From IMG/VR virus record IMGVR_UViG_3300028590_000009, positions 21,055 through 85,054 of that record: a stretch of 64,000 nt of DNA, one strand, 5' to 3'. The notes under the pieces are model-generated. The model was not told where the DNA came from. It was given only the letters and a program-made list of their open reading frames with translations, and ran no database searches. Each line of letters starts with the position of its first letter. The stretch's first letter is position 1. The stretch comes from a virus. A program made the translations under genes and the position numbers. Shown piece after piece: positions 1 to 64,000 of the stretch.

Positions 1-1
1 C

Positions 2-133
2 ACCTACACCCACGTCGGCCTGTGGTCGTCTTCGTCTTCGGGCACGTTCCGTGACAAGTGCGCTCTGTCCCCGAACATCACGTTGAGTGCCACTGGCACG
101 ATCAAGGTGACCCCCAGCTTCACCCAGAGCTGA
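2..133 (+). CDS. C-terminal end of a phage minor tail protein (partial)
   Basis: Frame 2 is open from the window edge to TGA at 131-133, giving 43 residues that begin TYTHVGLW and end KVTPSFTQS. The THVGLW...G pattern followed by a short beta-rich tail is typical of actinophage minor tail or fibre-like proteins; that is family knowledge, not a search result. The start lies outside the window. The next gene starts 2 bp after this stop, so the two are probably co-transcribed late genes. Confidence 0.6.
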   Translation, partial: TYTHVGLWSSSSSGTFRDKCALSPNITLSATGTIKVTPSFTQS

Positions 134-135
134 TC

Positions 136-1659
136 ATGGTCGCGCTCCCACAGCGGCAGTCCACGACTGCATCGCGTCCGGCGCGCACCACGGTCACGAT
201 CCCGCGACGGTTCCTGTACTCCCCGCCTCCGGTCGCTCACTGGTCCGGTGTGGGCACTCTCGCCGCGACAGCTGTGCCGCGAGCGCTCGCCCTGTTCACT
301 GGTTCGGGTTCGGTTTCGGCTGCGGGTGGTGGCGTCGCTACTGCTGGCTTCACAGGCTCGGGTGAACTGTTCGCGTTCGTCGGCGATCCGCAAACGGGCG
401 CGGCGTTCACGGGCGAGGGTGTGTTGTCGGCGACTGCGAAAGCGGTTGCTACAGCGGCATTCACTGGCTCAGGTAGCGCGTCTGCCTCCTCTGCGGGTGT
501 CGGTTCCGCTGGGTTCTCCAGCGTCGGCACCGTTTCCGCGAGTGGTGCGGGTGCGGCTACGGCCGGGTTCACTGCTTCGGGTCTCGTTGCCGCGACTGGA
601 GCGCCATCGGTCAGTGCAGCGTTCACCGGTAGCGGCACGCTGACAGCTTCGGGCGTCCAAGCCGCTACGGCGGCATTCACAAGCTCTGGGGCATTGTCGG
701 CTACGGCTGTCGGTGTCGCTACGGCCGGATTCACGTCCAGCGGTACAGCATCGGCCACGGGTTCACCGCAAGCCAATGCAGGCTTCACGGGCGCTGGCAC
801 GTTGGCTGCGTTCACGAACTCGACTTCGGCCCCGTTCACGAACAACGGCAACCTTGCCGCGGTTGGTGCAGGCGGCGCGACGGGTCCGTTCACGAACTCG
901 GGTGTCCTCGCTGCGGTCGGTTCGCCTCGCGTGACTCCAGGCTTCACGAGCACGGGCACGCTATCGGCTACAGCGGTCGCTATCGCCAACGCACCGTTCA
1001 CGAGTGCAGGCACCCTCGCCGCTCCTGGTTCACCCCAAGCGGCTGCGGGATTCACCAACAACGGCAACCTCGCTGCTGCTGGTTCTCCTCGCGGTTTGGC
1101 CGGGTTCACGAACACGGGCGATCTGGCGGCTTCGGGCGCGGGTCGTGGCACGGCAGCGTTCACCGGTTCGGCAACGGTCTCCGCGACTGGTGCTGGCGCA
1201 GGCAACGCGGCGTTCACGGGTTCGGGTTCGCTCAGCGCGTCGGGCAGTTCGACGTCGTTGTCTGCGATGGGCATGGACAAGTCCGGGACGATGGCTATCG
1301 CGTCCGATCAGACGGCCACGGTTACGGGTTGGACAGCACGGTCGGGCTACAGCGCGACGGTCATCACCAGCAATGCGTTGATGCCCGATGGTGGCGGTTC
1401 GGTCACGGTGCAGTGCAAGCTCACCTTGTCCTCGGCGTGGTTCTCCGGCACGGCGCTTGTTGTTCGTGTGATGAAGAACGGCTCCCAGATCGCGTCGAGC
1501 ACGATCCCGTTCAACTCGGCGAGTGTGACGTTCAGTCCGATCTCGGCGACGCTCACGAACGGCGATGCACTCACTGTGCAGTTCACGAGCCCGTTCGGTG
1601 CTTCGGGAACGATCAACGCTGGCAGCACGTCCACTTATCTCTACTACGACCTGGTCTGA
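136..1659 (+). CDS. Repeat-rich minor tail / fibre-like protein
   Basis: A 507-residue protein. ATG at 136 is chosen over an upstream GTG (58) because the GTG would overlap the preceding tail gene by 76 bp. After a basic N-terminus (about 1-35) come 18 tandem units of about 18 residues, each opening with FT or FS plus a small-residue turn (FTGSG, FTNNG) and a small-residue beta stretch. The last 130 residues (from about SAMGMDKSG) form a different Ser/Thr-rich domain ending YLYYDLV, resembling a beta-sandwich receptor-binding or trimerisation head. A virion fibre or shaft role is inferred from position after a tail gene and from the repeat architecture. No enzymatic motif is visible. Confidence 0.7.
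   Translation: MVALPQRQSTTASRPARTTVTIPRRFLYSPPPVAHWSGVGTLAATAVPRALALFTGSGSVSAAGGGVATAGFTGSGELFAFVGDPQTGAAFTGEGVLSATAKAVATAAFTGSGSASASSAGVGSAGFSSVGTVSASGAGAATAGFTASGLVAATGAPSVSAAFTGSGTLTASGVQAATAAFTSSGALSATAVGVATAGFTSSGTASATGSPQANAGFTGAGTLAAFTNSTSAPFTNNGNLAAVGAGGATGPFTNSGVLAAVGSPRVTPGFTSTGTLSATAVAIANAPFTSAGTLAAPGSPQAAAGFTNNGNLAAAGSPRGLAGFTNTGDLAASGAGRGTAAFTGSATVSATGAGAGNAAFTGSGSLSASGSSTSLSAMGMDKSGTMAIASDQTATVTGWTARSGYSATVITSNALMPDGGGSVTVQCKLTLSSAWFSGTALVVRVMKNGSQIASSTIPFNSASVTFSPISATLTNGDALTVQFTSPFGASGTINAGSTSTYLYYDLV
295..1266 (+). repeat. 18 tandem 54-bp coding repeats
   Basis: From TTC ACT at 295 to the last FTGSG unit at 1213 there are exactly 17 periods of 54 bp: one unit is 19 codons, one is 17 and the rest are 18. 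Each unit starts with a TTC ACN-type Phe-Thr pair. Units have diverged in sequence while keeping length, suggesting old expansion under structural selection. Confidence 0.85.
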
Positions 1660-1673
1660 CCAGGCAGGCATCT

Positions 1674-1703
1674 CGGCCCCTCGACCTTCGGGTTGGGGGG
1701 CCG
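1674..1703 (+). terminator. Strong hairpin terminator after tail operon
   Basis: A 13-bp stem (two G-T wobbles) closes a TTCG tetraloop 14 bp after the tail protein stop. Only a short T-rich tail (ATTTCGTCGTC) follows. It separates late genes from the early region. Confidence 0.8.
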
Positions 1704-1732
1704 ATTTCGTCGTCTCTAGGCGCGGACAGGAA

Positions 1733-1825
1733 GGGCGTTCCGACGGCGTTCGAACGCTCGCGGGGAAGGGGTAAGGGAAGGGGTTATCTCTCGTTACGTC
1801 GTACTTACGTTTTCTTAGATGACGC
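1733..1825 (+). other. Origin-like module, non-coding copy
   Basis: Contains two GCGTTC repeats 11 bp apart (1735, 1746), a G-rich tract with four G runs separated by AA or TAA (1762-1783), a TTATCTC motif, an AT-rich stretch, and GATGACGCGCGCG. The same parts in the same order and nearly the same spacing lie inside the replication initiator gene at 22324-22430. It is either a second origin element or a decayed piece of that gene. No open frame covers it convincingly. Confidence 0.5.
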
Positions 1826-1851
1826 GCGCGCGAGTGCGCGAGTGTACATCC

Positions 1852-1878
1852 TGAACCAGAGTGTGTGATGTAAACTGA
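1852..1878 (+). promoter_or_regulatory. Tandem RACT operator/promoter, leaderless
   Basis: GAACC at 1853 and AAACT at 1872 are 19 bp apart; the second forms -10 hexamer TAAACT (1871-1876). The start codon follows 6 nt later, so +1 should coincide with the ATG at 1883. Same layout as the sites at 2569, 8771, 10788, 16116 and 50680. Confidence 0.6.
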
Positions 1879-1882
1879 TGGA

Positions 1883-2542
1883 ATGACGACGAGCCTTCGC
1901 ACTCCATCTCGTTACAGCGCCTACGAGCGACTTCGGATTGACGAGCCGATCGTGCGTGGCATCGAACAGCACCTGTACATCGTCGAACTCGTCGGCGTTG
2001 GAGTGAAAGTCGGAATCACCATCAATCCGAAAGCGCGGATTGCGACGCATCGTAGGGATGCGGCGGCGTACAAGCGCGAGGTTGGTCGACTGTATATTTC
2101 GATCCCCCATATCGAGGCGAGGGAGAATGAGCGCCGCTTGATCGCGTTGGGGGATGGTCGACGCGAGTACATGGATGTCGACTATGAACGGGCGCTGGAC
2201 CTCGCGGGCCAGCTGCCGCGCACTCGCGCGACTCGTCAGCAGTCCGAATTGCTGAAGCCTGTCGAGCAGCCTGAATCGCAGTGGGAGTATTCGATCGAGG
2301 CTGCGGCGCAAGAGTTGCAGGGGGTGGGTTACATGACTGGCAGGAAGCGTTTGACGAAGCTCATGTGGTCTCTGGGCTGGCTGCGGCGGGCGCGGCAGGG
2401 AGGCGTTCGACCGACTCGGGATGCGATCCGGGATGGGTTTCTGATCTATGCGCCTGCGGATGATTCGAGCCCGTTTGAGGTTTGGGTGACAGAGTCCGGG
2501 TTGGCTCATTTGGCGGCGCTGTTCGAGCGAGCGGCGGCGTAG
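1883..2542 (+). CDS. GIY-YIG/T5orf172-like nuclease domain with KilA-C-like domain
   Basis: A 219-residue protein. Residues about 32-60 (LYIVELVGVGVKVGITINP... RIATHRR) match the core of GIY-YIG/T5orf172 domains, a beta-hairpin followed by a conserved Arg/His helix. The C-terminal third (about 148-215, with RKRLTKLMWSLGWLRR and a ...GFLIYAP turn) resembles the KilA-C DNA-binding domain of phage antirepressors. The combination is typical of antirepressor or Bro-like proteins that act on DNA and on lysogeny control. The first gene of an early operon, with a predicted leaderless start. Domain calls are pattern recognition; nuclease activity is uncertain. Confidence 0.65.
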   Translation: MTTSLRTPSRYSAYERLRIDEPIVRGIEQHLYIVELVGVGVKVGITINPKARIATHRRDAAAYKREVGRLYISIPHIEARENERRLIALGDGRREYMDVDYERALDLAGQLPRTRATRQQSELLKPVEQPESQWEYSIEAAAQELQGVGYMTGRKRLTKLMWSLGWLRRARQGGVRPTRDAIRDGFLIYAPADDSSPFEVWVTESGLAHLAALFERAAA

Positions 2543-2568
2543 TCGTGCCGTTGATTGTGTTTGAATCC

Positions 2569-2595
2569 TGAACTTGAGTGCATGCGATAGACTGA
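2569..2595 (+). promoter_or_regulatory. Tandem RACT operator/promoter, leaderless
   Basis: GAACT at 2570 and AGACT at 2589 are 19 bp apart; -10 is TAGACT (2588-2593). ATG at 2600 follows after 6 nt. The two half-sites extend into near-identical GAACTTGAGTGCATG and AGACTGAATGCATG, a clear direct repeat. Confidence 0.65.
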
Positions 2596-2599
2596 ATGC

Positions 2600-2764
2600 A
2601 TGAAGAATCCCGATCGTATGTCGTCGAGTTGGGCGCGGGCCATCTTGAGCGGGTTGCAGCGTCTCCCGCACGTCTATCAGGGCACGGTGCCTGCTGATGT
2701 GGTGCAGGCGCGGCGTGTGAAGGGTCGTGCGGCCCGCAAGGCGCGACGGGAGCAGCGGCGGTGA
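2600..2764 (+). CDS. Small basic protein, unknown
   Basis: A 54-residue reading frame starting at the predicted transcription start and ending in the GTGA overlap with the next gene. The C-terminal half is strongly basic (RRVKGRAARKARREQRR), which suggests nucleic-acid or ribosome contact. No domain recognised. Support comes from the promoter placement and the coupled junction. Confidence 0.6.
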   Translation: MKNPDRMSSSWARAILSGLQRLPHVYQGTVPADVVQARRVKGRAARKARREQRR

Positions 2765-3123
2765 GCGACTACATCCGCTTCATCGAAACCTGCGATCACG
2801 AGGGCGAGCGTTGGGCGTTCTGGCTCCAACGCGACGGCAACGAAGCAGCCCTCAACGAACTCGTCGAGATCATCAGTGCCGCCGAGGATGCGGCGACCGT
2901 AGCCGAGGGCTACTGGGAGCCTGCATATCAACTTCTCGGCGATATCGAACCCGAGGCAGTTGTCGACAAGCTGGTCGAGTACGCCGAGTCCGGTTACATG
3001 GATGACGTCAACAAGGTTGACGGGCGACTCGATGTGACCGGGTTGCGTAATCGGGACTGGGAGTCCGTCTTCGACCTGCTCTACAAGGGCGGCATCAAAG
3101 CGTTCTTCGAGGTGGCGGAATGA
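2761..3123 (+). CDS. Hypothetical acidic protein
   Basis: A 120-residue acidic, mostly helical protein (MSDYIRFIETCDHEGERWAF start). GTG start overlaps the previous stop by 4 nt and its own stop overlaps the next gene by ATGA. A Trp/Phe-rich N-terminal patch (ERWAFWLQ) precedes Glu/Asp-rich helices. Function not recognised. Confidence 0.75.
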   Translation: MSDYIRFIETCDHEGERWAFWLQRDGNEAALNELVEIISAAEDAATVAEGYWEPAYQLLGDIEPEAVVDKLVEYAESGYMDDVNKVDGRLDVTGLRNRDWESVFDLLYKGGIKAFFEVAE

Positions 3124-3314
3124 GCTACCACTCTGGCCGTCACTGGCCGCCGACGACAACGATCGAGGATGAGTGCCCGTGTCCGCAGGAGGCATGCGGG
3201 TTGGTGGACCTTCAGCGTGCCGTCCCAGAATGCGAACACCATCCACTCAATCGGTGCAAGTCGATGCGGCAAGGTCATCGCGCGCAGGACTGCCCGGGGG
3301 AGCGTGCAGCATGA
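3120..3314 (+). CDS. Small Cys-rich zinc-ribbon-like protein
   Basis: A 64-residue protein with CPCPQEACG and ...PECEHH..NRC...DCPG: six cysteines plus paired His, suggesting a metal-binding fold. Similar CPCP..ACGL...C...RQGHRA..CPG proteins recur in actinophage early operons (family memory). ATGA overlaps at both ends. Possibly a small DNA- or protein-binding adaptor. Confidence 0.75.
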   Translation: MSYHSGRHWPPTTTIEDECPCPQEACGLVDLQRAVPECEHHPLNRCKSMRQGHRAQDCPGERAA

Positions 3315-3562
3315 CCGACTTCAACTTCACTCCACCCGAGCTGGATTCGATGCGTGCAGCAGTCGCGATCTTGCGTGCAGCCGACCGCGAGAACGTCACC
3401 GCTATCGAACTGCTCGTCAACGGCGGGGACGCGCTGGAAATCGTGCAGTCCCTCGCCGCACTCACGCTCTCGATCACGAAGTTCATCGGCATGGACGTGC
3501 AGGACTTCACGGCGTTCGTCGCCAAGGACATCACCCGCATGGAAAGCGAGCGCGCCGCATGA
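3311..3562 (+). CDS. Hypothetical helical protein
   Basis: An 83-residue protein starting at ATG 3311, in the ATGA overlap with the upstream stop; a longer in-frame GTG at 3173 would lie inside the previous gene. The middle is a heptad-like helical stretch (AAVAILRAADRENVTAIELL). Unknown role. Ends in AA, as many proteins in this window do. Confidence 0.75.
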   Translation: MTDFNFTPPELDSMRAAVAILRAADRENVTAIELLVNGGDALEIVQSLAALTLSITKFIGMDVQDFTAFVAKDITRMESERAA

Positions 3563-3843
3563 CGTATGAGTGGCATGTGTTCCGCGAGTACGGCGTCCGT
3601 TACTGGCTGGCGTGGCATCTGGTCCGCATCGCGCATCGAGTGAAGGACACGACGTTCCATCAGGTGATCCGCATCGCGGATGGGTCTGCGGTCATGATCG
3701 AGGCGGATACGTGGGGTGCGGGTGTGACTTCCGCTTACGGCGTGTGCACAGACGTGCAGGACGCGGATGGCTGGCCTGAACTGCGCGACTTCGATGACTT
3801 CGATGAAGCCCTCGACTGGATGCACGAGGGTCACAATGTCTGA
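3559..3843 (+). CDS. Hypothetical protein
   Basis: A 94-residue protein with an aromatic N-terminus (MTYEWHVFREYGVRYWLAWH) and an acidic C-terminus (LRDFDDFDEALDWMHEG). ATGA overlap with the gene before and a short overlap with the one after. Function unknown. Confidence 0.75.
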   Translation: MTYEWHVFREYGVRYWLAWHLVRIAHRVKDTTFHQVIRIADGSAVMIEADTWGAGVTSAYGVCTDVQDADGWPELRDFDDFDEALDWMHEGHNV

Positions 3844-4096
3844 TCGCATCTCCGACGCCCAACTGACCGAGTGGGTTGAGCGGTCCAGCTACCCGGATGC
3901 TGACGATGCTCACGCGATGGTGGATGAGCTGGTGTATCTGCGGGTGCTGCTCGCCGACTTCATTGATCCCGATCCGTGCTGGTTCGACCATCACGGCGGT
4001 TGTCAGGCGCACGGCTATCTGACGTTGGAACCAGGCGAGATGTGCCCGCAGGCTGAGGCTCGGCGCTACCTGGATGAGGTGAAAGACCATGGCTGA
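3836..4096 (+). CDS. Hypothetical protein, D-R-(I/L)-(S/T)-D family
   Basis: An 86-residue protein opening MSDRISDAQLTEWVERSSYP. The opening resembles those of the genes at 11430 (MPDRLTDERLHALRDD) and 43904 (DDRLTDAELRDWADQ), suggesting a paralogous N-terminal module. It then has a WFDHHGGCQAHG Cys/His segment, possibly metal-binding. Overlaps its neighbours by 8 nt each. Confidence 0.75.
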   Translation: MSDRISDAQLTEWVERSSYPDADDAHAMVDELVYLRVLLADFIDPDPCWFDHHGGCQAHGYLTLEPGEMCPQAEARRYLDEVKDHG

Positions 4097-4292
4097 ACAC
4101 GAAGCCCTCACCCGCCTGCTGTCCGCGCATCAACCGAGGGGTCGCATCTGCATCGGCTGCACCGGCTGCCCTGATGTCGAGTTCATGACCAGCGTTGACC
4201 ACGCCGAGCATGTGGCCGAGTTGATCACCGCGGAGTTCATCGTCACCCCGAAGTCGGCAAAGAATGCGCGCGAAGCGCAGACGGGATTCTGA
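4089..4292 (+). CDS. Small Cys-motif protein
   Basis: A 67-residue protein with CIGCTGCPDVEF near residue 20, and a His-rich helix (DHAEHVAELI) after it. The stop lies 1 bp before the rtcB start, so the two are very likely co-translated. Function unknown. Confidence 0.75.
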   Translation: MAEHEALTRLLSAHQPRGRICIGCTGCPDVEFMTSVDHAEHVAELITAEFIVTPKSAKNAREAQTGF

Positions 4293-4293
4293 A

Positions 4294-5466
4294 ATGAAGT
4301 CACTCGAAAACGGCAAACTGCTGTCCTGGGCAACCGAGATCGACGAAGCCACGATTAAGCAGGCAACCGCCCTGACCAGGCTCCCGTTCGTGCATCCGCA
4401 CGTAGCATTGATGCCCGACGCCCATGCAGGCAAAGGTTCTAGCGTCGGCACAGTGATTCCGACCGTCGGCGCGGTCATCCCCGCTGCGGTCGGCGTCGAC
4501 ATCGGGTGCGGGATGGTGGCCGTCGAAACGGATATTCGCGACACCGATCTCTTGGGCAAAGATCTCTCGACACTCCGGGAGCGCATCGAACAGGCCATCC
4601 CGCTGTCGCCAGGCAACTACAACTCCAGGATCAACCGCGATTCGGCGCAGGAAAGCATCGACAAGCTTGAGCGAATCGCAGCCATCAACTCGGTGGATCT
4701 CTCGCACTCGCCGAAGTGGCGCGAACAGTTGGGCTCGCTCGGCGGCGGTAACCACTTCATCGAACTCTGCGTGGACAAAGCAGGCTGGGTGTGGCTGTTC
4801 TTGCACTCCGGGTCGCGCGGCGTCGGCAACAAGATCGCTCAGAAGCACATCAAGATCGCGCAGTCGTGGTGCGCTGAGAACGGCATCGAACTGGAAGACA
4901 GAGACCACGCCTACCTGTCCGATGCGACATACGAGTTCCAGGACTACATGTCAGAGCTTCGATGGGCGCAGAAGTTCGCCAGGCTGAACCGAGACGAGAT
5001 GATGGATCGGTTCATGGACGTGTTCGAAGACTGGCTCGGCTGGGCAGTGGTCGCATGCAATCGGATCAATACACACCACAACTACACCGAGCAGGTCGAT
5101 TTCGACAAGACGTCGGTCTGGCTGACGCGCAAGGGCGCAATCGATGCCTCCCTGGGCGTTTGGGGGCTCATCCCCGGTTCAATGGGTACCGGGTCGTATG
5201 TGGTTCAGGGTAAGGGCAATTCGCAGGCGCTGTACTCGGCCCCGCACGGCGCTGGGCGTCGATTCTCTCGCACGCAGGCTCGAAAGACCTTTACCGCCGA
5301 AGATCTCGCGGCGCGCATGACCGGTATCGAGTACCGTCACGGCGAAGAGTGGATTGACGAGATCCCGGACGCATACAAGCCGATCACGGAAGTGATGGAA
5401 GCGTCAGCCGACCTGGTTGAGGTCAAGCATGAGCTTCGTCAGATCTTGAACGTGAAGGGTACCTGA
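4294..5466 (+). CDS. rtcB: RNA-splicing ligase RtcB
   Basis: A 390-residue protein with the family signatures in order: DAHAGKG (42-48), GVDIGCG with the metal-binding Cys72, GGNHF (141-145), HSGSRGVG (161-168), HHNYTEQ (251-257), and APHGAGRRFSR with His308 as the expected guanylylated residue. RtcB joins RNA 2',3'-cyclic phosphate (or 3'-phosphate) ends to 5'-OH ends using GTP and Mn2+, as made when tRNAs are cut by anticodon nucleases or MazF-like toxins. The ATG at 4294 is chosen because it directly follows the previous stop and preserves the normal N-terminus. Last gene of the operon, before a terminator. An RNA-repair counter-defence role is inferred. Confidence 0.95.
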   Translation: MKSLENGKLLSWATEIDEATIKQATALTRLPFVHPHVALMPDAHAGKGSSVGTVIPTVGAVIPAAVGVDIGCGMVAVETDIRDTDLLGKDLSTLRERIEQAIPLSPGNYNSRINRDSAQESIDKLERIAAINSVDLSHSPKWREQLGSLGGGNHFIELCVDKAGWVWLFLHSGSRGVGNKIAQKHIKIAQSWCAENGIELEDRDHAYLSDATYEFQDYMSELRWAQKFARLNRDEMMDRFMDVFEDWLGWAVVACNRINTHHNYTEQVDFDKTSVWLTRKGAIDASLGVWGLIPGSMGTGSYVVQGKGNSQALYSAPHGAGRRFSRTQARKTFTAEDLAARMTGIEYRHGEEWIDEIPDAYKPITEVMEASADLVEVKHELRQILNVKGT

Positions 5467-5490
5467 AGCTACGGAACCGCCCGAACGCCG

Positions 5491-5524
5491 GATGCCCGAC
5501 CAGGATTCGTCCCGGTCGGGCATC
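5491..5524. terminator. Bidirectional hairpin between rtcB and minus-strand genes
   Basis: An 11-bp perfect stem (GATGCCCGACC with its complement) around a 12-nt loop, placed between convergent stops at 5466 and 5529. No long T run on either strand. Confidence 0.7.
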
Positions 5525-5528
5525 GTGC

Positions 5529-5894
5529 TCACTGAGGCGGCACGCGTACCGCGTCGGACCACACTGTTCCATTCCACCAACGCTGGCTACCTGAACCGTG
5601 TGGATCCATGTACCAGCCTGGGGGAGGAGCGACACCCGCAGTCGCCATCGTCGGCGCGGATGTCCTGCGCACCAGATAGAACAGCAGCCACCCGAACGCG
5701 ATGACCACACCGACCGGGATCGCCAACGCCACCAGAAAGACCGGTCCAGCACCCGCCATGTCGAAGCCCAGAACGTTCATGCCCACATAGATCAGGATGT
5801 ACAGGACCACAGAAGCGCCAGCGCAGACGACCGCTTGAAGCCATGCGGGTGTAGGGCCAGCAGGCGGTTTGACCTGACCCTGCGGCGACTGCAT
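5529..5894 (-). CDS. Membrane protein with C-terminal DUF2510 domain
   Basis: A 121-residue protein beginning MQSPQGQ at 5894; longer in-frame starts would overlap the upstream gene heavily. Two hydrophobic spans (about 20-43 and 50-74) are followed by PPPGWYMDPHGSGSQRWWNG, the DUF2510 signature (P-G-W-Y-x-D-P...RWW-x-G). DUF2510 is a short extracytoplasmic or membrane-associated module in actinobacteria. Its ATG overlaps the previous stop by one base, so it is coupled with the DUF4352-like gene. Possibly expressed from the prophage to alter the host envelope. Confidence 0.8.
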   Translation of the reverse strand: MQSPQGQVKPPAGPTPAWLQAVVCAGASVVLYILIYVGMNVLGFDMAGAGPVFLVALAIPVGVVIAFGWLLFYLVRRTSAPTMATAGVAPPPGWYMDPHGSGSQRWWNGTVWSDAVRVPPQ

Positions 5895-6673
5895 CACCGC
5901 AAAGCGACCTTCGCCCCGCCAGAGAACATCGAATCGTGTAGCTCCAACGTCGTTGGCACCGTCCCCGCGGGCACATCGAACACCAGAGCAACCTGGATCT
6001 TGAAGCCCGGATTCAAATCCGACTCCCAATCCTCAGAACCCAACGCCCGCACAGCCGAAGAGTCATTCGCGAACTCACGGCCCTGCTCATCAATCAACGT
6101 CTGATTGCTATCGAAATAGGATTGCGGCTTGTTGCCCGTGTTGGTGATGTCCATGCGGATCACGATGAACTCACCCTTTGCGGTCACCGCCCGATAGCCG
6201 GATCCGAGCGCCGTAACAGGCGTTTCGACCGAGGTGACCTGGAACTCGAACTTGCCGTCACGCACCGCCGAACCAGGGGCTGCAACATTCTTGCCACGCG
6301 ACGGCGCCTGACTGGTCGGGGCGGCAGGTGCGGGCGCTTGCGGCGCACCCGGGGCGGCGACAGCCGCGATGGACGTCAGTGTCGTCGTCGATGCCGCATC
6401 TTTGGGATCGGAGTTGCTGGCAAGCCCCGCGATGCCCAAGCAGCCACCGCACAGCAGGATCGGCACACCGATGATGATGAACGGCCAAACGGGCGTCTTT
6501 TTCTTCGGGGGACGCGGCGGATACTGGCCCGCCATCGGTTGACCGTAGGGCGGCGGCTGAACCGGGTAACCAGGCTGTGTCCCGTAAGGCTGTTGAGGCC
6601 CGTTAGGTGGTGGTTGCTGCGGCGGATAGGTCACGGATTCCCCTGCTGTGTTCGAGTTGATGTCATCAACCAA
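5894..6673 (-). CDS. Membrane-anchored DUF4352-like surface protein
   Basis: A 259-residue protein: Pro/Gln/Tyr-rich cytoplasmic tail (1-57), KKK stop-transfer residues, one transmembrane span (about 63-86), an Ala/Pro linker, then a domain with FEFQVTSVETPV and EFIVIRMDITNTG typical of DUF4352 immunoglobulin-like folds. The design is common among actinobacterial surface proteins. In a phage lysogeny region it is a candidate superinfection-exclusion or lysogenic-conversion factor, which is inference. Confidence 0.8.
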   Translation of the reverse strand: MVDDINSNTAGESVTYPPQQPPPNGPQQPYGTQPGYPVQPPPYGQPMAGQYPPRPPKKKTPVWPFIIIGVPILLCGGCLGIAGLASNSDPKDAASTTTLTSIAAVAAPGAPQAPAPAAPTSQAPSRGKNVAAPGSAVRDGKFEFQVTSVETPVTALGSGYRAVTAKGEFIVIRMDITNTGNKPQSYFDSNQTLIDEQGREFANDSSAVRALGSEDWESDLNPGFKIQVALVFDVPAGTVPTTLELHDSMFSGGAKVALR

Positions 6674-6724
6674 TCGGTGTGGTCGATGACACGTTACGGA
6701 TGCCCACTATTGGGTATTGGGCGG

Positions 6725-6925
6725 TCAGCGTAACCGTTCGTCGGGGTACTCGGCGCGGCCCGCCGCGATAAACGCTTTCCGGCCCGCCCACATCCGCTCG
6801 AACACCGGGCCTGCTGTAGGTTCGCCCGCGTTGTTCCATGCCGTCAACGCGGCCCTCCACTCATTGAGCGCGAGACGATACGAGTCCCTGTGTGGATGGA
6901 TACGGATCACCTTCGCCGCGGTCAC
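6725..6925 (-). CDS. Hypothetical protein
   Basis: A 66-residue basic helical protein (MTAAKVIRIHPHRDSYRLAL start). Overlaps the upstream gene stop by 4 nt in the same minus-strand operon. The FERMWAGRKAFIAAGRAE segment looks amphipathic. No family recognised. Confidence 0.7.
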   Translation of the reverse strand: MTAAKVIRIHPHRDSYRLALNEWRAALTAWNNAGEPTAGPVFERMWAGRKAFIAAGRAEYPDERLR

Positions 6926-7092
6926 GTCGACACCCGCTCCAACGCGCGGATCTCATCCAGGAACTCAGTCGCCCGACGCTTGCGGGGACACTCGTCGATG
7001 TCGCACGCATCGTGGATCCGCAGAATCCCTTCCGCGCGCCTCTGATACAGCGGCACAATGTTCGAGACTTCACAGTTGTCGTTGATGATCAT
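6922..7092 (-). CDS. Small H-C-DEC-RK motif protein (paralogue 1)
   Basis: A 56-residue protein from ATG 7092 in the ATGA overlap with its upstream paralogue. Core RIHDACDIDECPRKRRATEFL matches the neighbour at 7089 (RHKGCRRDECARKGAAFNTL): shared H-x3-C(or x2)-x3-DEC-x-RK spacing suggests a small metal-binding helix-turn module. Role unknown. Confidence 0.75.
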   Translation of the reverse strand: MIINDNCEVSNIVPLYQRRAEGILRIHDACDIDECPRKRRATEFLDEIRALERVST

Positions 7093-7322
7093 GATGTCCT
7101 GCTCGCATCGGGTTGGATCTTGCCCGCAGCCACGAGCGTGTTGAACGCGGCACCTTTCCGGGCGCATTCGTCACGTCGACATCCCTTGTGCCGCTGCATC
7201 GCCTGATGGGCTTCGGGGATGGTGAGTTTCTGTTCGGGTGCTTCGTGCGGCCACTGCTCAGGCCAGTACACGGTGTCGAACTGTTCTTCGTCTCCGACGA
7301 CGCGGATACCCCAACTGTTCAT
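7089..7322 (-). CDS. Small H-C-DEC-RK motif protein (paralogue 2)
   Basis: A 77-residue protein starting MNSWGIRVVGDEEQFD at 7322. The start is set by the purine-rich TCGAGGCGAGCT just upstream; the longer in-frame extension is Pro/Arg-rich and unlikely. The C-terminal half carries the H..C..DEC..K motif shared with the next gene, so the pair probably arose by duplication. Confidence 0.75.
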   Translation of the reverse strand: MNSWGIRVVGDEEQFDTVYWPEQWPHEAPEQKLTIPEAHQAMQRHKGCRRDECARKGAAFNTLVAAGKIQPDASRTS

Positions 7323-7386
7323 AGCTCGCCTCGAAATCGGTTCGCGGGCATGATGACCCCCTGATCGGCGTTGTGGGGTGCCCGGC

Positions 7387-7424
7387 CCCCTGGCCCAATC
7401 GCTGTGGAACGGCAGGGCCAGGGG
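7387..7424. repeat. Perfect 10-bp inverted repeat in divergent intergenic region
   Basis: CCCCTGGCCC and its complement flank an 18-nt spacer. It lies between divergent genes (minus 7322, plus 7589), so an operator or a structured leader is more likely than a terminator. Confidence 0.5.
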
Positions 7425-7588
7425 TGGGAGCGGGATGAGGATTGCAGAGGCTCCCTGCCGGACACGCTTCAAGTACACCTCATTTCGGGCATACTGGAAT
7501 CTCCAACGCGGATGTTCGAGTTAATCGGCTGGACGTCCAATGCGGGGCATTCCACTACGGATGCAACCAGATAGCGAGGCTAACGATC

Positions 7589-8479
7589 ATGGCTGGTTCG
7601 ACCCTCCCGCGACGCGCGATGGGACGCCTCCTTGGCAAGCTGCGCGCCAAGGCCAAAAAGAGTCAACTAGCAGCAGGCTTAGCGATCGAAATGTCACCCC
7701 AGTCGATCGGGCGACTAGAGGACGGCCAACCATGCCGAGTCAGCAGCCCTCAAATGGAAGTGCTGCTCGACCTGTACGAAGCCACGGACGACGACCGCGA
7801 GACAGTGCGAGCGTTGATGCAGGAAGTCAAAGCCGCGAAAGGTGACCCGGCCGGCGGTTGGTGGCGCACCTACTCCGACGTCGTGTCATCACACTTCGAC
7901 CACTTCATGAGCCTAGAGCAGGCTTGCGACCGATTACTGACATTCCAACTGACCTTGCTGCCCGGCCTGTTGCAGACGTCGGACTATCGACGTTGGATCG
8001 CCACGACAACCGATCCAGGAATGTCCGCGGTCGATGTGGAACGGCGCCTGGAGTTGATCGCTCGACGTCAACGCAGACTGGCCGAGGATCCCGATTTCAC
8101 CTTGGAGGTGCTGTTGGGGGAGTCGGCGTTACGTCATCAGGTCGGCGGTCGCGAGGTGATGGCGCGCCAGTTGCTGCATTTGGCCGATGTGGGTGACCTG
8201 CCGAATGTTTCGATCCGAGTGATCCCGTACGGTGCAGGCGGTCATCCGGGGCTGGTGGTGCAGTCGTTCACTCTGTTCGAGTTCCCTCCGCTGCAATCGT
8301 CTCGAATGCTTGAGCCTCCCGTGGTGTTCGTGGAGGGCTTCACGGGCGCGTTGTTCCTGGAAGAGGACAGTGTGATCGATCGCCATCGGGAAGCTGCGGA
8401 TGATTTGCACCAGGTAGCGTTGGATTCGGATGACACCAGGAGACTGGTGAAAGAGATTGCAGAGGAGTATGCATCGTGA
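7589..8479 (+). CDS. XRE/Scr1-type transcriptional regulator, DUF5753
   Basis: A 296-residue protein. An N-terminal helix-turn-helix (about 10-60: MGRLLGKLRAKAKKSQLAAG...SIGRLEDGQ) is followed by a long DUF5753 region with the hallmark ...LTFQLTLLPGLLQTSDYRR and ...GGREVMARQLLHL blocks. Such regulators are nearly always followed by a DUF397 partner, as here. ATG 7589 is chosen since the longer in-frame extension lacks the HTH-like conservation. DUF5753/DUF397 pairs have been linked to development and toxin-antitoxin-like control in Streptomyces; here it sits beside int/xis, so a lysogeny or host-interaction role is possible. Confidence 0.9.
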   Translation: MAGSTLPRRAMGRLLGKLRAKAKKSQLAAGLAIEMSPQSIGRLEDGQPCRVSSPQMEVLLDLYEATDDDRETVRALMQEVKAAKGDPAGGWWRTYSDVVSSHFDHFMSLEQACDRLLTFQLTLLPGLLQTSDYRRWIATTTDPGMSAVDVERRLELIARRQRRLAEDPDFTLEVLLGESALRHQVGGREVMARQLLHLADVGDLPNVSIRVIPYGAGGHPGLVVQSFTLFEFPPLQSSRMLEPPVVFVEGFTGALFLEEDSVIDRHREAADDLHQVALDSDDTRRLVKEIAEEYAS

Positions 8480-8682
8480 CCAGGGAGTATTCCGGCGCGA
8501 AGTGGTTCAAGAGTAGCCACAGCCAGGCTGGCGGGGATTGTGTCGAGGTTGCCTTCTTGGATGAAGGCGGCATCGGTGTCCGCGACAGCAAGAATCCGAC
8601 CGGTCCAGCGTTGGCGTTCACGCCTGGCGAGTGGGCCGCATTCACTGCGGGTGTGCGAGACGGCGAGTTCGACCGCGCCTGA
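8476..8682 (+). CDS. DUF397 partner protein
   Basis: A 68-residue protein with the family signature WFKSSHSQAGGDCVEVAF, then VRDSKNPTGPALAFTPGEWAAFTAGVRDGEFD. GTG start overlaps the regulator stop by 4 nt. DUF397 proteins act with their upstream XRE partner. Followed by a strong terminator, so the pair is a closed transcription unit. Confidence 0.92.
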   Translation: MTREYSGAKWFKSSHSQAGGDCVEVAFLDEGGIGVRDSKNPTGPALAFTPGEWAAFTAGVRDGEFDRA

Positions 8683-8694
8683 CTGATCGACCTG

Positions 8695-8730
8695 AACCGC
8701 CCCGGTCCTGTGGAGACCGGGGCGGTTTTG
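8695..8730 (+). terminator. Rho-independent terminator after DUF397 gene
   Basis: A 13-bp stem (AACCGCCCCGGTC with complement), 7-nt loop CTGTGGA and a TTTTGTGTTT tail. The best canonical terminator in the window. Confidence 0.92.
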
Positions 8731-8770
8731 TGTTTCCGGGCGAGCGCGGGAGGTTGTGAGTATGTGCCGT

Positions 8771-8796
8771 GAACTGTAGGCTAGGAAACAAACTGG
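8771..8796 (+). promoter_or_regulatory. Tandem RACT operator/promoter of xis-int
   Basis: GAACT at 8771 and AAACT at 8790, 19 bp apart; -10 reads CAAACT (8789-8794). A GTG in frame with the excisionase ORF lies 6 nt downstream at 8801, the leaderless geometry seen at other copies. Confidence 0.55.
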
Positions 8797-8866
8797 AAGC
8801 GTGAAGGCAACGGGTGGCGACCGATCCGGCCCTGGACTTTCACATATCCGTTACCGGAGGCTCCCC

Positions 8867-9061
8867 ATGACCACAACCAACCAGTGGCTCACCCGCCGCG
8901 AAGTCGCGACACTCACCGGATTCTCCCCCAAAACCTTGGAGAACTGGGCTGCCATGAAACCACGCAAAGGCCCCAAATGCTTCAGGGTCGCCGGACGCGT
9001 CAGGTACTCGCTCGACGACGTCACCGCATGGCAGCAACGACAGACCGTCACGGCGGCGTGA
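8867..9061 (+). CDS. xis: Excisionase / HTH_17-type DNA-binding protein
   Basis: A 64-residue protein: WLTRREVATLTGFSPKTLENW is a MerR-like winged helix-turn-helix start, followed by the basic FRVAGRVRYSLDDVTAW wing. Directly upstream of the integrase, the usual recombination directionality factor position. ATG 8867 has a good Shine-Dalgarno (CCGGAGG, 7 nt away). An alternative GTG at 8801 would add 22 residues and sits exactly where a leaderless transcript would start, so two forms are possible. Confidence 0.85.
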   Translation: MTTTNQWLTRREVATLTGFSPKTLENWAAMKPRKGPKCFRVAGRVRYSLDDVTAWQQRQTVTAA

Positions 9062-9083
9062 CCCACACCCCCTGGAGGCTGTC

Positions 9084-10340
9084 ATGGCGCAAGAAGCATT
9101 GGAAGCAGGCGGATGGCCGCCCAAACACAAACTGATCCCCGAGAAAGGCGCTGACGGGGTTTGGCGACTGACCAAGGTTCGCCACCGCACCTACGGCGGA
9201 CGTTACGTGCGCACGAGCGGCGCGGGCGCCACAAGGAAAGAGTGCCTGTCCGATTGGGAGAAACGGTTCGAGGTGAACCGTCAGAAAGGCTCCGCGCACA
9301 GCAGTTCCACCAAACGCCGCGAGTTCGAACCAGCCGACAAGATGGCGGTCGTGTTCGACGCCTTCATCGCCGCACAGGAACGCAAATGTGAGGCAGGCAA
9401 GATCACGCGCCAAACGCTGGTGTCGTATCGGCAGTCGATCTACCCCGTCGAGAACGGTGGTAGCCCGGACTCGATCAAGCTCATGCGCGAACTGGGCGAC
9501 CTGACGATCGCCGAGGTCGGCAAGCCGAAGTTCCTGGCCGACTACCTGGAAGACATCGCCGACGCCTCACCCGGGTATGCGGCCCGCCACCACCTGATCC
9601 TGACCGTGGTGTTCAAAATGCTCACCCTCGCAGGATTGTTCGACTTCTCCCCGATGGCGCCTGTTCCTCAGCCTGGTATTCGGGGTGGTTCGCAGCGGGC
9701 GTTGACCGCGGATGAGCGGGACGCCCTGTATGACGTGTTGTTGGCGGCGTCACCGCGCACGAAGTATCTGCGCCCGTTGACGTTGACGTTGCTGGGCACG
9801 GGGGTCCGTCCGGGGGAGGCGCTGGCCCTGCGGTGGATGGACGTCGATGGTTTGGATGATCCCGAGGTGGATCGGGCGACGGCGTATGTGTGCGGAACTT
9901 TGGTGTCGCGCGGCGGGGTGACGTTTCGGCAGCCGAGGCGCAAGTGCGGCAACTCCTACTACCTGACTTTGCCGCGTTGGCTGACGACGGTGCTGCGGGC
10001 ATGGAAGGCGGATGTGAAGCCATCGTCGGTGGAGCGTCCGATGTTCGAGTCGTTGCGGGGCGGGTTGTTGTCGCCGCGGACTGCTGAGAGCACGTTGAAG
10101 CGTGCGCGGACGGGTTCGGCGTTGGAGTGGGTGAAGTTCGGCAATCTCCGAGACACCGTGGCTACTCATGTGACTGGGGTGTCGGGTGATCCGAAGCATG
10201 CTAGTGCTCAGTTGGGGCATTCGGAGGGGGCGTCGTTGGCGATGCGTCATTACATCGATTCCGCTGGTTACAAGCATCCTGCGGTCGATAACGCGGACGC
10301 GTTGGAGCTGTTGGCGCCGAGCAAAGTTACACCAAAGTAG
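9084..10340 (+). CDS. int: Tyrosine integrase
   Basis: A 418-residue phage integrase. A N-terminal arm-binding region, core-binding domain (about 90-190) and catalytic domain (about 205-400) are visible. Catalytic residues: Arg232 (GVRPGEALALRW), Arg356 (NLRDT), His379 (QLGHS), Tyr390 (MRHYIDS). The box II position that is usually His, three before Arg356, is Gly353. It catalyses attP x attB recombination, with xis setting direction. Weak GGAGG-type site (CTGGAGGCTGTC) before the ATG. Confidence 0.95.
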   Translation: MAQEALEAGGWPPKHKLIPEKGADGVWRLTKVRHRTYGGRYVRTSGAGATRKECLSDWEKRFEVNRQKGSAHSSSTKRREFEPADKMAVVFDAFIAAQERKCEAGKITRQTLVSYRQSIYPVENGGSPDSIKLMRELGDLTIAEVGKPKFLADYLEDIADASPGYAARHHLILTVVFKMLTLAGLFDFSPMAPVPQPGIRGGSQRALTADERDALYDVLLAASPRTKYLRPLTLTLLGTGVRPGEALALRWMDVDGLDDPEVDRATAYVCGTLVSRGGVTFRQPRRKCGNSYYLTLPRWLTTVLRAWKADVKPSSVERPMFESLRGGLLSPRTAESTLKRARTGSALEWVKFGNLRDTVATHVTGVSGDPKHASAQLGHSEGASLAMRHYIDSAGYKHPAVDNADALELLAPSKVTPK

Positions 10341-10566
10341 GAATCCAGGGGTTTTCGCTGAGACCCGCACCTATGCCTACCTGCGCGAATACCTATATTC
10401 TGCGCATATGAAGGTACGTATCCGTGGGGGGTTACTGTGACCTGCGGTTATAGTGATTTTTAGGCCGTTTGACCTGCGGTTTTCCCGGATCGAACCTCCC
10501 GCGACTTCCCGCTGTCCCACTGCGTAATCCCGCTGTTTTGCGCTCAAAGTGACACTCAAAGTGACA
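10341..10566 (+). other. Probable attP region with repeated arm-like sites
   Basis: Non-coding stretch just after int. TGACCTGCGGTT occurs at 10438 and 10470; an inverted copy lies at 16151-16162. GAATA-CCTA-TATTC (10388-10401) is a small inverted repeat flanked by GCGC and TGCGC, the size expected of a strand-exchange core. CTCAAAGTGACA is tandemly duplicated at 10543-10566. The attP assignment is inferred from position and repeats; the core is not proven. Confidence 0.45.
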
Positions 10567-10572
10567 CTTTTG

Positions 10573-10606
10573 CCCCCGGAAACCCCCTCGGTTTCCGGGG
10601 GCTTTC
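10573..10606 (+). terminator. Rho-independent terminator
   Basis: A 12-bp perfect stem (CCCCCGGAAACC with complement) around CCCTC, followed by CTTTCTCG. Ends int transcription downstream of the attP region. Confidence 0.88.
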
Positions 10607-10787
10607 TCGTCTCCTGAGGCACCGTCGGCGGACCCGATTTCAGCCCGGATCGCGACGACTGATCGCCCCTGTCCGAGCCGCCCGTTGCATCCACCCCTCA
10701 GCGTGTCGAATCCGAGACGCGCCGACGACTTTTCAACCCCCGCGAACTCTCGGCAACCACAACTACCCATTCATTGAAATTATGGCA

Positions 10788-10814
10788 TGAACTGGAGTTG
10801 ATGCTATAGACTGA
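10788..10814 (+). promoter_or_regulatory. Tandem RACT operator/promoter
   Basis: GAACT at 10789 and AGACT at 10808, 19 bp apart; -10 TAGACT (10807-10812). Unlike the leaderless copies, it is followed by a short leader with GTGAGG before the ATG at 10846. Confidence 0.6.
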
Positions 10815-10845
10815 GCAGATTCACTCCGACCGTGAGGATTCCCCA

Positions 10846-11115
10846 ATGCCTGATAGCGCAGCCCTGTTTCAGCTCATCCGAGGCGGCATCTACCGCAACC
10901 CTCTGGGCGCCGAGCTGACCGCCCTCATGCCAGCGCGGGATTGGGACACCACTCGCCTCGGACCGATCGACCTCCAGCCAGTATTTGGCGACATCTGGAT
11001 CGTTGAGGCCGCAGGCGGCATCTTCGGCGGTGCGCGCCACCTCGCCACGGCAGATGGCCTCTCCGCTTACGGTTACCAGCTGGTTCCGGGCGCGACGGAG
11101 TTCAGCGATGTCTGA
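10846..11115 (+). CDS. Hypothetical protein
   Basis: An 89-residue protein, first in an operon of seven small genes. Contains GGIYRNPLGAELTALMPARDW and a Gly-rich middle (AAGGIFGGARHL). Purine-rich GTGAGGATTCCCC precedes the ATG. Function unknown. Confidence 0.75.
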   Translation: MPDSAALFQLIRGGIYRNPLGAELTALMPARDWDTTRLGPIDLQPVFGDIWIVEAAGGIFGGARHLATADGLSAYGYQLVPGATEFSDV

Positions 11116-11437
11116 CCCCTCCGAACTCCTCGCCGCCGCTATGGCGAAGTCGACCGACCGCCAAGCCCTCGAATACGGGGGAGCTGACTGGCGAACCACT
11201 GCCGTCGACGTCCTGGCCGAGGGCTGGCGTCCACCGCCGCGCGTCATCACCGACCCCGCCGAAATGGATGCCATGGGGAACCGCGCGGTCGTGCGTGACG
11301 ACACCGGTTTGACGTTCGCTCACGAATCGGGCAGTTGGTGTGTGGCGGGACCGATTCGCGGAACCCACTCCAGCGCCGAGGTGCTGGACATTTCCGATGG
11401 CAAAGTGACCGTTCTGTGGGAGCCCGCCGATGCCTGA
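11108..11437 (+). CDS. Hypothetical protein
   Basis: A 109-residue protein from ATG 11108, overlapping the upstream gene by 8 nt; the longer in-frame start would sit inside that gene. The N-terminus MSDPSELLAAAMAKSTDRQA is helical and the C-terminus has beta-like alternation (GSWCVAGPI..KVTVLWEP). Unknown role. Confidence 0.75.
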   Translation: MSDPSELLAAAMAKSTDRQALEYGGADWRTTAVDVLAEGWRPPPRVITDPAEMDAMGNRAVVRDDTGLTFAHESGSWCVAGPIRGTHSSAEVLDISDGKVTVLWEPADA

Positions 11438-12032
11438 CCGCCTCACTGACGAACGCCTGCACGCGCTCCGCGACGACGAGGCCATCTGCACCAACGCGGG
11501 GGAGCGGTCGATGGCCGCCGAATTGATCGAGGCCCGTGCCTGGATCTCGGCGGACAAGCTGACGTTGGATCGCGTGGCCGACGAACTCGGATGCAGCCGT
11601 CCGCAACTCGATCTCTGGTTCGCCCGCAACCTCATCGCCTCTCTGGAGGCGGATCGGAACGTGGTTGTCGGCCAGTTGCGAACCTCTCGCGAGATCGCCG
11701 CTGGGCTTCGACTGCTCGTCGCCAACGGTGAGCAGGAGATCGCAGCCTTGTACACCCGCGTCGCCAAGCTCGAAGGGGAGTTGCGCGAGGAAGGCAACCG
11801 CGCTGGCTATTTGGCGGACTTGTTGCGCGCAGCCTGCGTGGAGGGCGCGGACGCTCGCGCCCGCGTCCATGAACTCGGGAGGCAACTCGACCGCGTAACC
11901 GACCTGTTCGAGAAGTGGGCGGCCGAGGAGAACGAGCATCGCAAGGCGGGTGAGTTCGGTATCGCCGAAGGATTGCATGTCGCGATCGAGGAACTGCGGG
12001 CGGCAGTTCACGGCAAGGAGGATGACCGCTGA
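11430..12032 (+). CDS. Coiled-coil protein, D-R-L-T-D family
   Basis: A 200-residue protein. Opens MPDRLTDERLHALRDDEAIC, like the genes at 3836 and 43904. Residues about 95-165 are a long charged coiled coil (REIAAGLRLLVANGEQEIAA...KLEGELREEGNR). A central DELGCSRPQLDLWF resembles a short helix-turn-helix. Possibly oligomeric, possibly DNA-binding; no family name. Confidence 0.78.
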   Translation: MPDRLTDERLHALRDDEAICTNAGERSMAAELIEARAWISADKLTLDRVADELGCSRPQLDLWFARNLIASLEADRNVVVGQLRTSREIAAGLRLLVANGEQEIAALYTRVAKLEGELREEGNRAGYLADLLRAACVEGADARARVHELGRQLDRVTDLFEKWAAEENEHRKAGEFGIAEGLHVAIEELRAAVHGKEDDR

Positions 12033-12406
12033 TGGGGCACACGATCATCAAACCGATCCGTGACGAGGACTTCTATGTCGTCTACTCGTCCGTCGTGGAC
12101 GCGCCGATCCGGTGCGGCACCCGCGCGGAACTGGAAGCCACCTACGAGCACGCCGCAGCGGACCGGTTCGCCCGCGCCGACGAGCACGGTACATCCTCGA
12201 AACTCGGCTGGGACGGATGGGATCAGCAGACCATCACGGTGCGTGAAGGCTTCCGGCCCGGTGCGTGGCCGCCGAATGCCTGTTGGGCGAAAGTCGCCCG
12301 CGTGGACCTTCGCCAGCTCTGCGAATCCGTTGATGCCGACGGCTACTGGAACCCACCCGAAGGGCTTATCACCTGGGAACACTTCGACGAGGAGGCCGAC
12401 CGATGA
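12032..12406 (+). CDS. Hypothetical protein
   Basis: A 124-residue protein sharing one base with the previous stop (TGATG) and ending in an ATGA overlap. Contains DEDFYVVYSSVVDAPIRCGTR and a Trp-rich centre (LGWDGWDQQTI). Beta-rich appearance. Function unknown. Confidence 0.75.
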   Translation: MGHTIIKPIRDEDFYVVYSSVVDAPIRCGTRAELEATYEHAAADRFARADEHGTSSKLGWDGWDQQTITVREGFRPGAWPPNACWAKVARVDLRQLCESVDADGYWNPPEGLITWEHFDEEADR

Positions 12407-12693
12407 ATGACGACTACTACCGCGACGGCATCCTGAGGCGGACTGAATTCCGGGGCAACGCCTTCGCGATCGACCCTGACGATTGCGGCTGCACCGACTG
12501 CATCACCGGGGAGGCATTCCACCCCTCCGACTCCCGGTTGTGCACCGCGATCCAGCAGGGCAGGACGCTCATCAACCGCACCGGGCATGAAGTGATCCTG
12601 CCCAACGGATACCGCCTCGATTACGGCCAGTCGTGGCATCCAAGGGCGCGGAATCACTGCCCCGGGTGCATTTGCGGCGAGAGGGAGTGGTGA
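12403..12693 (+). CDS. Cys-rich small protein
   Basis: A 96-residue protein with DCGCTDCITGE, a central LPNGYRLDYGQSWHPRARNH and terminal CPGCICGE: CxC-x2-C and CxxCxC pairs suggest a zinc ribbon. The CGCTDCITGE box recurs in actinophage small proteins (family memory). Role unknown. Confidence 0.75.
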   Translation: MNDDYYRDGILRRTEFRGNAFAIDPDDCGCTDCITGEAFHPSDSRLCTAIQQGRTLINRTGHEVILPNGYRLDYGQSWHPRARNHCPGCICGEREW

Positions 12694-12699
12694 GCAGCG

Positions 12700-12963
12700 A
12701 TGAGTGAACTCCTGGGCACCGATTCGCGTCAGTGGCGGCATCTCTCGAACGACACCACTTGGCCCGCCCTCGAACACGACGACGACATCGACTCCGTGGA
12801 ATGGCGGCTGCGACACGCCCCCGACTACCTGACGCCGCAAGACCTCGCGTTCGCGGCCTCAGTCATGTCCGCCTACGAACACCTCATCTACCACGCCGAT
12901 CGGGCGACAGTCGCTCTCGTGCGACGCGAACTGCGGGAAGGGCTGAAGGAACGTCATGGATGA
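12700..12963 (+). CDS. Hypothetical protein
   Basis: An 87-residue protein, acidic N-terminus (EHDDDIDSVEWRLR), helical C-terminus (ATVALVRRELREGLKERHG). Overlaps the next gene by 8 nt. No recognised domain. Confidence 0.75.
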   Translation: MSELLGTDSRQWRHLSNDTTWPALEHDDDIDSVEWRLRHAPDYLTPQDLAFAASVMSAYEHLIYHADRATVALVRRELREGLKERHG

Positions 12964-13411
12964 CGACGAGCACCTTGAGCGCGCCATGCGGATGTACGAA
13001 CAGGCTGCCATCGCCGACATTCGACGCGAGACGGACGCGATGGAAGATGGGCTCGCCGCGATCAGCGTTCCCGGTGCAGACGGAACGCCGATGCCGTCCA
13101 CCTGCCACCCCTGCTACGCGAAGCAACGCCAGTTCATCACCGACTGGCTGGAGCGTCGCCCAGGCGCACCGAGCGGCCCATACCTGCTCCTCCCGAAGCC
13201 GATTCGGCCAAGGAGGTACGAGCACTTCGCCGCAGACGTGTCCCCGACTACCCCAATGCTCGAAACGCTGGAATTGCAGCGCCGAACCGCTTGCGCCCCC
13301 GCGCCATACGTCGGCAGTCCATACTCTCTCACCTGGCAATGCGGCGTCGACAAGCTCGGTCGCGCCGTAGCTGGTGAGATCACCTACGAATTCCTCTACC
13401 CGGGCCTCTGA
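12956..13411 (+). CDS. Hypothetical protein
   Basis: A 151-residue protein starting MDDDEHLERAMRMYEQAAIA. Contains TCHPCYAKQRQFITDWLERR, possibly a Cys pair metal site, and ends with aromatic beta-like sequence. Last plus-strand gene of the operon; its end overlaps the convergent membrane-protein gene by 16 bp. Confidence 0.75.
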   Translation: MDDDEHLERAMRMYEQAAIADIRRETDAMEDGLAAISVPGADGTPMPSTCHPCYAKQRQFITDWLERRPGAPSGPYLLLPKPIRPRRYEHFAADVSPTTPMLETLELQRRTACAPAPYVGSPYSLTWQCGVDKLGRAVAGEITYEFLYPGL

Positions 13412-14088
13412 GCTTTGCTGTCTCGCCATCGCTTCCGCCACGTCTTCACCAGCCCGCGAATCCCCGCGACCGACGTGGCGACAAGGATCGGCACCGAAAA
13501 CGCCGCCAACTGCGTGTCATACCGGTCGATCACCGACTCCGACGACTCAGCGAGCAGCACAACGGTCACCACAGCCGACGCCAACGCAGCCAGAGCCGTC
13601 ACCCACACCGTCACCATCGGCAACACACGCTTATGCCTCGTCGAATACAGCAACACGGCGCCCACCGACAACGCGATCAACGCCGTCAACCCTTGATACA
13701 CAGTGCTGCCCGGTAACGGCCTTGCACCGAAACCCGAAGCAACCACTTCCGCGGCCACGATCGCCAAGCAGTACACAACCCAGATCCGCACATGCAGCCG
13801 GTTCTTCCGCCACCGCAGGCACAGCACCCCGAACACGCAGCACGCGAAACCGCCGATCACCGCATGTAGCAGATCCGAGATGTTGGCGGGTGTCACTGGA
13901 GTTTCATCCAACCAGTCCGCCCAAGTCGGCACCTGAACCGCGTAAGTGCCTGCTACAGCGAACAGGGCCACGGTCATAAGTTTCCGGCCGGTAACGTCCA
14001 CCTTGTCCGGGCATTCAGTAGGCAGCCGCCGCCAGATAGTGAGCCGTGCGACTGCTACGACCGCCGCGAGGATGACGAGGTACCACAT
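13396..14088 (-). CDS. Polytopic membrane protein (six or seven spans)
   Basis: A 230-residue protein with hydrophobic spans at about 2-17, 37-52, 70-88, 100-118, 128-147, 155-177 and 190-208. Basic loops (WRKNRLHVR, KTWRKRWRDSK) suggest a cytoplasmic C-terminus. The HTH regulator lies just upstream in the same orientation, 55 bp away. HTH-plus-seven-span pairs resembling the MAB_1171c family are common in mobile actinobacterial DNA; the match here is by layout only. Confidence 0.75.
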   Translation of the reverse strand: MWYLVILAAVVAVARLTIWRRLPTECPDKVDVTGRKLMTVALFAVAGTYAVQVPTWADWLDETPVTPANISDLLHAVIGGFACCVFGVLCLRWRKNRLHVRIWVVYCLAIVAAEVVASGFGARPLPGSTVYQGLTALIALSVGAVLLYSTRHKRVLPMVTVWVTALAALASAVVTVVLLAESSESVIDRYDTQLAAFSVPILVATSVAGIRGLVKTWRKRWRDSKAQRPG

Positions 14089-14143
14089 AACGGGAGGTTA
14101 CCGCCGTAACAGGATTGTTAACCCTCGGTTGCCCAAACTTGTA

Positions 14144-14452
14144 CTATTCGCCGCCGAGTGCAGACATCCACGAATCCCCACCAGGGTCTTTGTGGTCGGT
14201 CATAAAGTCAGACGAAGCAGCAAGGCCCTCGGCCTCGGCAAGGATCTTCGACAAATCGGTACCCAGCACGGCCGCGACCGCCAACTGATCCTCCAGTTTC
14301 CAGTCGCTCCCGGTCTGCTCCCGCTTGCGATAAGAACTCTTGGACATGCCGAGCTTTTCCCACATGGTCTGTTGGGTCATCCCCGCCTCTCGCCGTCGCT
14401 GTGCGACCACACGCCCGAAGGCACGTTGCAGTCTTTCTTGGTGCCGTTCCAC
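14144..14452 (-). CDS. XRE-family HTH regulator, candidate phage repressor
   Basis: A 102-residue protein: GRVVAQRRREAGMTQQTMWEKL then GMSKSSYRKREQ is a classic Cro/CI helix-turn-helix (about 13-50), followed by a dimerisation-like tail. Faces away from the gene at 14855 across a 400-bp regulatory region. It could be the Cro/CI-type switch regulator or control the adjacent membrane protein. Confidence 0.85.
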   Translation of the reverse strand: MERHQERLQRAFGRVVAQRRREAGMTQQTMWEKLGMSKSSYRKREQTGSDWKLEDQLAVAAVLGTDLSKILAEAEGLAASSDFMTDHKDPGGDSWMSALGGE

Positions 14453-14854
14453 GGCCTCACCCTAACGCGTGTGGCCGCGCGAAATGCGTTAGCGAAACGT
14501 TGCGCAAACACGCGGCGATCAAACCTTGCGGTACCGTCGTCACCGGTACTAGTCTTACATCCAATCGGATATAACAGGATTGATACCCAAAATATTCGTG
14601 TCAACACGCCCACCGTCGGGGGAGGGCAGGCTGACCCTATGGGGATCCCTTTGATGAGGTAGAAGCCTAGACGCAACCAAACGGATGCTCGAAGACCCCG
14701 AAACCGGGTCTACGCACCCTCGGCGGCAACCAGAACGAGACCCAGCCGCCAGATCGCCCAGCCGCGCGGCACCCGACGCGCCCCGGGCGAATCTTCCGTT
14801 ACACCTTGTTATCCCGCCCTCACGGGCGGCACTCGCGCACCCAAGGACGACCCA
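14453..14854. other. Divergent regulatory region
   Basis: No convincing gene. Contains CGCGTGT at 14466 mirrored by ACACGCG at 14507 around an AATGCGTTAGCGAAACGTTGCGC core (possible operator for the HTH gene), an AT-rich patch at 14560-14600, and a CCGCCC/GGGCGG hairpin around 14813-14828, shortly before the ATG of the next gene. Confidence 0.4.
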
Positions 14855-15364
14855 ATGACGTACTCGCCCGACCGCCCACCAGAACCACACCCCGACTACG
14901 CCGAATACGTGCTCGCCGACACCGAACCCAACATCCTCGTGGACCTCGCAGTCCTCGGCGTCGTAGAACGAACCCCCATCGACTGCATGTGCTGGTGGGT
15001 CGACGACCAAAAGAAGCTGTGGAAGCAAATCGGACAAGTCGCCGTCAACATCGACACCGGAGTCATCGAATTGTGGCCCGCCGACGGCCCATACATGTAC
15101 CCCAGCGATCACGGGCGACTCCGCGACGCCGGATTGAAAGCCTTCATGGATCCGCCCAGCCTCGACACACACTGGTCGCGGGTAGTTCGCGAAACCCCTC
15201 AAGGCCCGGTCGGGTTCTGGGAAACCATGATCGCAGTGCAGGCAGACGCAAAAAGCCTCCCGGTAAGGATCATCCGGGCGGCTCATGGGTTCGCGCAACG
15301 GCAAGAGATCGCGTTCTCACGCCGATATGTCAAAACAGCAGACGGACAAAACACCGTCGCATAG
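14855..15364 (+). CDS. Hypothetical protein
   Basis: A 169-residue protein, single-gene unit ending at a terminator. N-terminus HPDYAEYVLADTEP, middle CMCWWVDDQKKLWKQIGQ, C-terminus basic (RIIRAAHGFAQRQEIAFSRR). Placed between two regulators in the immunity region, so it may be expressed in the lysogen. No domain recognised. Confidence 0.7.
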   Translation: MTYSPDRPPEPHPDYAEYVLADTEPNILVDLAVLGVVERTPIDCMCWWVDDQKKLWKQIGQVAVNIDTGVIELWPADGPYMYPSDHGRLRDAGLKAFMDPPSLDTHWSRVVRETPQGPVGFWETMIAVQADAKSLPVRIIRAAHGFAQRQEIAFSRRYVKTADGQNTVA

Positions 15365-15381
15365 CAGGGGATTCACCAGGG

Positions 15382-15408
15382 GGTGGGCTCCACTATCGAG
15401 AGCCCACC
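15382..15408. terminator. Bidirectional terminator
   Basis: A 9-bp perfect stem (GGTGGGCTC with complement) and 9-nt loop between convergent stops at 15364 and 15415. Confidence 0.75.
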
Positions 15409-15414
15409 AGAGGC

Positions 15415-15924
15415 TCAGCCTTTGGAACGCGCAGTACGACGCGCAGGCTTCACATCTTCCTCGACACGCCTCAAAGCGCTACGACTGTCCTCGCCAGCTT
15501 CTATTCGCTGCAATGCGGGACCGGGACCGGGACCTAACCGTCTCCGTACAAGCTCGACGACTTGATCGTTTGTGAGCACCCCCGCAAGGATCTCGACATC
15601 GGTCGTCGGCAGCGGATCAGCCGTGATCCCCAGCTCCTCTTTGGTCACATAGCCTGCCCGCACGATCACTTCGGAGATCGGCCGACGGAAGGTTTCCGCG
15701 ACCTTGCGCACGATCGGCATCCGCGGCTGTTTGCCTTCGTCTTTCCAGGAGACCGGGGTTGTGGATGCGACGCCCAGGCGGCCGGCGAGGGCGTTGAAGC
15801 TGGGGATGCCTTCGATGTCCATGAGTTTCTGGATGTAGGGCCACCAGTCGGGGGCATTCGATTCGGTTGTGGCGGCAGCTTTGGCAGTCACGGTGGCACC
15901 CTTCACAGGTTTACCCATTGGCAT
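15415..15924 (-). CDS. HTH protein, candidate immunity repressor
   Basis: A 169-residue protein from ATG 15924 (MPMGKPVKGATV). Residues about 30-85 (YIQKLMDIEGIPSFNALAGRLGVASTTPVSWKDE..) form a helix-turn-helix of the XRE type, and the C-terminus is basic (RRVEEDVKPARRTARSKG). It sits divergently next to the early recombination operon, whose promoter carries tandem operator-like sites: the classic repressor position. An upstream in-frame start at 16038 would add 38 unlikely residues. Which of the three small HTH proteins is the true immunity repressor cannot be decided here. Confidence 0.75.
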   Translation of the reverse strand: MPMGKPVKGATVTAKAAATTESNAPDWWPYIQKLMDIEGIPSFNALAGRLGVASTTPVSWKDEGKQPRMPIVRKVAETFRRPISEVIVRAGYVTKEELGITADPLPTTDVEILAGVLTNDQVVELVRRRLGPGPGPALQRIEAGEDSRSALRRVEEDVKPARRTARSKG

Positions 15925-16022
15925 GGAGTAGATGGTCGGTGCAACTGATGTTACGACAGCGTAGGGCGACATCGAAAGGGTGTGTCGCGAACCAATCGGC
16001 GGACACATGGTCCGCCTCCTAA

Positions 16023-16092
16023 TCAAACCGCTGGTCATGCTTGGTTTGAGGGCATCCTAAATTCTTTGTCACACCACGAACTAACCGGTTTG
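16023..16092. promoter_or_regulatory. CAAACCG half-site cluster
   Basis: TCAAACC (16023) and GGTTTGA (16043) form an inverted repeat with a 13-bp gap; a third half-site, CGGTTTG, ends at 16092 inside AACCGGTT. Located between the repressor gene and the early promoter, so a likely repressor operator. Confidence 0.45.
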
Positions 16093-16115
16093 TGCCCGCA
16101 ATTCAGGTTACAGAC

Positions 16116-16142
16116 TAGACTGAATGCTGTACGATAAACTGA
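16116..16142 (+). promoter_or_regulatory. Tandem RACT operator/promoter of recombination operon
   Basis: AGACT (16117) and AAACT (16136) are 19 bp apart and both belong to -10-like hexamers, TAGACT and TAAACT (16135-16140). Likely start of the long early transcript into the YqaJ/RecT operon. Confidence 0.6.
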
Positions 16143-16183
16143 GACCGCGAAACCGCAGGTCAACCATCCCTAGACATCAGAAA

Positions 16184-16213
16184 GGCCCGCCCCGACTGGC
16201 ATCGGGACGGGCC
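16184..16213 (+). other. Leader hairpin of early operon
   Basis: A 12-bp stem with one mismatch (GGCCCG-CCCGA arms) and 6-nt loop in the untranslated leader. Lacks a T run, so attenuation or leader stability is more likely than a simple terminator. Confidence 0.5.
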
Positions 16214-16247
16214 ACACACCCCACGACCCCTGGAAGGACCACGTGGA

Positions 16248-16400
16248 ATGTCTGAACCCAATCGTAGTCATAAAGCTGTGAGCAGCCTGTGGCACATCGC
16301 CCGAGCACACCTCACCGTCGGCTTGAGCGTCGTCGGACTAATCGCCCTCGAAGCGCTCATCATCCTCAACCTCATGCCAGCGATCTGGAGCATGCCGTGA
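16248..16400 (+). CDS. Small single-span membrane protein
   Basis: A 50-residue protein: basic N-terminus MSEPNRSHKAVSSLWHIARA and one hydrophobic span (about 21-46, LTVGLSVVGLIALEALIIL). CTGGAAGGACCACGTGG precedes the ATG. GTGA overlap with the nuclease gene. Unknown role; first translated gene of the recombination operon. Confidence 0.65.
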   Translation: MSEPNRSHKAVSSLWHIARAHLTVGLSVVGLIALEALIILNLMPAIWSMP

Positions 16401-17329
16401 CGCCGCTCGAAGGTCACCAGCTTGCCGAAACGCTGGAGCCGGGCAGCCCTATCTGGTGGTCAAAGATGTCGGCCTCGAAGGTGGCCGCAGCAATCGGCCT
16501 GTCCCCGTGGGAATCCCGATTCTCCCTGTGGCACAAGATGGCTGGCAGCCTCGACAGCCCGCCCATGACGCCCGAACAAGCTCGCGGCCACTACCTCGAA
16601 CCTGCCATTCATGCCTGGTTCTCCGACCAGCATCCCGAATGGGACGTCACGAAAACAGGCACCTGGCAGCACAACGAACGTGACTGGCAGATCGCCTCAC
16701 CCGACGGCCTCATATGGGTGCCCACCGAAGACGGTGGACGCGAACTTCGCATCGGCGAATGGAAGACCGACGCCCACCCCGACGGCGGCGAAGACCCCGA
16801 ATGGGGAGAAGAAGGCACCGACCGAATCCCCGCAGGCTACCGAGCCCAAGTCATGTGGACCATGGACACGATCGGCGCCCGAACCGCCCACATCGCCTGC
16901 CTCGGCGCGTTCCTCAACTTCCGGCAATACGTCGTCCACTACGACGCCGACGAAGCCGCCGACATCCGTACCCGCGTCACCGCATTCAGGGACACCCTGC
17001 CCGACGGCAAGAACCCGCAACGCCCAGACATCGACGCCCACACCGCCACCTACGAAGCGGTACGCGCCCTCAACCCGTTCATCGTCGACGACCGCATCGA
17101 ACTCGACGCCGAAACCGCCATCCGCTACCTCGCCGCCCTCGACGCCGAAAAGGCCGCGAAGGACGAAAAGCGTATGGCTACTGCGCTCGTCGCCGACGAG
17201 ATGGGCGACCTGAAATACGGAACCTATCTCGGCGTGAAAATCGCCCGCCGCGAACAGAAATCAGGCGGCACCCCCTACGTGAAAACCACCGGGCATCGCC
17301 CCAGCATCCAGGAGGCACAAGCAGCATGA
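16397..17329 (+). CDS. YqaJ-type viral recombinase (lambda exonuclease-like)
   Basis: A 310-residue protein. The N-terminus WWSKMSASKVAAAIGLSPWES is the YqaJ signature (substrate-entry helix). Nuclease core residues: Asp103 in SPDGLI and Glu121/Lys123 in IGEWKTD, the D...ExK active site of the PD-(D/E)XK fold. It digests one strand of double-stranded ends to feed RecT annealing. GTG start at 16397 overlaps the upst­ream stop; longer ORF extensions overlap the membrane gene. Pair with RecT is a lambda Red-like system. Confidence 0.9.
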   Translation: MTPLEGHQLAETLEPGSPIWWSKMSASKVAAAIGLSPWESRFSLWHKMAGSLDSPPMTPEQARGHYLEPAIHAWFSDQHPEWDVTKTGTWQHNERDWQIASPDGLIWVPTEDGGRELRIGEWKTDAHPDGGEDPEWGEEGTDRIPAGYRAQVMWTMDTIGARTAHIACLGAFLNFRQYVVHYDADEAADIRTRVTAFRDTLPDGKNPQRPDIDAHTATYEAVRALNPFIVDDRIELDAETAIRYLAALDAEKAAKDEKRMATALVADEMGDLKYGTYLGVKIARREQKSGGTPYVKTTGHRPSIQEAQAA

Positions 17330-18198
17330 GCACCCCCACCACGTCCCAGGCCATCGCCAAACAGGACAACACGCCCGGCGCGATGATCAAGACCTACCAA
17401 TCCGACTTCTCCCAGGTCATGCCGCAACACATCCGCCCCGACACCTGGATCCGCATCGCGCAAGGCGCATTGAAGAAAGGGCGCAAACAGGGCGGACGCT
17501 ACGAACTGGAGATCGCGGCGGCGAACAACCCCGGAGTCTTCCTCGCCACCCTGCTCGATGCCGCACGACTCGGTCTCGAACCAGGCACCTCGGAATACTA
17601 TCTGACCGCCCGAAAGGTCAAAGGGCAGCTCGAAATCCTCGGCATCCCCGGCTATCTCGGACTCGTCAAACTCATCTACAACGCGGGCGCCGTCTCCTCC
17701 GTCGTCGCCGAATGCGTGTACTCCAACGACCTGTTCTCCTACCATCCCGGCCGCGACGACATCCCCAACCATGAGATCGACTGGGACGCCGAAGACCGCG
17801 GCAACCTGCGCCTCGTCTACGCCTACGCGCGCATGAAAGACGGCGCCATCTCCAAAGTGGTGGTGCTGTCCAAGCACGACATCAAACGGATCAAGGAATC
17901 GTCGCAGGGCGCGCACTCGGAGTACTCGCCGTGGCAGAAACATGAGGCCGCCATGTGGCTCAAATCGGCGGTGCGGCAGCTCGCCAAATGGGTGCCCACC
18001 TCGACCGAGATCCGCAACGACGCGAAACAGGTCGAGTCCGCGCGCGCTGACGCCCCGGACACGTTCACGGCGCCCGCCTTGGATGCTGTCGATCCGGTCA
18101 TCGAAGGCGAACTCGTCGACGACGGCGTATCCGATGCGCCCGACGCCTACTACGCCGAGACCGACGGCGGCATGTTCCCGCCCGAGGACCAGCAGTGA
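17326..18198 (+). CDS. recT: RecT single-strand annealing protein
   Basis: A 290-residue protein. Core features of RecT: ...TWIRIAQGALKKG.., NPGVFLATLLDAARLGLEPGT, EILGIPGYLGLVKLIYNAG, and SPWQKHEAAMWLKSAVRQLAKWVP. It binds single-stranded DNA and promotes annealing and strand exchange in phage recombination. The C-terminus is acidic (about 240-290), as common for such proteins. ATG 17326 follows GGAGGCACAAGCAGC and overlaps the nuclease stop. Confidence 0.95.
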   Translation: MSTPTTSQAIAKQDNTPGAMIKTYQSDFSQVMPQHIRPDTWIRIAQGALKKGRKQGGRYELEIAAANNPGVFLATLLDAARLGLEPGTSEYYLTARKVKGQLEILGIPGYLGLVKLIYNAGAVSSVVAECVYSNDLFSYHPGRDDIPNHEIDWDAEDRGNLRLVYAYARMKDGAISKVVVLSKHDIKRIKESSQGAHSEYSPWQKHEAAMWLKSAVRQLAKWVPTSTEIRNDAKQVESARADAPDTFTAPALDAVDPVIEGELVDDGVSDAPDAYYAETDGGMFPPEDQQ

Positions 18199-18416
18199 AG
18201 TCGGTCGACCTGGACCCGCAATCCACGCCTTTCGAGGCGTGGATTGTGTTCCCCCAGGCTGGCGAACACGAGGGCGAAGGCGGCGACTGCTATGCGGTTT
18301 CTTATTTCGACAACGAACTCGAAGCCCTCCGATGTGCGAATCGCCGCGACGGATTCCGCGCGGTTCTCATCAAATCGGGTCAAACCATCCTCGAAGCAGT
18401 GGAGAAGCAGACGTGA
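18195..18416 (+). CDS. Hypothetical protein
   Basis: A 73-residue protein between recT and the exonuclease, overlapping both by 4 nt. Alternating beta-like sequence (FEAWIVFPQAGEHEGEGGDC..YAVSYFDNELEAL). Unknown; perhaps an accessory to the recombination genes. Confidence 0.72.
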   Translation: MKSVDLDPQSTPFEAWIVFPQAGEHEGEGGDCYAVSYFDNELEALRCANRRDGFRAVLIKSGQTILEAVEKQT

Positions 18417-19105
18417 CCAGTTGGACCGATCAGCCGCTCGCAGCGTTCGACCTCGAAACCTCGGGCGTGGACATCTTCTCGGACCGCATCGTCACCGCGT
18501 GCGTCGTCCGCATCGATGGTGGTGAGGTTCAGCCGCGCAACTGGATCGCGGACCCCGGTATCCCGATCCCTGCCGAAGCGACGGCAGTGCACGGAATCAG
18601 CACCGAGTACGCGCAGAAACATGGGCGCCCGCACTCGGATGTGGTGTCGGAAGTAGTGGCCGAACTGTATGCCTGCTGGAACGAAGGTCGCGGAATCGCC
18701 GTGTTTAACGGCTGTTTCGACTTCTCCATGTTGGCGACCCATGTCCCCGATTTCGATGCGCGTGGCCTGATCGTCGACGCGCATGTGCTGGACAAACAGG
18801 TCGATCGCTACCGCAAAGGCTCCCGCAAGTTGTCCGCGGTCATGATCCAGTACGGGATGCGCCTGGACGACGCGCATGATGCCGAAGCTGATGCACTCGC
18901 CGCGGCTCGTCTGGCATGGAAACTGCCGCGCGTCTATCCCGCCCTCGCCGCGCTCACTACATCAGAACTGATGCAGTCCCAAGCCGCCTGGTACCGCGAA
19001 CAAGCCGAGTCCTTCCGCGACTATCTGCGCCGCCAAGGCAAACCACACGACGACGTCTCAACCGACTGGCCCATCCGCAGGGCGAGCGAAAGTGAAGCAG
19101 CATGA
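18413..19105 (+). CDS. DnaQ-like DEDDh 3'-5' exonuclease
   Basis: A 230-residue protein from GTG 18413. Exo I FDLETSG (Asp13, Glu15), Exo II VFNGCFDFSML, Exo III HDAEADALAAARL (His and Asp) complete a DEDDh active site. Related to polymerase proofreading subunits and RNase T-like nucleases. In an operon with YqaJ and RecT it may trim ends or proofread phage replication. The C-terminal extension (about 180-230) is helical and uncharacterised. Confidence 0.9.
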   Translation: MTSWTDQPLAAFDLETSGVDIFSDRIVTACVVRIDGGEVQPRNWIADPGIPIPAEATAVHGISTEYAQKHGRPHSDVVSEVVAELYACWNEGRGIAVFNGCFDFSMLATHVPDFDARGLIVDAHVLDKQVDRYRKGSRKLSAVMIQYGMRLDDAHDAEADALAAARLAWKLPRVYPALAALTTSELMQSQAAWYREQAESFRDYLRRQGKPHDDVSTDWPIRRASESEAA

Positions 19106-19824
19106 CCACCTCGAAAAGTTGGCTCGCCCAAATGTACGAAGACGCGGGCTACCACAACGCCGACGCCACCCGAGCGCACCTCAAAACGTTCACCGACGCC
19201 GGCATCAACCTCAACCAAGTCGCCCGCGCCGCAAACGTCCCCTCCGCGATCGTCTACCGCATCGCCCGCGGCTACAGCAAAGTCCTTCGCCCCGACTGGG
19301 CCGCGATCCTCGCCGACCTCACCATCGAACAAGTCCGCGAACACAAGCGAGACGCCACACCGATCACTGTCAACTGGAACGCCCGCCGCTTCGAACAAAC
19401 CGGCTACCACGACGCCGCAACCACCCGCGCCATCCTCAACACCCTCGCCGACGGCGGATGCACCATGTACCGGCTGTCCAAAATCACGGGCATCCACGAC
19501 ACCTGGCTCGGCGACATCAAACGCGGCAAAGCGAAATACGTGCACCCCGACGACGCCAAAACCATCGCCGCAATCGACGTCGAAGACCTCCTCGACCTCA
19601 TCGCAGGCGAAAACTATGTCGACCCCGTGATGCTCGAACGCATCATCCGCGGACAGCATCGCGGCAAGATCAGCACCGCCGAACGGAAAGCGGTCCTCAA
19701 CTACGCGGTCGAACACAACTGGACCCGAACCGATTTGGCGCCCATCCTCGGCGTCAGTAGGGCGACCGCTGATCGGGCACTCGTCCGCAGACGGGCCAAG
19801 CTTCGCGAACGGGTCGCGGCATGA
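19102..19824 (+). CDS. Multi-HTH DNA-binding protein
   Basis: A 240-residue protein with repeated units of the form ..A..R..L......G....VA..A.....IVYRI..G....V.P: around 24-65, 103-145 and 190-225, each ending in a helix-turn-helix (last: LAPILGVSRATADRALVRR). Related in style to the next gene, so probably an old duplication. Likely a phage DNA-binding or transcription factor; target unknown. Confidence 0.75.
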   Translation: MTTSKSWLAQMYEDAGYHNADATRAHLKTFTDAGINLNQVARAANVPSAIVYRIARGYSKVLRPDWAAILADLTIEQVREHKRDATPITVNWNARRFEQTGYHDAATTRAILNTLADGGCTMYRLSKITGIHDTWLGDIKRGKAKYVHPDDAKTIAAIDVEDLLDLIAGENYVDPVMLERIIRGQHRGKISTAERKAVLNYAVEHNWTRTDLAPILGVSRATADRALVRRRAKLRERVAA

Positions 19825-20552
19825 CCGGGCTCACGCACCGCACAAAGCAGACCAAACTCTACAAATGGCGCAAAGCCAACGGCATTCAAGTGTTCACCGA
19901 CGCCGCCCCGGTCCGCGCCCACATCCTCGAACTGCGCGCCGTCAACGTCACCGACTCGATGATCGCCCACGCCTCCGAATGCGACCCGCAATACATCGCC
20001 TACATCGCGGACGGCACAACCCAGAAGATGCGGCCCGACATCGCGCGCCGCATCCTCGACGTCAGCCACATCCCCGACCCGCGGCAACACTTCGTACTCG
20101 CCATCGGCTTCGTGCGACGCATGCGCGGACTCACCGCCCTCGGATGGCCGTCCATGCTGATCGCCGAACGGCTCGGCGTGCACGGCAAAGACAAACTCAA
20201 CAACATGGTCAGACAGACCGCGATCGGATACCAACGCTGGGCGGCCATGCGTGACCTGTACGACGAACTCTCAGGCACGCCAGGCCCCAGCCGTCGCAGT
20301 GTCGCAGTCGGTCGACGGTTCCAATACATGCCGCCGCTCGCCTGGGAAGGCATCGACATCGACGATCCGCGAGCCCAACCCGACTGGGCGGCAGCTGGAG
20401 TCAAGCTCACCGACCGACCCATGTGCCCGAACAACCACCTGTACACCGCGGACAACATCTATCGCGACAACCGTGGCAACCGTTCATGCAAGACCTGCCG
20501 GCGCAACGCGAACAGGCGCCGACGCCAGCGCGTTGCTAAGGGTGTGAACTAG
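19821..20552 (+). CDS. HTH protein with C-terminal zinc motif
   Basis: A 243-residue protein. Two HTH-like segments (about 27-75 and 108-150, LGWPSMLIAERLGVHGKDKL), then MCPNNHLYTADNIYRDNRG and SCKTCRRNANRRRRQR: a Cys/His-Cys-x2-Cys metal site plus basic tail, as in HNH-derived zinc modules. ATGA overlap with its paralogue-like neighbour. DNA binding is likely; nuclease residues are not complete. Confidence 0.75.
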   Translation: MTGLTHRTKQTKLYKWRKANGIQVFTDAAPVRAHILELRAVNVTDSMIAHASECDPQYIAYIADGTTQKMRPDIARRILDVSHIPDPRQHFVLAIGFVRRMRGLTALGWPSMLIAERLGVHGKDKLNNMVRQTAIGYQRWAAMRDLYDELSGTPGPSRRSVAVGRRFQYMPPLAWEGIDIDDPRAQPDWAAAGVKLTDRPMCPNNHLYTADNIYRDNRGNRSCKTCRRNANRRRRQRVAKGVN

Positions 20553-20758
20553 AGTGTATGGTGTGAACATAACGCGATGATCAAGCCCCTGGGCGGCGCG
20601 ACATCGGAAGGTGCTCGACCAAATCGAGCGTAACGCAATTCGGGCCGCCCCCTCGACCAAAAAGGGGCGGCCCGAACAAGCTTTGCACGCATTGGAGTGC
20701 GTGCGGCCAAGCAGTCAAATCGATTGCTGGCATGCGGCCCACCAGGAGGGGCCACCGT
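20553..20758 (+). promoter_or_regulatory. Structured leader before the HNH gene
   Basis: A 206-bp gap. GTGTGAACTAGAGTGTATG at 20547 resembles the RACT operator family but lacks a matching -10. Two hairpins follow: an 11-bp stem at 20641-20674 (CGGGCCGCCCC arms) and a 7-bp stem at 20685-20704 (GCACGCA arms). CAGGAGGGG at 20743 is the ribosome-binding site. The structure could be a partial terminator or attenuator that splits the operon. Confidence 0.5.
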
Positions 20759-21877
20759 ATGAGTGTAACACGCAGACTGCGTTTCGAAATACTTCGGCGA
20801 GACGAGAATACGTGCCGATACTGCGGGGCCAAAGCGCCCGACGTAAAGCTCAACGTCGACCACGTGATCCCAGTCGCGCTCGGCGGTAGCGATGATCCGT
20901 CGAACTTGGTGACCGCTTGCGTCGATTGCAACGGCGGCAAGACCTCTATCGCGCCCGATAGTGCTGTTGTCGCGGACGTTTCGGCTGACGCTCTCCGCTG
21001 GAAAGATGCGTTGAAGCAGGCCGCAGCGGAGCGGGCAGCCGAATATGCAGGCAATCGCGCCGTACACGATCAGTTCCAAGACCTCTGGAATGCGTGGACC
21101 TTCGACGGTCGAACAGTTCCGCTGCCATCAGATTTCGGCAGCTCGGTCAACACGTTTCTTGCGGCGGGTCTCACGTTCGCGGATCTCGAAGAACTGATCG
21201 ACGTCACGATGGCGATGAAGACCGTCAAAACGGCTACGCACAAGTGGAAGTACTTCTGCGGCTGCTGCTGGAAGCTCATCAAACAGTCGCAGGAGCGGGC
21301 TCAGGAAATTGCCTCACACCAAGGAGCCGAACAAAAGGAACGTCAACAGGCCGAGCAGGAACGGCACTGGCAGCAGGAACAGGGAAATTGCTGGCTAGAT
21401 TCTGACTTGCGGCAACAAGAAGAGGCCCACTCAGACGAAATGGAGTGGGAATCTTGGCAGTCCGCTCGTCGGAGCGATGAATCGGCGCAGCCCGACGACG
21501 CGGTGAGCATAGGCCAGATATTCGACCAGCTATTCAGCCGACCCACGACCGGGCCGCTCGTGGACCCCTTTGGCGCCTGGTCCGAATCGAACGTCCGAAA
21601 GCTCCTGCATTATGTGACCTCGCATGACGGTAGCGGGCATGACGACGCCACGGTCGCTCAATGGGGCGAAGAGGCGAACCGCGAATGGGTGACAGATTCG
21701 GGTCTGTCGATGATCGGAGACGTTTTCACCACGGTCGGCACCTTCTTCTCCCAGCAAGAACATGGGCTCCGTCCCAATGAGGCAATCAGCCCGCAGGCCA
21801 TCACTCAAATGATCGACTCCTATCGGCGCCCCGCCGCGGGGGAGCGTCACCTTAAGGCGGTTCCCGATGCCTCGTGA
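20759..21877 (+). CDS. HNH endonuclease-domain protein
   Basis: A 372-residue protein. HNH core: CRYCGAK (about 21-27), LNVDHVIPVALGGSDDPSNLVTAC region and CVDCNGGK (about 57-64), giving two Cys pairs plus the DHV and N...K residues. The remaining 300 residues are a Gln/Glu-rich helical region (AEQKERQQAEQERHWQQEQ) and an acidic C-terminus, not a usual HNH partner. Strong ribosome-binding site (CAGGAGGGG). Overlaps the replication initiator by 11 bp, so it is an integral operon member rather than a recent homing insertion. It may nick phage or host DNA. Confidence 0.85.
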   Translation: MSVTRRLRFEILRRDENTCRYCGAKAPDVKLNVDHVIPVALGGSDDPSNLVTACVDCNGGKTSIAPDSAVVADVSADALRWKDALKQAAAERAAEYAGNRAVHDQFQDLWNAWTFDGRTVPLPSDFGSSVNTFLAAGLTFADLEELIDVTMAMKTVKTATHKWKYFCGCCWKLIKQSQERAQEIASHQGAEQKERQQAEQERHWQQEQGNCWLDSDLRQQEEAHSDEMEWESWQSARRSDESAQPDDAVSIGQIFDQLFSRPTTGPLVDPFGAWSESNVRKLLHYVTSHDGSGHDDATVAQWGEEANREWVTDSGLSMIGDVFTTVGTFFSQQEHGLRPNEAISPQAITQMIDSYRRPAAGERHLKAVPDAS

Positions 21878-22901
21878 CCACGGGCGGATCCTCGTCACCA
21901 TCTGGGACGACCCAGACTTCGTTGACCTCACCCCAGAAGCTCAGCGCCTCTACATGCTCCTGCTTTCGCAGCGCGGCATCAACAACGCCGGAATGCTTCC
22001 CACTCAGATCGGGAAGTGGGCCAAGCGGAGCAGGCACACCACCGTCGCCGACATCGAAGCGGCGTTGGAGGAACTGATCGACACCCGCTTCGTCCTGTGC
22101 GACGGAGACACCGAAGAGACGTTGGTTCGGTCCTTCGTGCGCAATGACGGCATCACCAAGAACGCCAACGTGTTCAAGAATGCCCTCGCCTGCGCAGAGG
22201 CCATCGAAAGCCCCTTTCTCCGCGCTGCCCTCGCCGATGAATTGAGGCGCCTCGGGCGTGGAGACGCGACCGAGGTTGCCGACCGGATGAGCCCTGTCGG
22301 CACGGCCGAAAACGAACGAACAGGAACGCCGTTCGAACGCCGTTCCGACGCCGTTCCGACGCCCGCGGGGAAGGGGAAGGGGAAGGGGTTATCTCACCTA
22401 CTCGATAACTCTAGTTTTTCTGATGACGCGCGCGAGCGACGCCAGCCCAAGCGAAAGCCCGCCGCGCCCGCAGACCCGCTCGACAAACCCGGCCCCATCG
22501 TCCCCATCGACGGTCGCAAACTGGTTCGCTCCGTCATTCCCGACACCGAACCCAGCGCCGTTCGAACCGAACTCGCCCTCCAGGCCGCGGCGATGCTCCG
22601 TCAGCAGCCACCCATCCCCTCCGAGGACATCCGCGCGGGACTCGAACTCTGGCTGACCAAACCCGACCTCGGACCCCGCACCCTGCCTTCGCTCGTCTCC
22701 ACCATCCAGCGGGGACGCAACCGCTCAAATGCCGCGCCAGTCGCGGCACCCCGTGAAGCCGCATCGGATCGCAAACGGCGCGAGCAACACGCCGTCTTCG
22801 AACAGTTGCGCGCGGAGGCCATCGCCCAACAGCGCGGCGCCCTCCAGTCGCCTCTCGTGCAAATCATCGACGCCGACCCTGAATGGAGCGCCAGCGCATG
22901 A
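21867..22901 (+). CDS. Replication initiator / DnaD-like winged-helix protein
   Basis: A 344-residue protein. The N-terminus (ILVTIWDDPDFVDLTPEAQR, then LSQRGINNAGMLPTQIGKWA) is the winged-helix opening of many actinophage replication proteins. A Lys/Gly linker (about 168-175, GKGKGKG) is encoded by the G-rich tract of the origin-like element. The C-terminal half (about 215-300) resembles helicase-loader or DnaD-like helical regions. Origin-inside-initiator recalls lambda O. Name is inferred from family memory and the origin-like DNA within it. Confidence 0.75.
   Translation: MPRDHGRILVTIWDDPDFVDLTPEAQRLYMLLLSQRGINNAGMLPTQIGKWAKRSRHTTVADIEAALEELIDTRFVLCDGDTEETLVRSFVRNDGITKNANVFKNALACAEAIESPFLRAALADELRRLGRGDATEVADRMSPVGTAENERTGTPFERRSDAVPTPAGKGKGKGLSHLLDNSSFSDDARERRQPKRKPAAPADPLDKPGPIVPIDGRKLVRSVIPDTEPSAVRTELALQAAAMLRQQPPIPSEDIRAGLELWLTKPDLGPRTLPSLVSTIQRGRNRSNAAPVAAPREAASDRKRREQHAVFEQLRAEAIAQQRGALQSPLVQIIDADPEWSASA
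22324..22430 (+). other. Origin-like element inside initiator gene
   Basis: Three CGCCGTTC repeats with 11-bp period (22327, 22338, 22349), then four GGGG runs each separated by AA (22367-22388), TTATCTC, an AT-rich stretch (22389-22420, with ACTCTAGTTTTTCTGATG) and GACGCGCGCG. Iterons plus a GC-skewed tract plus an unwinding-prone stretch is the usual origin layout. A second, weaker copy lies at 1733-1825. Function inferred. Confidence 0.5.
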
Positions 22902-23491
22902 CCGCGCCCGACACCTACTACCTCGACGCCGCCAAAGCCGTCCTCGACAATCTCCAAGAACACGACCTGTGGTTCCCGCAAGTCGGCGCCGCCGCCTCCA
23001 CCGCCTGGGCCACCCACTTCGAAGCATCCACCCTGTCCAGTGAAGAACTCCTCGACGGCGTCAACCACGCCCGCGCCACCCATATCAAAACCGCCGCCAC
23101 CCGCGCCGAACAACGCGGTGAAACCGTCGAGCAATTCCGACCCACCCCCGACATCATTATCCGACACGCACACGCCGCCCGACGCGAAGTACTCGCGAAC
23201 CTGCCCGACGCCCGCGTCAAAGAAATGGAACTCGCCAACCACGTCTTCCAAGACATGGGATTCCCGCCCCAGCAGGCACACCGCCTGTCCCGAGACATCG
23301 CGCTCGCCGTCGCGCTCGGCCGCAAACCGCGCGCCGACCTCACCGACGAACAGCTCGACGAATTCCAAACCCGGTTCAAGCGACAGAAGCTGTCCGCCGC
23401 CGAATTCGTGGATCGACGCCGCGAACTCGCCCAAATGCTGCGTGTCGGTGACCTGTTCGCCCTCGAAGCCCGCCGTGGTGACGCCGCATGA
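22898..23491 (+). CDS. Hypothetical replication-operon protein
   Basis: A 197-residue protein from ATG 22898 (ATGA overlap). Helical, with ELLDGVNHARATHIKTAATR, a PDIIIRHAHAARREVL stretch and an arginine-rich FKRQKLSAAEFVDRRREL. Conserved-looking partner of initiator genes in actinophages (family memory), perhaps a helicase loader or organiser. No motif proves it. Confidence 0.7.
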   Translation: MTAPDTYYLDAAKAVLDNLQEHDLWFPQVGAAASTAWATHFEASTLSSEELLDGVNHARATHIKTAATRAEQRGETVEQFRPTPDIIIRHAHAARREVLANLPDARVKEMELANHVFQDMGFPPQQAHRLSRDIALAVALGRKPRADLTDEQLDEFQTRFKRQKLSAAEFVDRRRELAQMLRVGDLFALEARRGDAA

Positions 23492-23913
23492 ACCGCGCCG
23501 AAATCACCCGCCTGCTCGAACTGGTCCAGCAGTACGACCAGCGCGAGGTCACCGCAGACCACATCACCAGCTGGCTTCGTCTCCTCGGCAATCTGTCGTT
23601 CAAGGTCGCCGAGGAGGCCGTGCACATCCATCACAAGACCAACGCGTTCGCTATCGACGCCGCGGTCGTGCTGGAGATCGCCGCACAGATCGAGGCCCGC
23701 ACGGTGAGCGCGGCCCAACCGGTGCGTCGAGCCCGGATGGGTGCCTACAACGTGACCGGCGCCCTCAACTACGCCTGCGAACGCTGCAAGGCCGAAGTGG
23801 GGCAGACGTGCACGAACAAGGACGGGGAAGAGACCGCGTCGCCGTGTGTGACGCGGTTGGTGGGTCGGCCGATCAATGAGGCCAAGCCGCCGAAGCATCG
23901 GCAAGCGGCGTGA
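23488..23913 (+). CDS. Helical protein with C-terminal zinc finger
   Basis: A 141-residue protein. The N-terminal half (1-70) is helical (ITRLLELVQQYDQREVTADH); the C-terminus has CERCKAEVGQTCTNKDGEET then PCVTR, a CxxC...GxxC..G..PxxxR finger widespread in actinobacterial phage proteins. Likely DNA or partner binding in replication. ATGA overlap with the previous gene. Confidence 0.75.
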   Translation: MNRAEITRLLELVQQYDQREVTADHITSWLRLLGNLSFKVAEEAVHIHHKTNAFAIDAAVVLEIAAQIEARTVSAAQPVRRARMGAYNVTGALNYACERCKAEVGQTCTNKDGEETASPCVTRLVGRPINEAKPPKHRQAA

Positions 23914-24119
23914 GTGCGATGCCGCCTGCTTGTGGTGCGCCGCTGCTCGTCGCCGTCGTTGAGGCGTACGCCCGGAACTGGCCGCATTTGAAGCCGCCGA
24001 TGTTTCGTGCCGCGGATGTTCTGCCGTTGCTGCATGGCGATGACCGCGAGTATGGCGCCGCTGTCCTGCTGCTCGATAGCGGGCGGGTCCACTATCTGGA
24101 AGGGGAGCAACCCGAATGA
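23910..24119 (+). CDS. Hypothetical protein
   Basis: A 69-residue protein from GTG 23910, overlapping both neighbours by 4 nt. Contains FRAADVLPLLHGDDREYGAA and a terminal beta-like RVHYLEGEQPE. Possibly a small winged-helix fragment; function unknown. Confidence 0.68.
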   Translation: MSAMPPACGAPLLVAVVEAYARNWPHLKPPMFRAADVLPLLHGDDREYGAAVLLLDSGRVHYLEGEQPE

Positions 24120-24307
24120 GCATCCACCTGTTGCGCAACGACGACGTGACTCTCGAAGAGATCGACCTGTTGGCGGGGTTTGTCGACACGTTGGCCGGTT
24201 CGGAGCTGCGGACGGCGTTGCTGTTCATGGCCGAGCAGTTGTGGGCGGGTGAGGATCTGGTGCTGACCGTGTCCGATCCTGGCGCAAACTACCAGCTCAG
24301 GGCATGA
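24116..24307 (+). CDS. Hypothetical acidic protein
   Basis: A 63-residue acidic protein (MSIHLLRNDDVTLEEIDLLA start), helical middle, ending ANYQLRA. Last gene before the palindrome at 24313. No domain recognised. Confidence 0.68.
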   Translation: MSIHLLRNDDVTLEEIDLLAGFVDTLAGSELRTALLFMAEQLWAGEDLVLTVSDPGANYQLRA

Positions 24308-24312
24308 ATCTG

Positions 24313-24330
24313 AAGTGGCATATGCCACTT
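24313..24330. promoter_or_regulatory. Perfect 18-bp palindrome
   Basis: AAGTGGCATATGCCACTT, a perfect dyad in the 156-bp gap before the gene at 24464. A dimeric-regulator operator is the simplest reading; the lack of a T run argues against a terminator. GCAGTTTTGCACAACTGTC nearby is a second, weaker dyad. Confidence 0.55.
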
Positions 24331-24463
24331 GTGACGCAGTTTTGCACAACTGTCTTAATTCCGGCCGGTAGAGCGATTGGACCCCCGAAACAGGCAATGT
24401 CCCGTTCTCGCACCGCCGATCGCTTCTACCCGCACCCACTTCATCAAGAACGAGGTTTCCAAG

Positions 24464-24748
24464 ATGACTGCTCGACTGACGCAAGCTGAAATCAGCGGCG
24501 GCTGGTGGAACGTGAACTGCTGCGACGGCAAGTTCTCCGGTTCGATGACAGCGCATTGCACCGCCTGCTGCCAAACGTTTTCGCGGCCGACAGTCGCGGA
24601 CAAGCATCGGCGGTATGGCAAGTGTGTCGACCCTGCGAGCCATCGCGACGTGAACGGCGCTCTCGTGTTCAAGGATGCCGGCCGCGCTTACCCGTGCTGG
24701 TCGGGCGCCGGCGATGAGACCGCGGCGTGGGTCGGGGCGCGGACGTGA
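24464..24748 (+). CDS. Putative zinc-binding FDXHR-like phage protein
   Basis: A 94-residue protein: GGWWNVNCCDGKFSGSMTAH, CTACCQTFSRPTVADKHRR, then GKCVDPASH. The C..F..H..C..C..TFS....F/V..HR..GKC order recalls the phage FDXHR zinc-binding family. Overlaps the methyltransferase start by GTGA. Function unknown; in phages it often sits near replication or modification genes. Confidence 0.7.
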   Translation: MTARLTQAEISGGWWNVNCCDGKFSGSMTAHCTACCQTFSRPTVADKHRRYGKCVDPASHRDVNGALVFKDAGRAYPCWSGAGDETAAWVGART

Positions 24749-26172
24749 GGATCGGGTCACTTTTCAGCGGGGCGGGCGGACTCGACCTGGCTGCACTCGA
24801 CCTGTTCCCCGGCTCGTCGATGGCGTGGCATTCGGAGATCGAACCTGCGGCGTGCAAGGTGCTCGCGCATCACTGGCCCGAGGTGCTGAACCTGGGTGAT
24901 GTGAGCCGGATCGATTGGTCGACAGTCGAACCCGTCGATGTGCTCACAGGCGGTTTCCCTTGCCAGGATCTCTCGCTCGCCGGTCAACGTCGCGGCATGG
25001 CTGAAGGCACCCGGTCGGGTCTGTGGTCGCACATGTTCGAAGCCGTTCGCATGCTGCGTCCGAAGTTCGTGTTGATCGAAAACGTTCGCGGGCTGCTGTC
25101 CGCGCAAGCAAGGAGGGGTGATGTCGGAGCCGTATGCGAGGTGGAATCCGGAAGCGGGAGTGTGGGAGCAGGGGGAGACGGATCTCTTCGGGCGCTCGGC
25201 GCTGTACTCGGCGACCTTTCGTCAATCGGGTTCGATGCGTGCTGGGTGCTTGTACGAGCTTCCGATGTCGGCGCCTGCCATCAGCGAGCCCGCGTCTTCG
25301 TCCTTGCGTACCCTGCCGACTCCGCGGGCGAGTGCGACGCGTACGAGTCGATCGGCCGCGCTGGCGAAGGGGAGCCGGTCGGCACCCTCGTTGGAGCAGG
25401 CGACGGAGTTGATGCGAGGGGAGCTACCGAGGGAGTTCGACGGCTGGGCGGAGTTGCCTCCGTCGTGGCAGGTGGCGTAGCGAAGTTGCTGCCGACGCCG
25501 CAGGTGGCGGATGTGACAGGCGGGCACCGGACCAGGTCCGGTGCTCGCTCGAACGAACTGCTGTTGCCCGGTGTCGCGGAGGCATACACCGCTGGCGCGC
25601 TGCTCCCCACTCCCCGCGCATCGGACGGCACGAACGGTGGCCCGAACCAGCGCGGCAGCAAGGGGGATCTGATGCTTCCGTCTGCGGTCGTGCAGTTGTT
25701 GCCGACACCGACGGCGTCGGAGGGCGAGCGGGGCGACTGTCCGGCCGAGCGAGCCCGGCGCACACCCGGCCTGATCTCGATCGATCACTACTTGCCGAGA
25801 TCGAATGATTCGAATGATTCGTGGCGCTGGGGCCGGTTCGCGCCGGCTATTCACCGCCAAGAGCGACTGTCCAGGCCAGCGCCGCCCCCTACCGTACCTA
25901 CCGAGGCGTGGCGCCGAATGGTCAAGCGTCGTCAGCAGTCCGGGTATCCGAAGCCTGTCGGTATGCGCGGCTCGCTGGCGGTTCGCGTCCAGTTGAACCC
26001 GGCATTCGCGGAATGGCTCATGTTCTGGCCTGCGGGCTGGGTGACGGCTTCGGCGATCGGGTTGAAGCGCGCCGAGCAGCTGAAATGCATTGGCAACGGC
26101 GTGGTTCCGGTCCAGGCGGTGGCGGCGTTCCGGTTCCTGTTGTCTGCGGCGTCGAAGGCTGTCGCAGCGTGA
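24745..26172 (+). CDS. DNA cytosine-5 methyltransferase
   Basis: A 475-residue protein from GTG 24745. Motif I FSGAGG (7-12), motif IV GGFPCQDLS with catalytic Cys73, motif VI ENVRG (112-116), motif VIII QRARVF (180-185), and a C-terminal GNGVVP (motif X). It transfers methyl groups from AdoMet to cytosine C5. The target-recognition region has three LLPTP blocks typical of phage C5 enzymes. Likely protects phage DNA from host restriction. Residues about 121-145 are Gly/Ser-poor in conservation and coincide with a second reading frame (see 25121). Confidence 0.93.
   Translation: MRIGSLFSGAGGLDLAALDLFPGSSMAWHSEIEPAACKVLAHHWPEVLNLGDVSRIDWSTVEPVDVLTGGFPCQDLSLAGQRRGMAEGTRSGLWSHMFEAVRMLRPKFVLIENVRGLLSAQARRGDVGAVCEVESGSGSVGAGGDGSLRALGAVLGDLSSIGFDACWVLVRASDVGACHQRARVFVLAYPADSAGECDAYESIGRAGEGEPVGTLVGAGDGVDARGATEGVRRLGGVASVVAGGVAKLLPTPQVADVTGGHRTRSGARSNELLLPGVAEAYTAGALLPTPRASDGTNGGPNQRGSKGDLMLPSAVVQLLPTPTASEGERGDCPAERARRTPGLISIDHYLPRSNDSNDSWRWGRFAPAIHRQERLSRPAPPPTVPTEAWRRMVKRRQQSGYPKPVGMRGSLAVRVQLNPAFAEWLMFWPAGWVTASAIGLKRAEQLKCIGNGVVPVQAVAAFRFLLSAASKAVAA
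25121..25480 (+). CDS. Overlapping ORF inside methyltransferase gene
   Basis: A 119-residue frame in +1 relative to the methyltransferase. An excellent Shine-Dalgarno (AAGGAGGGGTG at 25110) sits right before ATG 25121. The protein reads MSEPYARWNPEAGVWE..., then SGSMRAGCLYELPMSAPAIS and LRTLPTPRASAT: YARW, SG(S/M)..G..YELP and LPTP are hallmarks of phage proteins associated with C5 methyltransferases. It stops at 25480, after which the methyltransferase frame continues with KLLPTPQVAD as if it were the same protein. Either true dual coding, or a frameshift that fused its tail to the enzyme. Confidence 0.45.
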   Translation: MSEPYARWNPEAGVWEQGETDLFGRSALYSATFRQSGSMRAGCLYELPMSAPAISEPASSSLRTLPTPRASATRTSRSAALAKGSRSAPSLEQATELMRGELPREFDGWAELPPSWQVA

Positions 26173-26230
26173 CCTACATCGCTATTCAACTATGCGCATC
26201 CAACGATGTGATGCGCGGATCGGAGGAGTC

Positions 26231-26362
26231 GTGAGCAGGGCTGAGGAGATCGCGGTGGTGGCGTTGGTGTTGGCGCAGCGTGATCCGTGTCGTTGTGAGC
26301 CGTGGGTGTTCACTGCGGAGGCGACACGGATTGTGGATGCGCGGCGGGATGGGCAGTCGTGA
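26231..26362 (+). CDS. Very small protein
   Basis: A 43-residue frame from GTG 26231 with GGAGGAG just upstream and a GTGA overlap to the next gene. Sequence SRAEEIAVVALVLAQRDPCR then CEPWVFTAEATRIVDARRDG. CRCE suggests a Cys pair. Unknown. Confidence 0.55.
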   Translation: MSRAEEIAVVALVLAQRDPCRCEPWVFTAEATRIVDARRDGQS

Positions 26363-26565
26363 ACGACGTGTGCGATTCCTGCGGCGTCTATCTGCTGCAT
26401 GGCGGTTTTTGCGGTACGTGCGTGTGTATCGAGCGTGCGCGGTTGGAGGTGAATGCGCTGGCGTGGGTGGCTGGCGTGGATTCGCTGGTATGTCTCGAAG
26501 CGATGCTGACCGCGTTGGATGCGGTGAATGCGCGGGTTGCTCGGCTGGAATTGCGGGATGCGTGA
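26359..26565 (+). CDS. Small zinc-ribbon protein
   Basis: A 68-residue protein: CDSCGVYLLHGGFCGTCVC forms two CxxC knuckles (Cys5/8 and Cys18/21 approx), followed by a helix (ERARLEVNALAWVAGVDSL). Probably metal-binding; partner unknown. Confidence 0.65.
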   Translation: MNDVCDSCGVYLLHGGFCGTCVCIERARLEVNALAWVAGVDSLVCLEAMLTALDAVNARVARLELRDA

Positions 26566-26580
26566 ATTCCGAGGTTGACA
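26565..26580 (+). promoter_or_regulatory. AATTCCGAGGTTGACA motif, copy 1
   Basis: The 16-nt motif recurs at 27097 and 46905. Here, TTGACA ends 19 nt before the ATG at 26600, the same distance as copy 2. It is too close to the start codon to be a normal -35, so a regulator site or translation element is more likely. Confidence 0.4.
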
Positions 26581-26599
26581 TTCGGGGGATAGTCGTTTC

Positions 26600-27088
26600 A
26601 TGAAGGTATCGACTATCGCCGAATGGGTTGAATACTCGGCTGAAGAAGATGAACCGCGCGCGGAAGCTATCGGCGAATTAGCTGATGAAGTCCGTGCACG
26701 GTTCGGAGTGGGTCGACATTCGCGGGTCGACCTTTCCTGCGAGGTCGAATGGGAGTATTCGTCTTGCGATTGCTGCGCGGACTCCGAAGTGTGGTGGGTC
26801 ATCGAATGTGGCGAGGAGAAGCGTCGCATCTCGACCGGCTATGGCGAGGCTGTCGACGGCTATCGCGCATGGCTGGACGAACCCCGCCGTATCCGTGAAC
26901 GCGAGGAGGCGAAAGCGGCCCGCGACCTGGAGTGTAAGCGGAATGATGAGGCGTTCACGGGTCGTATCGTGGGCGCTTTCACTACCGCCGTCGCCGATGT
27001 CGAAGCCACTGGATATAGCGATACCGGTGAATGGCATGACTTGATGATGGATCGGCTCGGTGTGGGCGGGCATCGGTATCGGGAGTGA
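26600..27088 (+). CDS. Hypothetical protein
   Basis: A 162-residue protein. The Cys-rich centre YSSCDCCADSEVWWVIECG suggests a metal or structural site between helical ends (IREREEAKAARDLECKR). Stands after its own motif rather than by overlap, so it may have a separate promoter. Unknown. Confidence 0.7.
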   Translation: MKVSTIAEWVEYSAEEDEPRAEAIGELADEVRARFGVGRHSRVDLSCEVEWEYSSCDCCADSEVWWVIECGEEKRRISTGYGEAVDGYRAWLDEPRRIREREEAKAARDLECKRNDEAFTGRIVGAFTTAVADVEATGYSDTGEWHDLMMDRLGVGGHRYRE

Positions 27089-27096
27089 ATTCGCCG

Positions 27097-27112
27097 AAAT
27101 TCTGAGGTTGAC
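27097..27112 (+). promoter_or_regulatory. AAATTCTGAGGTTGAC motif, copy 2
   Basis: One base different from copy 1 over the 14-nt core, with the same 19-nt spacing from TTGACG to the ATG at 27133. Confidence 0.4.
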
Positions 27113-27132
27113 GGGGTTGGGAGAATTGAAGC

Positions 27133-27438
27133 ATGCCGAAAGAATTGAGTCCGACCGAAATCCTCGCACTGCCGATGCAATCCAATGACGCTGATGCGGC
27201 GACCATTCGCGACTATCTCGTGAAGCTGCTCACCCTCGTCTGGGCGCACGGTGAAGGATTCAACGGCAAACGGCCATTCGGCAACAGCAGTTGGGACTGT
27301 GAACTGTATGAAGCGCTCGGCCGTGGAGGTGCGATCAACGTCGTATTCGATGGTGACGGATTCCTCGAAGATTGGGATGACGTCCTCGGCGACAAACTGA
27401 TTGCCGACGCAATCCGAGCGCTCGGAACGCCCGTGTGA
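27133..27438 (+). CDS. Hypothetical protein
   Basis: A 101-residue protein. ILALPMQSNDADAATIRDYL, then EGFNGKRPFGNSSWDCELYE and a C-terminal VVFDGDGFLEDW recall a family of small actinobacterial and actinophage proteins (EGF.GKRPFGNS.W). No biochemical role known to me. Confidence 0.75.
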   Translation: MPKELSPTEILALPMQSNDADAATIRDYLVKLLTLVWAHGEGFNGKRPFGNSSWDCELYEALGRGGAINVVFDGDGFLEDWDDVLGDKLIADAIRALGTPV

Positions 27439-27641
27439 TGGGCGACGAGGAAGTGTCCGCGTGGATCATTACCCGCTTCCCGCACGCACTCGCATGGCAG
27501 GTCGATCGCGGCACCGACATCATCCGCGCGCGCCTCGAAGGTGCGCCAGTGGCTTGGATGCTCGGCACTCTCAAACCCCGAGACGCTGACCTCCTGCGCG
27601 GCATCGTCAACACCTACTTCCAGGAGCATGGCAATGAATGA
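27438..27641 (+). CDS. Hypothetical protein
   Basis: A 67-residue protein; ATG 27438 shares a base with the previous stop (TGATG). Sequence MGDEEVSAWIITRFPHALAW... FQEHGNE, mixed alpha/beta. Unknown. Confidence 0.68.
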   Translation: MGDEEVSAWIITRFPHALAWQVDRGTDIIRARLEGAPVAWMLGTLKPRDADLLRGIVNTYFQEHGNE

Positions 27642-28005
27642 GTTGAAGCCAGCGCGCACAGTCGAATTCGCGCCCGACAACACCATCATCATCGACGGCG
27701 AACCGTTGCCATGGAAGGTCACCACAGACGGGTGGGGCGTCTACTTCTATCCGAGCCCCTTCGCCGGCGCGCCCAGGACTCTGACGTTCGCCGTGCTGGC
27801 GGACAACGTCACCATCGGCGCGAACGACATCACGGTCATCGACGGCCATGAAGTCCCCTGGCTGCTCGTTGAACCGCCATACGTCACCGTGTCGAAGCTC
27901 GCGCCCTATGCGGTGCAGTTGAAGGTTCGCGTCGACACCAGCACCGACGAAGCGGCCGATCTGGACGGCGACGGCGACCTGTCAGCCGAGGTGATCGCGG
28001 CATGA
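27634..28005 (+). CDS. Beta-rich hypothetical protein
   Basis: A 123-residue protein with strand-like repeats: TIIIDGEPLPWKVTTDG and ITVIDGHEVPWLLVEPP look like an internal duplication of one beta module (I-D-G-x-x-x-P-W-x-(V/L)). Overlaps its neighbours. Could be a phage structural or decoration protein; in this accessory operon that is uncertain. Confidence 0.68.
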   Translation: MNELKPARTVEFAPDNTIIIDGEPLPWKVTTDGWGVYFYPSPFAGAPRTLTFAVLADNVTIGANDITVIDGHEVPWLLVEPPYVTVSKLAPYAVQLKVRVDTSTDEAADLDGDGDLSAEVIAA

Positions 28006-28157
28006 CCAGCCCTGATCAACTGCAAGCCGAGATGGCATGGAATACATGGCGGCTGCGTAACGGGTCCGCGGATGTAGTCCACGATCGGGCCGTGTTCCTC
28101 GCAGGCTGGGACGCGGCACGCAGGAAGCCGGTAGCGGGGGCGGTGGAGGACGAATGA
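28002..28157 (+). CDS. Very small protein
   Basis: A 51-residue protein with ATGA overlaps at both ends: MTSPDQLQAEMAWNTWRLRN... AVFLAGWDAARRKP. The F..GWDAAR segment is common in phage small proteins. Function unknown. Confidence 0.6.
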   Translation: MTSPDQLQAEMAWNTWRLRNGSADVVHDRAVFLAGWDAARRKPVAGAVEDE

Positions 28158-28363
28158 TCCTCGCGTTCTGGATCGCGCTGGCGGCAGTCGTCGTTTACGT
28201 CGCATCAATGGTGTTTGCGGGCCTGTTCCTGGACACAGGCGGCGAAGCTCTCATCCACGTCGCACGCCTGGCCCGAATCGTCGCTATCGCAGCAGGGCTC
28301 GTGTTCGTCATCCTGTTCGGCCTCCACGCGCTCGGGGTCTCGATCGAAATCGGCAAGGAGTGA
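28154..28363 (+). CDS. Two-span membrane protein
   Basis: A 69-residue protein with hydrophobic spans at about 2-27 (ILAFWIALAAVVVYVASMVF) and 42-63, separated by a short acidic loop. Followed by another tiny membrane protein. Holin-like size, but located in the early region; role unknown. Confidence 0.65.
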   Translation: MILAFWIALAAVVVYVASMVFAGLFLDTGGEALIHVARLARIVAIAAGLVFVILFGLHALGVSIEIGKE

Positions 28364-28370
28364 GGCGCGC

Positions 28371-28490
28371 ATGAACGACAACTTCGGCGGTGACTTCATT
28401 GCCGCACTGCTGGTCATCTTCGGCTCACTCGCTGTATTCGGCGGTCTGTGGTGGCTGATCGTCGTAATCGTCCAGGCGGTGCACGCATGA
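28371..28490 (+). CDS. Tiny single-span membrane protein
   Basis: A 39-residue frame: MNDNFGGDFIAALLVIFGSL then a Trp-rich membrane stretch. An AAGGAG lies upstream inside the preceding gene's end. Paired with the two-span protein, so the two may act together in the membrane. Confidence 0.55.
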   Translation: MNDNFGGDFIAALLVIFGSLAVFGGLWWLIVVIVQAVHA

Positions 28491-28636
28491 CCGACGACCC
28501 CGCGCGCACTCGACGCAAGCAGTGGATCCGCGACCTCGACAACCCCGACCCGACCACACGCGCTGATGCCGCACAAGCACTCGGACAGTGGGTCGAGACA
28601 GGGGAATGGCCGAATACGGGAGGCGACAATGAGTGA
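28487..28636 (+). CDS. Very small acidic protein
   Basis: A 49-residue protein (MTDDPARTRRKQWIRDLDNP, then helix DAAQALGQWVETGEWPNTGG). Overlaps its neighbours. The pattern recalls small HEAT-like helices; unknown. Confidence 0.58.
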   Translation: MTDDPARTRRKQWIRDLDNPDPTTRADAAQALGQWVETGEWPNTGGDNE

Positions 28637-29108
28637 GACTGTGGACGACATCGACGCGTTGATCGAGGCAGCGTTGAAACGTGGCGAGTGCGGGCCTGGT
28701 CGTGAAATGTGCCCGAACCGTTTCTGTTCCGAACCCTGGCATGGCCTCGCGATCACTGCCCGCATGCGGCAGATGCGTGCCCGCGGACACGTCGACGACG
28801 ACTACCGCTACAACACCGACACCTCCACCGTGCTCTGTCCAGGCAGCATGTTCGAGGGGGAGTATGCGGCGCCCGAACACGCGCCTGATGCTGTCGACGG
28901 TTGGGATAGCGCGGCGAATATGGAAGCGCTGCGGTTGATTCAGGCGATGCCGCGCGAGATTGTCGACCTGCTGTTCGCGGGGCTCGGAGACGTGCTCGCA
29001 GAGATAGGTGAACCACCGACGTTGACCACCGTCCGTCAGTGGCGGGCGGGCGACACCGAAACCCCGCCGCATTACATCGAACCGCACGCGCAAGGAGAAG
29101 CGGCATGA
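28629..29108 (+). CDS. Hypothetical protein with Cys/His site
   Basis: A 159-residue protein: ALKRGECGPGREMCPNRFCS then EPWHGLAITARMRQMRARGH form a C-x5-6-C-x3-C-x3-H site typical of small phage zinc proteins. Acidic C-terminus ending EAA. Unknown. Confidence 0.72.
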   Translation: MSETVDDIDALIEAALKRGECGPGREMCPNRFCSEPWHGLAITARMRQMRARGHVDDDYRYNTDTSTVLCPGSMFEGEYAAPEHAPDAVDGWDSAANMEALRLIQAMPREIVDLLFAGLGDVLAEIGEPPTLTTVRQWRAGDTETPPHYIEPHAQGEAA

Positions 29109-29551
29109 ACGCCGAGGAGATACGTCGCAAGGCTATCGAGCGTCTTGCGCGCGCCCAGTTCACCATCGACGAGACCGAATACGGCACGCCTGCCATGCCT
29201 GCGCGGGAATGGGACGACGTTCCTCGGGTGCATGAGCGCTATCGGGGCGACGCCGCGCCTCTGGTCGATGCACTCGGGGAGCTACTCCGCACCGAGCCTG
29301 ACGCCTACGTGGTGCTGTCCAAACGCAAGGACGGCGACGAACGGTGGCCGTTCAGCGGGCCGTGGGACGAGGAAGCCACCGTGTTCGTCGACTACGACAC
29401 TGCTGGCGACCTGATGGTCAATTGGGAAGTCGATCGGATCGAGTCGGGTCGGAATCCTGACATTTTCATGCTCGGCGAAGTTCGATTCGAGCAGACGCCG
29501 CTTAATGCGGAGTGGTTGCAGGCCATTCGCGACGAACGGCAGACGAAGTGA
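29105..29551 (+). CDS. Hypothetical protein
   Basis: A 148-residue protein starting MNAEEIRRKAIERLARAQFT, similar to the start of the next gene (VNADDIRADVVEVLAESLFT), so the two may share an N-terminal module. Middle is beta-like (TVFVDYDTAGDLMVNWEVDR). Function unknown. Confidence 0.72.
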   Translation: MNAEEIRRKAIERLARAQFTIDETEYGTPAMPAREWDDVPRVHERYRGDAAPLVDALGELLRTEPDAYVVLSKRKDGDERWPFSGPWDEEATVFVDYDTAGDLMVNWEVDRIESGRNPDIFMLGEVRFEQTPLNAEWLQAIRDERQTK

Positions 29552-29985
29552 ACGCCGATGACATCCGCGCCGACGTGGTCGAAGTCCTCGCCGAAAGCCT
29601 GTTCACGATATGGGCGGCAGGGCGTGGCATCGAGGGATATATCTGGGCTGATTGCGAGGAGGCGATGCGGCGCGACTTCCTCGACCATGCCGAAATCCAT
29701 GCCGACGCTCTCGCTGCTGCCGGATATCTGGTCGTCGCGCAGGAAGGCCGCTACATCGGGCGGGGCATGGCACGCCGAACCCGCTACGTCACCGGCTGGA
29801 TCGAGCCCGAGACCGGTTCAGCGTTGACAACAGGATCCATGCGCGTCACCCGCGTGAAACTCACGGCCGAGCAGGTCGCGGAACGGCGCAAGTATGCCGA
29901 AAGTATCGGCGAACGTTCAGGAAATGGCCCGATTCCGTGCGGTGCGGAGAACGGCAATAAACCGAACGTTGAGGAGCCGTCCTGA
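29548..29985 (+). CDS. Hypothetical protein
   Basis: A 145-residue protein from GTG 29548. N-terminus VNADDIRADVVEVLAESLFT as in the previous gene; then IWADCEEAMRRDFLDHAEIH and a basic strand (RRTRYVTGWIEPE). Unknown. Confidence 0.72.
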   Translation: MNADDIRADVVEVLAESLFTIWAAGRGIEGYIWADCEEAMRRDFLDHAEIHADALAAAGYLVVAQEGRYIGRGMARRTRYVTGWIEPETGSALTTGSMRVTRVKLTAEQVAERRKYAESIGERSGNGPIPCGAENGNKPNVEEPS

Positions 29986-30197
29986 TGGCCCGTTCCGAAT
30001 ACATCTACCTCGTTCACGAACTCGACATGTGCGGCAACCGTCTCGTTGCCGGGTTCACGGTGAAACGCGAACTCGTGGAATGGCTGCGAGGAAACAGGAG
30101 CCGCAAACTTCAGGCCATGCGCGTCCGCGACATCGGCAACAGCGCGTGGGCCGCCCTCGATCCCACCGAAATCGACATCCAGGAGCTACTGAAATGA
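29985..30197 (+). CDS. Hypothetical basic protein
   Basis: A 70-residue protein sharing one base with the previous stop. Starts MARSEYIYLVHELDMCGNRL, then a basic helix (RGNRSRKLQAMRVRDIG). Unknown; possibly nucleic-acid binding. Confidence 0.68.
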   Translation: MARSEYIYLVHELDMCGNRLVAGFTVKRELVEWLRGNRSRKLQAMRVRDIGNSAWAALDPTEIDIQELLK

Positions 30198-30499
30198 CCG
30201 AGCCCGTCAAGATCGACCGCAAACACGTCCACCTCCTCGTCGGCGACATGGCGATAGGTGAAAGCGGATCCATCGGTATCGAACACATCTACATCGACGC
30301 CGACATGAACGTGTGGCTCGCATCCGATGCGCCACTCGACACCCAGTTCGACGCGGGAGTTGTTCGGCAAGAAGACGGCTGGCACCTGGTCATCGAGACA
30401 GGGCAGCGACTGGCCCGCAACGACGACCTCGGATTCCAGTCCATCACACCCGTCGTCGCCGTGCATGTCGCCGAGCCGAAGCCGAGGGTTGCCGCATGA
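30194..30499 (+). CDS. Hypothetical protein (paralogue of 38659)
   Basis: A 101-residue protein. VGDMAIGESGSIGIEHIYID...MNVWLAS matches the pattern DLGIGASG...ALIVD...RMWINP in the gene at 38659, both followed by ..GWHLVI or GYHVTI. A duplicated beta-fold family within this genome. Role unknown. Confidence 0.7.
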   Translation: MTEPVKIDRKHVHLLVGDMAIGESGSIGIEHIYIDADMNVWLASDAPLDTQFDAGVVRQEDGWHLVIETGQRLARNDDLGFQSITPVVAVHVAEPKPRVAA

Positions 30500-30729
30500 G
30501 CCTGAAGAAGATCGAAGAGTACGAAACCCGCGTCAGCACGAAGTATTTCGATGTCGCTGGCATAGGCATGAACCTCGGTGACCTGCGCGCCATCGTCGCC
30601 GCTTGCGAAGGCTTGGACGACAGTGCAGACATCCACGTTTCCGGGCTCACCAAGACGAGTGAAGACGGCCAGTACTGGCTCGACAAGATGCGCGTACGGA
30701 TGCTGCGGAACGTCGATGACCCTGCCTGA
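30496..30729 (+). CDS. Hypothetical protein
   Basis: A 77-residue protein: MSLKKIEEYETRVSTKYFDV, then GMNLGDLRAIVAACEGLDDS and basic end. Overlaps neighbours. The NLGDLRAIVAACE region recalls small phage helper proteins. Unknown. Confidence 0.68.
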   Translation: MSLKKIEEYETRVSTKYFDVAGIGMNLGDLRAIVAACEGLDDSADIHVSGLTKTSEDGQYWLDKMRVRMLRNVDDPA

Positions 30730-30919
30730 GTTGATCGCGGAAGCCTGGGCGACCGACCGCGACCTGTACGAAGTCCTCGTGGAACACGGGCTTGCGCCGA
30801 TCCCGCCGCGCGGATGGCAGTTCGGGCCAGGACCGGACGCGTTACGGATACCCGTCGCCCTGTTCGCGAACCTGCACGACCACCTCGACTACTACGGCAT
30901 CACCGAAATAGGGGACTGA
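30716..30919 (+). CDS. Hypothetical protein
   Basis: A 67-residue acidic protein from ATG 30716, overlapping the preceding gene by 14 nt. Sequence MTLPELIAEAWATDRDLYEV... ends DYYGITEIGD. Unknown. Confidence 0.65.
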   Translation: MTLPELIAEAWATDRDLYEVLVEHGLAPIPPRGWQFGPGPDALRIPVALFANLHDHLDYYGITEIGD

Positions 30920-30920
30920 C

Positions 30921-31436
30921 ATGGCATCGAAGAAGAAGCTGCGGAAGCGGATCCGCGAAATGGAAGCGCAACGCGACCTGTGGCGCAACGCCGTCGAAGG
31001 CCGCGACCGGAAATACAACGAACTGCGCGACAACGGGCGCTACCTCGCCGTATTCCTCACCGATCGTGTACTCAACCCGGGATGCCTCGACGGATCACCC
31101 ATCGAAGCGACCGAACTCCGTGTGCGCGTGGATGCGCTGGAGAAGCTGACCAGTGATGGTGCATGGTCGTTGCAGCAGCTGTTGGAGTTGCGGAGCAAGT
31201 TGGTTGTCGACCGTTTCAGGGAGTTCATCGAGATCGCCGAAGCTGCCGAAACGAAGCTCGATCCGGCCGAGGGCGAAGACCGCGATTGGGTGGATGACCT
31301 GCCAGACGAGGCACCGGAACTCGCCAAGGTTGCCGCCAAATCGCCTCGATACACGCGCGCGCGAGAAGCCTTGTCGCCTGCCGCTGTCGCATGGATCGAC
31401 ACCTATTCCATCGACCCGAAAGCCGAGGCGGCATGA
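30921..31436 (+). CDS. Coiled-coil protein
   Basis: A 171-residue protein: basic N-terminal KKKLRKRIREMEAQRDLWRN then long charged helices (EATELRVRVDALEKLTSDG). N-terminal coiled coil is clear. Ends AEAA in the recurrent GAGGCGGCATGA junction. Unknown function. Confidence 0.7.
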   Translation: MASKKKLRKRIREMEAQRDLWRNAVEGRDRKYNELRDNGRYLAVFLTDRVLNPGCLDGSPIEATELRVRVDALEKLTSDGAWSLQQLLELRSKLVVDRFREFIEIAEAAETKLDPAEGEDRDWVDDLPDEAPELAKVAAKSPRYTRAREALSPAAVAWIDTYSIDPKAEAA

Positions 31437-31615
31437 GCGCGGGCGCCGTTCCGGTCAAGTGGGTCATGTGCTGGGACTGTCAAGGCGACGAAGGCGAAGT
31501 AGTCGACGGGAACTGGATCGACTGCGAATGCTGCCAAGGCGAAGGCGGACACCCGCTCTACGTGGACTGGTCCTGCACCTGCGAACCACGCGACGACGAG
31601 AAGGAGGCGGCATGA
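31433..31615 (+). CDS. DnaJ-like CxxC small zinc protein
   Basis: A 60-residue protein: CWDCQGDEGEVVDGNWIDCE then CCQGEG give CxxCxGxxG and CxxCxGxG, the repeat of DnaJ central zinc fingers. The rest is short and acidic. Could bind metal and unfolded or partner proteins; unknown. Confidence 0.7.
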   Translation: MSAGAVPVKWVMCWDCQGDEGEVVDGNWIDCECCQGEGGHPLYVDWSCTCEPRDDEKEAA

Positions 31616-31836
31616 GCTACGACGACGAAGACGAGCAGGAATCCGCACGCGAGGCCAGTCTCCAGCGCGCACTGGACGAGCCGATGCCGGACGATCTCAA
31701 GTCCGCGATTGCAGACCTGATCGAACCGCACACGATGAACATGTACCTCGATCACGGGGACACGATGACGTGCATCGAGGTCGCGTTCCCTGTCATTCGG
31801 GAGTGGCTGCGGGAACACGGGGAGATCGCGGCATGA
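31612..31836 (+). CDS. Hypothetical acidic protein
   Basis: A 74-residue strongly acidic helical protein (MSYDDEDEQESAREASLQRA start). Possibly a DNA mimic by charge, but without a recognised fold. Ends GEIAA. Confidence 0.65.
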   Translation: MSYDDEDEQESAREASLQRALDEPMPDDLKSAIADLIEPHTMNMYLDHGDTMTCIEVAFPVIREWLREHGEIAA

Positions 31837-32153
31837 CCGCCACCTGCTGGTGTGGTCGACCATCTCACAACGACCTGCTCGACGGCTGTGTCGGTGACGG
31901 ATTCCTGCAGGCCATGTTCGCGCCGCCCGACTTCAACACGATGATCAAAACCATGATCCTCATGTACGGGGATCTACTCGCGATGGCTGCCGATGGTGAC
32001 GAGCAGGCCGCGCAGTTCATCAGGGAGAACCCGTTGCCGAAACCGAGTGTTGAGCAGGACCGAGCGATGCTGCGACTGGCCGGCATGGACGTGACAGCGG
32101 ACGACGTGCGGTCGATGCGGGCGCATTACGGCGGCAGTGAGGTGGCGGCGTGA
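31833..32153 (+). CDS. Hypothetical protein
   Basis: A 106-residue protein: CWCGRPSHNDLLDGC (Cys/His cluster) then helical MIKTMILMYGDLLAMAADG. Unknown. Ends SEVAA. Confidence 0.68.
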   Translation: MTATCWCGRPSHNDLLDGCVGDGFLQAMFAPPDFNTMIKTMILMYGDLLAMAADGDEQAAQFIRENPLPKPSVEQDRAMLRLAGMDVTADDVRSMRAHYGGSEVAA

Positions 32154-32449
32154 GCAGGACAACCTTCACCCTGTACGCGCGCCGTGACGACCGCGGCATC
32201 GAGCAGTTCTATGCCGCCCTCTATCGCGTATTTCAGGCGGCCGATACGGAACGGCCTGGACTGGTCTGGCATCCGCAGGAGTTCGGCGTGAACGCCAAAT
32301 GCTACGAGGTCGAATGCGAGGGATTCGACGTCGACGTACAGCAGTTGATGAACGACATCGAATGGGACTGGCCGAAATCAGTCACTGTGTTCGCGCCGAT
32401 CACGCACATCGAAATGTATCGACCGACAGCAGGCAAGGAAGCGGCATGA
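32150..32449 (+). CDS. Hypothetical protein
   Basis: A 99-residue protein from GTG 32150; aromatic, alpha/beta (FTLYARRDDRGIEQFYAALY). Overlaps both neighbours by 4 nt. Unknown. Confidence 0.68.
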   Translation: MSRTTFTLYARRDDRGIEQFYAALYRVFQAADTERPGLVWHPQEFGVNAKCYEVECEGFDVDVQQLMNDIEWDWPKSVTVFAPITHIEMYRPTAGKEAA

Positions 32450-32952
32450 GGCAAACCAAGCTGCAAGCAGGGCTCGACCGGGATGAGGCCATCGCCAAGA
32501 AGGCGCAGGGTGTCGAACATGCGCACGGCGACGAACCCGAAGCCTGCGAGAGCGAGCGATGCGCGCACGATCGGAACATCGAGCCGTCGCGCGCGCTGAA
32601 GATCTTCGCAGCGTTGCGCAAGGTGCTGGACGAGCATCGCGAAAAGAACGGCTACTGCGACACCTGCCGCCACTACGACTACGCATACAGCTACGACCCT
32701 GTCCCATACCCGTGCCCGACCGTGCAAGCCCTCGAAAGCATCTACACCGACGACCCCGAACCGCGCTACTACACAGTCCACGTCACCTGGTCCGAAGAGG
32801 ACAGCGAACACGTCGGCACCTGCCCCGCCTTCCCGTCACTGTCCTACCTCGCGCCAGGGTATTTCGACGCACTCCAAGGCATACATCAGCTGGTGCAAAA
32901 CGTGATCGCGGACATGAACAGCCGTGGCGAACCATTGCCCGAGGAGAAGTGA
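32446..32952 (+). CDS. Fusion: Cys/His N-terminus plus HicB-like antitoxin domain
   Basis: A 168-residue protein. Residues about 40-90 hold Cys/His (CESERCAHD..., CDTCRHYDY). The last 60 residues, PRYYTVHVTWSEEDSEHVGT then CPAFPSLSYLAPGYFDALQG and DMNSRGEPLPEE, follow the HicB core: YxVxVxWSxED..VG.CxxFPSLS..A.....AL.GI..LV...DM...GE..P. HicB proteins neutralise HicA mRNA nucleases. No HicA-like gene is adjacent. It could be an anti-toxin that blocks a host HicA, or a regulator. Confidence 0.7.
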   Translation: MRQTKLQAGLDRDEAIAKKAQGVEHAHGDEPEACESERCAHDRNIEPSRALKIFAALRKVLDEHREKNGYCDTCRHYDYAYSYDPVPYPCPTVQALESIYTDDPEPRYYTVHVTWSEEDSEHVGTCPAFPSLSYLAPGYFDALQGIHQLVQNVIADMNSRGEPLPEEK

Positions 32953-32958
32953 GACGAC

Positions 32959-33120
32959 ATGGATGAATACGTGATCGGCCCGCGTTTCGGCCCCGACGAC
33001 TGCGGCATGATCCCCGACACGCCTGAATACCGGGATCACGTGCAGGCGTTGGAGTTGGCGTGGGACCACGAAGCACGCCCGGACTGGCAGGTCACCGTTG
33101 GCAACACGGAGGCGGCGTGA
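32959..33120 (+). CDS. Very small protein
   Basis: A 53-residue protein (MDEYVIGPRFGPDDCGMIPD, then helix HVQALELAWDHEA). Overlap GTGA with the next gene. Unknown. Confidence 0.58.
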   Translation: MDEYVIGPRFGPDDCGMIPDTPEYRDHVQALELAWDHEARPDWQVTVGNTEAA

Positions 33121-33461
33121 GCGACTTCCCACTGATGCGCCGCCCGCTCGGCAGCGACTGGCACGACACCTTCGACGCACCCACCGTCACCGTCAACAGT
33201 TGGTGCACGAACACGACCGTCGCGACAGGCAGCCTGCCGAGCGAGATCAAATGGACCAACCCGCACATCACCTTCGACAGCGTGCGGTTCCAGCTCTACG
33301 GGCTCGACGGACGCACCTACACGCTCACGGGTCGGCACCTTCAGCCTGGCGATCGTCTGGACCTCGAACCCGCGGACGATGGTTACGTGTTGACCGTGAC
33401 GCGCGGGGATGAGACGTTCACGCATCAGCTACGGCCAGACGAGCAGGATGAAGCGGCGTGA
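33117..33461 (+). CDS. Beta-rich hypothetical protein
   Basis: A 114-residue protein from GTG 33117; alternating strands (VTVNSWCTNTTVATGSLPSE.., YTLTGRHLQPGDRLDLE). May be a small beta-barrel. Unknown role. Confidence 0.68.
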   Translation: MSDFPLMRRPLGSDWHDTFDAPTVTVNSWCTNTTVATGSLPSEIKWTNPHITFDSVRFQLYGLDGRTYTLTGRHLQPGDRLDLEPADDGYVLTVTRGDETFTHQLRPDEQDEAA

Positions 33462-33631
33462 GGCTGCGATGCCTGATCGGCTGGCATCAATGGCGGTCCA
33501 TCATGCACATCTACCCGCCCGGCCTCTACGCCCACGAGCGCGAGGCAGGCTGGTTCGAGCAGCGATGCAGGCGTTGCGACGCGCCATGGAGGCCACGGCG
33601 CGAATTCCCGATCGAGATCCGTGAGCCGTGA
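33458..33631 (+). CDS. Small basic Cys-motif protein
   Basis: A 57-residue frame from GTG 33458: basic, with LRCLIGWHQWRSIMHIY and EQRCRRCDAPWRP. The CxxC and His suggest zinc. Junction GTGA supports expression. Unknown. Confidence 0.6.
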   Translation: MRLRCLIGWHQWRSIMHIYPPGLYAHEREAGWFEQRCRRCDAPWRPRREFPIEIREP

Positions 33632-33650
33632 ATACCCGCCAGGAGTGAAC

Positions 33651-34037
33651 ATGTCGCAGCCCGCCGATATCCTGCCCATGCGCCGCATCCTCGTCTCGGG
33701 TTCGCGTGACTGGACCGACGTCGACCGTGTCCGCAACGCCCTCCGGCACGCCTGGGCATACCTCCAGCCCGGACCCATCACGCTCGTGCACGGTGCAGCC
33801 CGCGGACTCGACACCATCGCCGGACGCGTCTGGACCGGAGGCAACCTGCCGGTCGAAGTCCATCCCGCCGACTGGAACAAGCACGGGAAAGGCGCCGGCC
33901 CGATCCGCAATCAAGCCATGGTCGACCTGGGCGCCGATTTGCTGGTTGCGTTCCCGCTCGGGGCTTCCATCGGCACCCGAGACTGTATCCGGCGCGCGAA
34001 GGCCGCAGGGATCATCGTGTGGGAAGTGGAAGGCTGA
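33651..34037 (+). CDS. SLOG/DUF2493 (YspA-like) nucleotide-binding protein
   Basis: A 128-residue protein from ATG 33651 with CCAGGAG upstream. RRILVSGSRDWTDVDRVRNA, LVHGAARGLDTIAGR, EVHPADWNKHGKGAGPIRNQ and DLLVAFPLG follow the DUF2493/YspA pattern (GSR..., HG.ARG.D..A, P..W..G..AG..RN..M). SLOG domains sense or process small nucleotides, e.g. in anti-phage signalling and in phage counter-systems. Exact ligand unknown. Confidence 0.88.
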   Translation: MSQPADILPMRRILVSGSRDWTDVDRVRNALRHAWAYLQPGPITLVHGAARGLDTIAGRVWTGGNLPVEVHPADWNKHGKGAGPIRNQAMVDLGADLLVAFPLGASIGTRDCIRRAKAAGIIVWEVEG

Positions 34038-34166
34038 CTACTCGGACGGCCGCTTCGCCCGCTGATAGTTGCCATCCACCCGCTCGAAACAAGGCGCGCA
34101 CATCATCTTGTCCGCCTCGCGCACGGGCCGTTCACCGCACAGGCTGCATAGCTTCGGTTCGCTCAC
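34038..34166 (-). CDS. Small zinc-ribbon protein downstream of MarR
   Basis: A 42-residue frame from GTG 34166 to TAG at 34038: SEPKLCSLCGERPVREADKM then MCAPCFERVDG give two CxxC pairs. GTGA overlap with the MarR stop. Likely a rubredoxin-like or ribbon module; partner could be the regulator. Confidence 0.62.
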   Translation of the reverse strand: MSEPKLCSLCGERPVREADKMMCAPCFERVDGNYQRAKRPSE

Positions 34167-34672
34167 CAACCGATCCTACGACTCGTCTGAAACGCCTCCC
34201 GCGACGACCAACCCTCCAACTCCACCACACGAGCAAGTAGCCGGCGCGTCAACCGCAACCACTCCGCGACATCATCATCCGCCAGGCCATCCAACACCAG
34301 GGCGCGCACGATCTCGTCATACACAGGGACCGCGGCCTCATAAACGTCGCAGCCGGTCGGAGTCAACACGGCCTCTTTCGTGCGCCCATCCCAACGGCCC
34401 GCTATCCGACGCACCAAACCGCGCCGCTCCAAACCGTCAACACGGTGGGATAGTCGCGACCGTGACGAATCGACACCTGCTGCCAGCGCGGACATGGTGA
34501 GCCGATGTCGTGGCTGATCCGCCAACTCGTCCAAGATCCTGAATTCGATGTGTGTCAGGGAGCATTCGTGCCGTAGACCCGCGTCGACCGCATACCCGAG
34601 GTGCGCGGTGAGGGACACGAAACTCGTCCAGGCTTGTTGCCGCGGATTACTGGCAGGAGTGTATTCGAGCAT
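34163..34672 (-). CDS. MarR-family transcriptional regulator
   Basis: A 169-residue protein from ATG 34672; an in-frame TTG at 34714 is possible. Winged HTH: LTHIEFRILDELADQPRHRL, then MSALAAGVDSSRSRLSHRVD and LERRGLVRRIAGRWDGRTKE..LT..G, the MarR recognition helix and wing. MarR regulators usually answer small-molecule ligands in chromosomes, so finding one in this phage is unusual. Faces the zinc-ribbon gene in one unit. Confidence 0.88.
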   Translation of the reverse strand: MLEYTPASNPRQQAWTSFVSLTAHLGYAVDAGLRHECSLTHIEFRILDELADQPRHRLTMSALAAGVDSSRSRLSHRVDGLERRGLVRRIAGRWDGRTKEAVLTPTGCDVYEAAVPVYDEIVRALVLDGLADDDVAEWLRLTRRLLARVVELEGWSSREAFQTSRRIGW

Positions 34673-34759
34673 CGCGCCACCCTCATCGGTTCGTTCCTGC
34701 CTCCACTGTCGCAACTCGACGACGTACGCGCAGCAAATTCGGGGAAACCGGATGATGCA

Positions 34760-35035
34760 TCATGAGATCGAGACCGGGCGCGACTTCTCACAATGGCAAT
34801 GCTCATCCAACGGCGGCGTGTACACGACCTTCCCGCAATCACACTGATGCGTTCGATGACCGATGCGACCAGGCGCGACACACGGCACCCAACCAGCTGT
34901 CACCTGACGATTCGCCAGGATATGACCATCAGGGCAGCGGACAGGTTTCGGCTCGACCCAGTTCCCCTCGCCCAGGCGCACGAGCTGCCGGGGATCCTCG
35001 ACTCGCCTGCCCTGGACCACGTAATGCTGCCGCAT
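34760..35035 (-). CDS. Zinc-binding hypothetical protein
   Basis: A 91-residue protein with RCPDGHILANRQVTAGWVPC and HRTHQCDCGKVVYTPPLDEH plus CHC: multiple Cys/His positions of a double zinc ribbon (C..GH, C..C). Separate unit, divergent from the upstream minus-strand cluster by a terminator. Unknown. Confidence 0.7.
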   Translation of the reverse strand: MRQHYVVQGRRVEDPRQLVRLGEGNWVEPKPVRCPDGHILANRQVTAGWVPCVAPGRIGHRTHQCDCGKVVYTPPLDEHCHCEKSRPVSIS

Positions 35036-35119
35036 CCGACCATCCTGACATCGAGGGGTGACAAGGCGGCTACAGTCAGTTGGTCAATGAGCGATCGGCG
35101 ACGGTTACCCCAAACGCGA

Positions 35120-35154
35120 CAGTGCCCCGAACCATCGCACGGTTCGGGGCACTG
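35120..35154 (-). terminator. 14-bp terminator hairpin
   Basis: CAGTGCCCCGAACC and its complement around a 7-nt loop, just downstream of the minus-strand gene ending at 35166. Confidence 0.85.
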
Positions 35155-35165
35155 TTGTAGGTCGA

Positions 35166-35516
35166 TCAATCCGCGGACTGCACATGTCGAGCTGCCGCGA
35201 TCATCGCCGCAGCCTGCCGCAACGCGAGCTTCGGACTCGCGGGATTGCCGACACCCAATGATGCGACTCGTCCATGCTCGTCCAGTTTCACTGTCGCGAA
35301 CTTGTCCACCTCGCTCACGGGCCACCTCGGGTCGCCAAAGTCGTCTGTAGCCGCCGTGGGCAACTCCACGATCGCGTGCCGCCCTCGCGGCGCGACCAGG
35401 AAAACGTTCATCACCGCGTCGGCTTGCCGTCGGTCGTTGTCGTTCACCCGCGCGGTCACGCCACGACGCGACGCAGCCAACACCTTCGCGAGCGCTTCCC
35501 GAATGCCTTCATCCAT
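35166..35516 (-). CDS. Hypothetical protein
   Basis: A 116-residue protein from ATG 35516 (MDEGIREALAKVLAASRRGV), with AGGAAAAG upstream; longer starts overlap the previous gene. C-terminal GRVASLGVGNPASPKLALRQ and an Ala-rich helix. Unknown. Confidence 0.7.
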   Translation of the reverse strand: MDEGIREALAKVLAASRRGVTARVNDNDRRQADAVMNVFLVAPRGRHAIVELPTAATDDFGDPRWPVSEVDKFATVKLDEHGRVASLGVGNPASPKLALRQAAAMIAAARHVQSAD

Positions 35517-35814
35517 CTCGCTTTTCCTGCTCTCGCTCATTCTTCGGCTTCCGCTTGTATTCCATCCCCGACGGGATCGGCTGTGCAGCATTCGACTCCC
35601 GTTGAGCCTGCCGACGACGCCACGCGGACAAATCGGGGCGTTCGGCACCGGTCGCATCCCGACGCTGCAACAGTCGCTCCTTGCGCTGCTCATCCGTCGG
35701 CTCCACCCACTGATGCCATCCCACCTCGGGATGCCACAACTGCACATGCCTCTCGCGATCCTCGCCGCACCAATGGCAGCCGTTCGGGTTGATCGGAGGT
35801 TGCAGGCGTGCCAT
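35509..35814 (-). CDS. Hypothetical basic protein with Cys pair
   Basis: A 101-residue protein: GCHWCGEDRERHVQLWHPEV is a CxxC plus His site, then a long basic/charged helix (RRKQ..ERLLQRRD, KRKPKNEREQEKRDG). Part of a minus-strand four-gene unit. Possibly nucleic-acid binding. Confidence 0.7.
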   Translation of the reverse strand: MARLQPPINPNGCHWCGEDRERHVQLWHPEVGWHQWVEPTDEQRKERLLQRRDATGAERPDLSAWRRRQAQRESNAAQPIPSGMEYKRKPKNEREQEKRDG

Positions 35815-36230
35815 CAGGCATCCTCGGCGAGCTTCAAGAACGCATTGACTGCGGAACGAAGCTCGCGCGCAGTATCAACGCCGCTACGGGCCGCGAACTT
35901 GTCACCCGCATCCCGCACTGCGAACACCGCCCGCCGAACGGTCTGCGTTCTGCGATACTCCACCACCTGCGGGTCATCCCACGGGGCCAACTCGACACCA
36001 CGCGCCCACGAGCCAGCACTAGGCCGCCGATGCAGCCAAACCGCCTCACCATGCGTCCAGGTGCGACTGACATTGAACTTCTCGACACGGTCATTCACGG
36101 TGACCGTGACATCGCGTTTACCGATGCGGGTCACAGTCGCGGGATAAACGGATTCACGCCCGCTCTCGCCCGACACGTGAGCAACCTGCGCCCCCTCGGT
36201 GAGCCATTCGAGGCCGGTCGATTCGGTCAT
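35814..36230 (-). CDS. Hypothetical protein
   Basis: A 138-residue protein from ATG 36230 (GAAGGAGTAAGCATC upstream, strong SD). N-terminal beta-like (GAQVAHVSGESGRESVYPAT), C-terminal helical basic (RRTQTVRRAVFAVRDAG). Unknown. Confidence 0.72.
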   Translation of the reverse strand: MTESTGLEWLTEGAQVAHVSGESGRESVYPATVTRIGKRDVTVTVNDRVEKFNVSRTWTHGEAVWLHRRPSAGSWARGVELAPWDDPQVVEYRRTQTVRRAVFAVRDAGDKFAARSGVDTARELRSAVNAFLKLAEDA

Positions 36231-36335
36231 GATGCTTACTCCTTCGGATGGATGGGTTGGGGGTGGTGGCTGTCGCACACGGGGACATCGTCGGCCCCTC
36301 TGCACGCCGTTGGGCAGGGCGCCAGCCACCACGAG

Positions 36336-36638
36336 TCAGGGACGGATCGGGTGTGCAGCCCGGAAGCGTCGCCAACGCCGCACGGCCACACTGTGGCATT
36401 CGTCGTCGTCGCTTCGGCACGCGCAGGTGGGGCGGAAACGGCCGAGGACGCGACGCCCGTCGAGCAGGGCCATCGCCTTGCAGAGACGGGTGGGGCCGAT
36501 CGACGTCAGGTCTGAATCGACCGCGTAGTAGTAGGTTTCGCCGTCGAAATCCCACCGCATGATGTGGATGCAGCGGTCGTTGAAGTAGGAGTAGCGGGTC
36601 TCGATGACGCGCTCGGTGGTGTCGGCGGTGGCGATCAT
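36336..36638 (-). CDS. Hypothetical protein
   Basis: A 100-residue protein (MIATADTTERVIETRYSYFN start) with AAGGAGT upstream. TYYYAVDSDLTSIGPTRLCK and FRPTCACRSDDDE; Cys near the C-terminus. A 105-bp gap with a GTGGTGGCT/AGCCACCAC inverted repeat separates it from the next minus gene. Unknown. Confidence 0.68.
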   Translation of the reverse strand: MIATADTTERVIETRYSYFNDRCIHIMRWDFDGETYYYAVDSDLTSIGPTRLCKAMALLDGRRVLGRFRPTCACRSDDDECHSVAVRRWRRFRAAHPIRP

Positions 36639-36672
36639 CGGGACTCCTTGGGTTTAGAGATGCAGGGGAAGG

Positions 36673-37038
36673 TCAGGCGCCGACGAGGTGGGCGGTGCGG
36701 TTGTAGGCAGCGAACCCGGCCTTGAGGGCGGGATCGGCGGGGGAGTAGGCGAACACGCGGGTCGGGTGGCCGTTGCGTGCGGTCCACACCTGTACGGGGG
36801 CGGCACCGGTGAGGGCGATGAATGCGGCCTTGACCTTCTTGCCAGCGTGGGAGGCGTAGCGGCGCAGCAGGTCTTCGTCGGCGCCGAGCTGGCCGAGTGC
36901 GGTGGTGATGGTGACGAGGGTTCCGGTGCCGAGGAAGCGGGTGGTGGCTGCGACGAGGGCGTGTTGGATGCGTCGACGCAGGGCCTTGGCGTTGGCGCGG
37001 CGGGTGGCGGTGCTGGCGCGGTAGGTGCTGCGGATCAT
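36673..37038 (-). CDS. Hypothetical basic protein
   Basis: A 121-residue protein from ATG 37038 (GAAGGAGC upstream). The N-terminus is basic and Arg-rich (STATRRANAKALRRRIQHAL); the middle is helical and hydrophobic (TLVTITTALGQLGADEDLL). A minus-strand -10 TAAACT lies at 37083-37088. Possible nucleic-acid binder; unknown. Confidence 0.7.
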   Translation of the reverse strand: MIRSTYRASTATRRANAKALRRRIQHALVAATTRFLGTGTLVTITTALGQLGADEDLLRRYASHAGKKVKAAFIALTGAAPVQVWTARNGHPTRVFAYSPADPALKAGFAAYNRTAHLVGA

Positions 37039-37131
37039 CGGGGGCTCCTTCGGTAGCGGCTGATGTCTTCGACTGTACACTCAGTTTACGAACTGCACAA
37101 TATGCTAGGTCATAAACTATGGCGGACCTGC

Positions 37132-37410
37132 TCACCCCTCGTCATCGGGCCGCCCCAACGCCGTCAGAATGTCGCCCAACAGGATCGGCAACGCCGGATC
37201 ATGCAGGGTTCGCCCCGACCTCACGTCACGCTGCACGAACTCGACACCCTTGCGATGCGCGTTGATGAGCATGGCGAGCACTTTGGCGCTCTGGTTGTAC
37301 AAATCCGCCTTCGACAAGCCTGTTTGTGCCGCCAACTCGTTCATGTACTGCATGGTGAAGGCGGTCTGAGTGAACGTGAGCCGGCGATCCGCGGGCTTAC
37401 CGTCGCTCAT
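37132..37410 (-). CDS. Ribbon-helix-helix-like DNA-binding protein
   Basis: A 92-residue protein: DRRLTFTQTAFTMQYMNELA, then AQTGLSKADLYNQSAKVLAM and a K-G-...-V-Q-R-D strand. The strand, helix, (L/T)SK(A/T)D, helix pattern resembles CopG/RHH repressors. ATG 37410 overlaps the stop of a 13-codon leader ORF, so it is translationally coupled. Likely a local regulator of the divergent cluster. Confidence 0.65.
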   Translation of the reverse strand: MSDGKPADRRLTFTQTAFTMQYMNELAAQTGLSKADLYNQSAKVLAMLINAHRKGVEFVQRDVRSGRTLHDPALPILLGDILTALGRPDDEG

Positions 37411-37448
37411 GTCGGCCCGGTCGAGCTGGGGGATCGGTCGGGGTTCAC
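37407..37448 (-). promoter_or_regulatory. 13-aa leader ORF coupled to RHH-like gene
   Basis: GAGGAGCCCCC then GTG 37448, encoding VNPDRSPSSTGPT and ending TGA inside the ATGA of the next start. The main gene has no SD of its own, so its translation likely depends on the leader. Upstream, the 188-bp region to 37636 holds promoter elements for both directions, including CAACTGAGCG (minus) and AAACTGAAG (minus). Confidence 0.45.
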
Positions 37449-37636
37449 GGGGGCTCCTCGGGTCGGCGTCGGGACCGCTCGAATGTACGCTCAGTTGACA
37501 CGCTAGACAAGAGTGCAGGCCATGAACCGGATCGGTTACGAATCCGTGACTGATCGAGTATTGTCTACATCGCACACTTCAGTTTAGGCTGTGAACACAA
37601 ACCGGCTGGCACCGGAAATCGACCCCTGGAGGACAC

Positions 37637-37765
37637 GTGCGAGACGACGAGGATTTCTACGAGCGGATCGACGCCTACCACCGTGAATGCGGCGGCCAAG
37701 GCTGCGGCATCTGCGGCTACAGCGGCGAAATCGCTGTCCGAGTGCGACTGGAGGACATCGCGTGA
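37637..37765 (+). CDS. Small Cys-rich protein
   Basis: A 42-residue frame from GTG 37637 with CCTGGAGGACAC as SD: RDDEDFYERIDAYHRECGGQ then GCGICGYSGEI, with a C..C..C cluster. GTGA overlap to the next gene. First gene of the plus-strand unit. Unknown. Confidence 0.6.
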   Translation: MRDDEDFYERIDAYHRECGGQGCGICGYSGEIAVRVRLEDIA

Positions 37766-38058
37766 ACATCACACGGCAGGTACAGAACCTCCTCGACACC
37801 AACGACATCCGCGTAACTGGACGCGTCGGCAGTGACGCCTACTTCGCGGGCGAATGCGACGAATGCACCGCCCTCGGCGTGGTCCACATCGAAACCGTGA
37901 TCCCCGTCGGCATCGGCGTGGTCCGCGAAGACGGCACCTACTGCCTGCACTGCGCCATCGAGCACATCGACGAACTCACATGGCTGGGCAACACCGACGA
38001 CATCACCGTCACCGTCCCCGCGTCCCTGATCGACGCCATCAACCCGCTCGCCGCCTGA
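37762..38058 (+). CDS. Hypothetical protein with two CxxC pairs
   Basis: A 98-residue protein from GTG 37762: GECDECTALGVVHIETVIPV then GTYCLHCAIEHIDELTWLG, two CxxC knuckles of a ribbon, with a terminal Thr/Val strand. Unknown. Confidence 0.68.
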   Translation: MNITRQVQNLLDTNDIRVTGRVGSDAYFAGECDECTALGVVHIETVIPVGIGVVREDGTYCLHCAIEHIDELTWLGNTDDITVTVPASLIDAINPLAA

Positions 38059-38069
38059 AAGGCCACATC

Positions 38070-38429
38070 ATGCGCGAATTCACCGAACTCGACGTCCGTC
38101 AGCTGCTCCAGCTCCCCGCCGACACCTTCCGCGTCCTCGTCGACATCGACTGGGACGGCGACGACTTCAAAGACGTCCCCTGCTTCACCGACGACAGCCT
38201 CCCCGCCGCGATCCTCGTCAACTGGCAGGAACCCGCCGACCCGGAAGAACTCACCGAACACGGCTTCCGACCGGGCCACATCCTGCACGAGGAAGCCTAT
38301 TCGGCGACCCACATGGCGGCTGCTCTCGCCCGAATCGTGGACGTGGCAGGCGATCACGACGGGGCGATAGAGGTCACCGTCAACTACTGGTGGCTGGCGT
38401 ATGCGATGCCCGCCCAGGTTGCTGCGTGA
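38070..38429 (+). CDS. Hypothetical acidic protein
   Basis: A 119-residue acidic protein (MREFTELDVRQLLQLPADTF, DWDGDDFKDVPCFTDD). Ends QVAA at a GTGA junction. Possibly a phage DNA-mimic by charge; unproven. Confidence 0.68.
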   Translation: MREFTELDVRQLLQLPADTFRVLVDIDWDGDDFKDVPCFTDDSLPAAILVNWQEPADPEELTEHGFRPGHILHEEAYSATHMAAALARIVDVAGDHDGAIEVTVNYWWLAYAMPAQVAA

Positions 38430-38662
38430 TCGGGCGCACGGACGACGGACGGGCTGTCACCCATCTCGGTGACGGCCCGATCCGGGACCACGAAGGCTAC
38501 GTCGTCGACACGGCGGTAGCTGACGGCGCGCACCTCATGCAGTTGCGGATTGCGCTCGACAACACGCCCTGTCGCGGCATCCGCGCAGACCTGAATACGC
38601 AAGCAGTGGCCGAACTTCGGGACCGCTGCAACCAATTCCTCACAATCCAGGAGACGAAATGA
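38426..38662 (+). CDS. Hypothetical protein
   Basis: A 78-residue protein from GTG 38426 (GRTDDGRAVTHLGDGPIRDH..). Mixed alpha/beta. Unknown. Confidence 0.65.
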   Translation: MIGRTDDGRAVTHLGDGPIRDHEGYVVDTAVADGAHLMQLRIALDNTPCRGIRADLNTQAVAELRDRCNQFLTIQETK

Positions 38663-38988
38663 CGAGCCTCGAAAAGGTCGCGCCGAACGCGACCCTTCCC
38701 AGCGAGTATCGCCCGTTCACGGTCGCCGATCTCGGTATCGGCGCTTCAGGATGGGTGGTTCCGTGGGCGTTGATCGTGGACAGCGAAAACCGGATGTGGA
38801 TCAACCCGCGCCACACCGTCGCGTCGGATCGCCAGGGCATGTCGAGCGTGTTCGTGTCCCGTTGGCACGACGGCTACCACGTGACGATCGATGAGCCCGA
38901 GATCCGATACGTGTGCCGCATCGACGCAGGATCGCCCGACGCCAAGGCCGTTGTCGGACTGACCATCTACGAAGCGGAGAAGAAGTGA
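38659..38988 (+). CDS. Hypothetical protein (paralogue of 30194)
   Basis: A 109-residue protein; DLGIGASGWVVPWALIVDSE, NRMWINPRHTVASD and GYHVTIDEPEIRYV parallel the gene at 30194. A repeated small beta-fold family in this phage. Unknown role. Confidence 0.7.
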   Translation: MTSLEKVAPNATLPSEYRPFTVADLGIGASGWVVPWALIVDSENRMWINPRHTVASDRQGMSSVFVSRWHDGYHVTIDEPEIRYVCRIDAGSPDAKAVVGLTIYEAEKK

Positions 38989-39173
38989 TGCAGATCCCGA
39001 ATCCGATCCGCGCCATCCTGTCCCGTCTCACCGCCTATTCGGGCGAGTCCGCGGAGCAACGGTTGCTTGCTCGCCTGTCTGACCTCGCCGCTGATCTCAC
39101 CTGGGAGTTGAACCCGCGCGGGCAGCAACTCGCGGCAGCCGTCGACACCTACAAGATGGAGACCGGGCGATGA
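38988..39173 (+). CDS. Hypothetical helical protein
   Basis: A 61-residue amphipathic protein (MQIPNPIRAILSRLTAYSGE, then RLLARLSDLAADLTW). Shares one base with the previous stop. Unknown. Confidence 0.62.
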   Translation: MQIPNPIRAILSRLTAYSGESAEQRLLARLSDLAADLTWELNPRGQQLAAAVDTYKMETGR

Positions 39174-39931
39174 GCGAGCATGTCACCGAATCCACTCGTT
39201 ATGCGATCCGTCTGCCCAATGGCGAACTGGCGGATGACTTCGTGGGCGATCGACACGACGCCTACCTGCACGCGCTGCCCGACGGTAACCGCCCGTACGT
39301 TTGGGACGAGGCAGGCGATGCCCGGAAGTGCTTCGAACGCATCGGTACCGAAGTCAACTTTCACGGCATGCGAGCCCTGTTCGAGGAGCATGCTGCTGTC
39401 GTCCGAATCGACATCCGCACCGTGCACACGATGGATGTACAGACCGTCGCCGAGGATGCCCCGATCGTGGAGGCGGAAGTCGCTGAGGTGAGCGTGCCGC
39501 GCTGGTTCGATCGCGCCGAGGATGTGCCCGTTGGTGTGCCAGTGCAGGCGGTCGGCTGGCCTTCGTCCGCGCCGCCCTTTATCCGCAACAGTGATGGCGT
39601 CTGGGGGCGTGTCGACGGCCTCTCGATGCATCTCCCGCCCGAGCAGGACCGGGACGCCTACCTCAATGGCGTATGGAGTCCGACCGGGACAGGGTTCGTG
39701 GAGATCCTGCCCGAGCCTGCCGAGCCCGGACCGCGCACGTGGGCGACGGCCGAGGAGATCCCCTTCGGTGCGCAGTTTCGAGGCGTCGACTCCATTTCGG
39801 GCGCGGTGCTCACTCGCGGCAGGGGCGGTGCACGCACCGACAACCCGAGCCCGATGACCGAGGGGTACCACTACTCGACGGACACGCTCAACGATTTGTG
39901 CCCCAAAGGTTTCGTGGAGGTTCTGTCGTGA
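39170..39931 (+). CDS. Hypothetical protein with duplicated C-terminal module
   Basis: A 253-residue protein. Residues about 105-160 (PRWFDRAEDVPVGVPVQAVG..) and about 185-235 (PRTWATAEEIPFGAQFRGVD..) look like two copies of P-R-x-W/F-...-A-E-(D/E)-(V/I)-P-x-G-x-x-(V/F). N-terminus with a YAIRLPNGELADDFVGD start. Unknown. Confidence 0.68.
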   Translation: MSEHVTESTRYAIRLPNGELADDFVGDRHDAYLHALPDGNRPYVWDEAGDARKCFERIGTEVNFHGMRALFEEHAAVVRIDIRTVHTMDVQTVAEDAPIVEAEVAEVSVPRWFDRAEDVPVGVPVQAVGWPSSAPPFIRNSDGVWGRVDGLSMHLPPEQDRDAYLNGVWSPTGTGFVEILPEPAEPGPRTWATAEEIPFGAQFRGVDSISGAVLTRGRGGARTDNPSPMTEGYHYSTDTLNDLCPKGFVEVLS

Positions 39932-40014
39932 ACGGCCTCTATTGCGCATGGTGCAAGCACGTCATCGGCTCGGACGAGCCCACCTGCGAACACTGCCGAG
40001 ACGAATCCCCCTAA
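39928..40014 (+). CDS. Tiny zinc-ribbon protein
   Basis: A 28-residue frame from GTG 39928: CAWCKHVIGSDEPTCEHCRD is a perfect CxxC-x11-CxxC knuckle. Supported by the GTGA overlap and SD-like GGAGG. Among the smallest zinc ribbons here; function unknown. Confidence 0.55.
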   Translation: MNGLYCAWCKHVIGSDEPTCEHCRDESP

Positions 40015-40080
40015 AGCCTGCCCACTCTGGCCGCAGCCCCAGGATTCGCGCGCTGGCTGGCCGAGTAGCAGGAGGAGCGC

Positions 40081-40111
40081 GGCGCCCGAGATGACCAACC
40101 TTTCGGGCGCC
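40081..40111. terminator. 9-bp hairpin after small-gene unit
   Basis: GGCGCCCGA and its complement around a 13-nt loop, followed by CGCCCCTACC without a T run. A weak terminator or processing site between 40014 and 40138. Confidence 0.45.
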
Positions 40112-40137
40112 GCCCCTACCAACAGACAAGGAACCCA

Positions 40138-40338
40138 ATGGAACTGACATTGAAAGTCCCCGGCAAAGTCGCCAACACAGACGACACCACCAGCTGGGAT
40201 CGCGGCGACATCGACATCACATTCGACACCGAATACGTCGAACTTACTTACTGGGCCAACCGTTCGACGCAGGGCGCTCGAATCCCCATTGCCGAATTCC
40301 TCGCCATCGCCGAACTCGTGAAAGCGCAGACGCGATGA
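40138..40338 (+). CDS. Hypothetical protein
   Basis: A 66-residue protein with CAAGGAACCC before the ATG. Starts MELTLKVPGKVANTDDTTSW; ends with a helix. Unknown. Confidence 0.65.
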   Translation: MELTLKVPGKVANTDDTTSWDRGDIDITFDTEYVELTYWANRSTQGARIPIAEFLAIAELVKAQTR

Positions 40339-40643
40339 CCGACGACCTCGGTACGCAGATCGCCCTCGCCGCCGCGCATGGTCTGGCTGTCGAATTCAGC
40401 GGAACCACAGACCGCCTGATCACGACCCTGAAGCACGATTCCGACCGCTACCAGGTGATGTCGAACGCGCTGCGTGATTTCGCCGACCAGCTCGACAGCC
40501 GCGACACCGCTGAACGGCTCTACGCCCTCCTGTGCCGCATCGAAGAACTCGGCCCGGAACGCGCGGCAACCCTGTCGCGGCAAGTCAACTACTTCAACCC
40601 CGAAAGCCTCCGCATCGACCTCGATGCCGAATGGAGCGAATGA
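40335..40643 (+). CDS. Hypothetical protein
   Basis: A 102-residue helical protein (ALAAAHGLAVEFSGTTDRLI, SNALRDFADQLDSRDTAERL). ATGA overlap with the previous gene and with 40640. Unknown. Confidence 0.65.
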   Translation: MTDDLGTQIALAAAHGLAVEFSGTTDRLITTLKHDSDRYQVMSNALRDFADQLDSRDTAERLYALLCRIEELGPERAATLSRQVNYFNPESLRIDLDAEWSE

Positions 40644-40909
40644 TGCGCTGGCTGCACGAGAACACCGACAAGCAGCATCGCTGCCCGAAATGTCATTGCG
40701 TCATGCCGTGGCGGTACAGGCCCGTCCGCAAATGGCTGTTCGGGGACATGGAAGGGCTCACGGAACTTCTGTACCGCGATGGGCTGCGATGGCTTTGGCG
40801 CAAATGGAAGCGTATCGACATCCTTCTGCCCCGCCGCTGCCGTGAATGCATGGACGTGATCGCCGTCCCGACCTGGCTGGCTCGAATCCTCCGAATCAAG
40901 GAGTCCTGA
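40640..40909 (+). CDS. Zinc-finger-like basic protein
   Basis: An 89-residue protein from ATG 40640. HRCPKCHCVMPWRYRPVRKW, then basic Trp-rich helix and RRCRECMDVIAVPTW: two CxxC pairs. Perhaps a DNA-binding zinc finger; unknown. Confidence 0.62.
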   Translation: MMRWLHENTDKQHRCPKCHCVMPWRYRPVRKWLFGDMEGLTELLYRDGLRWLWRKWKRIDILLPRRCRECMDVIAVPTWLARILRIKES

Positions 40910-41268
40910 TGGACTACAACTTCCGCCTAATCCGCACCGTCTACGAACACCTGCTCGCTCACCCCGACGACCATGACCAGGGCACGTGGGCGCAATGCGT
41001 CGCAGGCCACACCATCCGCCTATCCGGGACTGATTGGGCGTTGATCCGCGACAGCCGCAAACATGTCGACGGCTCCGAAGTCACCAACATGCGTACCGGG
41101 GAACCCGCCGACACCGAAGACGTTGCCGCCGTCCTGCTCGGCATGGACATCACGCAAGCCCGCGGACTGTTCGCGTGCGACAACCGGTTGGCCGTCGACT
41201 GGTTGGGCGACATTCTGGCCGCGCACGAAACGATCGTCCTCGACCAGCTCGCCGCGGAGATGGCATGA
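40909..41268 (+). CDS. Hypothetical protein
   Basis: A 119-residue protein: YNFRLIRTVYEHLLAHPDDH, CVAGHTIRLSGTDWAL.., LFACDNRLAVDWLGDILAA. The DQGTWAQCVAGHTIR segment recalls a His/Cys-containing actinobacterial family. ATG after TGATG. Unknown. Confidence 0.68.
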   Translation: MDYNFRLIRTVYEHLLAHPDDHDQGTWAQCVAGHTIRLSGTDWALIRDSRKHVDGSEVTNMRTGEPADTEDVAAVLLGMDITQARGLFACDNRLAVDWLGDILAAHETIVLDQLAAEMA

Positions 41269-41483
41269 GCAGCGTCGGCGGCTACTCCTCTCGACGTTAC
41301 GAGACTCTGGAAGACCTCGCCGAACGCCTCGACTGGACCGCGAAGAACAGTCCCGAGTTCGAGAAGGTGTTGCGCGAATACCTGGGCGTGCTGCACGGAA
41401 GCATGCAGATCCGGGCCGCGATGGACGACCATCAGCCGCCCGTCGAGCGCCGACACAACAACAAGCTGAGGAACGCGGCCTGA
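41265..41483 (+). CDS. Hypothetical protein
   Basis: A 72-residue protein (MSSVGGYSSRRYETLEDLAE start), helical middle, basic end. ATGA overlap. Last gene of the unit, 150 bp before the next promoter. Unknown. Confidence 0.62.
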   Translation: MSSVGGYSSRRYETLEDLAERLDWTAKNSPEFEKVLREYLGVLHGSMQIRAAMDDHQPPVERRHNNKLRNAA

Positions 41484-41552
41484 CGGCGTCCTCGCTCGGA
41501 CTCAAGTAGCAAACTCCCTCAACCGTTTTCGGCGGGTGTCGCACGTTGTCTG

Positions 41553-41577
41553 CAACTCAGTGTGTACGCTAAACTTA
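41553..41577 (+). promoter_or_regulatory. RACT-type promoter variant with dyad
   Basis: CAACT at 41553 and AAACT at 41571 (18 rather than 19 bp); -10 TAAACT (41570-41575). GTGTAC (41562) and GTACAC (41579) form an inverted repeat over the -10. Likely drives the WhiB unit. Confidence 0.5.
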
Positions 41578-41633
41578 AGTACACACCACAGACTCAACGA
41601 CGACACCCGCCACACTCACCCCCGGAGGACGAC

Positions 41634-41741
41634 GTGAACACCAGAGCCATACTCCTCACCCCGATCGCCCTCCTCGCCGTGCCGATACTCCTGCTCGCCG
41701 GCATCATCCTCGCCATCGGTATTGCGGTGGTGCGCAAGTGA
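41634..41741 (+). CDS. Tiny single-span membrane protein
   Basis: A 35-residue frame from GTG 41634 (CGGAGGACGAC upstream): NTRAILLTPIALLAVPILLL then GIAVVRK. Hydrophobic throughout. GTGA overlap with whiB-like gene. Could be a regulator of membrane or simply a coupling gene. Confidence 0.55.
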   Translation: MNTRAILLTPIALLAVPILLLAGIILAIGIAVVRK

Positions 41742-42082
41742 AGGCCCTGAAAGACGACCCGTTCAAAGGCGCCCCGTGCGTGAGTGAAGGCCACCAGCAG
41801 TGGATGGTCGAAAATCGGGGTGCGTCGCGTTGGGATTATGTGATTCCGGGGGAGTCGGAACGTCAGCAGGCGATTCGGCGGGCGTCGTCGGTGCGGGTGT
41901 GCAAGTCGTGTCCTGCGTTGAAGGCGTGCGAGGAGTTGCATGCGACGTTCGAGCGTATCGACGGGCATCGACCGTCTCAAATCTGGGCGGGCAAAGTGTA
42001 TTCGGAGAAGCTGCCGAAACTCGACAACGTTGACATGCCGCCGCTGCCCACCTACTCGCGTGACGAGTTGGAGGCGGCGTGA
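41738..42082 (+). CDS. WhiB-family Fe-S transcription factor
   Basis: A 114-residue protein from GTG 41738. Four Cys: Cys14, then Cys55, Cys58, Cys64 in VCKSCPALKACEEL, the 4Fe-4S ligand pattern; IWAG (82-85) is the Wbl (G/I)-x-W-(G/A)-G turn. WhiB proteins partner with the vegetative sigma factor in actinobacteria. Phage WhiBs can divert host transcription. Start shared with the preceding stop; no other start fits better. Confidence 0.85.
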   Translation: MKALKDDPFKGAPCVSEGHQQWMVENRGASRWDYVIPGESERQQAIRRASSVRVCKSCPALKACEELHATFERIDGHRPSQIWAGKVYSEKLPKLDNVDMPPLPTYSRDELEAA

Positions 42083-42396
42083 GCGAGCATCGGCAACGCG
42101 AATACCGCAAAACCGGGAGCACCTATACGGCGATCTGTGTGTGCGGGGTGCAGAAGTCAGGACCGGACCGGAACACGGCACAAGTGGCGCTGTACAGCCA
42201 CATCATCGATGCAGGTCGGGAATGCCCGACACCGGAGAAGAAACAGTATCCGTGCGAGGAACACGCCCGCAACGCCATCTACAGCTTCCTTCGCCGCCCC
42301 AAACCAGGTGCACGACCCGCACGGGTCTACCTGTGCCCGTCCGGGCGGCATTGGCACACGACGAAACAGGCGGCACCGGAAAGGCGGGCGGCATGA
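42079..42396 (+). CDS. Hypothetical protein with Cys/His sites
   Basis: A 105-residue protein: AICVCGVQKSGPDRNTAQV, PTPEKKQYPCEEHARNAIY and YLCPSGRHWH. Reminiscent of small zinc-binding phage proteins (CP.GRHWH). Overlaps neighbours. Unknown. Confidence 0.66.
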   Translation: MSEHRQREYRKTGSTYTAICVCGVQKSGPDRNTAQVALYSHIIDAGRECPTPEKKQYPCEEHARNAIYSFLRRPKPGARPARVYLCPSGRHWHTTKQAAPERRAA

Positions 42397-42653
42397 GCGC
42401 GCAAACAGGCGAGCGGGTCGAGTCGATCGAGCAGTTCGACTGGACGCGGCCGTGCGAATCCCGTGCCCACAAACAGAATCCGCCACCCGCCAACTTCCTG
42501 GTCGACATCCACGGCTGCCTTGCGAAATTCGCTTGCCTCGACTGTGTGCGCTTTGACCAGACGGAGTTCGCCCGCCACGGTGGGTTCACCTGTCGTCACT
42601 GCGGCAAGTTCTTTGCCACATGGGCGGAAGCGGAACAGGTGATGCCACTGTGA
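42393..42653 (+). CDS. Zinc-finger-like protein
   Basis: An 86-residue protein: KFACLDCVRFDQTEFARHGG then FTCRHCGKFFATWAEAEQ, two CxxC pairs with a helix-like spacer. Might be DNA-binding. Overlap with rusA-like gene. Unknown. Confidence 0.66.
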   Translation: MSAQTGERVESIEQFDWTRPCESRAHKQNPPPANFLVDIHGCLAKFACLDCVRFDQTEFARHGGFTCRHCGKFFATWAEAEQVMPL

Positions 42654-43045
42654 CCGCGACCTACACCCTCGACATTCCGATCTTGCGTCCGCCGTTGACG
42701 TCGAATCAGCAGCGTGGCGCGCATTGGACGCGGGTGCGTGAGGCGCGCAAGGAGGTCGGGCAGTGGGTGCGTTTGGTGGGTGGTGGTGATCTGCCCCGTA
42801 TCGAACGCTGTCACGTGACGGTCACATGGCATGCCCCGGACAAGCGGATCCGCGACGCTGGCTCGATCTCAGCATTCGGGAAAGCCGTCATCGACGAACT
42901 CGTTGATCTCGGCGTTTTGACCAAAGACGACGCGAGATACGTCCTGTCCGAGACCTATTCGGTGCGGCTCGCATCCCATCCCGCACGCATCACCATCACC
43001 CTCGAAACCGACGACGAACCAGAAGCCTTGGAGGCAGCGGCATGA
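42650..43045 (+). CDS. rusA: RusA-like Holliday-junction resolvase
   Basis: A 131-residue protein from GTG 42650. PLTSNQQRGAHWTRVREARK at the N-terminus, Asp69 in RIRDAGS, Lys78 in GKAVID, Asp82 and the DDARYV motif (94-99) match RusA endonucleases, which cut four-way junctions. Likely resolves branched phage DNA before packaging. Ends in ALEAA. Confidence 0.87.
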   Translation: MTATYTLDIPILRPPLTSNQQRGAHWTRVREARKEVGQWVRLVGGGDLPRIERCHVTVTWHAPDKRIRDAGSISAFGKAVIDELVDLGVLTKDDARYVLSETYSVRLASHPARITITLETDDEPEALEAAA

Positions 43046-43353
43046 CTGATCCGCTCACACTCGCGCGGAAACCGTGGCTCACCGCGGAATCCGAATCCAT
43101 CTGGGACATCACGGGCGAATACCGCAACGGTGGCAGCTTCACCAACTGTCTCGCCATGGTGTTGCCGTTCGACACCACTGACGGGCATCGCCTGTTCGTG
43201 CTGATCCACCCCAACTTTCACACCAGCCCGATCGACAGTCACGCGCTCATCTCGCCCGACTGGATCACGCACGCGCGCCGCCTGGTCCTCGTTGAAGCGA
43301 ACGACCCGACCGCCGCCTACTTCGCCGACGAACAGGACTTGATCAATGGCTGA
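43042..43353 (+). CDS. Hypothetical protein
   Basis: A 103-residue protein: SIWDITGEYRNGGSFTNCLA, PFDTTDGHRLFVLIHPNF. Beta-rich. Overlaps neighbours. Unknown. Confidence 0.66.
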   Translation: MTDPLTLARKPWLTAESESIWDITGEYRNGGSFTNCLAMVLPFDTTDGHRLFVLIHPNFHTSPIDSHALISPDWITHARRLVLVEANDPTAAYFADEQDLING

Positions 43354-43624
43354 CCCGACCAACCCGGATTACTACAAGTTCCCCAACGGTGCCGAAACCA
43401 TCGACATCACCGAATGGCTGTCATCCTGCGGCGGGCAGGCGGTGCAGTACATCACCCGCGCGACCCGCACGGACGGCAAGGTCAAGGGCGACCCGATCGA
43501 AGACCTATCGAAGGCGATCTGGTTCCTGTCCCGCGAGCGCGGACGACTGCGGGCATTAAAAGGCGACGGGCATCAGGTCGAAGCCTGGGCTGACGTTCCA
43601 CCTCGCGCGGCGGACGAGTCATGA
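43346..43624 (+). CDS. DUF3310 protein
   Basis: A 92-residue protein: PDYYKFPNGAETIDITEWLS, then GQAVQYITRATRTDGKVKGD and EDLSKAIWFLSRERGRLRAL. The order H/P-Y-Y..., (E/D)-x-(I/L)-(D/E), Y-x-x-R...K...ED-L-x-K-A is the DUF3310 pattern of phage proteins of unknown function. Confidence 0.85.
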   Translation: MADPTNPDYYKFPNGAETIDITEWLSSCGGQAVQYITRATRTDGKVKGDPIEDLSKAIWFLSRERGRLRALKGDGHQVEAWADVPPRAADES

Positions 43625-43911
43625 CCGCGACTGTCCCGCCCCAGTTCCGTTACCTCCAGCGCGCCGAACAGTTGATCCGCAACCTGTCTGCTGGCACCGA
43701 GTTCACGAACGCCGACATTTACGCGCGCATGAAGGCCGCGGGTTGGCCGGACATGACTGAGCCGCGCAAGTTCGGGCCGATGCTGCAACGGCTGCAACGC
43801 GCGCGTGTGGTGGAGAAGGTGGGTTGGTCGGCGACGGTGGCCCGATCGCATGGCGGGGTGGCGTCAGTGTGGCGACGTATCAACAACATTGAGGAGAAGG
43901 CTGATGAGTAG
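43621..43911 (+). CDS. Winged-helix-like protein
   Basis: A 96-residue protein: RYLQRAEQLIRNLSAGTEFT, then NADIYARMKAAGWPDMTEPR and RLQRARVVEKVGWSATVARS. Helices and a wing-like beta end suggest a small winged helix. Function unknown. Confidence 0.65.
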   Translation: MTATVPPQFRYLQRAEQLIRNLSAGTEFTNADIYARMKAAGWPDMTEPRKFGPMLQRLQRARVVEKVGWSATVARSHGGVASVWRRINNIEEKADE

Positions 43912-44314
43912 CCCCGATGACCGACTGACCGATGCTGAGCTGCGCGACTGGGCAGACCAGTCGACGGACAGGGCTGACCATGCAGCCGAGGGGGTCGCGA
44001 TCCAAGCCGCTCGCGAACTGATCGAACTGCGCGCATGGAAAGCCAACGCTGAGATCACGTTGGCCGAGGACAAGCGGTACATCGACGAAGCCAACTCGGG
44101 GGAGTTGGTCAAGCGGCTCGGTGACGAGGTGGACGAACTGCGCGCCACTCTGGCCGCGATCAAGGCCGCCGATCCTGACCTGTTCGACCCGCGCGGCGGC
44201 ACCAACCGGGGAGCAGCGCACGAAAACTACGGATCGCCAGGCCACGCCTTGCGCGAAGCCTACTGTGCCGCAATCGGAATCAACCTCAACGACTACACGG
44301 GAGACGACGAATGA
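43904..44314 (+). CDS. Coiled-coil protein, D-R-L-T-D family
   Basis: A 136-residue protein. The N-terminus DDRLTDAELRDWADQSTDRA is shared with 3836 and 11430. Then a charged coiled coil (RELIELRAWKANAEITLAED) and an acidic tail. Unknown; the family is repeated three times in this genome. Confidence 0.7.
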   Translation: MSSPDDRLTDAELRDWADQSTDRADHAAEGVAIQAARELIELRAWKANAEITLAEDKRYIDEANSGELVKRLGDEVDELRATLAAIKAADPDLFDPRGGTNRGAAHENYGSPGHALREAYCAAIGINLNDYTGDDE

Positions 44315-44646
44315 CCGAGCAGACACTGGCGGATCAGATCCGTGCGCAAGCCGCGATCAGCGATCGCCCTGGGCAGTTGGTCGAACTTGAACGGATCGCG
44401 GACGAGGCGGATCGGTTGCAGCGTGGCGGTAAGGCTCTCGGTGACATCGTGCGCCGACTTCAGGACGCCGCCCTCGATGCGACGGGCCTGCATGACGTGA
44501 TCGGCGAGGACGGTGACGGCGACTGGGCTGCCGTGTGGGAGTGCGTCGCAGACCTGGGCGAGAAGGTGCGGCGCCTGACCGTCGAGCGTGACGAAGCCCG
44601 CGAGGAGTTGCAAGACCTGCGCAACCGCTACCAAATCCCGTGGTGA
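44311..44646 (+). CDS. Hypothetical coiled-coil protein
   Basis: A 111-residue helical, Glu/Asp-rich protein (ELERIADEADRLQRGGKALG, VRRLTVERDEAREELQDLRN). Coiled-coil-like C-terminus. Unknown. Confidence 0.68.
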   Translation: MTEQTLADQIRAQAAISDRPGQLVELERIADEADRLQRGGKALGDIVRRLQDAALDATGLHDVIGEDGDGDWAAVWECVADLGEKVRRLTVERDEAREELQDLRNRYQIPW

Positions 44647-44687
44647 TGCAGGCAATGACCCGAAACAATCCAGGAGGCAACGAATGA
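44646..44687 (+). promoter_or_regulatory. 13-aa leader ORF before 44684
   Basis: ATG at 44646 overlaps the preceding stop, encodes MQAMTRNNPGGNE and stops inside the ATGA of the next start. CAGGAGGCAACGA within it is the SD of the main gene. Same length and geometry as the leader at 37407-37448. Confidence 0.45.
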
Positions 44688-45082
44688 CCGAGATCGACAC
44701 TCTGATCGACGATTTGGCATCCGAGCGTGCCCGTGCCGTCGACAACCTCGACCGCGAAACCATGGTCGTCGGTGCCAGCGAGTTCATCACGCTCTATGAC
44801 GCGCTCGTTGCTGCCCGTGACGAACTCGACCGTGTGGCGCATCTGCATGAGCAGTGGAAAGCGTCCGTCGATGACGACTACGCCCGGATCGCGGCGAAAC
44901 AGTTCCGGGACAAGGCCGCGCAGATCGCTCTTCGTACCGAGATCGAATCCCGCCTCGACCTGTGCAGGAACCCCGCAACCGTGGATGTGAAGACGGGCGA
45001 GTTCAAAAACCCTGACACGGCCGGGTATTCGCGGGCATTGCGGGAAGTGCTGACACTGCTCGACGGGGAGAAGACGGTATGA
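44684..45082 (+). CDS. Hypothetical coiled-coil protein
   Basis: A 132-residue helical protein (ARDELDRVAHLHEQWKASVD, RDKAAQIALRTEIESRLDLC), with a beta-like PATVDVKTGEFKNPDT turn. Overlaps the nucleotidyltransferase start. Unknown. Confidence 0.68.
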   Translation: MTEIDTLIDDLASERARAVDNLDRETMVVGASEFITLYDALVAARDELDRVAHLHEQWKASVDDDYARIAAKQFRDKAAQIALRTEIESRLDLCRNPATVDVKTGEFKNPDTAGYSRALREVLTLLDGEKTV

Positions 45083-46902
45083 GCGTGAACCCGCACAGCA
45101 CCGCGGAATTCGAGCGGATCGCCAAGGACAACACCATCCTCCTCGGCCAAGTCGGCTCGGGCCTGCACGGCGTCACCACGGGCGATGATGATCGCGACGA
45201 AATGGGCGTCTGTCTGGAACCGCCCGCCTACGTCATCGGCAACGCCCAGTTCGAGCAGTACATTTTCCGCACCCAACCCGAAGGTGTCCGTTCTGGCGCA
45301 GGCGATCTCGACCTCAACATCTACAGCCTGCGGAAATGGGCTCGCCTCGCCGCGCAGGGTAACCCGACAATCCTGCTGCTCATGTTCATTCCAGCGGACG
45401 AGCTGGTGATTTGCGACGCGTTCGGCGCCGATCTGCAAGCCCATCCCGAACGGTTCCTGTCGCGCCAAGTAGCGGACAGGTTCGCGGGCTATCTGGTGTC
45501 GCAGCGGGATCAGATGTTGGGGTTGAAGTCGAAGAAGCACACGAATCGGCCCGAATTGGTCGAGCAACATGGGTTTGATTGCTACCTCGATGACACCGAG
45601 TTTCTGACCCGTCGCGGGTGGCTCCTCTACGACCAGATTGACGACGGCGACGAACTCGCCACAATCAACCAGGACACAGGCCAAGTCGAGTTTCAGCGTT
45701 TCATCGAGCGCGTGTCAAAGCCTTACTCGGGGCCGATCCTCACCTGCAAGACGCGCTACAGCGAGTGGGCGGTGACGCCGAATCATCGTATGCGAGTGTC
45801 GAAGATGCGGCGCGGTTCATGCGGCGTGAACCCGCGGGCCTACAACCCTGCGACCGCCGCTTGGGGATTCCGTCCCGCTTCGGATGTGACCCGACTTGAC
45901 TGGTATCAGCAGGTTGTTGCCACGCCTCGGGATGAGGAGATCCCTGTCTCGGATGCGCACTTGGCGTTGATTGGCGCGTTCGTGTCCGAGGGGTCTTTCG
46001 GGAAGCGGCGTAAGGACGGCACTGTCGCCAACTTGCAGATATGCCAGGTGGACGGTGGACGCCTGCACGAGACGATGGTTCTCGCTGCAACGGAGTACGC
46101 GTTCCGGACCTACCGATTCAAGGCGCGTGACGAGACTCGGCGCCCAGGCACGATTTGGACGTTCTCGCATCGTGCGACCGTCGATGAGATCGTGAAGTCG
46201 TGTGGAGATCGCAGCGAGACTCGGCGGCTTCCAGATTGGGCGCTCAACCTCTCGGCTCGCCAGATAGACGTCCTGTTGGATGCGCTGCTCAGTGGCGATG
46301 GCACTCCGCATCGAACGGGAGGCTGGGTCTACTACACCACTTCGTGGGAGTTGGCCGGGCAGGTGCAGGCGATCGCTGTCATGCGTGGGCGTCGCGCGAA
46401 CGTTCGCGGGCCGTACGTGCACGATGGGAACACGGGCATGTATCAGGTGCTCATTCACGATGCTGGCGATACGCCGTTCGCGCCGTTTCGCGGCCGGGAT
46501 GTAAAGAGTGTCGATATCGAAAACCGATCCATTGTTTGCTTCACCGTGCCGAATGAGACCCTGGTAACCCGCCGCAATGGGCATGTTGCGATGCACGGAA
46601 ACACCAAATTCGCTTATCACATGGTTCGGCTCGGCTTGCAAGGCGTCGAAGTGCTCACAACCGGGCGCATCACCCTGCCCATTCCCGAGCCTGATCGGAC
46701 ATGGTTGCGGGAATTGCGGCGCGGCGAGCACACGAAAGAGGAGGCGTTGGCGCGCGCCGATGATCTGCTCGACCAGTTGAATGTGTTGGCGAAGACCGCG
46801 GACCTGCCCGAGCGGCCCGATTATGACGCTATCGACCGCTGGTTGACGACGTTCTATCTGGCGTGGTGGGAAAACACGGGCCTCATGTCCGAGTTCAGGT
46901 AG
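45079..46902 (+). CDS. COG3541-like nucleotidyltransferase interrupted by an intein
   Basis: A 607-residue precursor; the intein covers residues 168-508. Joined exteins give 266 residues with GSGLHG (26-31) and DDDRDEMGV, the GS...D-x-D pattern of COG3541/YcgL-type predicted nucleotidyltransferases, and a C-terminal D-T-K-x-A-Y-H-x-V-R-L rebuilt exactly across the splice junction (EQHGFD + TKFAYHMVRL). Such proteins are common in phages; their substrate (perhaps RNA or protein) is not settled. The insertion lies in the conserved DTKFAYH motif, as inteins tend to. Confidence 0.8.
   Translation: MSVNPHSTAEFERIAKDNTILLGQVGSGLHGVTTGDDDRDEMGVCLEPPAYVIGNAQFEQYIFRTQPEGVRSGAGDLDLNIYSLRKWARLAAQGNPTILLLMFIPADELVICDAFGADLQAHPERFLSRQVADRFAGYLVSQRDQMLGLKSKKHTNRPELVEQHGFDCYLDDTEFLTRRGWLLYDQIDDGDELATINQDTGQVEFQRFIERVSKPYSGPILTCKTRYSEWAVTPNHRMRVSKMRRGSCGVNPRAYNPATAAWGFRPASDVTRLDWYQQVVATPRDEEIPVSDAHLALIGAFVSEGSFGKRRKDGTVANLQICQVDGGRLHETMVLAATEYAFRTYRFKARDETRRPGTIWTFSHRATVDEIVKSCGDRSETRRLPDWALNLSARQIDVLLDALLSGDGTPHRTGGWVYYTTSWELAGQVQAIAVMRGRRANVRGPYVHDGNTGMYQVLIHDAGDTPFAPFRGRDVKSVDIENRSIVCFTVPNETLVTRRNGHVAMHGNTKFAYHMVRLGLQGVEVLTTGRITLPIPEPDRTWLRELRRGEHTKEEALARADDLLDQLNVLAKTADLPERPDYDAIDRWLTTFYLAWWENTGLMSEFR
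45580..46602 (+). mobile_element. Intein with LAGLIDADG-type endonuclease
   Basis: A 341-residue intein inside the nucleotidyltransferase. Starts at Cys168 (CYLDDTEFLTRRG), block B TPNHRMRV, ends ...VAMHGN before Thr. Endonuclease region with LALIGAFVSEGSFG and LLDALLSGDGTPHR as degenerate LAGLIDADG helices. The penultimate residue is Gly with His one earlier (HGN rather than HN), and the +1 residue is Thr. Likely self-splicing and homing-capable. Confidence 0.82.
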
Positions 46903-46904
46903 CG

Positions 46905-46920
46905 AAATTCCGAGGTTGAC
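46905..46920 (+). promoter_or_regulatory. AAATTCCGAGGTTGAC motif, copy 3
   Basis: Same 16-nt motif as at 26565 and 27097; followed by CTCCGCCGATATTCTTAATTC and AAAGGAGTCGGCG before the ATG at 46965, so here a longer leader with an SD. Confidence 0.4.
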
Positions 46921-46964
46921 TCCGCCGATATTCTTAATTCAAGAACGAATAAAGGAGTCGGCGA

Positions 46965-47045
46965 ATGGAATCAGATGATCCCGAAGAGGTGCGTTCGATC
47001 TCCGACGACGAGGAGGTCGAACCCGATGAGAACGATTGCAATTAG
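46965..47045 (+). CDS. Tiny acidic protein
   Basis: A 26-residue acidic frame (MESDDPEEVRSISDDEEVEP...), AAAGGAG upstream. The next gene starts inside it, so this may be a leader peptide. Unknown. Confidence 0.42.
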   Translation: MESDDPEEVRSISDDEEVEPDENDCN

Positions 47046-47157
47046 TGCCGCGCTGGTTGCCGCCATTACTGCGTGGGCTGTCGGCGGCAAGTATTTGCTC
47101 GCTCGCGTGGTGGCTGTCTCGGCCGGGATCAACGACAGTGGTGCAGGCGATGAGTAA
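47026..47157 (+). CDS. Small single-span membrane protein
   Basis: A 43-residue frame: MRTIAISAALVAAITAWAVG, one hydrophobic span, short tail. Overlaps both the acidic leader and the next gene. Possibly one of a set of tiny phage membrane proteins. Confidence 0.5.
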   Translation: MRTIAISAALVAAITAWAVGGKYLLARVVAVSAGINDSGAGDE

Positions 47158-47317
47158 CCGGGCAGATATCCGCTTCTACTGTGTATCGCATCAATGCCTC
47201 GTGTATGAAGGCAGGCCGTTGACGGACCGGGAAATGGTGGCGGTACGCAAAGCCCACACGATCATGCACCGAGTGTTGACCGTGCCGAACATTCAAGCGC
47301 ATTGGGAGAGCGAATGA
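47150..47317 (+). CDS. Small protein
   Basis: A 55-residue frame (MSNRADIRFYCVSHQCLVYE, RKAHTIMHRVLTVP). Overlaps both neighbours. His/Cys-containing; unknown. Confidence 0.55.
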   Translation: MSNRADIRFYCVSHQCLVYEGRPLTDREMVAVRKAHTIMHRVLTVPNIQAHWESE

Positions 47318-47643
47318 CGAAGACCTGCACAACAGTCGCGGCCGGATCGGCCCTCGCCTTCCTGGCCTGGTTCATGCTCGGCGTCACATTGTGGCCCAGT
47401 GACCCGACCGTGCCGACTTGGTTCGCGTGGACGCTGTTCGGTCTCGGCATCGCCTGCCTAGTCAGCATCGGTGTCGGACTTGTCGCCACGGCGATAGGCG
47501 ACGGGCGCGCGAAGGTGGATGACTCATCTCAGCCCGTGTCGACAGTCGTCTACAACATAGAGCGTCACGGCACGGAAGCCGAGTTCGCGGCAGCCATCGA
47601 GAAGGCCGCACAGGTTCGCGCGATGACGCATCCGATGCGATGA
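47314..47643 (+). CDS. Two-span membrane protein
   Basis: A 109-residue protein with spans at about 8-28 and 38-61, and a charged C-terminus with an IERHGTEAEFAAAIEKAAQV helix. ATGA overlap with the preceding gene. Membrane position is clear; function unknown. Confidence 0.68.
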   Translation: MTKTCTTVAAGSALAFLAWFMLGVTLWPSDPTVPTWFAWTLFGLGIACLVSIGVGLVATAIGDGRAKVDDSSQPVSTVVYNIERHGTEAEFAAAIEKAAQVRAMTHPMR

Positions 47644-47987
47644 GCGGCGACCTGATCCTCGTCATCCTCTGCGCTCTTGTCGTGGCCGCTGTCGCAGCAG
47701 CACCGAGCATTGCGACCTCACGCCGCATCCGTCGCAAGTCGAAAACCGATTCCTCGAACGCGCAGACGGCCCTCAAGACGTACGGCCGACTGTTCAGGGA
47801 AATGCTCGATGAACATGCGGAGCGATCGGTGAAGCGTCAGTCGACGGTAACCACGGTCCCGCCCGGAACGGTCGCGCGAATGCGGGAGAACCCTGCTGTG
47901 CCATCGCCTGAACTCCGTGCAGCGGTCGAGCGGGCGCATATTCGGCGGGCGACGGAATGTCCGGGCGGGGAGGCGTGCGAGTGCTGA
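47640..47987 (+). CDS. Single-span membrane protein with basic tail
   Basis: A 115-residue protein: one N-terminal span (LILVILCALVVAAVAAAPSI) then basic cytoplasmic region (SRRIRRKSKTDSS) and a Pro/Arg end with GGEACEC. Unknown. Confidence 0.65.
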   Translation: MSGDLILVILCALVVAAVAAAPSIATSRRIRRKSKTDSSNAQTALKTYGRLFREMLDEHAERSVKRQSTVTTVPPGTVARMRENPAVPSPELRAAVERAHIRRATECPGGEACEC

Positions 47988-48187
47988 GGCCGTGGCGCAG
48001 GAACCGCGAACGGCGCACGAAGACGGCACGCCCCGTCGAATGTGATTGCGCGGCTGAACTCGTCCGCCGTAGCCCAGATTTCGTGGCCGAAGCCACGCGT
48101 GTACTCCGCGAGTTCGGCATGAACGGCCCCTACGAAACCTACTGGCACGCCGACGGCTGCCCCAACAACGGAGACGGCAATGACTGA
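47981..48187 (+). CDS. Small basic Cys/His protein
   Basis: A 68-residue protein from GTG 47981; basic (RPWRRNRERRTKTARP) then VECDCAAELVRRSPDFVAEA and YWHADGCPNN. Cys/His residues may bind metal. Unknown. Confidence 0.6.
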   Translation: MLRPWRRNRERRTKTARPVECDCAAELVRRSPDFVAEATRVLREFGMNGPYETYWHADGCPNNGDGND

Positions 48188-48536
48188 GCCCTACCCGATC
48201 GAAGAACTCGCCGAAGCGGCCCGCGAAAGCGTCCTCCGCGATCTCCCCAATGCGCGCGCGCTCGGCAACGGACTGTTCAAATTCACCATCTACCACCCCG
48301 ACGGACGCCGCAACATAGACGTGACGGGCTACCTCCTCCCAGAAGACTTCACCTCCGGGCAGATCGACTGGACTCTCGCGCCCGCCCTCGAAGTGTTCAC
48401 GGAACGCGCCAAGAAATGGGCCGCCGAAGACCAGGCGCGCGACGCGCAGGCAGCGGCAGAGGCGTGGGTGTTGAAGCAGCGCGCGGACAGCGGATTCCGC
48501 TCGCCTGATCCGATCGAGGCGGACGTCAATGAGTGA
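48180..48536 (+). CDS. Hypothetical protein
   Basis: A 118-residue protein: EPYPIEELAEAARESVLRDL, then beta-like FKFTIYHPDGRRNIDVTGY and an acidic helical C-terminus (EDQARDAQAAAEAWVLKQ). Unknown. Confidence 0.68.
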   Translation: MTEPYPIEELAEAARESVLRDLPNARALGNGLFKFTIYHPDGRRNIDVTGYLLPEDFTSGQIDWTLAPALEVFTERAKKWAAEDQARDAQAAAEAWVLKQRADSGFRSPDPIEADVNE

Positions 48537-48654
48537 GCCCTTCGACTTCCATATAGCGGCGGAAGATCCAGGGTTCAGCCTGGAAGATTTCACATTAATG
48601 CTGGCGTACCTCAATGCCGAAGACGATCCAGAGGAGTCGCCACCCCGTGAGTGA
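48529..48654 (+). CDS. Very small acidic protein
   Basis: A 41-residue acidic frame (MSEPFDFHIAAEDPGFSLED, FTLMLAYLNAED). Overlaps the neighbouring genes. Unknown. Confidence 0.55.
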   Translation: MSEPFDFHIAAEDPGFSLEDFTLMLAYLNAEDDPEESPPRE

Positions 48655-49294
48655 CGAGTTGATCGCTGGTGCTCACCGCGGATTCGATGACGCCGTGCAC
48701 GCTTTGATCGGTCGCCGTGCTGAACTGGTGACGCGCGGTGATGAAACGTCCACCGTCTACCTCGACAGCCTGTATTCCGAACTGGTTGAGGCACGCCATC
48801 ACGGGCAACGGAGCGACCACAGCACAGGCGTGTCTTACAAAAGTAAGCCGCCCGTATGGATCGACGCATCCAGTCTGCTGCACCAAATCGACCGGACTGT
48901 TGCGTCATGGTGGCGGCCCCGACCCACGCAAGCCGACCTGTCCGTCACAGTGACACGACTGCACGCGTTGGTCGACTACCGGTGGTGCCCCGACGACGTT
49001 GCCGCAGTACAACGCATGACCGCCACCATCCATGGTTGGGTCGGCACCATACACGGGCTACTCGGGTACGCGCCCGCCGTCAAAGAGTTGAAAGCGGCCT
49101 GCCCGGTGTGCGGTGAAACGTATGTCACCGCCGACAGTGCGGGGGAGCAGACGCGGCGGTACACGCTGCAACTGTCCACGATCGGCGCGAGTTGCGCGGC
49201 GTGCGGGGAGACGTGGGCGCCCGAACAGTACATGGCATTGGCGGCGCTCATCGGGGCGGCGACACCAGACGGCATGATTCAGGAGGCAGCATGA
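48647..49294 (+). CDS. DUF7341-like protein with C-terminal zinc ribbon
   Basis: A 215-residue protein. The N-terminus (ELIAGAHRGFDDAVHALIGR, TRGDETSTVYLDSLYSEL) and the HALVDYRWCPDDVAAVQRMT core are like the DUF7341 family of actinophages; two CxxC pairs (CPVCGETY, CAACGETW) end it. Its role in phages is not known. Confidence 0.68.
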   Translation: MSDELIAGAHRGFDDAVHALIGRRAELVTRGDETSTVYLDSLYSELVEARHHGQRSDHSTGVSYKSKPPVWIDASSLLHQIDRTVASWWRPRPTQADLSVTVTRLHALVDYRWCPDDVAAVQRMTATIHGWVGTIHGLLGYAPAVKELKAACPVCGETYVTADSAGEQTRRYTLQLSTIGASCAACGETWAPEQYMALAALIGAATPDGMIQEAA

Positions 49295-49689
49295 AAGCGA
49301 CCGAAGATTTCTGGCACGCGATATTCGACCTGGCAGGCAAATACGGCATTGCGGTCACCAACAACGAGCCCCGGCCTGGGCTGCCGCACATCGCCGACTT
49401 TGGGGAAGACGTGCTCGCGCTCCTCGCCCTTGCGCAACCCGTGGTGTACGTACTCGAATCGCAGGGCGACGGCGAAGAATCCACGCACCTCGAAGGCGTC
49501 TTCACCAGCGTCGCGAAGGCCCAAGCGCACATGGATGCTTTCCTGGGGCGCGAGTTGGACTGGCAGCCGAATGAGTGGGGTCTATATGCACACCTGGTCG
49601 CCCGCATCGTGGATGACTGCCGCTTCGTAGACGCCTACTACATCCGCGCGCACACGATCGACCAGGAACCAGGAGACGACGATGAGTGA
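49291..49689 (+). CDS. Hypothetical protein
   Basis: A 132-residue protein: FWHAIFDLAGKYGIAVTNNE, YVLESQGDGEESTHLEGVFT, QAHMDAFLGRELDWQPNEWG. Acidic; middle may be beta-rich. Overlaps both neighbours. Unknown. Confidence 0.68.
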   Translation: MKATEDFWHAIFDLAGKYGIAVTNNEPRPGLPHIADFGEDVLALLALAQPVVYVLESQGDGEESTHLEGVFTSVAKAQAHMDAFLGRELDWQPNEWGLYAHLVARIVDDCRFVDAYYIRAHTIDQEPGDDDE

Positions 49690-49906
49690 CGCCGACGAAT
49701 CCGAAGTGCTCATCGTCACCGATCTCGACACCGCGCACGCCATCCGCAACGCGCTCACACGCCTCAACTGCACATTCGAAGACCTGCGCGACTGGGCGCA
49801 AACCGACGACTACCCGACCGTCAAACACAAGATCGCCTGGTATGTGCTCGGAGCGTACTACGACGAACGGGATCACTACGCGGGACTTCTGGAGGGGGAC
49901 GAGTGA
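49682..49906 (+). CDS. Small protein
   Basis: A 74-residue acidic protein (VLIVTDLDTAHAIRNALTRL, CTFEDLRDWAQTDD). ATG and stop overlap neighbours. Unknown. Confidence 0.65.
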   Translation: MSDADESEVLIVTDLDTAHAIRNALTRLNCTFEDLRDWAQTDDYPTVKHKIAWYVLGAYYDERDHYAGLLEGDE

Positions 49907-50676
49907 CCGCGTTCGAGGACTGGCAGCCGCAACGGATCGCGATCGCAGGCGATTGGCATGCCAACGTCGAGCACGCCCGGAAAGCCATCCGCTACGCAAA
50001 ACAGCAGGGTGCACAAGCCATCCTGCACGTGGGCGACACCTTCTACGACATGCGCGAGAACTTCGACGGCTCCCCGAACGTCCTCGACAAAGTGAACGAG
50101 GCTCTAGAGGAAGCGGGGCTGCTGTTCGGCTGGGTCGACGGCAACCATGACCGAAACGACTACCTGCAAGAACTCGCCATCGAACACGACTACCAGCCCG
50201 TCCAACTGCGCCCGAACATCTACTACCTCCCGCGCGGATTCCGCTGGACTTGGTGCGGCGTCTCGTTCCTGGCATTGGGTGGCGCCCACTCCGTCGACCG
50301 TCCTTGGCGTACCCCGCATGTCGAATGGTGGCCTGGGGAAACGATCGGCGCGGGGGATGCGTTGCGGGCGTGCGAGGGTGGCCGTGCAGACGTGATGGTG
50401 ACGCACGATGTCCCCGATGGTGTGCGCATCCCGTCCATCGAAGGCAACCCGCTGGGCTTCCCTGAACGCGAACTAGAGGCCGCGGAACGGAATCGGCGGG
50501 TGCTGCGCAGCGTCGTCGACGTTGTGCAGCCTCGGCGACTGTTCGCCGGCCACTACCACACGCGCCTCACTACGGAACTTGTCGGCGTCGACTACAAGAC
50601 CCGCGTGGATGTCCTCGACATGGACGGGCGGGCGATGGGTCAGAACGTCGCCATCGTGGACGTGGTAAGTCTGTAA
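49903..50676 (+). CDS. Calcineurin-like metallophosphoesterase
   Basis: A 257-residue protein with all five metal motifs: GDWHAN (16-21), VGD (43-45), GNHDR (80-84), VTHD (about 168), GHYH (about 216). It should hydrolyse phosphoesters or phosphodiesters using two metal ions; substrate (nucleotides, DNA ends or ligase intermediates) unknown. Last gene before the promoter at 50680. Confidence 0.92.
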   Translation: MTAFEDWQPQRIAIAGDWHANVEHARKAIRYAKQQGAQAILHVGDTFYDMRENFDGSPNVLDKVNEALEEAGLLFGWVDGNHDRNDYLQELAIEHDYQPVQLRPNIYYLPRGFRWTWCGVSFLALGGAHSVDRPWRTPHVEWWPGETIGAGDALRACEGGRADVMVTHDVPDGVRIPSIEGNPLGFPERELEAAERNRRVLRSVVDVVQPRRLFAGHYHTRLTTELVGVDYKTRVDVLDMDGRAMGQNVAIVDVVSL

Positions 50677-50679
50677 ACC

Positions 50680-50705
50680 AGACTTGAGTTCAGTGTGTAA
50701 ACTGG
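50680..50705 (+). promoter_or_regulatory. Tandem RACT operator/promoter, leaderless
   Basis: AGACT (50680) and AAACT (50699) are 19 bp apart; -10 TAAACT (50698-50703). ATG at 50710 follows 6 nt later. Upstream half-site is AGACTTGAGTTCAGTG. Confidence 0.62.
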
Positions 50706-50709
50706 ATTC

Positions 50710-51315
50710 ATGTTCAAATCCCTCTACATCCCGGGCCTCGGCTGGTCGGTTGACGTGCAAACCCACTACCCCGACAGTGGCCCGCGTTGGGGGCATGACC
50801 GTGGCCGCTGCCGTGAACACGTCTGGTGGATGCCGCTCGGGCGTTGGACGCTCACCCTCAACGGGCGCGGCCTGCCCTACTGGAAGCTGGTCGGCTTCGA
50901 GCACAAGCCCTCCGTCGACTGGATGCTCGACGAATACGACTCCAGCTTCAACAGATTCGCCGCCGCATCACTGCGATATCACTTGGACTACTCGGTAGTC
51001 GACAACTCCGAGAACGTCGAACGCCGCGCGCTGTACGAAGACCTCATCAAGCGACTGACCGAACCGCGCCCCCAGTTCACCCGCGAAGAGTTGGACACGC
51101 TGAAGGCCATCGACGCGGCCAGCGAGGAGTCGGGTGTCCCGCTGTTCATCCCGATAGAGCCAGGCAACCCCGACGCGGGCTACCGAATCCGCCCGTCCAC
51201 CGAGCAGGAGGACGCGATCGGCGAAGCTCAGCAGGCGCGAGAAGACGCCTGGTACGAGCGCAACGACCAGGCCCGCCACGACTTCGTGGGCATCATGAGA
51301 CACCTCTGGAGCTGA
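50710..51315 (+). CDS. Hypothetical protein
   Basis: A 201-residue protein starting at a predicted leaderless +1. N-terminus aromatic (GWSVDVQTHYPDSGPRWGHD, WWMPLGRWTLTLNGRGL), then acidic helices and an IRPSTEQEDAIGEAQQARED tail. No family recognised. Confidence 0.7.
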   Translation: MFKSLYIPGLGWSVDVQTHYPDSGPRWGHDRGRCREHVWWMPLGRWTLTLNGRGLPYWKLVGFEHKPSVDWMLDEYDSSFNRFAAASLRYHLDYSVVDNSENVERRALYEDLIKRLTEPRPQFTREELDTLKAIDAASEESGVPLFIPIEPGNPDAGYRIRPSTEQEDAIGEAQQAREDAWYERNDQARHDFVGIMRHLWS

Positions 51316-51316
51316 A

Positions 51317-51919
51317 ATGACACTGGACATTTGGAAGTCGGTCCGCGCCTGGCAGTCTGCCGCCGACGTCACGCAACGCACCGAGCCCGGTTGGGTCGCA
51401 CCCGCCGACATCAACCTCGCCCTACGCCTGATCGTGGAGGAACGCGAAGAACTCGCGACCGCATTGCGTGAACACGACATGATCGGCGTTGCTGACGGTA
51501 TCGCCGACTCGCTTTGGGTGCGCGCGGGGCTCCTGTTGCGTCTCGGACTCGCACGGGACCACATCGACCTCCTCGTGCCCGCACCCGGTAAACCCACGTG
51601 GGAGAACCTGCCACCCGCGGGCATCGAAACCGTCATCGAAGAACTGGAAACCGTCGACCGCGAACTGAAGACGGCTATCCGCGCGGGCAGTCTCGAAGGC
51701 GTCGACATGCTCGGGCATCGCGGCATGTATCAACTGCTGTCGTTGGTGGTGTTGCTGCAACTGCCGTTGGATCGGATCTGGGCCACCGTGGTCGAGTCGA
51801 ACTTCAGCAAGTTCGTGGACGGCAAAGTCGTTCGCCGCGCCGATGGGAAAATCACCAAAGGCCCGAACTTCTCGCCGCCCGACATCGCCAGCATCCTCGC
51901 ACCACCGGAGGCGGCATGA
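51317..51919 (+). CDS. MazG-like nucleotide pyrophosphohydrolase
   Basis: A 200-residue protein: EEREELATALREHDMIGVAD (EExxE) and DGIADSLWVRAGLLLRLGLA (ExxD-like) are helices of the all-alpha NTP-PPase fold; WATVVESNFSKFVDGKVVRR plus KGPNFSPPDI closes it, as in phage MazG-like proteins. Could cleave nucleoside triphosphates, for example to dodge nucleotide-based defence. Metal ligands are placed as expected. Confidence 0.82.
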   Translation: MTLDIWKSVRAWQSAADVTQRTEPGWVAPADINLALRLIVEEREELATALREHDMIGVADGIADSLWVRAGLLLRLGLARDHIDLLVPAPGKPTWENLPPAGIETVIEELETVDRELKTAIRAGSLEGVDMLGHRGMYQLLSLVVLLQLPLDRIWATVVESNFSKFVDGKVVRRADGKITKGPNFSPPDIASILAPPEAA

Positions 51920-52200
51920 ACCGCACACAGTGGGTCGGTGCAGGTGTTTGCGCGTGCGGGAAACGGAACTACCTGTCCCGCAAAGACGCCCGCAAAGTCC
52001 TACGCAACAAATACCCCGGTGAACGCATGCACGTCTACGTCTGCCTGACCGCGGGCGGATTCCACATCGGCCACATGGCACCCGAAGTCGCCTGCGGTGA
52101 AGTGCCGAAAGAACTGTTCTACGGGCCGAAAGGTGTTGGCCGAGTGCGAGAGAAGCAGAAAACCAGGCTGGACCCGAAAACGAGGAGAGTGGCGGCGTGA
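51916..52200 (+). CDS. Hypothetical protein
   Basis: A 94-residue protein: VCACGKRNYLSRKDARKVLR and basic RMHVYVCLTAGGFHIGHMAP; Cys/His present. Ends RRVAA. Recurs in actinophages as an 'YLSRKDARKxLR' protein (family memory). Unknown. Confidence 0.68.
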   Translation: MNRTQWVGAGVCACGKRNYLSRKDARKVLRNKYPGERMHVYVCLTAGGFHIGHMAPEVACGEVPKELFYGPKGVGRVREKQKTRLDPKTRRVAA

Positions 52201-52511
52201 GCACTCTCGCCAAGGTCGAGCACACGTCCTACTTGTGCCCCGCCGCATGGAACGGATGGGACGAGGACGGCAACTACTACCGGTTGAAGTATCGACGCGG
52301 GACGGGCCGAGTATTGCAGGTGCCTCGACTTGGCGGGTTCGCGAAGCTGGTCATCGAATTCAAGTTCGGTGATCCTCGCAACGGGTTTATCGAGCTGGAA
52401 GAGTTCTGTCGGCTCTCGGGCGTGACGCTCGCATTGGCCGAGCCTTACGTGCCGCTGGAGGATCCGAACGCGGGCATCGAGGACTACCCGGAGCCTGACT
52501 GGTCTGCGTGA
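52197..52511 (+). CDS. Hypothetical protein
   Basis: A 104-residue protein from GTG 52197 (overlapped). LCPAAWNGWDEDGNYYRLKY, then FIELEEFCRLSGVTLALAEP. Its end overlaps the convergent HTH gene by 28 bp. Unknown. Confidence 0.68.
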   Translation: MSTLAKVEHTSYLCPAAWNGWDEDGNYYRLKYRRGTGRVLQVPRLGGFAKLVIEFKFGDPRNGFIELEEFCRLSGVTLALAEPYVPLEDPNAGIEDYPEPDWSA

Positions 52512-52750
52512 ACGGCATCATAGGCAGCGTCCGCCATCTTGCCCGCATCAGCGTCGAGAGCTTTGGCGATGCGGCGCAGTTGGTGGACGGTCGGGGATCT
52601 GAGGCCCTGTTCGAGGCGGCTAATCGTATTAGGGACGTAGCCAGTTCGGCGAGCGAGATCGGCTTGCGTGATGTCCTTGCGGGCGCGGGCTGCACGGAGT
52701 TCGCCCGCGAGGGCTTCCCGATAGGCAGCGGTGTCAGCGTCTTCGGTCAT
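52484..52750 (-). CDS. XRE-family HTH regulator
   Basis: An 88-residue protein from ATG 52750: LRAARARKDITQADLARRTG then VPNTISRLEQGLRSPTV is a clear Cro/CI helix-turn-helix. A minus-strand -10 TATAAT (52827-52832) lies 77 nt upstream, with operator-like repeats nearby. Candidate local or late regulator. Confidence 0.85.
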   Translation of the reverse strand: MTEDADTAAYREALAGELRAARARKDITQADLARRTGYVPNTISRLEQGLRSPTVHQLRRIAKALDADAGKMADAAYDAVHADQSGSG

Positions 52751-52804
52751 GGAGTCATTCTGGCTTCCGATTTTCAGATGAGTGACCCATTTCACAATTG
52801 CAAA

Positions 52805-52872
52805 ATTCCAGCAGGTCGGAATGGCAATTATATTGGAAATAGACTAGATAGCGCTAGAGAGTGCTAGACAAT
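52805..52872. promoter_or_regulatory. Operator region of the HTH gene
   Basis: CTAGA occurs three times at exactly 10-bp intervals (52844, 52854, 52864) over the -35 region of the minus-strand promoter; ATTCC-N8-GGAAT (52805-52822) is a dyad just downstream. Helical-phase repeats suggest cooperative binding of the regulator. Confidence 0.5.
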
Positions 52873-53042
52873 CGAGAACTGCCATGGTCTGATGGGGGTG
52901 CGCTAGTTGTGTCCGAAGATCGACCAACTTTCAGCCTCGCGGACATCGCGCCCGGGAATGTGATGTCTAGCTGTAGCCGTAGAGCCTTCCGCCATCCTCA
53001 CGGGTGGGCTGCCCTCTACGGCGCCTGAAGAAATGAAGTAGT

Positions 53043-53108
53043 TCCCCTGAAGCTCGGCGGCAGAGCGCCGCGACGGCGGAGGCCCGGATTCGAGTTCCGG
53101 CAGGGGAG
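53043..53108 (+). tRNA. tRNA-like gene, shortened anticodon arm (Asp-like)
   Basis: Acceptor TCCCCTG/CAGGGGA (7 bp), D arm GCTC..GAGC and T arm CCGGA-TTCGAGT-TCCGG are intact. Between D and T arms only 17 nt remain, where about 23 are expected: the anticodon arm is CCGC-GACG-GCGG with a 4-nt loop. Compared with the usual tRNA-Asp arm, about 6 nt including the anticodon are missing. Either a pseudogene or a tRNA-like RNA without an anticodon. Confidence 0.5.
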
Positions 53109-53142
53109 CGGGACGGGTACGCAGTGTGGTAGCAAGCGCCCA

Positions 53143-53198
53143 TCCAACCTCCTTTGGCGCAGTCGGTGCGCAGAACGGTTCGAGTCCGTCCATTGGAG
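53143..53198 (+). tRNA. tRNA-like gene lacking anticodon arm
   Basis: The T arm (AACGG-TTCGAGT-CCGTC, 4-5 bp) follows directly after a GCGC-AGTCGGT-GCGC D-arm-like hairpin; there is no room for an anticodon arm. The acceptor TCCAA/TTGGA has 5 pairs plus mismatches. Total about 56 nt. Weakly supported, but the consensus T loop is clear. Confidence 0.35.
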
Positions 53199-53255
53199 CG
53201 CGGGCCTCGGGACTCGTTGGGTTAACACCTCCCCCTGAGGACATATGAAAAGGTA

Positions 53256-53326
53256 TCCCTGTTGGCTCAGTGGCTAGAGCAACCCCCGTAAAGGGCTGTA
53301 CCCACGTTCGATTCGTGGACAGGGAG
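53256..53326 (+). tRNA. tRNA with irregular anticodon loop
   Basis: Acceptor TCCCTGT/ACAGGGA, D arm GCTC..GAGC, T arm CCACG-TTCGATT-CGTGG all perfect. The anticodon arm is AACCC-CCGTAAA-GGGCT with one mismatch, one nucleotide short before the stem, and C at position 33; if read normally the anticodon is GTA (Tyr), or a 2-nt deletion from a CTTGTAA-type (Thr) loop. Assignment uncertain. Confidence 0.6.
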
Positions 53327-53859
53327 CAAAGCGCAGCCTAGCTAGTTGCGCTGGTGGTGACAGAGTGTGCGTCTTGCGCGAATCGGGACGCAATGTGTGC
53401 GACTTACGGGATCCTGACGGGCGAGTGCCTGAGGGGAAGCCTTAGCGGGCGGAAACCGATGCCTAGCGGCCGGGTCGTAGCTTCGGGCCTAATCATACTT
53501 ACGATTCATGCCCCGAACGGAGAGCTAGTAACTCTCCCCACCGTCTAACTTGCCGCCTCTTCGCGGAGGGGTTGGAAGTGCCTCAACGGAAAGTCGTCGG
53601 ATGGCGAGGCCGCTGGGGCGCGAAAGTGTTGCAGCGACAAGATCGCTGAGCAGTGAGGTCAAAGCTCACCAGTCCCGTTTGCGGGGCGACTACAGGGCAG
53701 GTGGCCGAACGGAGTTCGCCGTTCGGTGCCTGCCTCACAAGCGGGAGTTTCCGGTGTCTCCCGAAAAAAACTGGCGGCTGACCCTCGACATGGGGAAGGG
53801 TGCGATTTCGCGATAGCGCCTGACGGAGTTGAGCCATCTCCGCTATCAAACGGCTCCAT
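53327..53859. other. Non-coding region with structured elements
   Basis: No gene I can support; a 64-aa frame at 53354-53548 with CASCANRDAMC is the only weak candidate. Visible hairpins: 53519-53537 (GGAGAG, 7-nt loop CTAGTAA), 53653-53669 (GTGAG, 7-nt loop GTCAAAG), and a compound stem at 53696-53734 (GGCAGG plus CCGAACGG arms). The first two resemble isolated anticodon arms. Confidence 0.35.
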
Positions 53860-53935
53860 CGCAGTGTGGCGCAGCTCGGTCTAGCGCAGCGGGCTCATAA
53901 TCCGCAGGTCGTCGGTTCGAATCCGACCACTGCAA
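53860..53935 (+). tRNA. tRNA-Met (CAT), initiator type
   Basis: 76 nt. Acceptor CGCAGTG/CACTGCA pairs 6 bp with a C1-A72 mismatch, the hallmark of initiator tRNA. D arm GCGC with loop AGCTCGGTCTA, anticodon arm GCGGG-CTCATAA-TCCGC (three consecutive G residues at 29-31), T arm GTCGG-TTCGAAT-CCGAC. Anticodon CAT at 53896-53898. Discriminator A; CCA not encoded. Confidence 0.88.
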
Positions 53936-54362
53936 CGAGCGGATAGGGCAACGATCCGTACAAAGGCGGATTTGATCACCGCCAGCAGAAATGCACAGTG
54001 CCCGGAGTTGGCCGAGCTTCGTCAGCAAAACGGCTTCGACTTCACGAGTTGGATAGCGCAACCACGGGCGGAACTGAATCCAGGGCCGCATTGCGCGAGG
54101 TTGGGAACCTTGGAGAGTCGCGAATCTCCTGATCCACCCCCTGGCGGGCACGCGCACTTCGCGGCAGGTATCTGCCGTAAGCCTCTGCCCGTCGCGCAGG
54201 CATACCACCCTCTGCCTCTGGCGGCGGGCTTAACCCTTCGGGGTTTCACGACCGGTTCCGCTCGCTTCGGCAGTCCAGGGCCGGTCCTCTACATGGCCGC
54301 TCGTCCACTCCCGCATCAGGGAGGGGCGGGCGGTTCTCATTCCCACTCTGCCAGGAGTTCTC
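53936..54362. other. Leader/non-coding region before 54363
   Basis: No convincing gene. GGAGA-N8-TCTCC (around 54113) within a CCAGGG/CCCTGG enclosure, and AACCC-TTCG-GGGTT (around 54230) as a short terminator-like hairpin. CCAGGAG just before 54363 is the SD. May hold further structured RNA. Confidence 0.3.
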
Positions 54363-54671
54363 ATGAGCGCGCTGCGCTACCGCAAGAGGCCCGTCGTGAT
54401 CGAGGCCGAGCACCTGTCGAGCCTCAACGGCGATCAGGTCACCGAGTGGATCAGGGCGAACGGTGGTCACGCGCGCCACGTCTACTCCGACCCGATCCGA
54501 CGCGAGATGTTCGACGGTGACTGCCCGAACTGGATCGAGATCGAAACCCTCGAAGGCACGATGACGGCCAACGTGGGCGACTGGATCATTCGTGGCGTCA
54601 AGGGCGAATTTTACCCGTGCCGCAATGACATCTTTGAGGCCACCTACGAGCGCGCCGAGGAGACCGCATGA
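54363..54671 (+). CDS. Conserved phage protein (GDWIIRG...GE.YPC type)
   Basis: A 102-residue protein: RYRKRPVVIEAEHLSSLNGD, NWIEIETLEGTMTANVGDWI, IRGVKGEFYPCRNDIFEATY. The G-x-W-I-I-x-G-x-x-G-E-x-Y-P-C-x-x-D-x-F-x-x-T-Y-E end is widespread in phage proteins of unknown function. CCAGGAG upstream. First gene after the tRNA region. Confidence 0.72.
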   Translation: MSALRYRKRPVVIEAEHLSSLNGDQVTEWIRANGGHARHVYSDPIRREMFDGDCPNWIEIETLEGTMTANVGDWIIRGVKGEFYPCRNDIFEATYERAEETA

Positions 54672-54838
54672 GCGAGAACGAGATCGGCGGCATCGTCCGC
54701 AACACTGCCGACCAGCTCGCGGACGCACTTCATGTGCCCTCGTTCGCCTCCGCCATCGATGCGACGTTGCGCCCGATGTATGCCGACGTCGCAGCCGCAC
54801 ACGAAGCGCACGTGCACTACTCGCCCGTGGTCGATTGA
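54668..54838 (+). CDS. Small hypothetical protein
   Basis: A 56-residue protein (MSENEIGGIVRNTADQLADA start), helical. ATGA overlap. Unknown. Confidence 0.58.
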   Translation: MSENEIGGIVRNTADQLADALHVPSFASAIDATLRPMYADVAAAHEAHVHYSPVVD

Positions 54839-55002
54839 ACCCGCTCCCCGGAACTCTCGCCTGGGCACCGAACGAGCCCGACCCGGTGACGGTCGAACGC
54901 TGCTGGATGTGGCCGTTCCCGTACGCCGAGGTGCGCACATCACGCGACTGGCTGATCACGGTCCCGACAGCACGACTCACATACCTCGACGTTTGGGAGT
55001 GA
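54835..55002 (+). CDS. Small hypothetical protein with TTG start
   Basis: A 55-residue protein starting TTG 54835 in a TTGA overlap. TLAWAPNEPDPVTVERCWMW, PYAEVRTSRDWLITVPTARL. Junction geometry supports the rare start. Unknown. Confidence 0.58.
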   Translation: MNPLPGTLAWAPNEPDPVTVERCWMWPFPYAEVRTSRDWLITVPTARLTYLDVWE

Positions 55003-55139
55003 CCGTGGCGCGAGTGCCGTACGACTGGCGTGCCGAATACGAGGATCCGCCCGACGTTGAGCAACGCGCCTGCCCGAAAGGCGGCCCCGACTGCGGTTGC
55101 CGCCACTACCTGCCCGGTGAAGCCGAATGGCTGACCTGA
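54999..55139 (+). CDS. Very small Cys-rich protein
   Basis: A 46-residue frame from GTG 54999: RVPYDWRAEYEDPPDVEQRA, CPKGGPDCGCRHYLPGE. Three clustered Cys and His; possible metal site. Unknown. Confidence 0.58.
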   Translation: MTVARVPYDWRAEYEDPPDVEQRACPKGGPDCGCRHYLPGEAEWLT

Positions 55140-55276
55140 CCGACGAGCAGGCCGAGACCGCCGCGCACATGCTCCGCGAATTCACCGCCGTGCATCCCGT
55201 CGACGGCCCGAAACTCGCATTCTTCACAGCACTCTTCGCGGCCATCGCGAGAAACCCACCCACACTGCCCGAATGA
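55127..55276 (+). CDS. Very small protein
   Basis: A 49-residue helical frame (MADLTDEQAETAAHMLREFT, KLAFFTALFAAIARNPP). Overlaps the previous gene by 13 nt. Possibly a small structural or scaffolding-associated protein; unknown. Confidence 0.55.
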   Translation: MADLTDEQAETAAHMLREFTAVHPVDGPKLAFFTALFAAIARNPPTLPE

Positions 55277-55288
55277 AAGAAGCACCTC

Positions 55289-55477
55289 ATGGCCGACGCC
55301 GCAAACTCGTACGTTTTCACCATCGCTGGCGAGGCTGGTGAAGTCACCGTCGAAGAACTCGCCGCCGCGATGACAACCGCCCTCAACACTGCCCTGCGCA
55401 CTGTTCCCGCAGGCGGCACCACGGGCCACGTCCTCACCAAGACCTCGGGTGGTTACGCCTGGCAGGCCGCGACATAA
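55289..55477 (+). CDS. Small phage structural-like protein (G.VLTKTS.GYAW end)
   Basis: A 62-residue protein: MADAANSYVFTIAGEAGEVT, TALRTVPAGGTTGHVLTKTS, GGYAWQAAT. The G-G-T-T-G-x-V-L-x-K-x-S motif is typical of phage fibre or decoration proteins. CAGGAG-like AAAGAAGCACCTC upstream. Short length suggests an accessory head or tail protein. Confidence 0.62.
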   Translation: MADAANSYVFTIAGEAGEVTVEELAAAMTTALNTALRTVPAGGTTGHVLTKTSGGYAWQAAT

Positions 55478-55479
55478 CC

Positions 55480-55701
55480 GTGGCTGATCTCGCTGACGGC
55501 GGCCCGCTCCCCGAACAACCGGACGGGCCGCCCGACTTCTGCACTCCCTGCGCGTACTCCGCGCCGCACTTCCACCCAACGATTCCCGGTGCCGACTGGT
55601 TCATCGAGGGTCGACGCTTCCGTGAGGTCGGCCGCATCCCCAACGCGAACGGCGCGACAGTCCACCTCGCAGCCGCCGACACACCGCCCCCATTCCATTA
55701 G
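55480..55701 (+). CDS. Hypothetical protein
   Basis: A 73-residue protein from GTG 55480. FCTPCAYSAPHFHPTIPGAD, WFIEGRRFREVGRIPN. Pro-rich with Cys/His near the N-terminus. Unknown. Confidence 0.62.
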   Translation: MADLADGGPLPEQPDGPPDFCTPCAYSAPHFHPTIPGADWFIEGRRFREVGRIPNANGATVHLAAADTPPPFH

Positions 55702-55709
55702 GAGCCCCG

Positions 55710-56126
55710 TTGAGCCTGAAAATGTACGCCACCGACTTCGTTAACGGCTTCGAGTACATGTTCACGCTCCCCGAAGAGGTCGTCGGCGGCGTCGACACCT
55801 ACTACGCGGGCAGCAAACCCTATCTCGCGGGCCAATACACCGTGGACACCGAAACACTCACCACATACTTCAACCATCCCGCGATCGGCGACCGGTTCCT
55901 CACCCTCGACGACGACACCACCTATGTGCGCGTCACGGGCGGGTCTGCGACGTTCACGGGCGGCACGATCCTGCTGGACCAGTCACGCGAAATCTTCTGG
56001 CCCAACGGTGAAGGCGGTCCCCTCGTCAACTTCCGGGTTGTCGAACCGTCCCCGCCAACCCATCCGCTCGACTGGTTCTTCATCGAGGTCGACCGGGCGC
56101 TCGAAGACTACAACGCAACAAGCTAG
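55710..56126 (+). CDS. Hypothetical beta-rich protein
   Basis: A 138-residue protein starting TTG 55710 (TAGGAGCCCCG SD); ATG 55722 is an alternative. Strand-rich: YMFTLPEEVVGGVDTYYAGS, VRVTGGSATFTGGTILLDQS. May be a small virion or decoration protein. Unknown. Confidence 0.65.
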   Translation: MSLKMYATDFVNGFEYMFTLPEEVVGGVDTYYAGSKPYLAGQYTVDTETLTTYFNHPAIGDRFLTLDDDTTYVRVTGGSATFTGGTILLDQSREIFWPNGEGGPLVNFRVVEPSPPTHPLDWFFIEVDRALEDYNATS

Positions 56127-56310
56127 CCGCCCATACATGCGCGGCGCGACCTCCAACGCGAGGTATCGCAAATTGAGGTAGTCGGTGCCTGCCCAGAGAA
56201 CCCCCACCGAACTTTTCCGCCACACCCTCGTGCCCCATTCGGTCGGGGCCGCCCCACAGGCAGCAGGGGTCTCGTGGCGGGGCCGCTGGCAGCCATGAGC
56301 GCCGCGGCCA

Positions 56311-56353
56311 GGCCCGCGCGGTCGGTATCGCTACCACGGGAGCCGCGCGGGCC
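56311..56353. repeat. 11-bp inverted repeat upstream of the esterase
   Basis: GGCCCGCGCGG and its complement around a 21-nt loop in the 263-bp gap before 56390. No T run follows, so regulatory or leader structure is likely. The rest of the gap (56127-56310) has no gene I can support. Confidence 0.5.
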
Positions 56354-56389
56354 ACAGCTTCCCACAACTTCATAACGCCAGGAGGCGTC

Positions 56390-57310
56390 ATGTCCATCAA
56401 CTCCTGCGCACGAACCGCACTCGTTTGCGTGATCGCGCTCGGCCCACTCGTCTTCGCTTCCGGGCACGCTGTCGCTGACGGCCCCGACTGTCGCCCGTTG
56501 GTGATCGGTGTCGGCGGCAACGGCGAACGCGCCAACACCAACTTCGGGCGCGCAACCATCGTCGGCGACATGCTCGAATACGAAGCCCAACAGGGGAATC
56601 GGGTCGAAGCACTCGACTACAAATCCAGCGTATGGCCTACCGGTCCGTACACGAAGGACGAATCCGTCACCGATGGCCGCGCGCGACTGCAAGCCCGTAT
56701 CGCCGAATACCGCCAAGACTGCCCGAACGGTCACGTCACCGTCATCGGTCACAGCCTGGGCGCCGAATTCGCTGACGAGGCAGACGCCGACCGGGTAGTG
56801 ACGTACGGGGATCCGCGGACTCCTGGCGGCATCTACTCGGCACTTCCGGGCATCGTTCCGGGCATCTCCTCGCCCGGTCCACGCGACCCTGACCCGCGTG
56901 TGACGACCGTGTGCCACGAGTTCGATGCGATCTGCGACAGCCCCGCGCCATGGGCCGATCCTGCCAAGTTCGTTCAGGGATGGGCGGGCTATGCGATGGG
57001 CTGGCATTACTACGCGCCCGACGAAGCCGATGGGCTGCCGCCTGGTGATCACCTTATCGACCGTCCCGCACCTTTGCCGTGGCTGCCCGAATCGACACCG
57101 ACCGGGATTCCGAACGCGCCGACCGCGCCGCTGCCCACATGGGAGCCCGGACCGCTGCCCTCGCTCGAAATGCTCGACCCCGGACCGTATGTGCCGACAC
57201 CGCTGTCCACGTGGATCCCGGACGAGGTTGAAGCGTTCCTGCCGCCCGAGGTGACGGGATTCGTTCCGCCGCCGCTGCCTGCCATCCCCGCGCTTCCATC
57301 GATTGGATGA
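56390..57310 (+). CDS. Secreted alpha/beta-hydrolase (PE-PPE/cutinase-type)
   Basis: A 306-residue protein: signal peptide about 1-29 (ALVCVIALGPLVFASGHAVA), then GVGGNGE...NFGRA, nucleophile elbow GHSLG (120-124, Ser122), a VCHEFDAICD segment (Asp and Cys), GWHYY for a catalytic His, and a Pro-rich C-terminus (about 235-306). Architecture fits PE-PPE-domain or lysin-B-like esterases of mycolic-acid bacteria and their phages, which cut ester links in the cell envelope. Secreted or exported; could act in lysis, host entry or lysogen envelope change. CCAGGAGGCGTC is the SD. Confidence 0.85.
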   Translation: MSINSCARTALVCVIALGPLVFASGHAVADGPDCRPLVIGVGGNGERANTNFGRATIVGDMLEYEAQQGNRVEALDYKSSVWPTGPYTKDESVTDGRARLQARIAEYRQDCPNGHVTVIGHSLGAEFADEADADRVVTYGDPRTPGGIYSALPGIVPGISSPGPRDPDPRVTTVCHEFDAICDSPAPWADPAKFVQGWAGYAMGWHYYAPDEADGLPPGDHLIDRPAPLPWLPESTPTGIPNAPTAPLPTWEPGPLPSLEMLDPGPYVPTPLSTWIPDEVEAFLPPEVTGFVPPPLPAIPALPSIG

Positions 57311-57579
57311 AAATGACCGACAACGGCTCGCTTGGTTGGCTGGAGTATCTTCCCCGCGATTGGGGCTTCTGGGCGCAGATCGACGTCCGGGCGATGGCCG
57401 AATTGACCGATCTCCCGGTCACGGAAGTCTTGGTCATGAGTCGCGAGGACTACACCGACCGACTCAGGGGATTCGACTCCGTAACCTGGTTCACTGCCCG
57501 CGAACTGGTCGCGTCGAAGATCCTCGAAGCCGCGCAATCGGACCTGGCGCAAACGAAGGCGGCCGTGAATGCCGCCTGA
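57307..57579 (+). CDS. Hypothetical protein
   Basis: A 90-residue protein (MKMTDNGSLGWLEYLPRDWG start; MTDNGS at 57313 also possible). FWAQIDVRAMAELTDLPVTE, then a helical end. ATGA overlap with the esterase. Unknown. Confidence 0.65.
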   Translation: MKMTDNGSLGWLEYLPRDWGFWAQIDVRAMAELTDLPVTEVLVMSREDYTDRLRGFDSVTWFTARELVASKILEAAQSDLAQTKAAVNAA

Positions 57580-57823
57580 CGTCACCCTCTATTCCAGCCC
57601 CGGATGTCAGCCCTGCAAGGCAACAGCCCGGAAGCTGACGCAACTCGGCATCGAACACGCCCACATCGACGTCACGCAGGATCCTGCCGCCCTCGACTAC
57701 ATCCGAGGGCTCGGCTACACAGCCGCGCCCGTAGTCGTTGCAGGCGAAGAACATTGGACCGGATTCCGGCTGACTCGGATCGAAGCACTAGCGGCTTCAC
57801 TGCGCACAGCGGTCGACGAATAA
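57569..57823 (+). CDS. Glutaredoxin / NrdH-like thiol protein
   Basis: An 84-residue protein: MPPDVTLYSSPGCQPCKATA has Cys13-x-x-Cys16; the cis-Pro site is TAAPVVV and WTGFRL the C-terminal helix start, as in NrdH or mycoredoxin. It should transfer electrons to ribonucleotide reductase or reduce mixed disulfides, and would support phage DNA precursor supply. Overlaps the previous gene by 11 nt. Confidence 0.9.
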   Translation: MPPDVTLYSSPGCQPCKATARKLTQLGIEHAHIDVTQDPAALDYIRGLGYTAAPVVVAGEEHWTGFRLTRIEALAASLRTAVDE

Positions 57824-57842
57824 CCCCAACATCGGAGGCCCC

Positions 57843-58010
57843 ATGAAATTCCATCTGAAGTTGCTGGGGCTGTTCGAAATCGACATCGAAACCCCTGCCG
57901 TCGAACAGGTTTCATCCATCGACATTGTTTCAGCCTGCCTGAGCGCCATCTCTCAGATCCCCATGTTCCAGACCATGATGATGGTCACGGAGGACGAGGA
58001 CGAGAACTGA
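57843..58010 (+). CDS. Small hypothetical protein
   Basis: A 55-residue protein (MKFHLKLLGLFEIDIETPAV start, then FQTMMMVTEDEDEN). GGAGGCCCC SD-like. Unknown. Confidence 0.6.
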   Translation: MKFHLKLLGLFEIDIETPAVEQVSSIDIVSACLSAISQIPMFQTMMMVTEDEDEN

Positions 58011-58291
58011 TGGCCCGCGCCACCTGGGCGAACGGCGGCAACGCCTGGCGACTCCTCGCCGCCGCCATCGCCACCTACGAACTCATCACGCCGCCCGAGC
58101 AACTGCTCACCGCAGCCTGTGAACGAGGCATCAAACGGCATCCGATAGCGGTACGGGCGGCCATCATCGTGACCGCCCTCCACCTTTTGGGACTGATTCC
58201 GCGCCGAATCGATCCCTACGCCCACCTACCGGGCGTCCGTAAGCACGTCAGCGAATCGCTTCACCGCTTGATTCGCCCCCTGCCGAGATAA
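58010..58291 (+). CDS. DUF7427-like hypothetical protein
   Basis: A 93-residue protein: ATWANGGNAWRLLAAAIATY, ELITPPEQLLTAACERGIKR, AAIIVTALHLLGLIPRRIDP. The YELITPPEQLLTAA...HLxGLIPRxxDPYA pattern recurs in actinophages (family memory). Its hydrophobic centre may be membrane-associated. Overlaps the preceding stop by one base. Confidence 0.68.
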   Translation: MARATWANGGNAWRLLAAAIATYELITPPEQLLTAACERGIKRHPIAVRAAIIVTALHLLGLIPRRIDPYAHLPGVRKHVSESLHRLIRPLPR

Positions 58292-58453
58292 ACCCGCAGC
58301 ATCAGCCAACACCTGCCACGTAAACGGCTGCCCCGTCTCCGGATCGATCACCTCGCGTAGTCGCGCGATCTCCGACCCGCGCCCATCCTGCACCTCGGCA
58401 TCCATCTTCGCGAACCACCGCAGATGACGTAACAACTCGTCCCGAGCATCCAT
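58226..58453 (-). CDS. Small HTH-like protein
   Basis: A 75-residue protein from ATG 58453: MDARDELLRHLRWFAKMDAE and TWQVLADAAGLSRQGANQAV, a helix-turn-helix-like end. Overlaps the convergent plus gene by 66 bp. Likely a local regulator; moderate confidence. Confidence 0.6.
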   Translation of the reverse strand: MDARDELLRHLRWFAKMDAEVQDGRGSEIARLREVIDPETGQPFTWQVLADAAGLSRQGANQAVKRFADVLTDAR

Positions 58454-58608
58454 GATCACAGCGTACACCCAGTTACGTCACGACATACAGTCTGTGACAT
58501 AAACTCGACACGCCGATCGGCGCTCACGCGGTCCGCCCAGGAGGCGACCGCCCCCACCCCCCCGAACGTGCACGGCCAGGCGCCGACACGTCCCACGGAG
58601 GACGCCCA

Positions 58609-59118
58609 ATGGCACGCAAAAAGACAATCCCCGTCGAAAAACTGGTAGCGACCCAAGAAAAACGCAACTACTGCCTCGAACGCAGACTCGCCGGCCTCAC
58701 GCAGAAAGAAATCTGCGAAGAAACAGGCTGGGACAAGTCCGCGGTCTCCCGCTACATCAGCACCGCCATCGCCGACATCACCCGCGAAAACGCCACCGAA
58801 TTCCTCGAAGTCGAGCTGGCCCGCCTGGACGCGATGTGGGCAGCCATCTGGGAAGACATCGTCAACCCAGGCGAAGACGACCGCAACGGCCAAACCTGGA
58901 AGATCGACCGCGCACTCGCGATCATGGACCAGCGCGCGAAACTCACCGGCAGCTACAAGACCGCCGAAATGAAAGCCGTCGCCGACGCCCGAGGCAACCT
59001 CAACACTGAAACCTCCTCGATGGTCGGCCGCTTCTTCGACGCCCTCGAAAAGGTGTACGAAGCCGACGGCATCACAGCGGCTACGGAGGCGCCCGAGTCT
59101 GCGGACGACGAACAGTGA
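58609..59118 (+). CDS. Terminase small subunit
   Basis: A 169-residue protein: basic start MARKKTIPVEKLVATQEKRN, HTH ...KEICEETGWDKSAVSRYIST, central helical oligomerisation region, acidic C-terminus. Directly before the large subunit with a 4-nt overlap. It should recognise the packaging site. CGGAGGACGCCC is the SD. Confidence 0.85.
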   Translation: MARKKTIPVEKLVATQEKRNYCLERRLAGLTQKEICEETGWDKSAVSRYISTAIADITRENATEFLEVELARLDAMWAAIWEDIVNPGEDDRNGQTWKIDRALAIMDQRAKLTGSYKTAEMKAVADARGNLNTETSSMVGRFFDALEKVYEADGITAATEAPESADDEQ

Positions 59119-60827
59119 GCCTGCTGGACACACTTCCCCTGTCCCGCAAACAAATCGCTTCCATCGTCGAAGCCCGCCGCGCACGAGTCTCCATACTCTC
59201 CGGCGCGGTGCGATCAGGCAAAACCATCGCCAGCATCCTCGCCTTCTACGACGCGGTACTACGCGCCCCCGAATCCGGGCTCATCATCATCGTCGGCCGA
59301 ACCTTGCAGACGATCGAACGCAACATCATCGAGCCCATGCAAGACCAAGCCGTATTCGGCATATGGTCGAACGAAGTCCACCACACACGCGGATCCTCCA
59401 CCGCGATCATCCTCGGCCGCACCATCCACCTGATCGGCGCCAACGACGTCCGCGCAGAAGGCAAACTCCGCGGCATGACCGCCTGCCTCGCGCTGGTGGA
59501 CGAAGCCACACTGCTCCCAGAAAACTTCTGGACCCAGCTCCTCGCGCGCCTCTCCGTCCCCGGCGCACGCTGCCTGGCAACCACCAACCCCGACAATCCA
59601 GCCCACTTCCTGAAGGTCAACTACATCGACCGACAGCACGAACTGGACTTGCGGGCCTGGTCGTTCATGCTCGACGACAACCCGTCACTCGACCCCGACT
59701 ATGTCGCCGCGATCAAAGCCGAATTCTCCGGACTGTTCTACCTGCGCAACATCAACGGATTGTGGGTCGCCGCCGACGGCGCCGTCTACGACTGCTTCGA
59801 CCCCGACCGCCACGTGGTGCCATGGGGCGAACTGCCCGACCTGCAATGCTATATCGGGATCGCCGTCGACCACGGCACCACCAACCCCACCCATGCGATC
59901 ATGCTCGGTTTAGGTGTCGACAACGTGCTGTATGCGGTCGACGAATGGCGGTATGCGCCCTCGAACAAAGAGGCCCGCAAAACCAACGTCCAACTCTCGC
60001 AAGGCTTACGGGGCTGGATGGCTACCGCCCATCATCCGCGCGAAGACCCGGACAGCCCGCCACGCATCACCTGCCCCGTTATTGTTGACCCTGCCGCCGC
60101 GGACTTCCGAGTCCAGTTGAAGCAGGACGGGCAACGCACGGTACCCGCCTACAACGAAGTGCTGTACGGGATTCGAACCACCTCCGCACTGTTCTCTATC
60201 GAAAAACTGAAGATCAGCGACCGATGCCCTGAACTGTTGAAAGAAATCCCCGGATATGTGTGGGATACGAAAGCGACAGAAGAAGGCAAGGATGCGCCGG
60301 TCAAGGTGAATGACCACGGCTGTTTTGTGGCCGGCACGCTGGTCGAAACCGTCGACGGGCCGCAGCCAATCGAAACGATCGAACCCGGAACGCTGGTGTT
60401 GACCCGGTTCGGGTATCGACCAGTCCTCGACGCTGGATGCACAGGGGTTCACGCTCCACGTGCGCTGCTCCTGGCCGACGGCACCACATTGCTTGGGACT
60501 GCGAATCATCCGGTGTTCGTCGACGGCGAAGGCTTCACGCCGATCGAGGAACTCCACCCCGGCGACGTCATTCAGCAGGCGACTGGTACGAGCGCCGTCG
60601 TCAGTGTCGATTGGGTCAAAGGTCTCGAACCCGTCTACAACCTGACAGTATTCGAACAGCCTGAGTATTACGCGAACGGCGTACTCGTCCACAACTGCGA
60701 CTCGTTGCGCTACTCCATCGCATCGACTGAACGCAAATGGCGGCGTCGTATCAAACTCGCAACCCAATTCCGACCCGAAACGGCGGACGAAGATCCTGGC
60801 TTTACAAAGCAAATAGACTTGAAGTAA
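59115..60827 (+). CDS. Terminase large subunit with intein
   Basis: A 570-residue precursor; 445 residues without the intein. ATPase: Walker A SGAVRSGKT (29-37), Walker B ACLALVDEA (Asp129, Glu130). Nuclease: VDHGTTNPTH (Asp252), later acidic residues. It packages phage DNA and makes the terminal cuts. Intein is at residue 403, splitting NDHG/CDSLRY near the last nuclease motif. GTG start. Confidence 0.92.
   Translation: MSLLDTLPLSRKQIASIVEARRARVSILSGAVRSGKTIASILAFYDAVLRAPESGLIIIVGRTLQTIERNIIEPMQDQAVFGIWSNEVHHTRGSSTAIILGRTIHLIGANDVRAEGKLRGMTACLALVDEATLLPENFWTQLLARLSVPGARCLATTNPDNPAHFLKVNYIDRQHELDLRAWSFMLDDNPSLDPDYVAAIKAEFSGLFYLRNINGLWVAADGAVYDCFDPDRHVVPWGELPDLQCYIGIAVDHGTTNPTHAIMLGLGVDNVLYAVDEWRYAPSNKEARKTNVQLSQGLRGWMATAHHPREDPDSPPRITCPVIVDPAAADFRVQLKQDGQRTVPAYNEVLYGIRTTSALFSIEKLKISDRCPELLKEIPGYVWDTKATEEGKDAPVKVNDHGCFVAGTLVETVDGPQPIETIEPGTLVLTRFGYRPVLDAGCTGVHAPRALLLADGTTLLGTANHPVFVDGEGFTPIEELHPGDVIQQATGTSAVVSVDWVKGLEPVYNLTVFEQPEYYANGVLVHNCDSLRYSIASTERKWRRRIKLATQFRPETADEDPGFTKQIDLK
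60321..60695 (+). mobile_element. Mini-intein in large terminase
   Basis: A 125-residue intein: CFVAGTLVETVDGPQPIETI starts with Cys, then TANHPVFVDGEGF (block B-like THxxH region) and VLVHN before +1 Cys. No homing endonuclease domain. Complete splice signals, so likely active in splicing but immobile. Confidence 0.87.
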
Positions 60828-60851
60828 ACGGTCGAATGTCAGGAGATTCGA

Positions 60852-61106
60852 ATGTCTTTCGCGGACGATGTCGAAGCGTATGAACAACAACCCGCACCGG
60901 TCAAATACTGCAAAACCGGGCAATGGGTGAACGATCTCGACACACGCGACCGTGAAGCATTCAAGCGAGCGTTGAGCCGTGGCGGACCGGTATCGGATTT
61001 GCATCGCATCGCCATCAACAACGGCTGCACCGCGGCAGAAACCCGATTCCGGGCACACTGCCGCCGACGCTGCTCCTGCTACATCAACATGGAGGTTGCG
61101 GCGTGA
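60852..61106 (+). CDS. Hypothetical protein upstream of metallophosphoesterase
   Basis: An 84-residue protein: MSFADDVEAYEQQPAPVKYC, then RDREAFKRALSRGGPVSDLH and RAHCRRRCSCYIN. A HTH-like centre and C-terminal Cys cluster; the N-terminus is similar to the next gene (MSLADDVDAL). GGAGATTCG SD-like. Unknown role in head assembly or packaging. Confidence 0.68.
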   Translation: MSFADDVEAYEQQPAPVKYCKTGQWVNDLDTRDREAFKRALSRGGPVSDLHRIAINNGCTAAETRFRAHCRRRCSCYINMEVAA

Positions 61107-62302
61107 GCCTCGCCGACGATGTCGACGCGTTGACCGTCTCTGAGCCCGTCAACAAGGGCTCAATCGATGTCACCAGCGATGGCGCTACCGTCAACAACGT
61201 CGTCGTCGACGAACCGATCGACAGCGACTGGTCACGCGTATTCGCGCTGTTCCGCCTCGACGCCGAGCAGTTCGAGGTTGTCGACGAGACCGTGCGCTGC
61301 TCCACATGGCAGCAGTCGCGCGGCCTCGATGACGGAACCCGCGATGTCATCCAGCTGTACGCCTACAGTGCCCGCTTCAAACGCAAGCCGAAGCAGCGGA
61401 TCCCCGATGACGAGATCGCCGAACGGCAACGCCTCGTGCGCGAATGGACGCTACCGGTCGCTCCCGGCGCTTCTTCGAACTGGAAGCCCGAAGTTGCCGC
61501 GGTCATCAATCTCGCGGACGTGCAAGGCGGAAAGAGTGAGGGCGGAGGGGTAGCGGCCACGCAACAGCGGCTCCTCGACGGCCTCACCAACGTGCATCTC
61601 TGGCTGGAACGCCAACGCGAAACCTACAACGTCTCCGAAATCGTGCTCGTCAACAACGGCGACCCGATGGAAGGCTGCGACGGGTCATATTCTTCGCAAC
61701 TTTTCACGGTCGAACTGAACACGCGCGGGCAAATGAACTTCGTACTCGACATGTGGGAGCTTTACGCACGCGAACTGTTCCCGCAGTTCAAACGCGCCCA
61801 ATTCGTGTCCGTGCTCTGTAATCACGGCCAGTTGGGCCGCCAGAACGGGCGCGACAACAAGACATCCGATTCGGACAACGCCGGCGGATTCCTCGCCGAG
61901 ACACTGAAGCGGATCCTTGCCGCACGAACCGAGTTCGATCACGTCACCTGGACCATCCCGCACGACGAAATGAACGTCTACACCACCGTTTCCGGTGTGC
62001 CGATGGCGTTCAATCATGGGCACAAGGTTCCCGGCCGTGACGCGACAGGGTTCGAAAAATGGCTCAACGGCCAAGTCCGCGGCGACCACCACGCACACAC
62101 CGCCCGCATCTGGCAGACCGCACACCGCCACCACTTCGCCTGCTGGGACATGGGTTCCTGCACAGTCTTCCAAGCGCCGAGCCTGGACGGCGGCAGTAAA
62201 TGGCTGCGCGACCTGACCGGACGATACTCCCGCTCCGGGATCCTGACCTACCTCGTGGGTGAACACTCCCCACTCGGCTGGTCGGACCTGGCATTCCTTT
62301 AA
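61103..62302 (+). CDS. Metallophosphoesterase-like protein (head module)
   Basis: A 399-residue protein with calcineurin-like landmarks: LADVQGGKSEGGG (D-x-Q instead of D-x-H), NNGDPMEG (GD), LCNHGQLGRQ (NH), FNHGHKVPG and TAHRHHF. Conserved next to terminase/portal genes of actinophages in my memory. The first His ligand of the D-x-H motif is replaced, so activity is uncertain. GTG start. Confidence 0.78.
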   Translation: MSLADDVDALTVSEPVNKGSIDVTSDGATVNNVVVDEPIDSDWSRVFALFRLDAEQFEVVDETVRCSTWQQSRGLDDGTRDVIQLYAYSARFKRKPKQRIPDDEIAERQRLVREWTLPVAPGASSNWKPEVAAVINLADVQGGKSEGGGVAATQQRLLDGLTNVHLWLERQRETYNVSEIVLVNNGDPMEGCDGSYSSQLFTVELNTRGQMNFVLDMWELYARELFPQFKRAQFVSVLCNHGQLGRQNGRDNKTSDSDNAGGFLAETLKRILAARTEFDHVTWTIPHDEMNVYTTVSGVPMAFNHGHKVPGRDATGFEKWLNGQVRGDHHAHTARIWQTAHRHHFACWDMGSCTVFQAPSLDGGSKWLRDLTGRYSRSGILTYLVGEHSPLGWSDLAFL

Positions 62303-62311
62303 CTCGATAAC

Positions 62312-62347
62312 GCCCCTTGTGCGTTGTCGCACAAGCTCACAGGGGGC
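62312..62347 (+). promoter_or_regulatory. RBS-enclosing hairpin of portal gene
   Basis: An 8-bp stem CTTGTGCG/CGCACAAG with a TTGT loop (62316-62335) is flanked by GCCC and GGGC, which would pair the portal SD (AGGGGGC). The SD is 7 nt before the ATG at 62354. Structure suggests translational control of portal dose. Confidence 0.5.
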
Positions 62348-62353
62348 TGCTCC

Positions 62354-63982
62354 ATGCCGATGCCTGAGTTTTCAGGAAAATTCCCCGGCGCCCCTTGGGA
62401 TGTCGCTGCTGACGCTTACCACATCTTCAACAGTTGGTACAGCGGAGACGTCGACGCTCTCGAAGAGATTTACGCCCATCAGCATTCGCAAGCCCCGGCA
62501 TCACGCCCGAGTCAGTGGCGTGGAGGCGTGGTCGGCGCACTCAGCCGCATGTGGTTTGGGAAACCGCTGACCCAAGACCAAAAGCGCCTGCACATCCCCG
62601 CCGCCGCTGGCATCGCCACCACGTCCGCCGACCTCCTGTTCGGGCAGCCGCCGAGCTGGCTGTTCAGCGAAGGCGACGCGGCAGACCTTGAAGGCGCGCA
62701 AGCCCGCCTGAGCGAACTGCTAGACGGCGCGGACACTTTGACGACGTTCCTGAAAGCCGCGGAGATCCAAGCATCCTTGGGTGGGGTCTATCTGCGACTG
62801 ACCTGGGATCAAGCAGTCGCGAAGAAGATCATGATGGACGCCGTGGCCCCCGATGCGGCCATCCCCCAATGGCGATACGGCAGATTGACCGCAGTCACGT
62901 TCTGGACGTTCGTCGGCAAGGACAAACGCGGCACCTGGCGCCACCTGGAGCATCACGAGCCTGGTCGAATCGAGCACGCCCTCTATTGCGGCGATGACGG
63001 TTCGATCGGCCGGAAGATGGGACTTGGCGACCGCCCCGAAACTACGTGGGCCGCCGAGTTGGTTGACGATCAGTCTTCGATCGCGACGAACATCGACCGA
63101 CTGACGGCCTGCTACATCCCGAACGTGCAGCCCGCTCGACGCTGGCGCAATATCCCGCAGCTTTCCCCGCTCGGCCGCTCGGATTTCGAAGGCATCGAGC
63201 CCCTATTCGATGCACTCGATGAGGCTTGGTCGTCGTGGATGCGAGACCTCGAACTCGCGAAGGCCAGATTGTTCGTCTCGCAGGAGGCCCTGGAGGATCA
63301 AGGCCCCGGACTCGGTGCCACGTTCGATCCTGAACAGCAGATTTTCACGGGCGTTCCCGATGACGGCGGCACAGCATACGACGCAGCCGCGGGCATCAGG
63401 CAACTCGTCCAAGCCCAGCAGTTCGAGATCCGCGTGAAAGAGCACGCTGAGACGTGCGAGCGGCTGCTGAAGGAAATCCTTCGCGCGGCAGGCTATTCCG
63501 CAGGCGACTTCGATGACGGCGACGCTGCTGCGATCACTGCGACCGAGGTATCGGCCCGCAAGGATAAGAGCAACCTCACACGTGCGAAAAAAATTCTACT
63601 GTGGCAGGCAGAAGCTAGCGAACTCGCATTTACGGCCATGTTGCTAGACGCGAAGGTGAATGGCGGATCGGACTTCGGGATCACGAAGGCCCCGGAGATG
63701 AAGTTCCCAGTTCGCGCCGACCAAGATCCTGTCCAACTCTCGACCGCTATCTCGAATCTGCGTCTCGCGAAGGCGATTTCGACTCCTGAATCGGTGCGCA
63801 TGTTCCATCCGAACTGGAGCAATGATGAAGTCGATGACGAGGTCGCGTTGATCGAGAAGGAAGCCAAGGCGGAAGCTGAGGCGCAACAGCCGGTCATGCT
63901 CGACACTCCTGGCGATTTCGTAGGCGGAAAGCCTGCCGCTGAGGATCCAGCCGAGGATGACCCGTTCGCCAAGGCTGCCTGA
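62354..63982 (+). CDS. Portal protein
   Basis: A 542-residue protein. N-terminal MPMPEFSGKFPGAPWDVAAD, then ASRPSQWRGGVVGALSRMWF, ADLLFGQPPSWLF, GVYLRLTWD, TACYIPN, KSNLTRAKKILLWQAEASEL and an acidic C-terminus. The order and the GIATTSADLLFG motif fit phage portal proteins. It forms the dodecameric ring at the head vertex. ATG 62354 used because of the SD; a TTG at 62324 is upstream. Directly after the terminase block. Confidence 0.9.
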   Translation: MPMPEFSGKFPGAPWDVAADAYHIFNSWYSGDVDALEEIYAHQHSQAPASRPSQWRGGVVGALSRMWFGKPLTQDQKRLHIPAAAGIATTSADLLFGQPPSWLFSEGDAADLEGAQARLSELLDGADTLTTFLKAAEIQASLGGVYLRLTWDQAVAKKIMMDAVAPDAAIPQWRYGRLTAVTFWTFVGKDKRGTWRHLEHHEPGRIEHALYCGDDGSIGRKMGLGDRPETTWAAELVDDQSSIATNIDRLTACYIPNVQPARRWRNIPQLSPLGRSDFEGIEPLFDALDEAWSSWMRDLELAKARLFVSQEALEDQGPGLGATFDPEQQIFTGVPDDGGTAYDAAAGIRQLVQAQQFEIRVKEHAETCERLLKEILRAAGYSAGDFDDGDAAAITATEVSARKDKSNLTRAKKILLWQAEASELAFTAMLLDAKVNGGSDFGITKAPEMKFPVRADQDPVQLSTAISNLRLAKAISTPESVRMFHPNWSNDEVDDEVALIEKEAKAEAEAQQPVMLDTPGDFVGGKPAAEDPAEDDPFAKAA

Positions 63983-64000
63983 GGCCGCTCACCCCCACTT

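What the first reader, a model, noticed from the sequence alone, without database searches (positions are those of the whole stretch)
2569..2595. Genome-wide tandem RACT(19)RACT operator/promoter element
The half-site RACT (plus following GA or TGAG) occurs in pairs exactly 19 bp apart at 1853, 2570, 8771, 10789, 16117 and 50680, always upstream of a gene and with the second copy forming -10 TARACT or CAAACT. Variants lie at 41553 and on the minus strand at 37490. Nineteen bp is close to two helical turns, fitting cooperative repressor binding or a novel sigma-like promoter. It links xis-int, the RecT operon and accessory operons under one signal.
Basis: seen in the sequence. Interest (0 to 1): 0.72.

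Follow-up and report, generated by a model that had tools for sequence, protein, structure and literature searches.

The report
Twin repressor operators at phage promoters
The repeated RACT signal is most likely a pair of adjacent palindromic switch sites, placed at about a dozen promoters of a temperate Nocardia-type phage so that one phage repressor can silence them all, and its sister phages keep the same 19-bp layout while each uses a different DNA word.

Summary
The repeat is real but was parsed wrongly. It is not a direct repeat of RACT. It is two adjacent 17-bp palindromes, AGTNTR-N5-YRNACT, separated by 2 bp and so 19 bp centre to centre. The left one covers the -35 zone; the right one ends in the -10 hexamer (usually TARACT). 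Eleven pairs and one strong single site lie in promoter regions; nine pairs have both centres in called noncoding DNA at exactly 19 bp. The left arm, not used to find the sites, matches the palindrome far beyond chance (P<5e-5).

It is not a novel sigma promoter. The composite word is absent from 152 Nocardia genomes, and syntenic sister (pro)phages carry different words at matching promoters. A blind search for paired palindromes in nine sisters gives 34 pairs at 19 bp against 5-14 at every other spacing from 16 to 30 bp. Layout is conserved, sequence is not.

This fits operators of an immunity repressor whose specificity diverges. The best reader is the CI/XRE-like gene at 15415-15972 (-): its recognition helix differs in the closest sister, while those of the other conserved regulators barely do. 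At three sites, possibly four, the mRNA is predicted to start at the start codon.

New variant of a known kind; binding is inferred, not shown.

The parts
1841..1876 (+). operator pair O1 1841-1857, O2 1860-1876; -10 TAAACT 1871-1876; ATG of the 219-aa T5orf172/KilAC-like gene at 1883, 6 nt after the -10
2558..2593 (+). operator pair O1 2558-2574, O2 2577-2593; -10 TAGACT 2588-2593; ATG of the 54-aa phrog_1622 gene at 2600, 6 nt after the -10
8759..8794 (+). operator pair upstream of xis-int; -10 CAAACT 8789-8794; GTG at 8801 (an SD-preceded ATG lies at 8867)
10777..10812 (+). operator pair upstream of the operon starting at 10846; -10 TAGACT 10807-10812
16100..16140 (+). operators between the repressor gene (leftward) and the RecE/RecT-type operon (rightward): pair 16105-16121 / 16124-16140 plus an overlapping site 16100-16116; -10 TAAACT 16135-16140
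20534..20569 (+). operator pair before the HNH/replication operon; -10-like TGAACA
37083..37118 (-). operator pair, leftward promoter (-10 TAAACT on the minus strand) of the gene at 36673-37038
37562..37597 (.). operator pair with -10-like words on both strands (TGAACA rightward, TAGACA leftward)
41559..41594 (+). operator pair shifted by one unit: O1 ends in -10 TAAACT (41570-41575), O2 lies downstream; consensus-like -35 TTGTCT 41546-41551, 18-bp spacer; operon includes a WhiB-like gene at 41738
50668..50703 (+). operator pair; -10 TAAACT 50698-50703; ATG 50710, 6 nt after the -10
58489..58505 (+). single strong operator (highest score) with -10 TAAACT upstream of the terminase small subunit gene; partner degenerate
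6655..6671 (.). single near-perfect palindrome AGTTGATGTCATCAACC between genes 5894-6634 (-) and 6725-6925 (-)
15415..15972 (-). CI/XRE-like immunity repressor gene, predicted reader of the operators (frame open to 16038)
14144..14380 (-). second XRE-type HTH gene, disfavoured as reader

Best explanation
Each element is a promoter covered by two adjacent 17-bp palindromic operators (AGTNTR-N5-YRNACT) whose centres are 19 bp apart. O1 covers the -35 zone and O2 covers the spacer and the -10 hexamer. In a lysogen, dimers of the phage's CI/XRE-like repressor, most likely the product of 15415-15972 (-), would bind O1 and O2 side by side, probably cooperatively, and exclude host SigA RNA polymerase. 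One protein would thereby hold about twelve promoters off: xis-int, the RecE/RecT-type operon, replication, accessory operons, a T5orf172/KilAC-like gene and probably terminase. Loss of repressor would release them together. Shown here: the palindromes, the spacing, the promoter overlap, and conservation of the layout with divergence of the word in sister phages. Inferred: repressor identity, binding, cooperativity and repression.
For: Symmetric 17-mer: 25 noncoding sites above score 9, while whole-genome shuffles give a mean of 8.9 sites, about 1 of them expected in noncoding DNA; nine pairs of noncoding centres lie exactly 19 bp apart. The held-out left arm matches 40 of 55 positions, random noncoding mean 15.2, maximum 28 in 20,000 draws. 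Sister G001 (Nocardia xishanensis prophage): operator TYGCATNCANTGNATGCRA, 21 noncoding hits against 0.9 expected, seven pairs at exactly 19 bp. Blind paired-palindrome search in nine sisters: 34 pairs at 19 bp, 5-14 at each other spacing from 16 to 30, shuffled 5.2 per spacing; five distant named phages and a control phage show no such peak. The repressor gene stands divergent to the RecE/RecT-type operon in all family members examined, its distant homologues are annotated as immunity repressors, and it matches PHROG repressor families. Between G000 and G039, whose operators differ, its recognition helix changes (ASTTPVSWKD to SQSTPYQWER), while those of 14144 (SKSSYRKREQ to SKSSYRRREQ) and 19102 (88% identical overall) hardly change. 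The predicted fold is a five-helix XRE/CI-type HTH with pLDDT above 90.
Against: No binding or expression data exist. The operator models were partly trained on the sites they score. Operators in G039, G098 and G131 were characterised only roughly, and G039 and G081 each show just one 19-bp pair. G039 encodes a WhiB-like homologue at only 46% identity, so divergence alone does not single out the repressor. Most G000 sites lack a recognisable -35, which could mean activator dependence. The host genus is inferred from relatives.
Confidence: 0.78

Rival explanations
1. Activator-dependent promoters: a phage activator (the WhiB-like protein at 41738, or a dual-role CI-like protein) binds the upstream half and compensates for the missing -35 on host SigA RNA polymerase.
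For: Twelve of the thirteen elements listed lack a consensus-like -35 at 17-18 bp. The upstream operator sits at a fixed distance from the -10. A WhiB-like gene is present (E 6e-6) and WhiB proteins act with SigA (established knowledge).
Against: The sites are palindromes suited to an HTH dimer. The site at 41559 has a TTGTCT -35 and its second operator lies downstream of the -10. In G001 pairs occur both as upstream/-10 and as -10/downstream, with TTGCRT -35 elements, so the spacing follows the protein rather than the promoter. Lack of a -35 is common in actinobacteria.
Confidence: 0.12
2. A novel sigma-type promoter (phage-encoded or host alternative sigma) with a GAACT-like -35 and a TARACTGA -10.
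For: Fixed spacing and strongly conserved blocks; GAACTT resembles the -35 of ECF sigma factors.
Against: No sigma factor over cut-off in G000. Zero matches of the composite word in 152 Nocardia genomes. Sisters use different words at matching promoters. The dyad symmetry is unexplained. The -10 together with the start-codon position fits SigA.
Confidence: 0.03
3. The second HTH protein (14144-14380, -), or another phage regulator such as 19102 or 37132, reads the operators.
For: The 14144 gene is conserved next to the repressor gene in several sisters and is an XRE-type HTH.
Against: Its recognition helix is nearly identical in G039, whose operators differ; 19102 is 88% and 37132 77% identical there.
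Confidence: 0.12

Closest known systems
Stoperator/operator system of cluster A mycobacteriophages (L5 gp71, TipsytheTRex; PMC9283540, PMC6550527)
   Same: One small phage repressor with many sites across the genome; site sequence diverges with the repressor and defines immunity groups.
   Different: L5-type sites are 13-bp, asymmetric, bound by a monomer with two DNA-binding domains, and mostly not at promoters. These are 17-bp palindromes in fixed pairs, overlapping promoters.
Phage P1 C1 repressor operators (22 dispersed 17-bp sites, PMC8546580)
   Same: Dispersed operators of about 17 bp under one lysogeny repressor.
   Different: P1 sites are asymmetric (ATTGCTCTAATAAATTT); here they are palindromic and in pairs at a fixed spacing.
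Lambda/P22/434-type CI operators (from general knowledge)
   Same: 17-bp dyad operators next to each other at a promoter, XRE/CI-type HTH; repressor gene divergent from the early operon.
   Different: Lambdoid operators are confined to two control regions (OR, OL); here pairs recur at about twelve promoters. Centre spacing is 19 bp, not about 23-24. No cleavable C-terminal domain is apparent in the repressor.
Immunity repressors of Mycobacterium phage Yoshi, Gordonia phages Malisha and Confidence, M. abscessus prophage CCUG48898T-2
   Same: Homologous repressor (28-30% identity over the HTH and following region), divergent from the early genes.
   Different: Their control regions share TTGCGY-N2-3-RCGCAA-like words and show no 19-bp pairing.

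Membership tests
CI/XRE-type temperate-phage immunity repressor with palindromic operators | XRE/CI HTH protein, gene divergent from the early operon | tested here: met
CI/XRE-type temperate-phage immunity repressor with palindromic operators | dyad operators overlapping early promoters | tested here: met
CI/XRE-type temperate-phage immunity repressor with palindromic operators | repressor binds the operators and represses transcription | not testable with these tools
   needs gel shift, footprint and reporter assays
Lambda CI proper | cleavable (S24/LexA-like) C-terminal domain | tested here: not met
   no such domain in Pfam or PHROG scans; the C-terminal part is short and of low predicted confidence. 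So it works like CI but is not filed as a lambda CI; many phage repressors lack this domain
Cluster A stoperator system | asymmetric 13-bp sites | tested here: not met
   17-bp palindromes; definition from PMC9283540
Cluster A stoperator system | most sites away from promoters, blocking elongation | tested here: not met
   nearly all strong noncoding sites overlap a -10 word
Alternative-sigma promoter | cognate sigma factor and recurrence of the motif in the host | tested here: not met
   host genus inferred only

The most novel reading that the evidence does not exclude
An 85-92-kb family of Nocardia phages runs a genome-dispersed lysogeny regulon through twin palindromic operators with an invariant 19-bp centre spacing while the operator sequence is freely replaced. 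That would be a repressor family whose dimer-dimer geometry is fixed but whose DNA specificity is highly evolvable, giving many heteroimmune groups.
Probability: 0.6. Interest if true: 0.55.

Novelty: new variant of a known kind. Interest (0 to 1): 0.45.

Why it matters
If right, it supplies a complete predicted lysogeny circuit (repressor, operators, regulon) for a group of Nocardia phages for which I found no such description, and a natural series of repressor/operator pairs with the same geometry but different words. That makes it possible to read how HTH recognition residues map to operator sequence, and to predict immunity groups from sequence alone.

Tried and rejected
(1) Direct-repeat half-site model (RACTNGAGTG monomer sites): it explained the right arms only; the left arm and dyad centres forced the palindrome model. 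(2) ECF-type promoter reading: rejected. (3) HAIR/HspR and LexA boxes: considered from memory; the spacing does not fit. (4) Shared motif in phages related through RecT or capsid: none. (5) Composite pattern in viral contigs: 45 single hits in contigs of at most 50% GC, consistent with chance. (6) De novo EM motif search was too slow or too diffuse. (7) Repressor relatives in viral contigs with single-protein patterns: none. (8) Word-level 19-bp autocorrelation in sisters: weak because of residual codon periodicity; the palindrome-pair test was decisive instead. (9) Extension to named distant relatives: negative. (10) Fold search: only generic XRE matches (C proteins, SinR, P22 c2), none below E 1e-3.

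Full report
Observation. The window is bases 21055-85054 of an 85,054-base virus record. RACT-N15-RACT occurs as stated at five of the six main coordinates; at 1853 the first copy is AACC. The pattern is enriched over shuffles. Noncoding RACT words show a single spacing peak at 19 bp. All eight TARACTGR words in the record are noncoding. In leave-one-out scoring, five of the six seeds are outscored by at most two non-seed positions in both strands of 85 kb; the weakest, 16117, by eight.

Re-parsing. These are two palindromes AGT-N11-ACT, separated by 2 bp, with centres at -4 and 15. The alignment's best dyad centres are 5.5 (the symmetry axis of the pair), -4.0 and 15.0. The block at -12..-7 lies outside the 27-bp matrix that found the sites, so it is a held-out test; it matches 40 of 55 positions against a random maximum of 28 in 20,000 draws. 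A symmetric 17-mer matrix gives 25 noncoding hits above 9 and nine pairs of noncoding centres exactly 19 bp apart. The pairs at 20542/20561 and 50676/50695 each have one centre in a called gene end and raise the total to eleven. The RACT 'direct repeat' is simply the right arm of each palindrome.

Relation to promoters. O2 ends in the -10 word; O1 covers where a -35 would lie. Most sites have no consensus-like -35; 41559 has TTGTCT-N18-TAAACT. At 1883, 2600, 8801 and 50710 a start codon follows the -10 hexamer by exactly 6 nt, which predicts leaderless mRNA, common in actinobacteria (general knowledge). For xis, a later ATG at 8867 preceded by GGAGG may be the real start, so three of the four cases are firm.

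Relatives. RecT and capsid searches gave a syntenic relative, G001, which is a Nocardia xishanensis prophage. A repressor search in 152 Nocardia genomes gave further syntenic prophages or 85-88-kb contigs, G039, G069, G098, G131, G080 and G081; G008 and G011 came from viral contigs. None uses the G000 word. G001 uses TYGCATNCANTGNATGCRA, 21 noncoding hits against 0.9 expected, with seven pairs at exactly 19 bp. G039, G131, G098, G011 and G008 show other promoter-associated words. A blind scan for pairs of similar palindromes at spacings 16-30, with no sequence assumed, gives 34 pairs at 19 bp in nine sisters, 5-14 at every other spacing and 5.2 per spacing in shuffles. G011 and G001 contribute nine and eight; G039 and G081 one each. 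Five named phages with distant repressors and one control phage show no peak. So the geometry is a family trait and the word is not.

Reader of the operators. A protein that reads diverging words must itself diverge at its recognition helix. Against G039, the 14144 protein keeps SKSSYRKREQ nearly unchanged, 19102 is 88% and 37132 77% identical, but the 15415 protein changes from ASTTPVSWKD to SQSTPYQWER. The 15415 gene stands divergent to the RecE/RecT-type operon with operators between them, its homologues are annotated as immunity repressors, and the predicted fold is a five-helix XRE/CI HTH with its third helix at 72-79. The WhiB-like gene at 41738 also diverges (46%), so the case for the repressor is strong rather than closed.

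Against a sigma factor. The composite word is absent from 152 Nocardia genomes, there is no sigma factor over cut-off, and the symmetry and diverging words would be unexplained.

Comparison. Cluster A stoperators are 13-bp, asymmetric, monomer-bound and mostly outside promoters (PMC9283540, PMC6550527, PMC9934374). P1 C1 sites are dispersed but asymmetric (PMC8546580). Lambdoid operators are palindromic and adjacent but confined to two regions. The present system combines palindromic adjacent operators with genome-wide dispersal. The literature searches found no description of it, within an open-access library only.

Limits. Gene calls come from a home-made caller. The operator matrices were partly trained on the scored sites. 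The host is inferred. Transcription starts, binding, cooperativity and repression are inferred.

Noticed in passing
L131 (Yoshi), L133 (CCUG48898T-2), L134 (Malisha), L135 (Confidence), repressor/early intergenic regions: These Mycobacterium and Gordonia phages appear to share one operator-like word, TTGCGY-N2-3-RCGCAA, across host genera, which would suggest shared immunity specificity.
   Followed up: no
window 15973-16038 and L068 10675-10760: The leader upstream of the repressor start is strongly conserved between G000 and G039 (frame PYAVVTSVAPT), although G039 has an in-frame stop there; it may be a conserved untranslated leader.
   Followed up: no
G098:C45 (87,684), G131:C26 (87,997), G080:C10 (85,590): In three Nocardia assemblies the related phage fills a separate contig of about phage-genome length, suggesting excised or extrachromosomal prophages.
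   Followed up: no
window 59115-60827 and 45079-46902: By eye, the terminase large subunit and a nucleotidyltransferase-like gene contain intein-like starts; not tested.
   Followed up: no
window 1883-2542: The first gene under the element joins a T5orf172-like part with a weak KilAC (antirepressor) match, so a possible antirepressor would be under repressor control.
   Followed up: partly
window 250-1659: Tail-type protein with repeats spaced at multiples of 54 bp (18 residues).
   Followed up: no

What the first reader, a model, noticed from the sequence alone, without database searches (positions are those of the whole stretch)
53043..53326. tRNA-like genes with damaged or missing anticodon arms
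Three adjacent tRNA-like sequences keep acceptor (two perfectly), D and T arms but have anticodon arms shortened by about 6 nt, absent, or irregular. Independent decay confined to the same arm is unexpected for pseudogenes. They may be tRNA mimics or decoys resistant to anticodon nucleases, or targets of an insertion/editing process.
Basis: partly seen in the sequence, partly recalled or inferred. Interest (0 to 1): 0.62.

Follow-up and report, generated by a model that had tools for sequence, protein, structure and literature searches.

The report
Anticodon-less tRNA shells heading a phage RNA
In a family of viruses of Nocardia-type bacteria, a tRNA gene that can no longer read codons, but keeps the parts that tRNA-processing enzymes recognise, sits directly in front of a previously uncatalogued structured RNA, probably so that the cell cuts that RNA free.

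Summary
tRNA-like 1 (53043-53108) and tRNA-like 3 (53256-53326) have perfect acceptor, D and T helices but anticodon regions of 17 and 21 nt with no decodable loop. tRNA-like 2 (53149-53198) is a poorer remnant without that arm and has no relative. This is not random decay. tRNA-like 3 abuts an uncatalogued structured RNA of ~215 nt ('B', 53327-53542). I found B at 16 distinct loci, mostly Nocardia prophages, and a tRNA or tRNA-like lies flush upstream in 16 of 16. In ten, the upstream element keeps acceptor and T stems through compensatory changes (98% of pairs formed, 9 of 16 pairs doubly changed, 0/500 shuffles), while the anticodon region ranges from 17 to 42 nt and never forms a 7-nt loop with U33. 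Five relatives carry normal tRNAs there (Asn, Asn, Val, Leu, Leu). tRNA-like 1 shares its C(GACG)G mini-arm with three relatives. Best explanation: a tRNA-B dicistron in which the tRNA was reduced to an RNase P/RNase Z processing shell; processing is inferred, not shown. The anticodon-nuclease decoy idea has no support. B matches no Rfam 15 family, including GOLLD, its closest analogue.

The parts
53043..53108 (+). tRNA-like 1: acceptor 53043-53049/53101-53107, D stem 53052-53055/53063-53066, T stem 53084-53088/53096-53100, discriminator G 53108; anticodon region 53067-53083 (17 nt, CCGC-GACG-GCGG)
   Evidence: same arm in L048 4733-4800 (48 nt at 92% identity)
53149..53198 (+). tRNA-like 2: remnant with D arm and imperfect T arm, no anticodon arm, acceptor largely lost
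   Evidence: hand parse; no related sequence in relatives; not found by ARAGORN
53195..53251 (+). conserved non-coding block 'A'
   Evidence: 82% identity to L004 4703-4758, 80% to L048 4684-4727, also L006 and L031
53256..53326 (+). tRNA-like 3: acceptor 53256-53262/53319-53325, D stem 53265-53268/53277-53280, T stem 53302-53306/53314-53318, discriminator G 53326; anticodon region 53281-53301 (21 nt, weak arm, C33)
   Evidence: orthologous position in 15 other loci
53327..53542 (+). structured RNA 'B', starts CAAAGC; closing helix GGTGG/CCACC; three hairpins with T(T/C)AGC-type loops; no long ORF
   Evidence: alignments and covariation; covariance model R1; loops; stops in frames
53629..53735 (+). 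conserved non-coding block 'C' (GAGCAGTGAGG...CTCACCAGTCC)
   Evidence: 76% identity to L004 4812-4918; also L006, L048, L026; similar sequence read in L070 and L081
53860..53936 (+). normal tRNA-Met (CAT)
   Evidence: ARAGORN; Rfam RF00005 60.6 bits

Best explanation
Elements 1 and 3 are tRNA-derived shells that no longer decode. Element 3 is the upstream half of a tRNA-ncRNA dicistron: a tRNA(-like) directly followed by the structured RNA B. The likely mechanism is that RNase P and the tRNA 3' endonuclease (RNase Z, or another 3'-processing enzyme) recognise the acceptor/T/D 'elbow', cut on either side of the shell and so create the 5' end of B at CAAAGC. Because these enzymes need the acceptor, T and D/T-loop contacts but not the anticodon arm, the arm was free to shrink (W1, L048, L018, L065), drift (W3, L005, L010, L028) or grow (L007, L081, L083). 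Several relatives still have a functional-looking tRNA-Asn, Val or Leu at that position. The shells keep U1-A72 and mostly G73, as a tRNA-Asn does, which suggests descent from tRNA-Asn. Element 1 is probably an older copy of the same shell, displaced upstream. SHOWN: the anatomy, the flush linkage to B in 16/16 loci, the compensatory changes, and the loss of a decodable loop. INFERRED: transcription, processing, the ancestry, and that B is the functional product.
For: Flush linkage in 16 of 16 distinct B loci, and in L066, L070 and L092 a further tRNA lies flush at the 3' end of B, as for a spacer excised by tRNA processing. In ten shells plus W1: 98.3% of acceptor/D/T pairs form, 9 of 16 pairs change on both sides, 0/500 shuffles reach this, and slid controls fall to 38-53%. 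The anticodon region of the ten varies from 17 to 42 nt; by an automatic rule a canonical arm (5 bp, 7-nt loop, U33) is present in 5 of 15 B-adjacent elements versus 48 of 60 other tRNAs of the same loci (Fisher p = 0.0009), and most of the 12 'others' that fail are parsing misses. Upstream tRNA identity varies (Asn, Asn, Val, Leu, Leu, shells), so decoding identity is not what is kept. B is a real structured RNA: 25 of 40 pairs with double changes, 98.9% of cells paired, 0/500. [quoted passage not shown]
Against: No expression or cleavage data. No sigma-70-type promoter or intrinsic terminator was found nearby (weak test for actinobacteria). Element 1 in the window is not next to B, and element 2 has no explanation beyond decay. 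The conserved C(GACG)G mini-arm in four elements suggests the arm may itself be selected, which pure dispensability does not predict. L070 is ambiguous (the automatic rule calls it canonical). The loci are related phages, so 16/16 is not 16 independent events; the fold energies of single shells are unremarkable (z -1.1 to -2.4).
Confidence: 0.58

Rival explanations
1. The shell stays attached to B and is a structural domain of one chimeric RNA, a tRNA mimic that docks on tRNA-binding machinery (RNase P, EF-Tu, ribosome) or shields the 5' end, comparable to the 5' tRNA-like parts of herpesvirus TMERs or the tRNAs held in the GOLLD linker.
For: The elbow elements (D-loop GG, T-loop TTCRANT) are kept in every shell; the same C(GACG)G mini-arm recurs in W1, L048, L018 and L065 with changed stems; tRNAs can sit covalently in GOLLD (PMC12286853).
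Against: Unrelated full tRNAs (Asn, Val, Leu) occupy the same slot in relatives, and those would be expected to be cut free; no pairing between shell and B was looked for systematically or noticed.
Confidence: 0.2
2. Ordinary tRNA pseudogenes in a prophage tRNA cluster; acceptor and T arms survive by chance or recency.
For: Element 2, and by eye a remnant at L010 ~5090-5140, look like plain decay; the tRNA clusters are visibly in flux.
Against: Compensatory changes in acceptor and T stems across ten shells; flush position before B in all loci; shared mini-arm across divergent phages.
Confidence: 0.12
3. One reading: decoys or tRNA mimics resistant to (or titrating) anticodon nucleases of host defence.
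For: The anticodon loop, the usual nuclease target, is exactly what is missing; the window's phage encodes RtcB (4264-5466) and a RlaP-family protein (45079-46902).
Against: RtcB is in 0 and RlaP in 4 of 15 related records; some records are fragments. Arms also expand to 39-42 nt. A molecule without the loop cannot compete for a loop-binding nuclease. The linkage to B is unexplained.
Confidence: 0.04
4. An aminoacylatable tRNA-like domain, in the manner of tmRNA, that works without an anticodon arm.
For: tmRNA shows that an alanylated tRNA domain needs no anticodon arm (general knowledge).
Against: The alanine determinant G3-U70 is absent in all shells: the third pair is C-G in nine and U-A in two. 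The element has no tag reading frame; CCA is not encoded.
Confidence: 0.03

Closest known systems
GOLLD RNA (Rfam RF02032) in phage and mycobacterial tRNA arrays
   Same: Structured RNA of unknown function in phage/prophage tRNA islands, next to or containing a tRNA; a pseudo-tRNA inside GOLLD is reported in a mycobacterium of the M. mucogenicum clade (PMC6582537); tRNAs sit in the GOLLD linker (PMC12286853).
   Different: No GOLLD match in the window even at E<=10 and none in 152 Nocardia genomes, although 8 of 401 genomes of the family do match; B's model finds nothing significant in those GOLLD loci (best E 0.19). B is shorter, the tRNA lies outside its 5' end, and the anticodon arm is lost.
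ROOL RNA
   Same: Large structured RNA of phages and prophages, often near tRNA islands (PMC12286853).
   Different: No match in the Rfam scan; much larger than B.
MHV68 TMERs (tRNA-miRNA-encoded RNAs)
   Same: Viral RNA with a 5' tRNA-like structure followed by functional hairpins (PMC8223928).
   Different: Animal herpesvirus, pol III transcription; no sequence relation; here the downstream RNA is one conserved multi-helix structure.
tRNA 3' spacer RNAs such as 3'ETS-leuZ, and plant tRNA-snoRNA dicistrons (general knowledge)
   Same: An RNA whose 5' end is made by tRNA 3' processing.
   Different: Those tRNAs stay functional; here the tRNA is often reduced to a non-decoding shell.
tmRNA tRNA-like domain (general knowledge)
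   Same: tRNA domain without an anticodon arm.
   Different: No G3-U70, no split acceptor, no tag frame; the D arm is intact here.

Membership tests
functional (decoding) tRNA | 7-bp acceptor, D and T arms with normal loops | tested here: met
   elements 1 and 3; element 2 not met
functional (decoding) tRNA | 5-bp anticodon stem, 7-nt loop, U33 | tested here: not met
   W3 has C33 and a 4/5 stem, W1 a 4-nt loop
functional (decoding) tRNA | aminoacylation and CCA end | not testable with these tools
   needs RNA from lysogens
GOLLD RNA (RF02032) | match to the Rfam covariance model | tested here: not met
   (E<=10, none); reverse test; GOLLD found elsewhere in the family
GOLLD RNA (RF02032) | located in a phage tRNA island | tested here: met
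tRNA-ncRNA dicistron processed by tRNA enzymes | tRNA(-like) directly abutting the ncRNA | tested here: met
   16/16 loci
tRNA-ncRNA dicistron processed by tRNA enzymes | cleavage by RNase P / RNase Z at the junction | not testable with these tools
   inferred from anatomy
tmRNA | alanine acceptor G3-U70 | tested here: not met
   C-G in 9, U-A in 2
anticodon-nuclease decoy/repair system | co-occurrence with RNA repair genes across relatives | tested here: not met
   (RtcB 0/15, RlaP 4/15); some records are fragments

The most novel reading that the evidence does not exclude
A new family of phage structured RNA (B), always headed by a tRNA or by a tRNA reduced to its elbow, in which the phage keeps the tRNA fold purely as an RNA-maturation or docking device. 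The conserved C(GACG)G mini-arm would make it a distinct, selected class of anticodon-less tRNA-like element.
Probability: 0.4. Interest if true: 0.78.

Novelty: new variant of a known kind. Interest (0 to 1): 0.6.

Why it matters
Why phages carry tRNAs and why large structured RNAs cluster with them is an open question. Here the decoding part of the tRNA is dispensable and the processing part is not, which separates 'tRNA for translation' from 'tRNA as RNA-processing signal' and makes the second role directly testable. It also adds a covariation-supported RNA absent from Rfam 15, and warns that tRNA finders mislabel such shells (here as tRNA-Tyr, elsewhere as Ser or Ile).

Tried and rejected
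Rfam at relaxed E-value: nothing beyond tRNA-Met except chance hits. blastn of 50000-57900 against INPHARED phages: only matches elsewhere in the stretch, mostly near 54.5 kb, plus one unannotated record at the tRNA-Met, among the rows listed. INPHARED with the shell plus B of L028: one 35-nt match only. With the tRNA plus B of L069: only the tRNA part matches other phages' tRNA genes in the rows listed. With B of L092 alone: none. Plasmids: one real match, a Nocardia farcinica replicon at 88%. L017, L019 and L020, fetched by an 18-nt motif, are chance matches (R1 at most 11.5 bits or absent). B in wider draws: 7 of 152 genomes of the Nocardia genus, 2 of 401 in the family, and only the query genome in the order and class draws. 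Link to RNA repair: rejected. GOLLD identity: rejected. tmRNA-like alanylation: no G3-U70. Coding potential of B: stops in all three plus-strand frames, few in one, and indels in the alignment. A resemblance of block C to the RNase P specificity domain (GTGGGGTAAGAGCCCACCAGT) is recalled from memory only; Rfam does not support it.

Full report
WHAT THE WINDOW IS. The window is bases 21055-85054 of an 85-kb virus record, 63% G+C. Its terminase (59115-60827), portal, exonuclease and RecT-like genes mark a tailed phage. Its nearest relatives are prophages of Nocardia (N. xishanensis, N. flavorosea, N. niwae, N. aurea, N. ignorata, Nocardia sp. CC227C; 73-79% terminase identity). The finding lies in a ~1.4-kb largely non-coding stretch upstream of the terminase (no ORF of 80 aa or more covers B), where relatives carry tRNA clusters.

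THE OBSERVATION. Elements 1 and 3 are as described: perfect acceptor, D and T helices with 17 and 21 nt instead of about 23 between D and T arms. Element 1 folds with a 4-bp, 4-nt-loop mini-arm CCGC-GACG-GCGG. Element 3 has a weak arm with C at position 33. Element 2 has no anticodon arm at all, but also a broken acceptor and no relative. The tool call 'tRNA-Tyr' for element 3 should not be trusted. A strict structural scan finds just these two in the window; 20 shuffles give 5 weaker hits in total.

WHAT THE RELATIVES SHOW. blastn of the region against the relatives found that element 3 is followed by a conserved non-coding block, 53327 to about 53554 (77-80% identity to L005 and L007; 93% to L048). 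Eight sequences gave a consensus fold and a covariance model R1. R1 and two further motif scans of IMG/VR, plus a scan of 152 Nocardia genomes, gave 16 distinct loci. On 16 sequences, 25 of 40 predicted pairs show changes on both sides, 98.9% of cells are paired, and no shuffle in 500 reaches the covariation score (the structure was derived from the same alignment, so the slid controls are flattering). B has a closing helix GGTGG/CCACC, an almost invariant GCTGGTGGTGACAGAG stretch, and up to three hairpins with the loop T(T/C)AGC(G). It matches no Rfam 15 family even at E 10.

THE LINK. In all 16 loci the acceptor stem of a tRNA or tRNA-like ends exactly at B's first bases, a discriminator base followed by CAAAGC. 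In five it is a normal-looking tRNA: Asn(GTT) in L066 and L069, Val(TAC) in L092, Leu(CAA) in L031 and L067. In ten it is a shell. The middle regions are: 21 nt (window), 17 (L048), 21 (L005), 26 (L007), 20 (L028), 18 (L018), 22 (L010), 18 (L065), 39 (L081) and 42 (L083). None has a 7-nt loop with U33 on an acceptable stem. L070 (20 nt) is ambiguous. By the automatic rule 5 of 15 B-adjacent elements have a canonical arm against 48 of 60 other tRNAs in the same loci (p = 0.0009; L092 was found later and is not in this count). Most of the 12 failures among the others are Ser/Leu/Tyr/Lys/Met genes misparsed at the D arm, so the contrast is understated; relatedness makes the p-value only indicative. 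In L066, L070 and L092, B is also followed flush by another tRNA, so there B is simply the spacer between two tRNAs.

SELECTION ON THE SHELL. Across ten shells and W1 the acceptor stem has five and the T stem four pairs with compensatory changes; 98.3% of cells are paired; 0/500 shuffles reach this, and sliding the partners drops pairing to 38-53%. T loops keep TTCRANT and D loops keep GG. So everything needed for the tRNA elbow is maintained while the decoding arm is not. The mini-arm C(GACG)G recurs in W1, L048, L018 and L065 with changed stems (CCGC/GCGG, CCGC/GCGG, TCCC/GGGA, CCGA/TCGG), so the short arm is itself long-lived, which leaves room for a function of its own.

HISTORY (inferred). 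The shells keep U1-A72 and mostly discriminator G73, as a tRNA-Asn does, and two loci do have a full tRNA-Asn before B, so descent from a tRNA-Asn-B unit is likely. In L031 and L067 a tRNA-Leu sits between an older shell-like element and B, showing that the slot can be refilled. In the window, element 1 resembles the L048 shell (92% over 48 nt) but is separated from B by element 2, block A and element 3; it is probably a displaced older shell.

MECHANISM (inferred). [quoted passage not shown] by general knowledge RNase Z reads acceptor and T arm. Neither needs the anticodon arm. A tRNA in front of B therefore creates B's 5' end, and when decoding by that tRNA stopped mattering only the processing elements stayed under selection. 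The main rival is that the shell stays attached as a domain of B. Aminoacylation in the tmRNA manner is unlikely (no G3-U70). The nuclease-decoy idea has no comparative support.

WHAT IS KNOWN. GOLLD and ROOL are large RNAs of unknown function near phage tRNA islands; GOLLD can hold a tRNA in its linker (PMC12286853), and a mycobacterial GOLLD contains a pseudo-tRNA (PMC6582537). Two GOLLD-region tRNAs that I could parse in L084 have normal anticodon arms. TMERs of a herpesvirus join a 5' tRNA-like structure to functional hairpins (PMC8223928). I found no paper describing B or anticodon-less tRNA shells in phages in the searches made; the library lacks most subscription journals, so novelty is provisional.

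VERDICT. A real, conserved feature: non-decoding tRNA shells heading an uncatalogued structured phage RNA. The function of B is not established; the processing role of the shell is the best-supported inference.

Noticed in passing
window 53629-53735; L004 4812-4918; L006 5913-5967; L026 5294-5340: Conserved non-coding block C (GAGCAGTGRGG..YCACCAGTCC) recalls the RNase P specificity-domain sequence but matches no Rfam family; in L004 and L006 it lies close to block A without B between them, so tRNA-B looks like a cassette inserted between A and C.
   Followed up: partly
L003 5472-5529 and L010 4797-4854; L028 ~3978-4045; window ~53560-53620: Further conserved short spacer RNAs in these tRNA clusters (CCGGCGACRGGGAGTCGTCGGGGCARCAGGGGC..., and a GGAAGTG...GGACGG..GGCGAG.. 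element in several loci).
   Followed up: no
L006 6077-6113; similar hairpins by eye in L003, L004, L028: A hairpin at the end of the tRNA cluster reaches the Rfam abiF RNA threshold (37.7 vs 37 bits); a possible phage-borne copy or mimic of that RNA.
   Followed up: no
window 4264-5466 and 45079-46902: RtcB RNA ligase and a RlaP-family nucleotidyltransferase in one phage; RlaP occurs in some relatives, RtcB in none of those searched.
   Followed up: partly
window 45079-46902: The RlaP match comes in two separated pieces (also in L002's record) and phrog_85 (thymidylate synthase) matches residues 164-241 in between, which suggests an insertion (intein-like or homing) in the gene.
   Followed up: no
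L009 5206-5346: An acceptor/T-arm pair with 96 nt in place of the anticodon arm in a more distant relative.
   Followed up: no
plasmid collection NZ_LN868939.1 2612215-2612434: B is present and unannotated in a Nocardia farcinica replicon (88% identity).
   Followed up: no
L084: A mycobacterial-family GOLLD locus also contains GGTTTAGCGGCC, the loop sequence of B's hairpins; could be chance.
   Followed up: no
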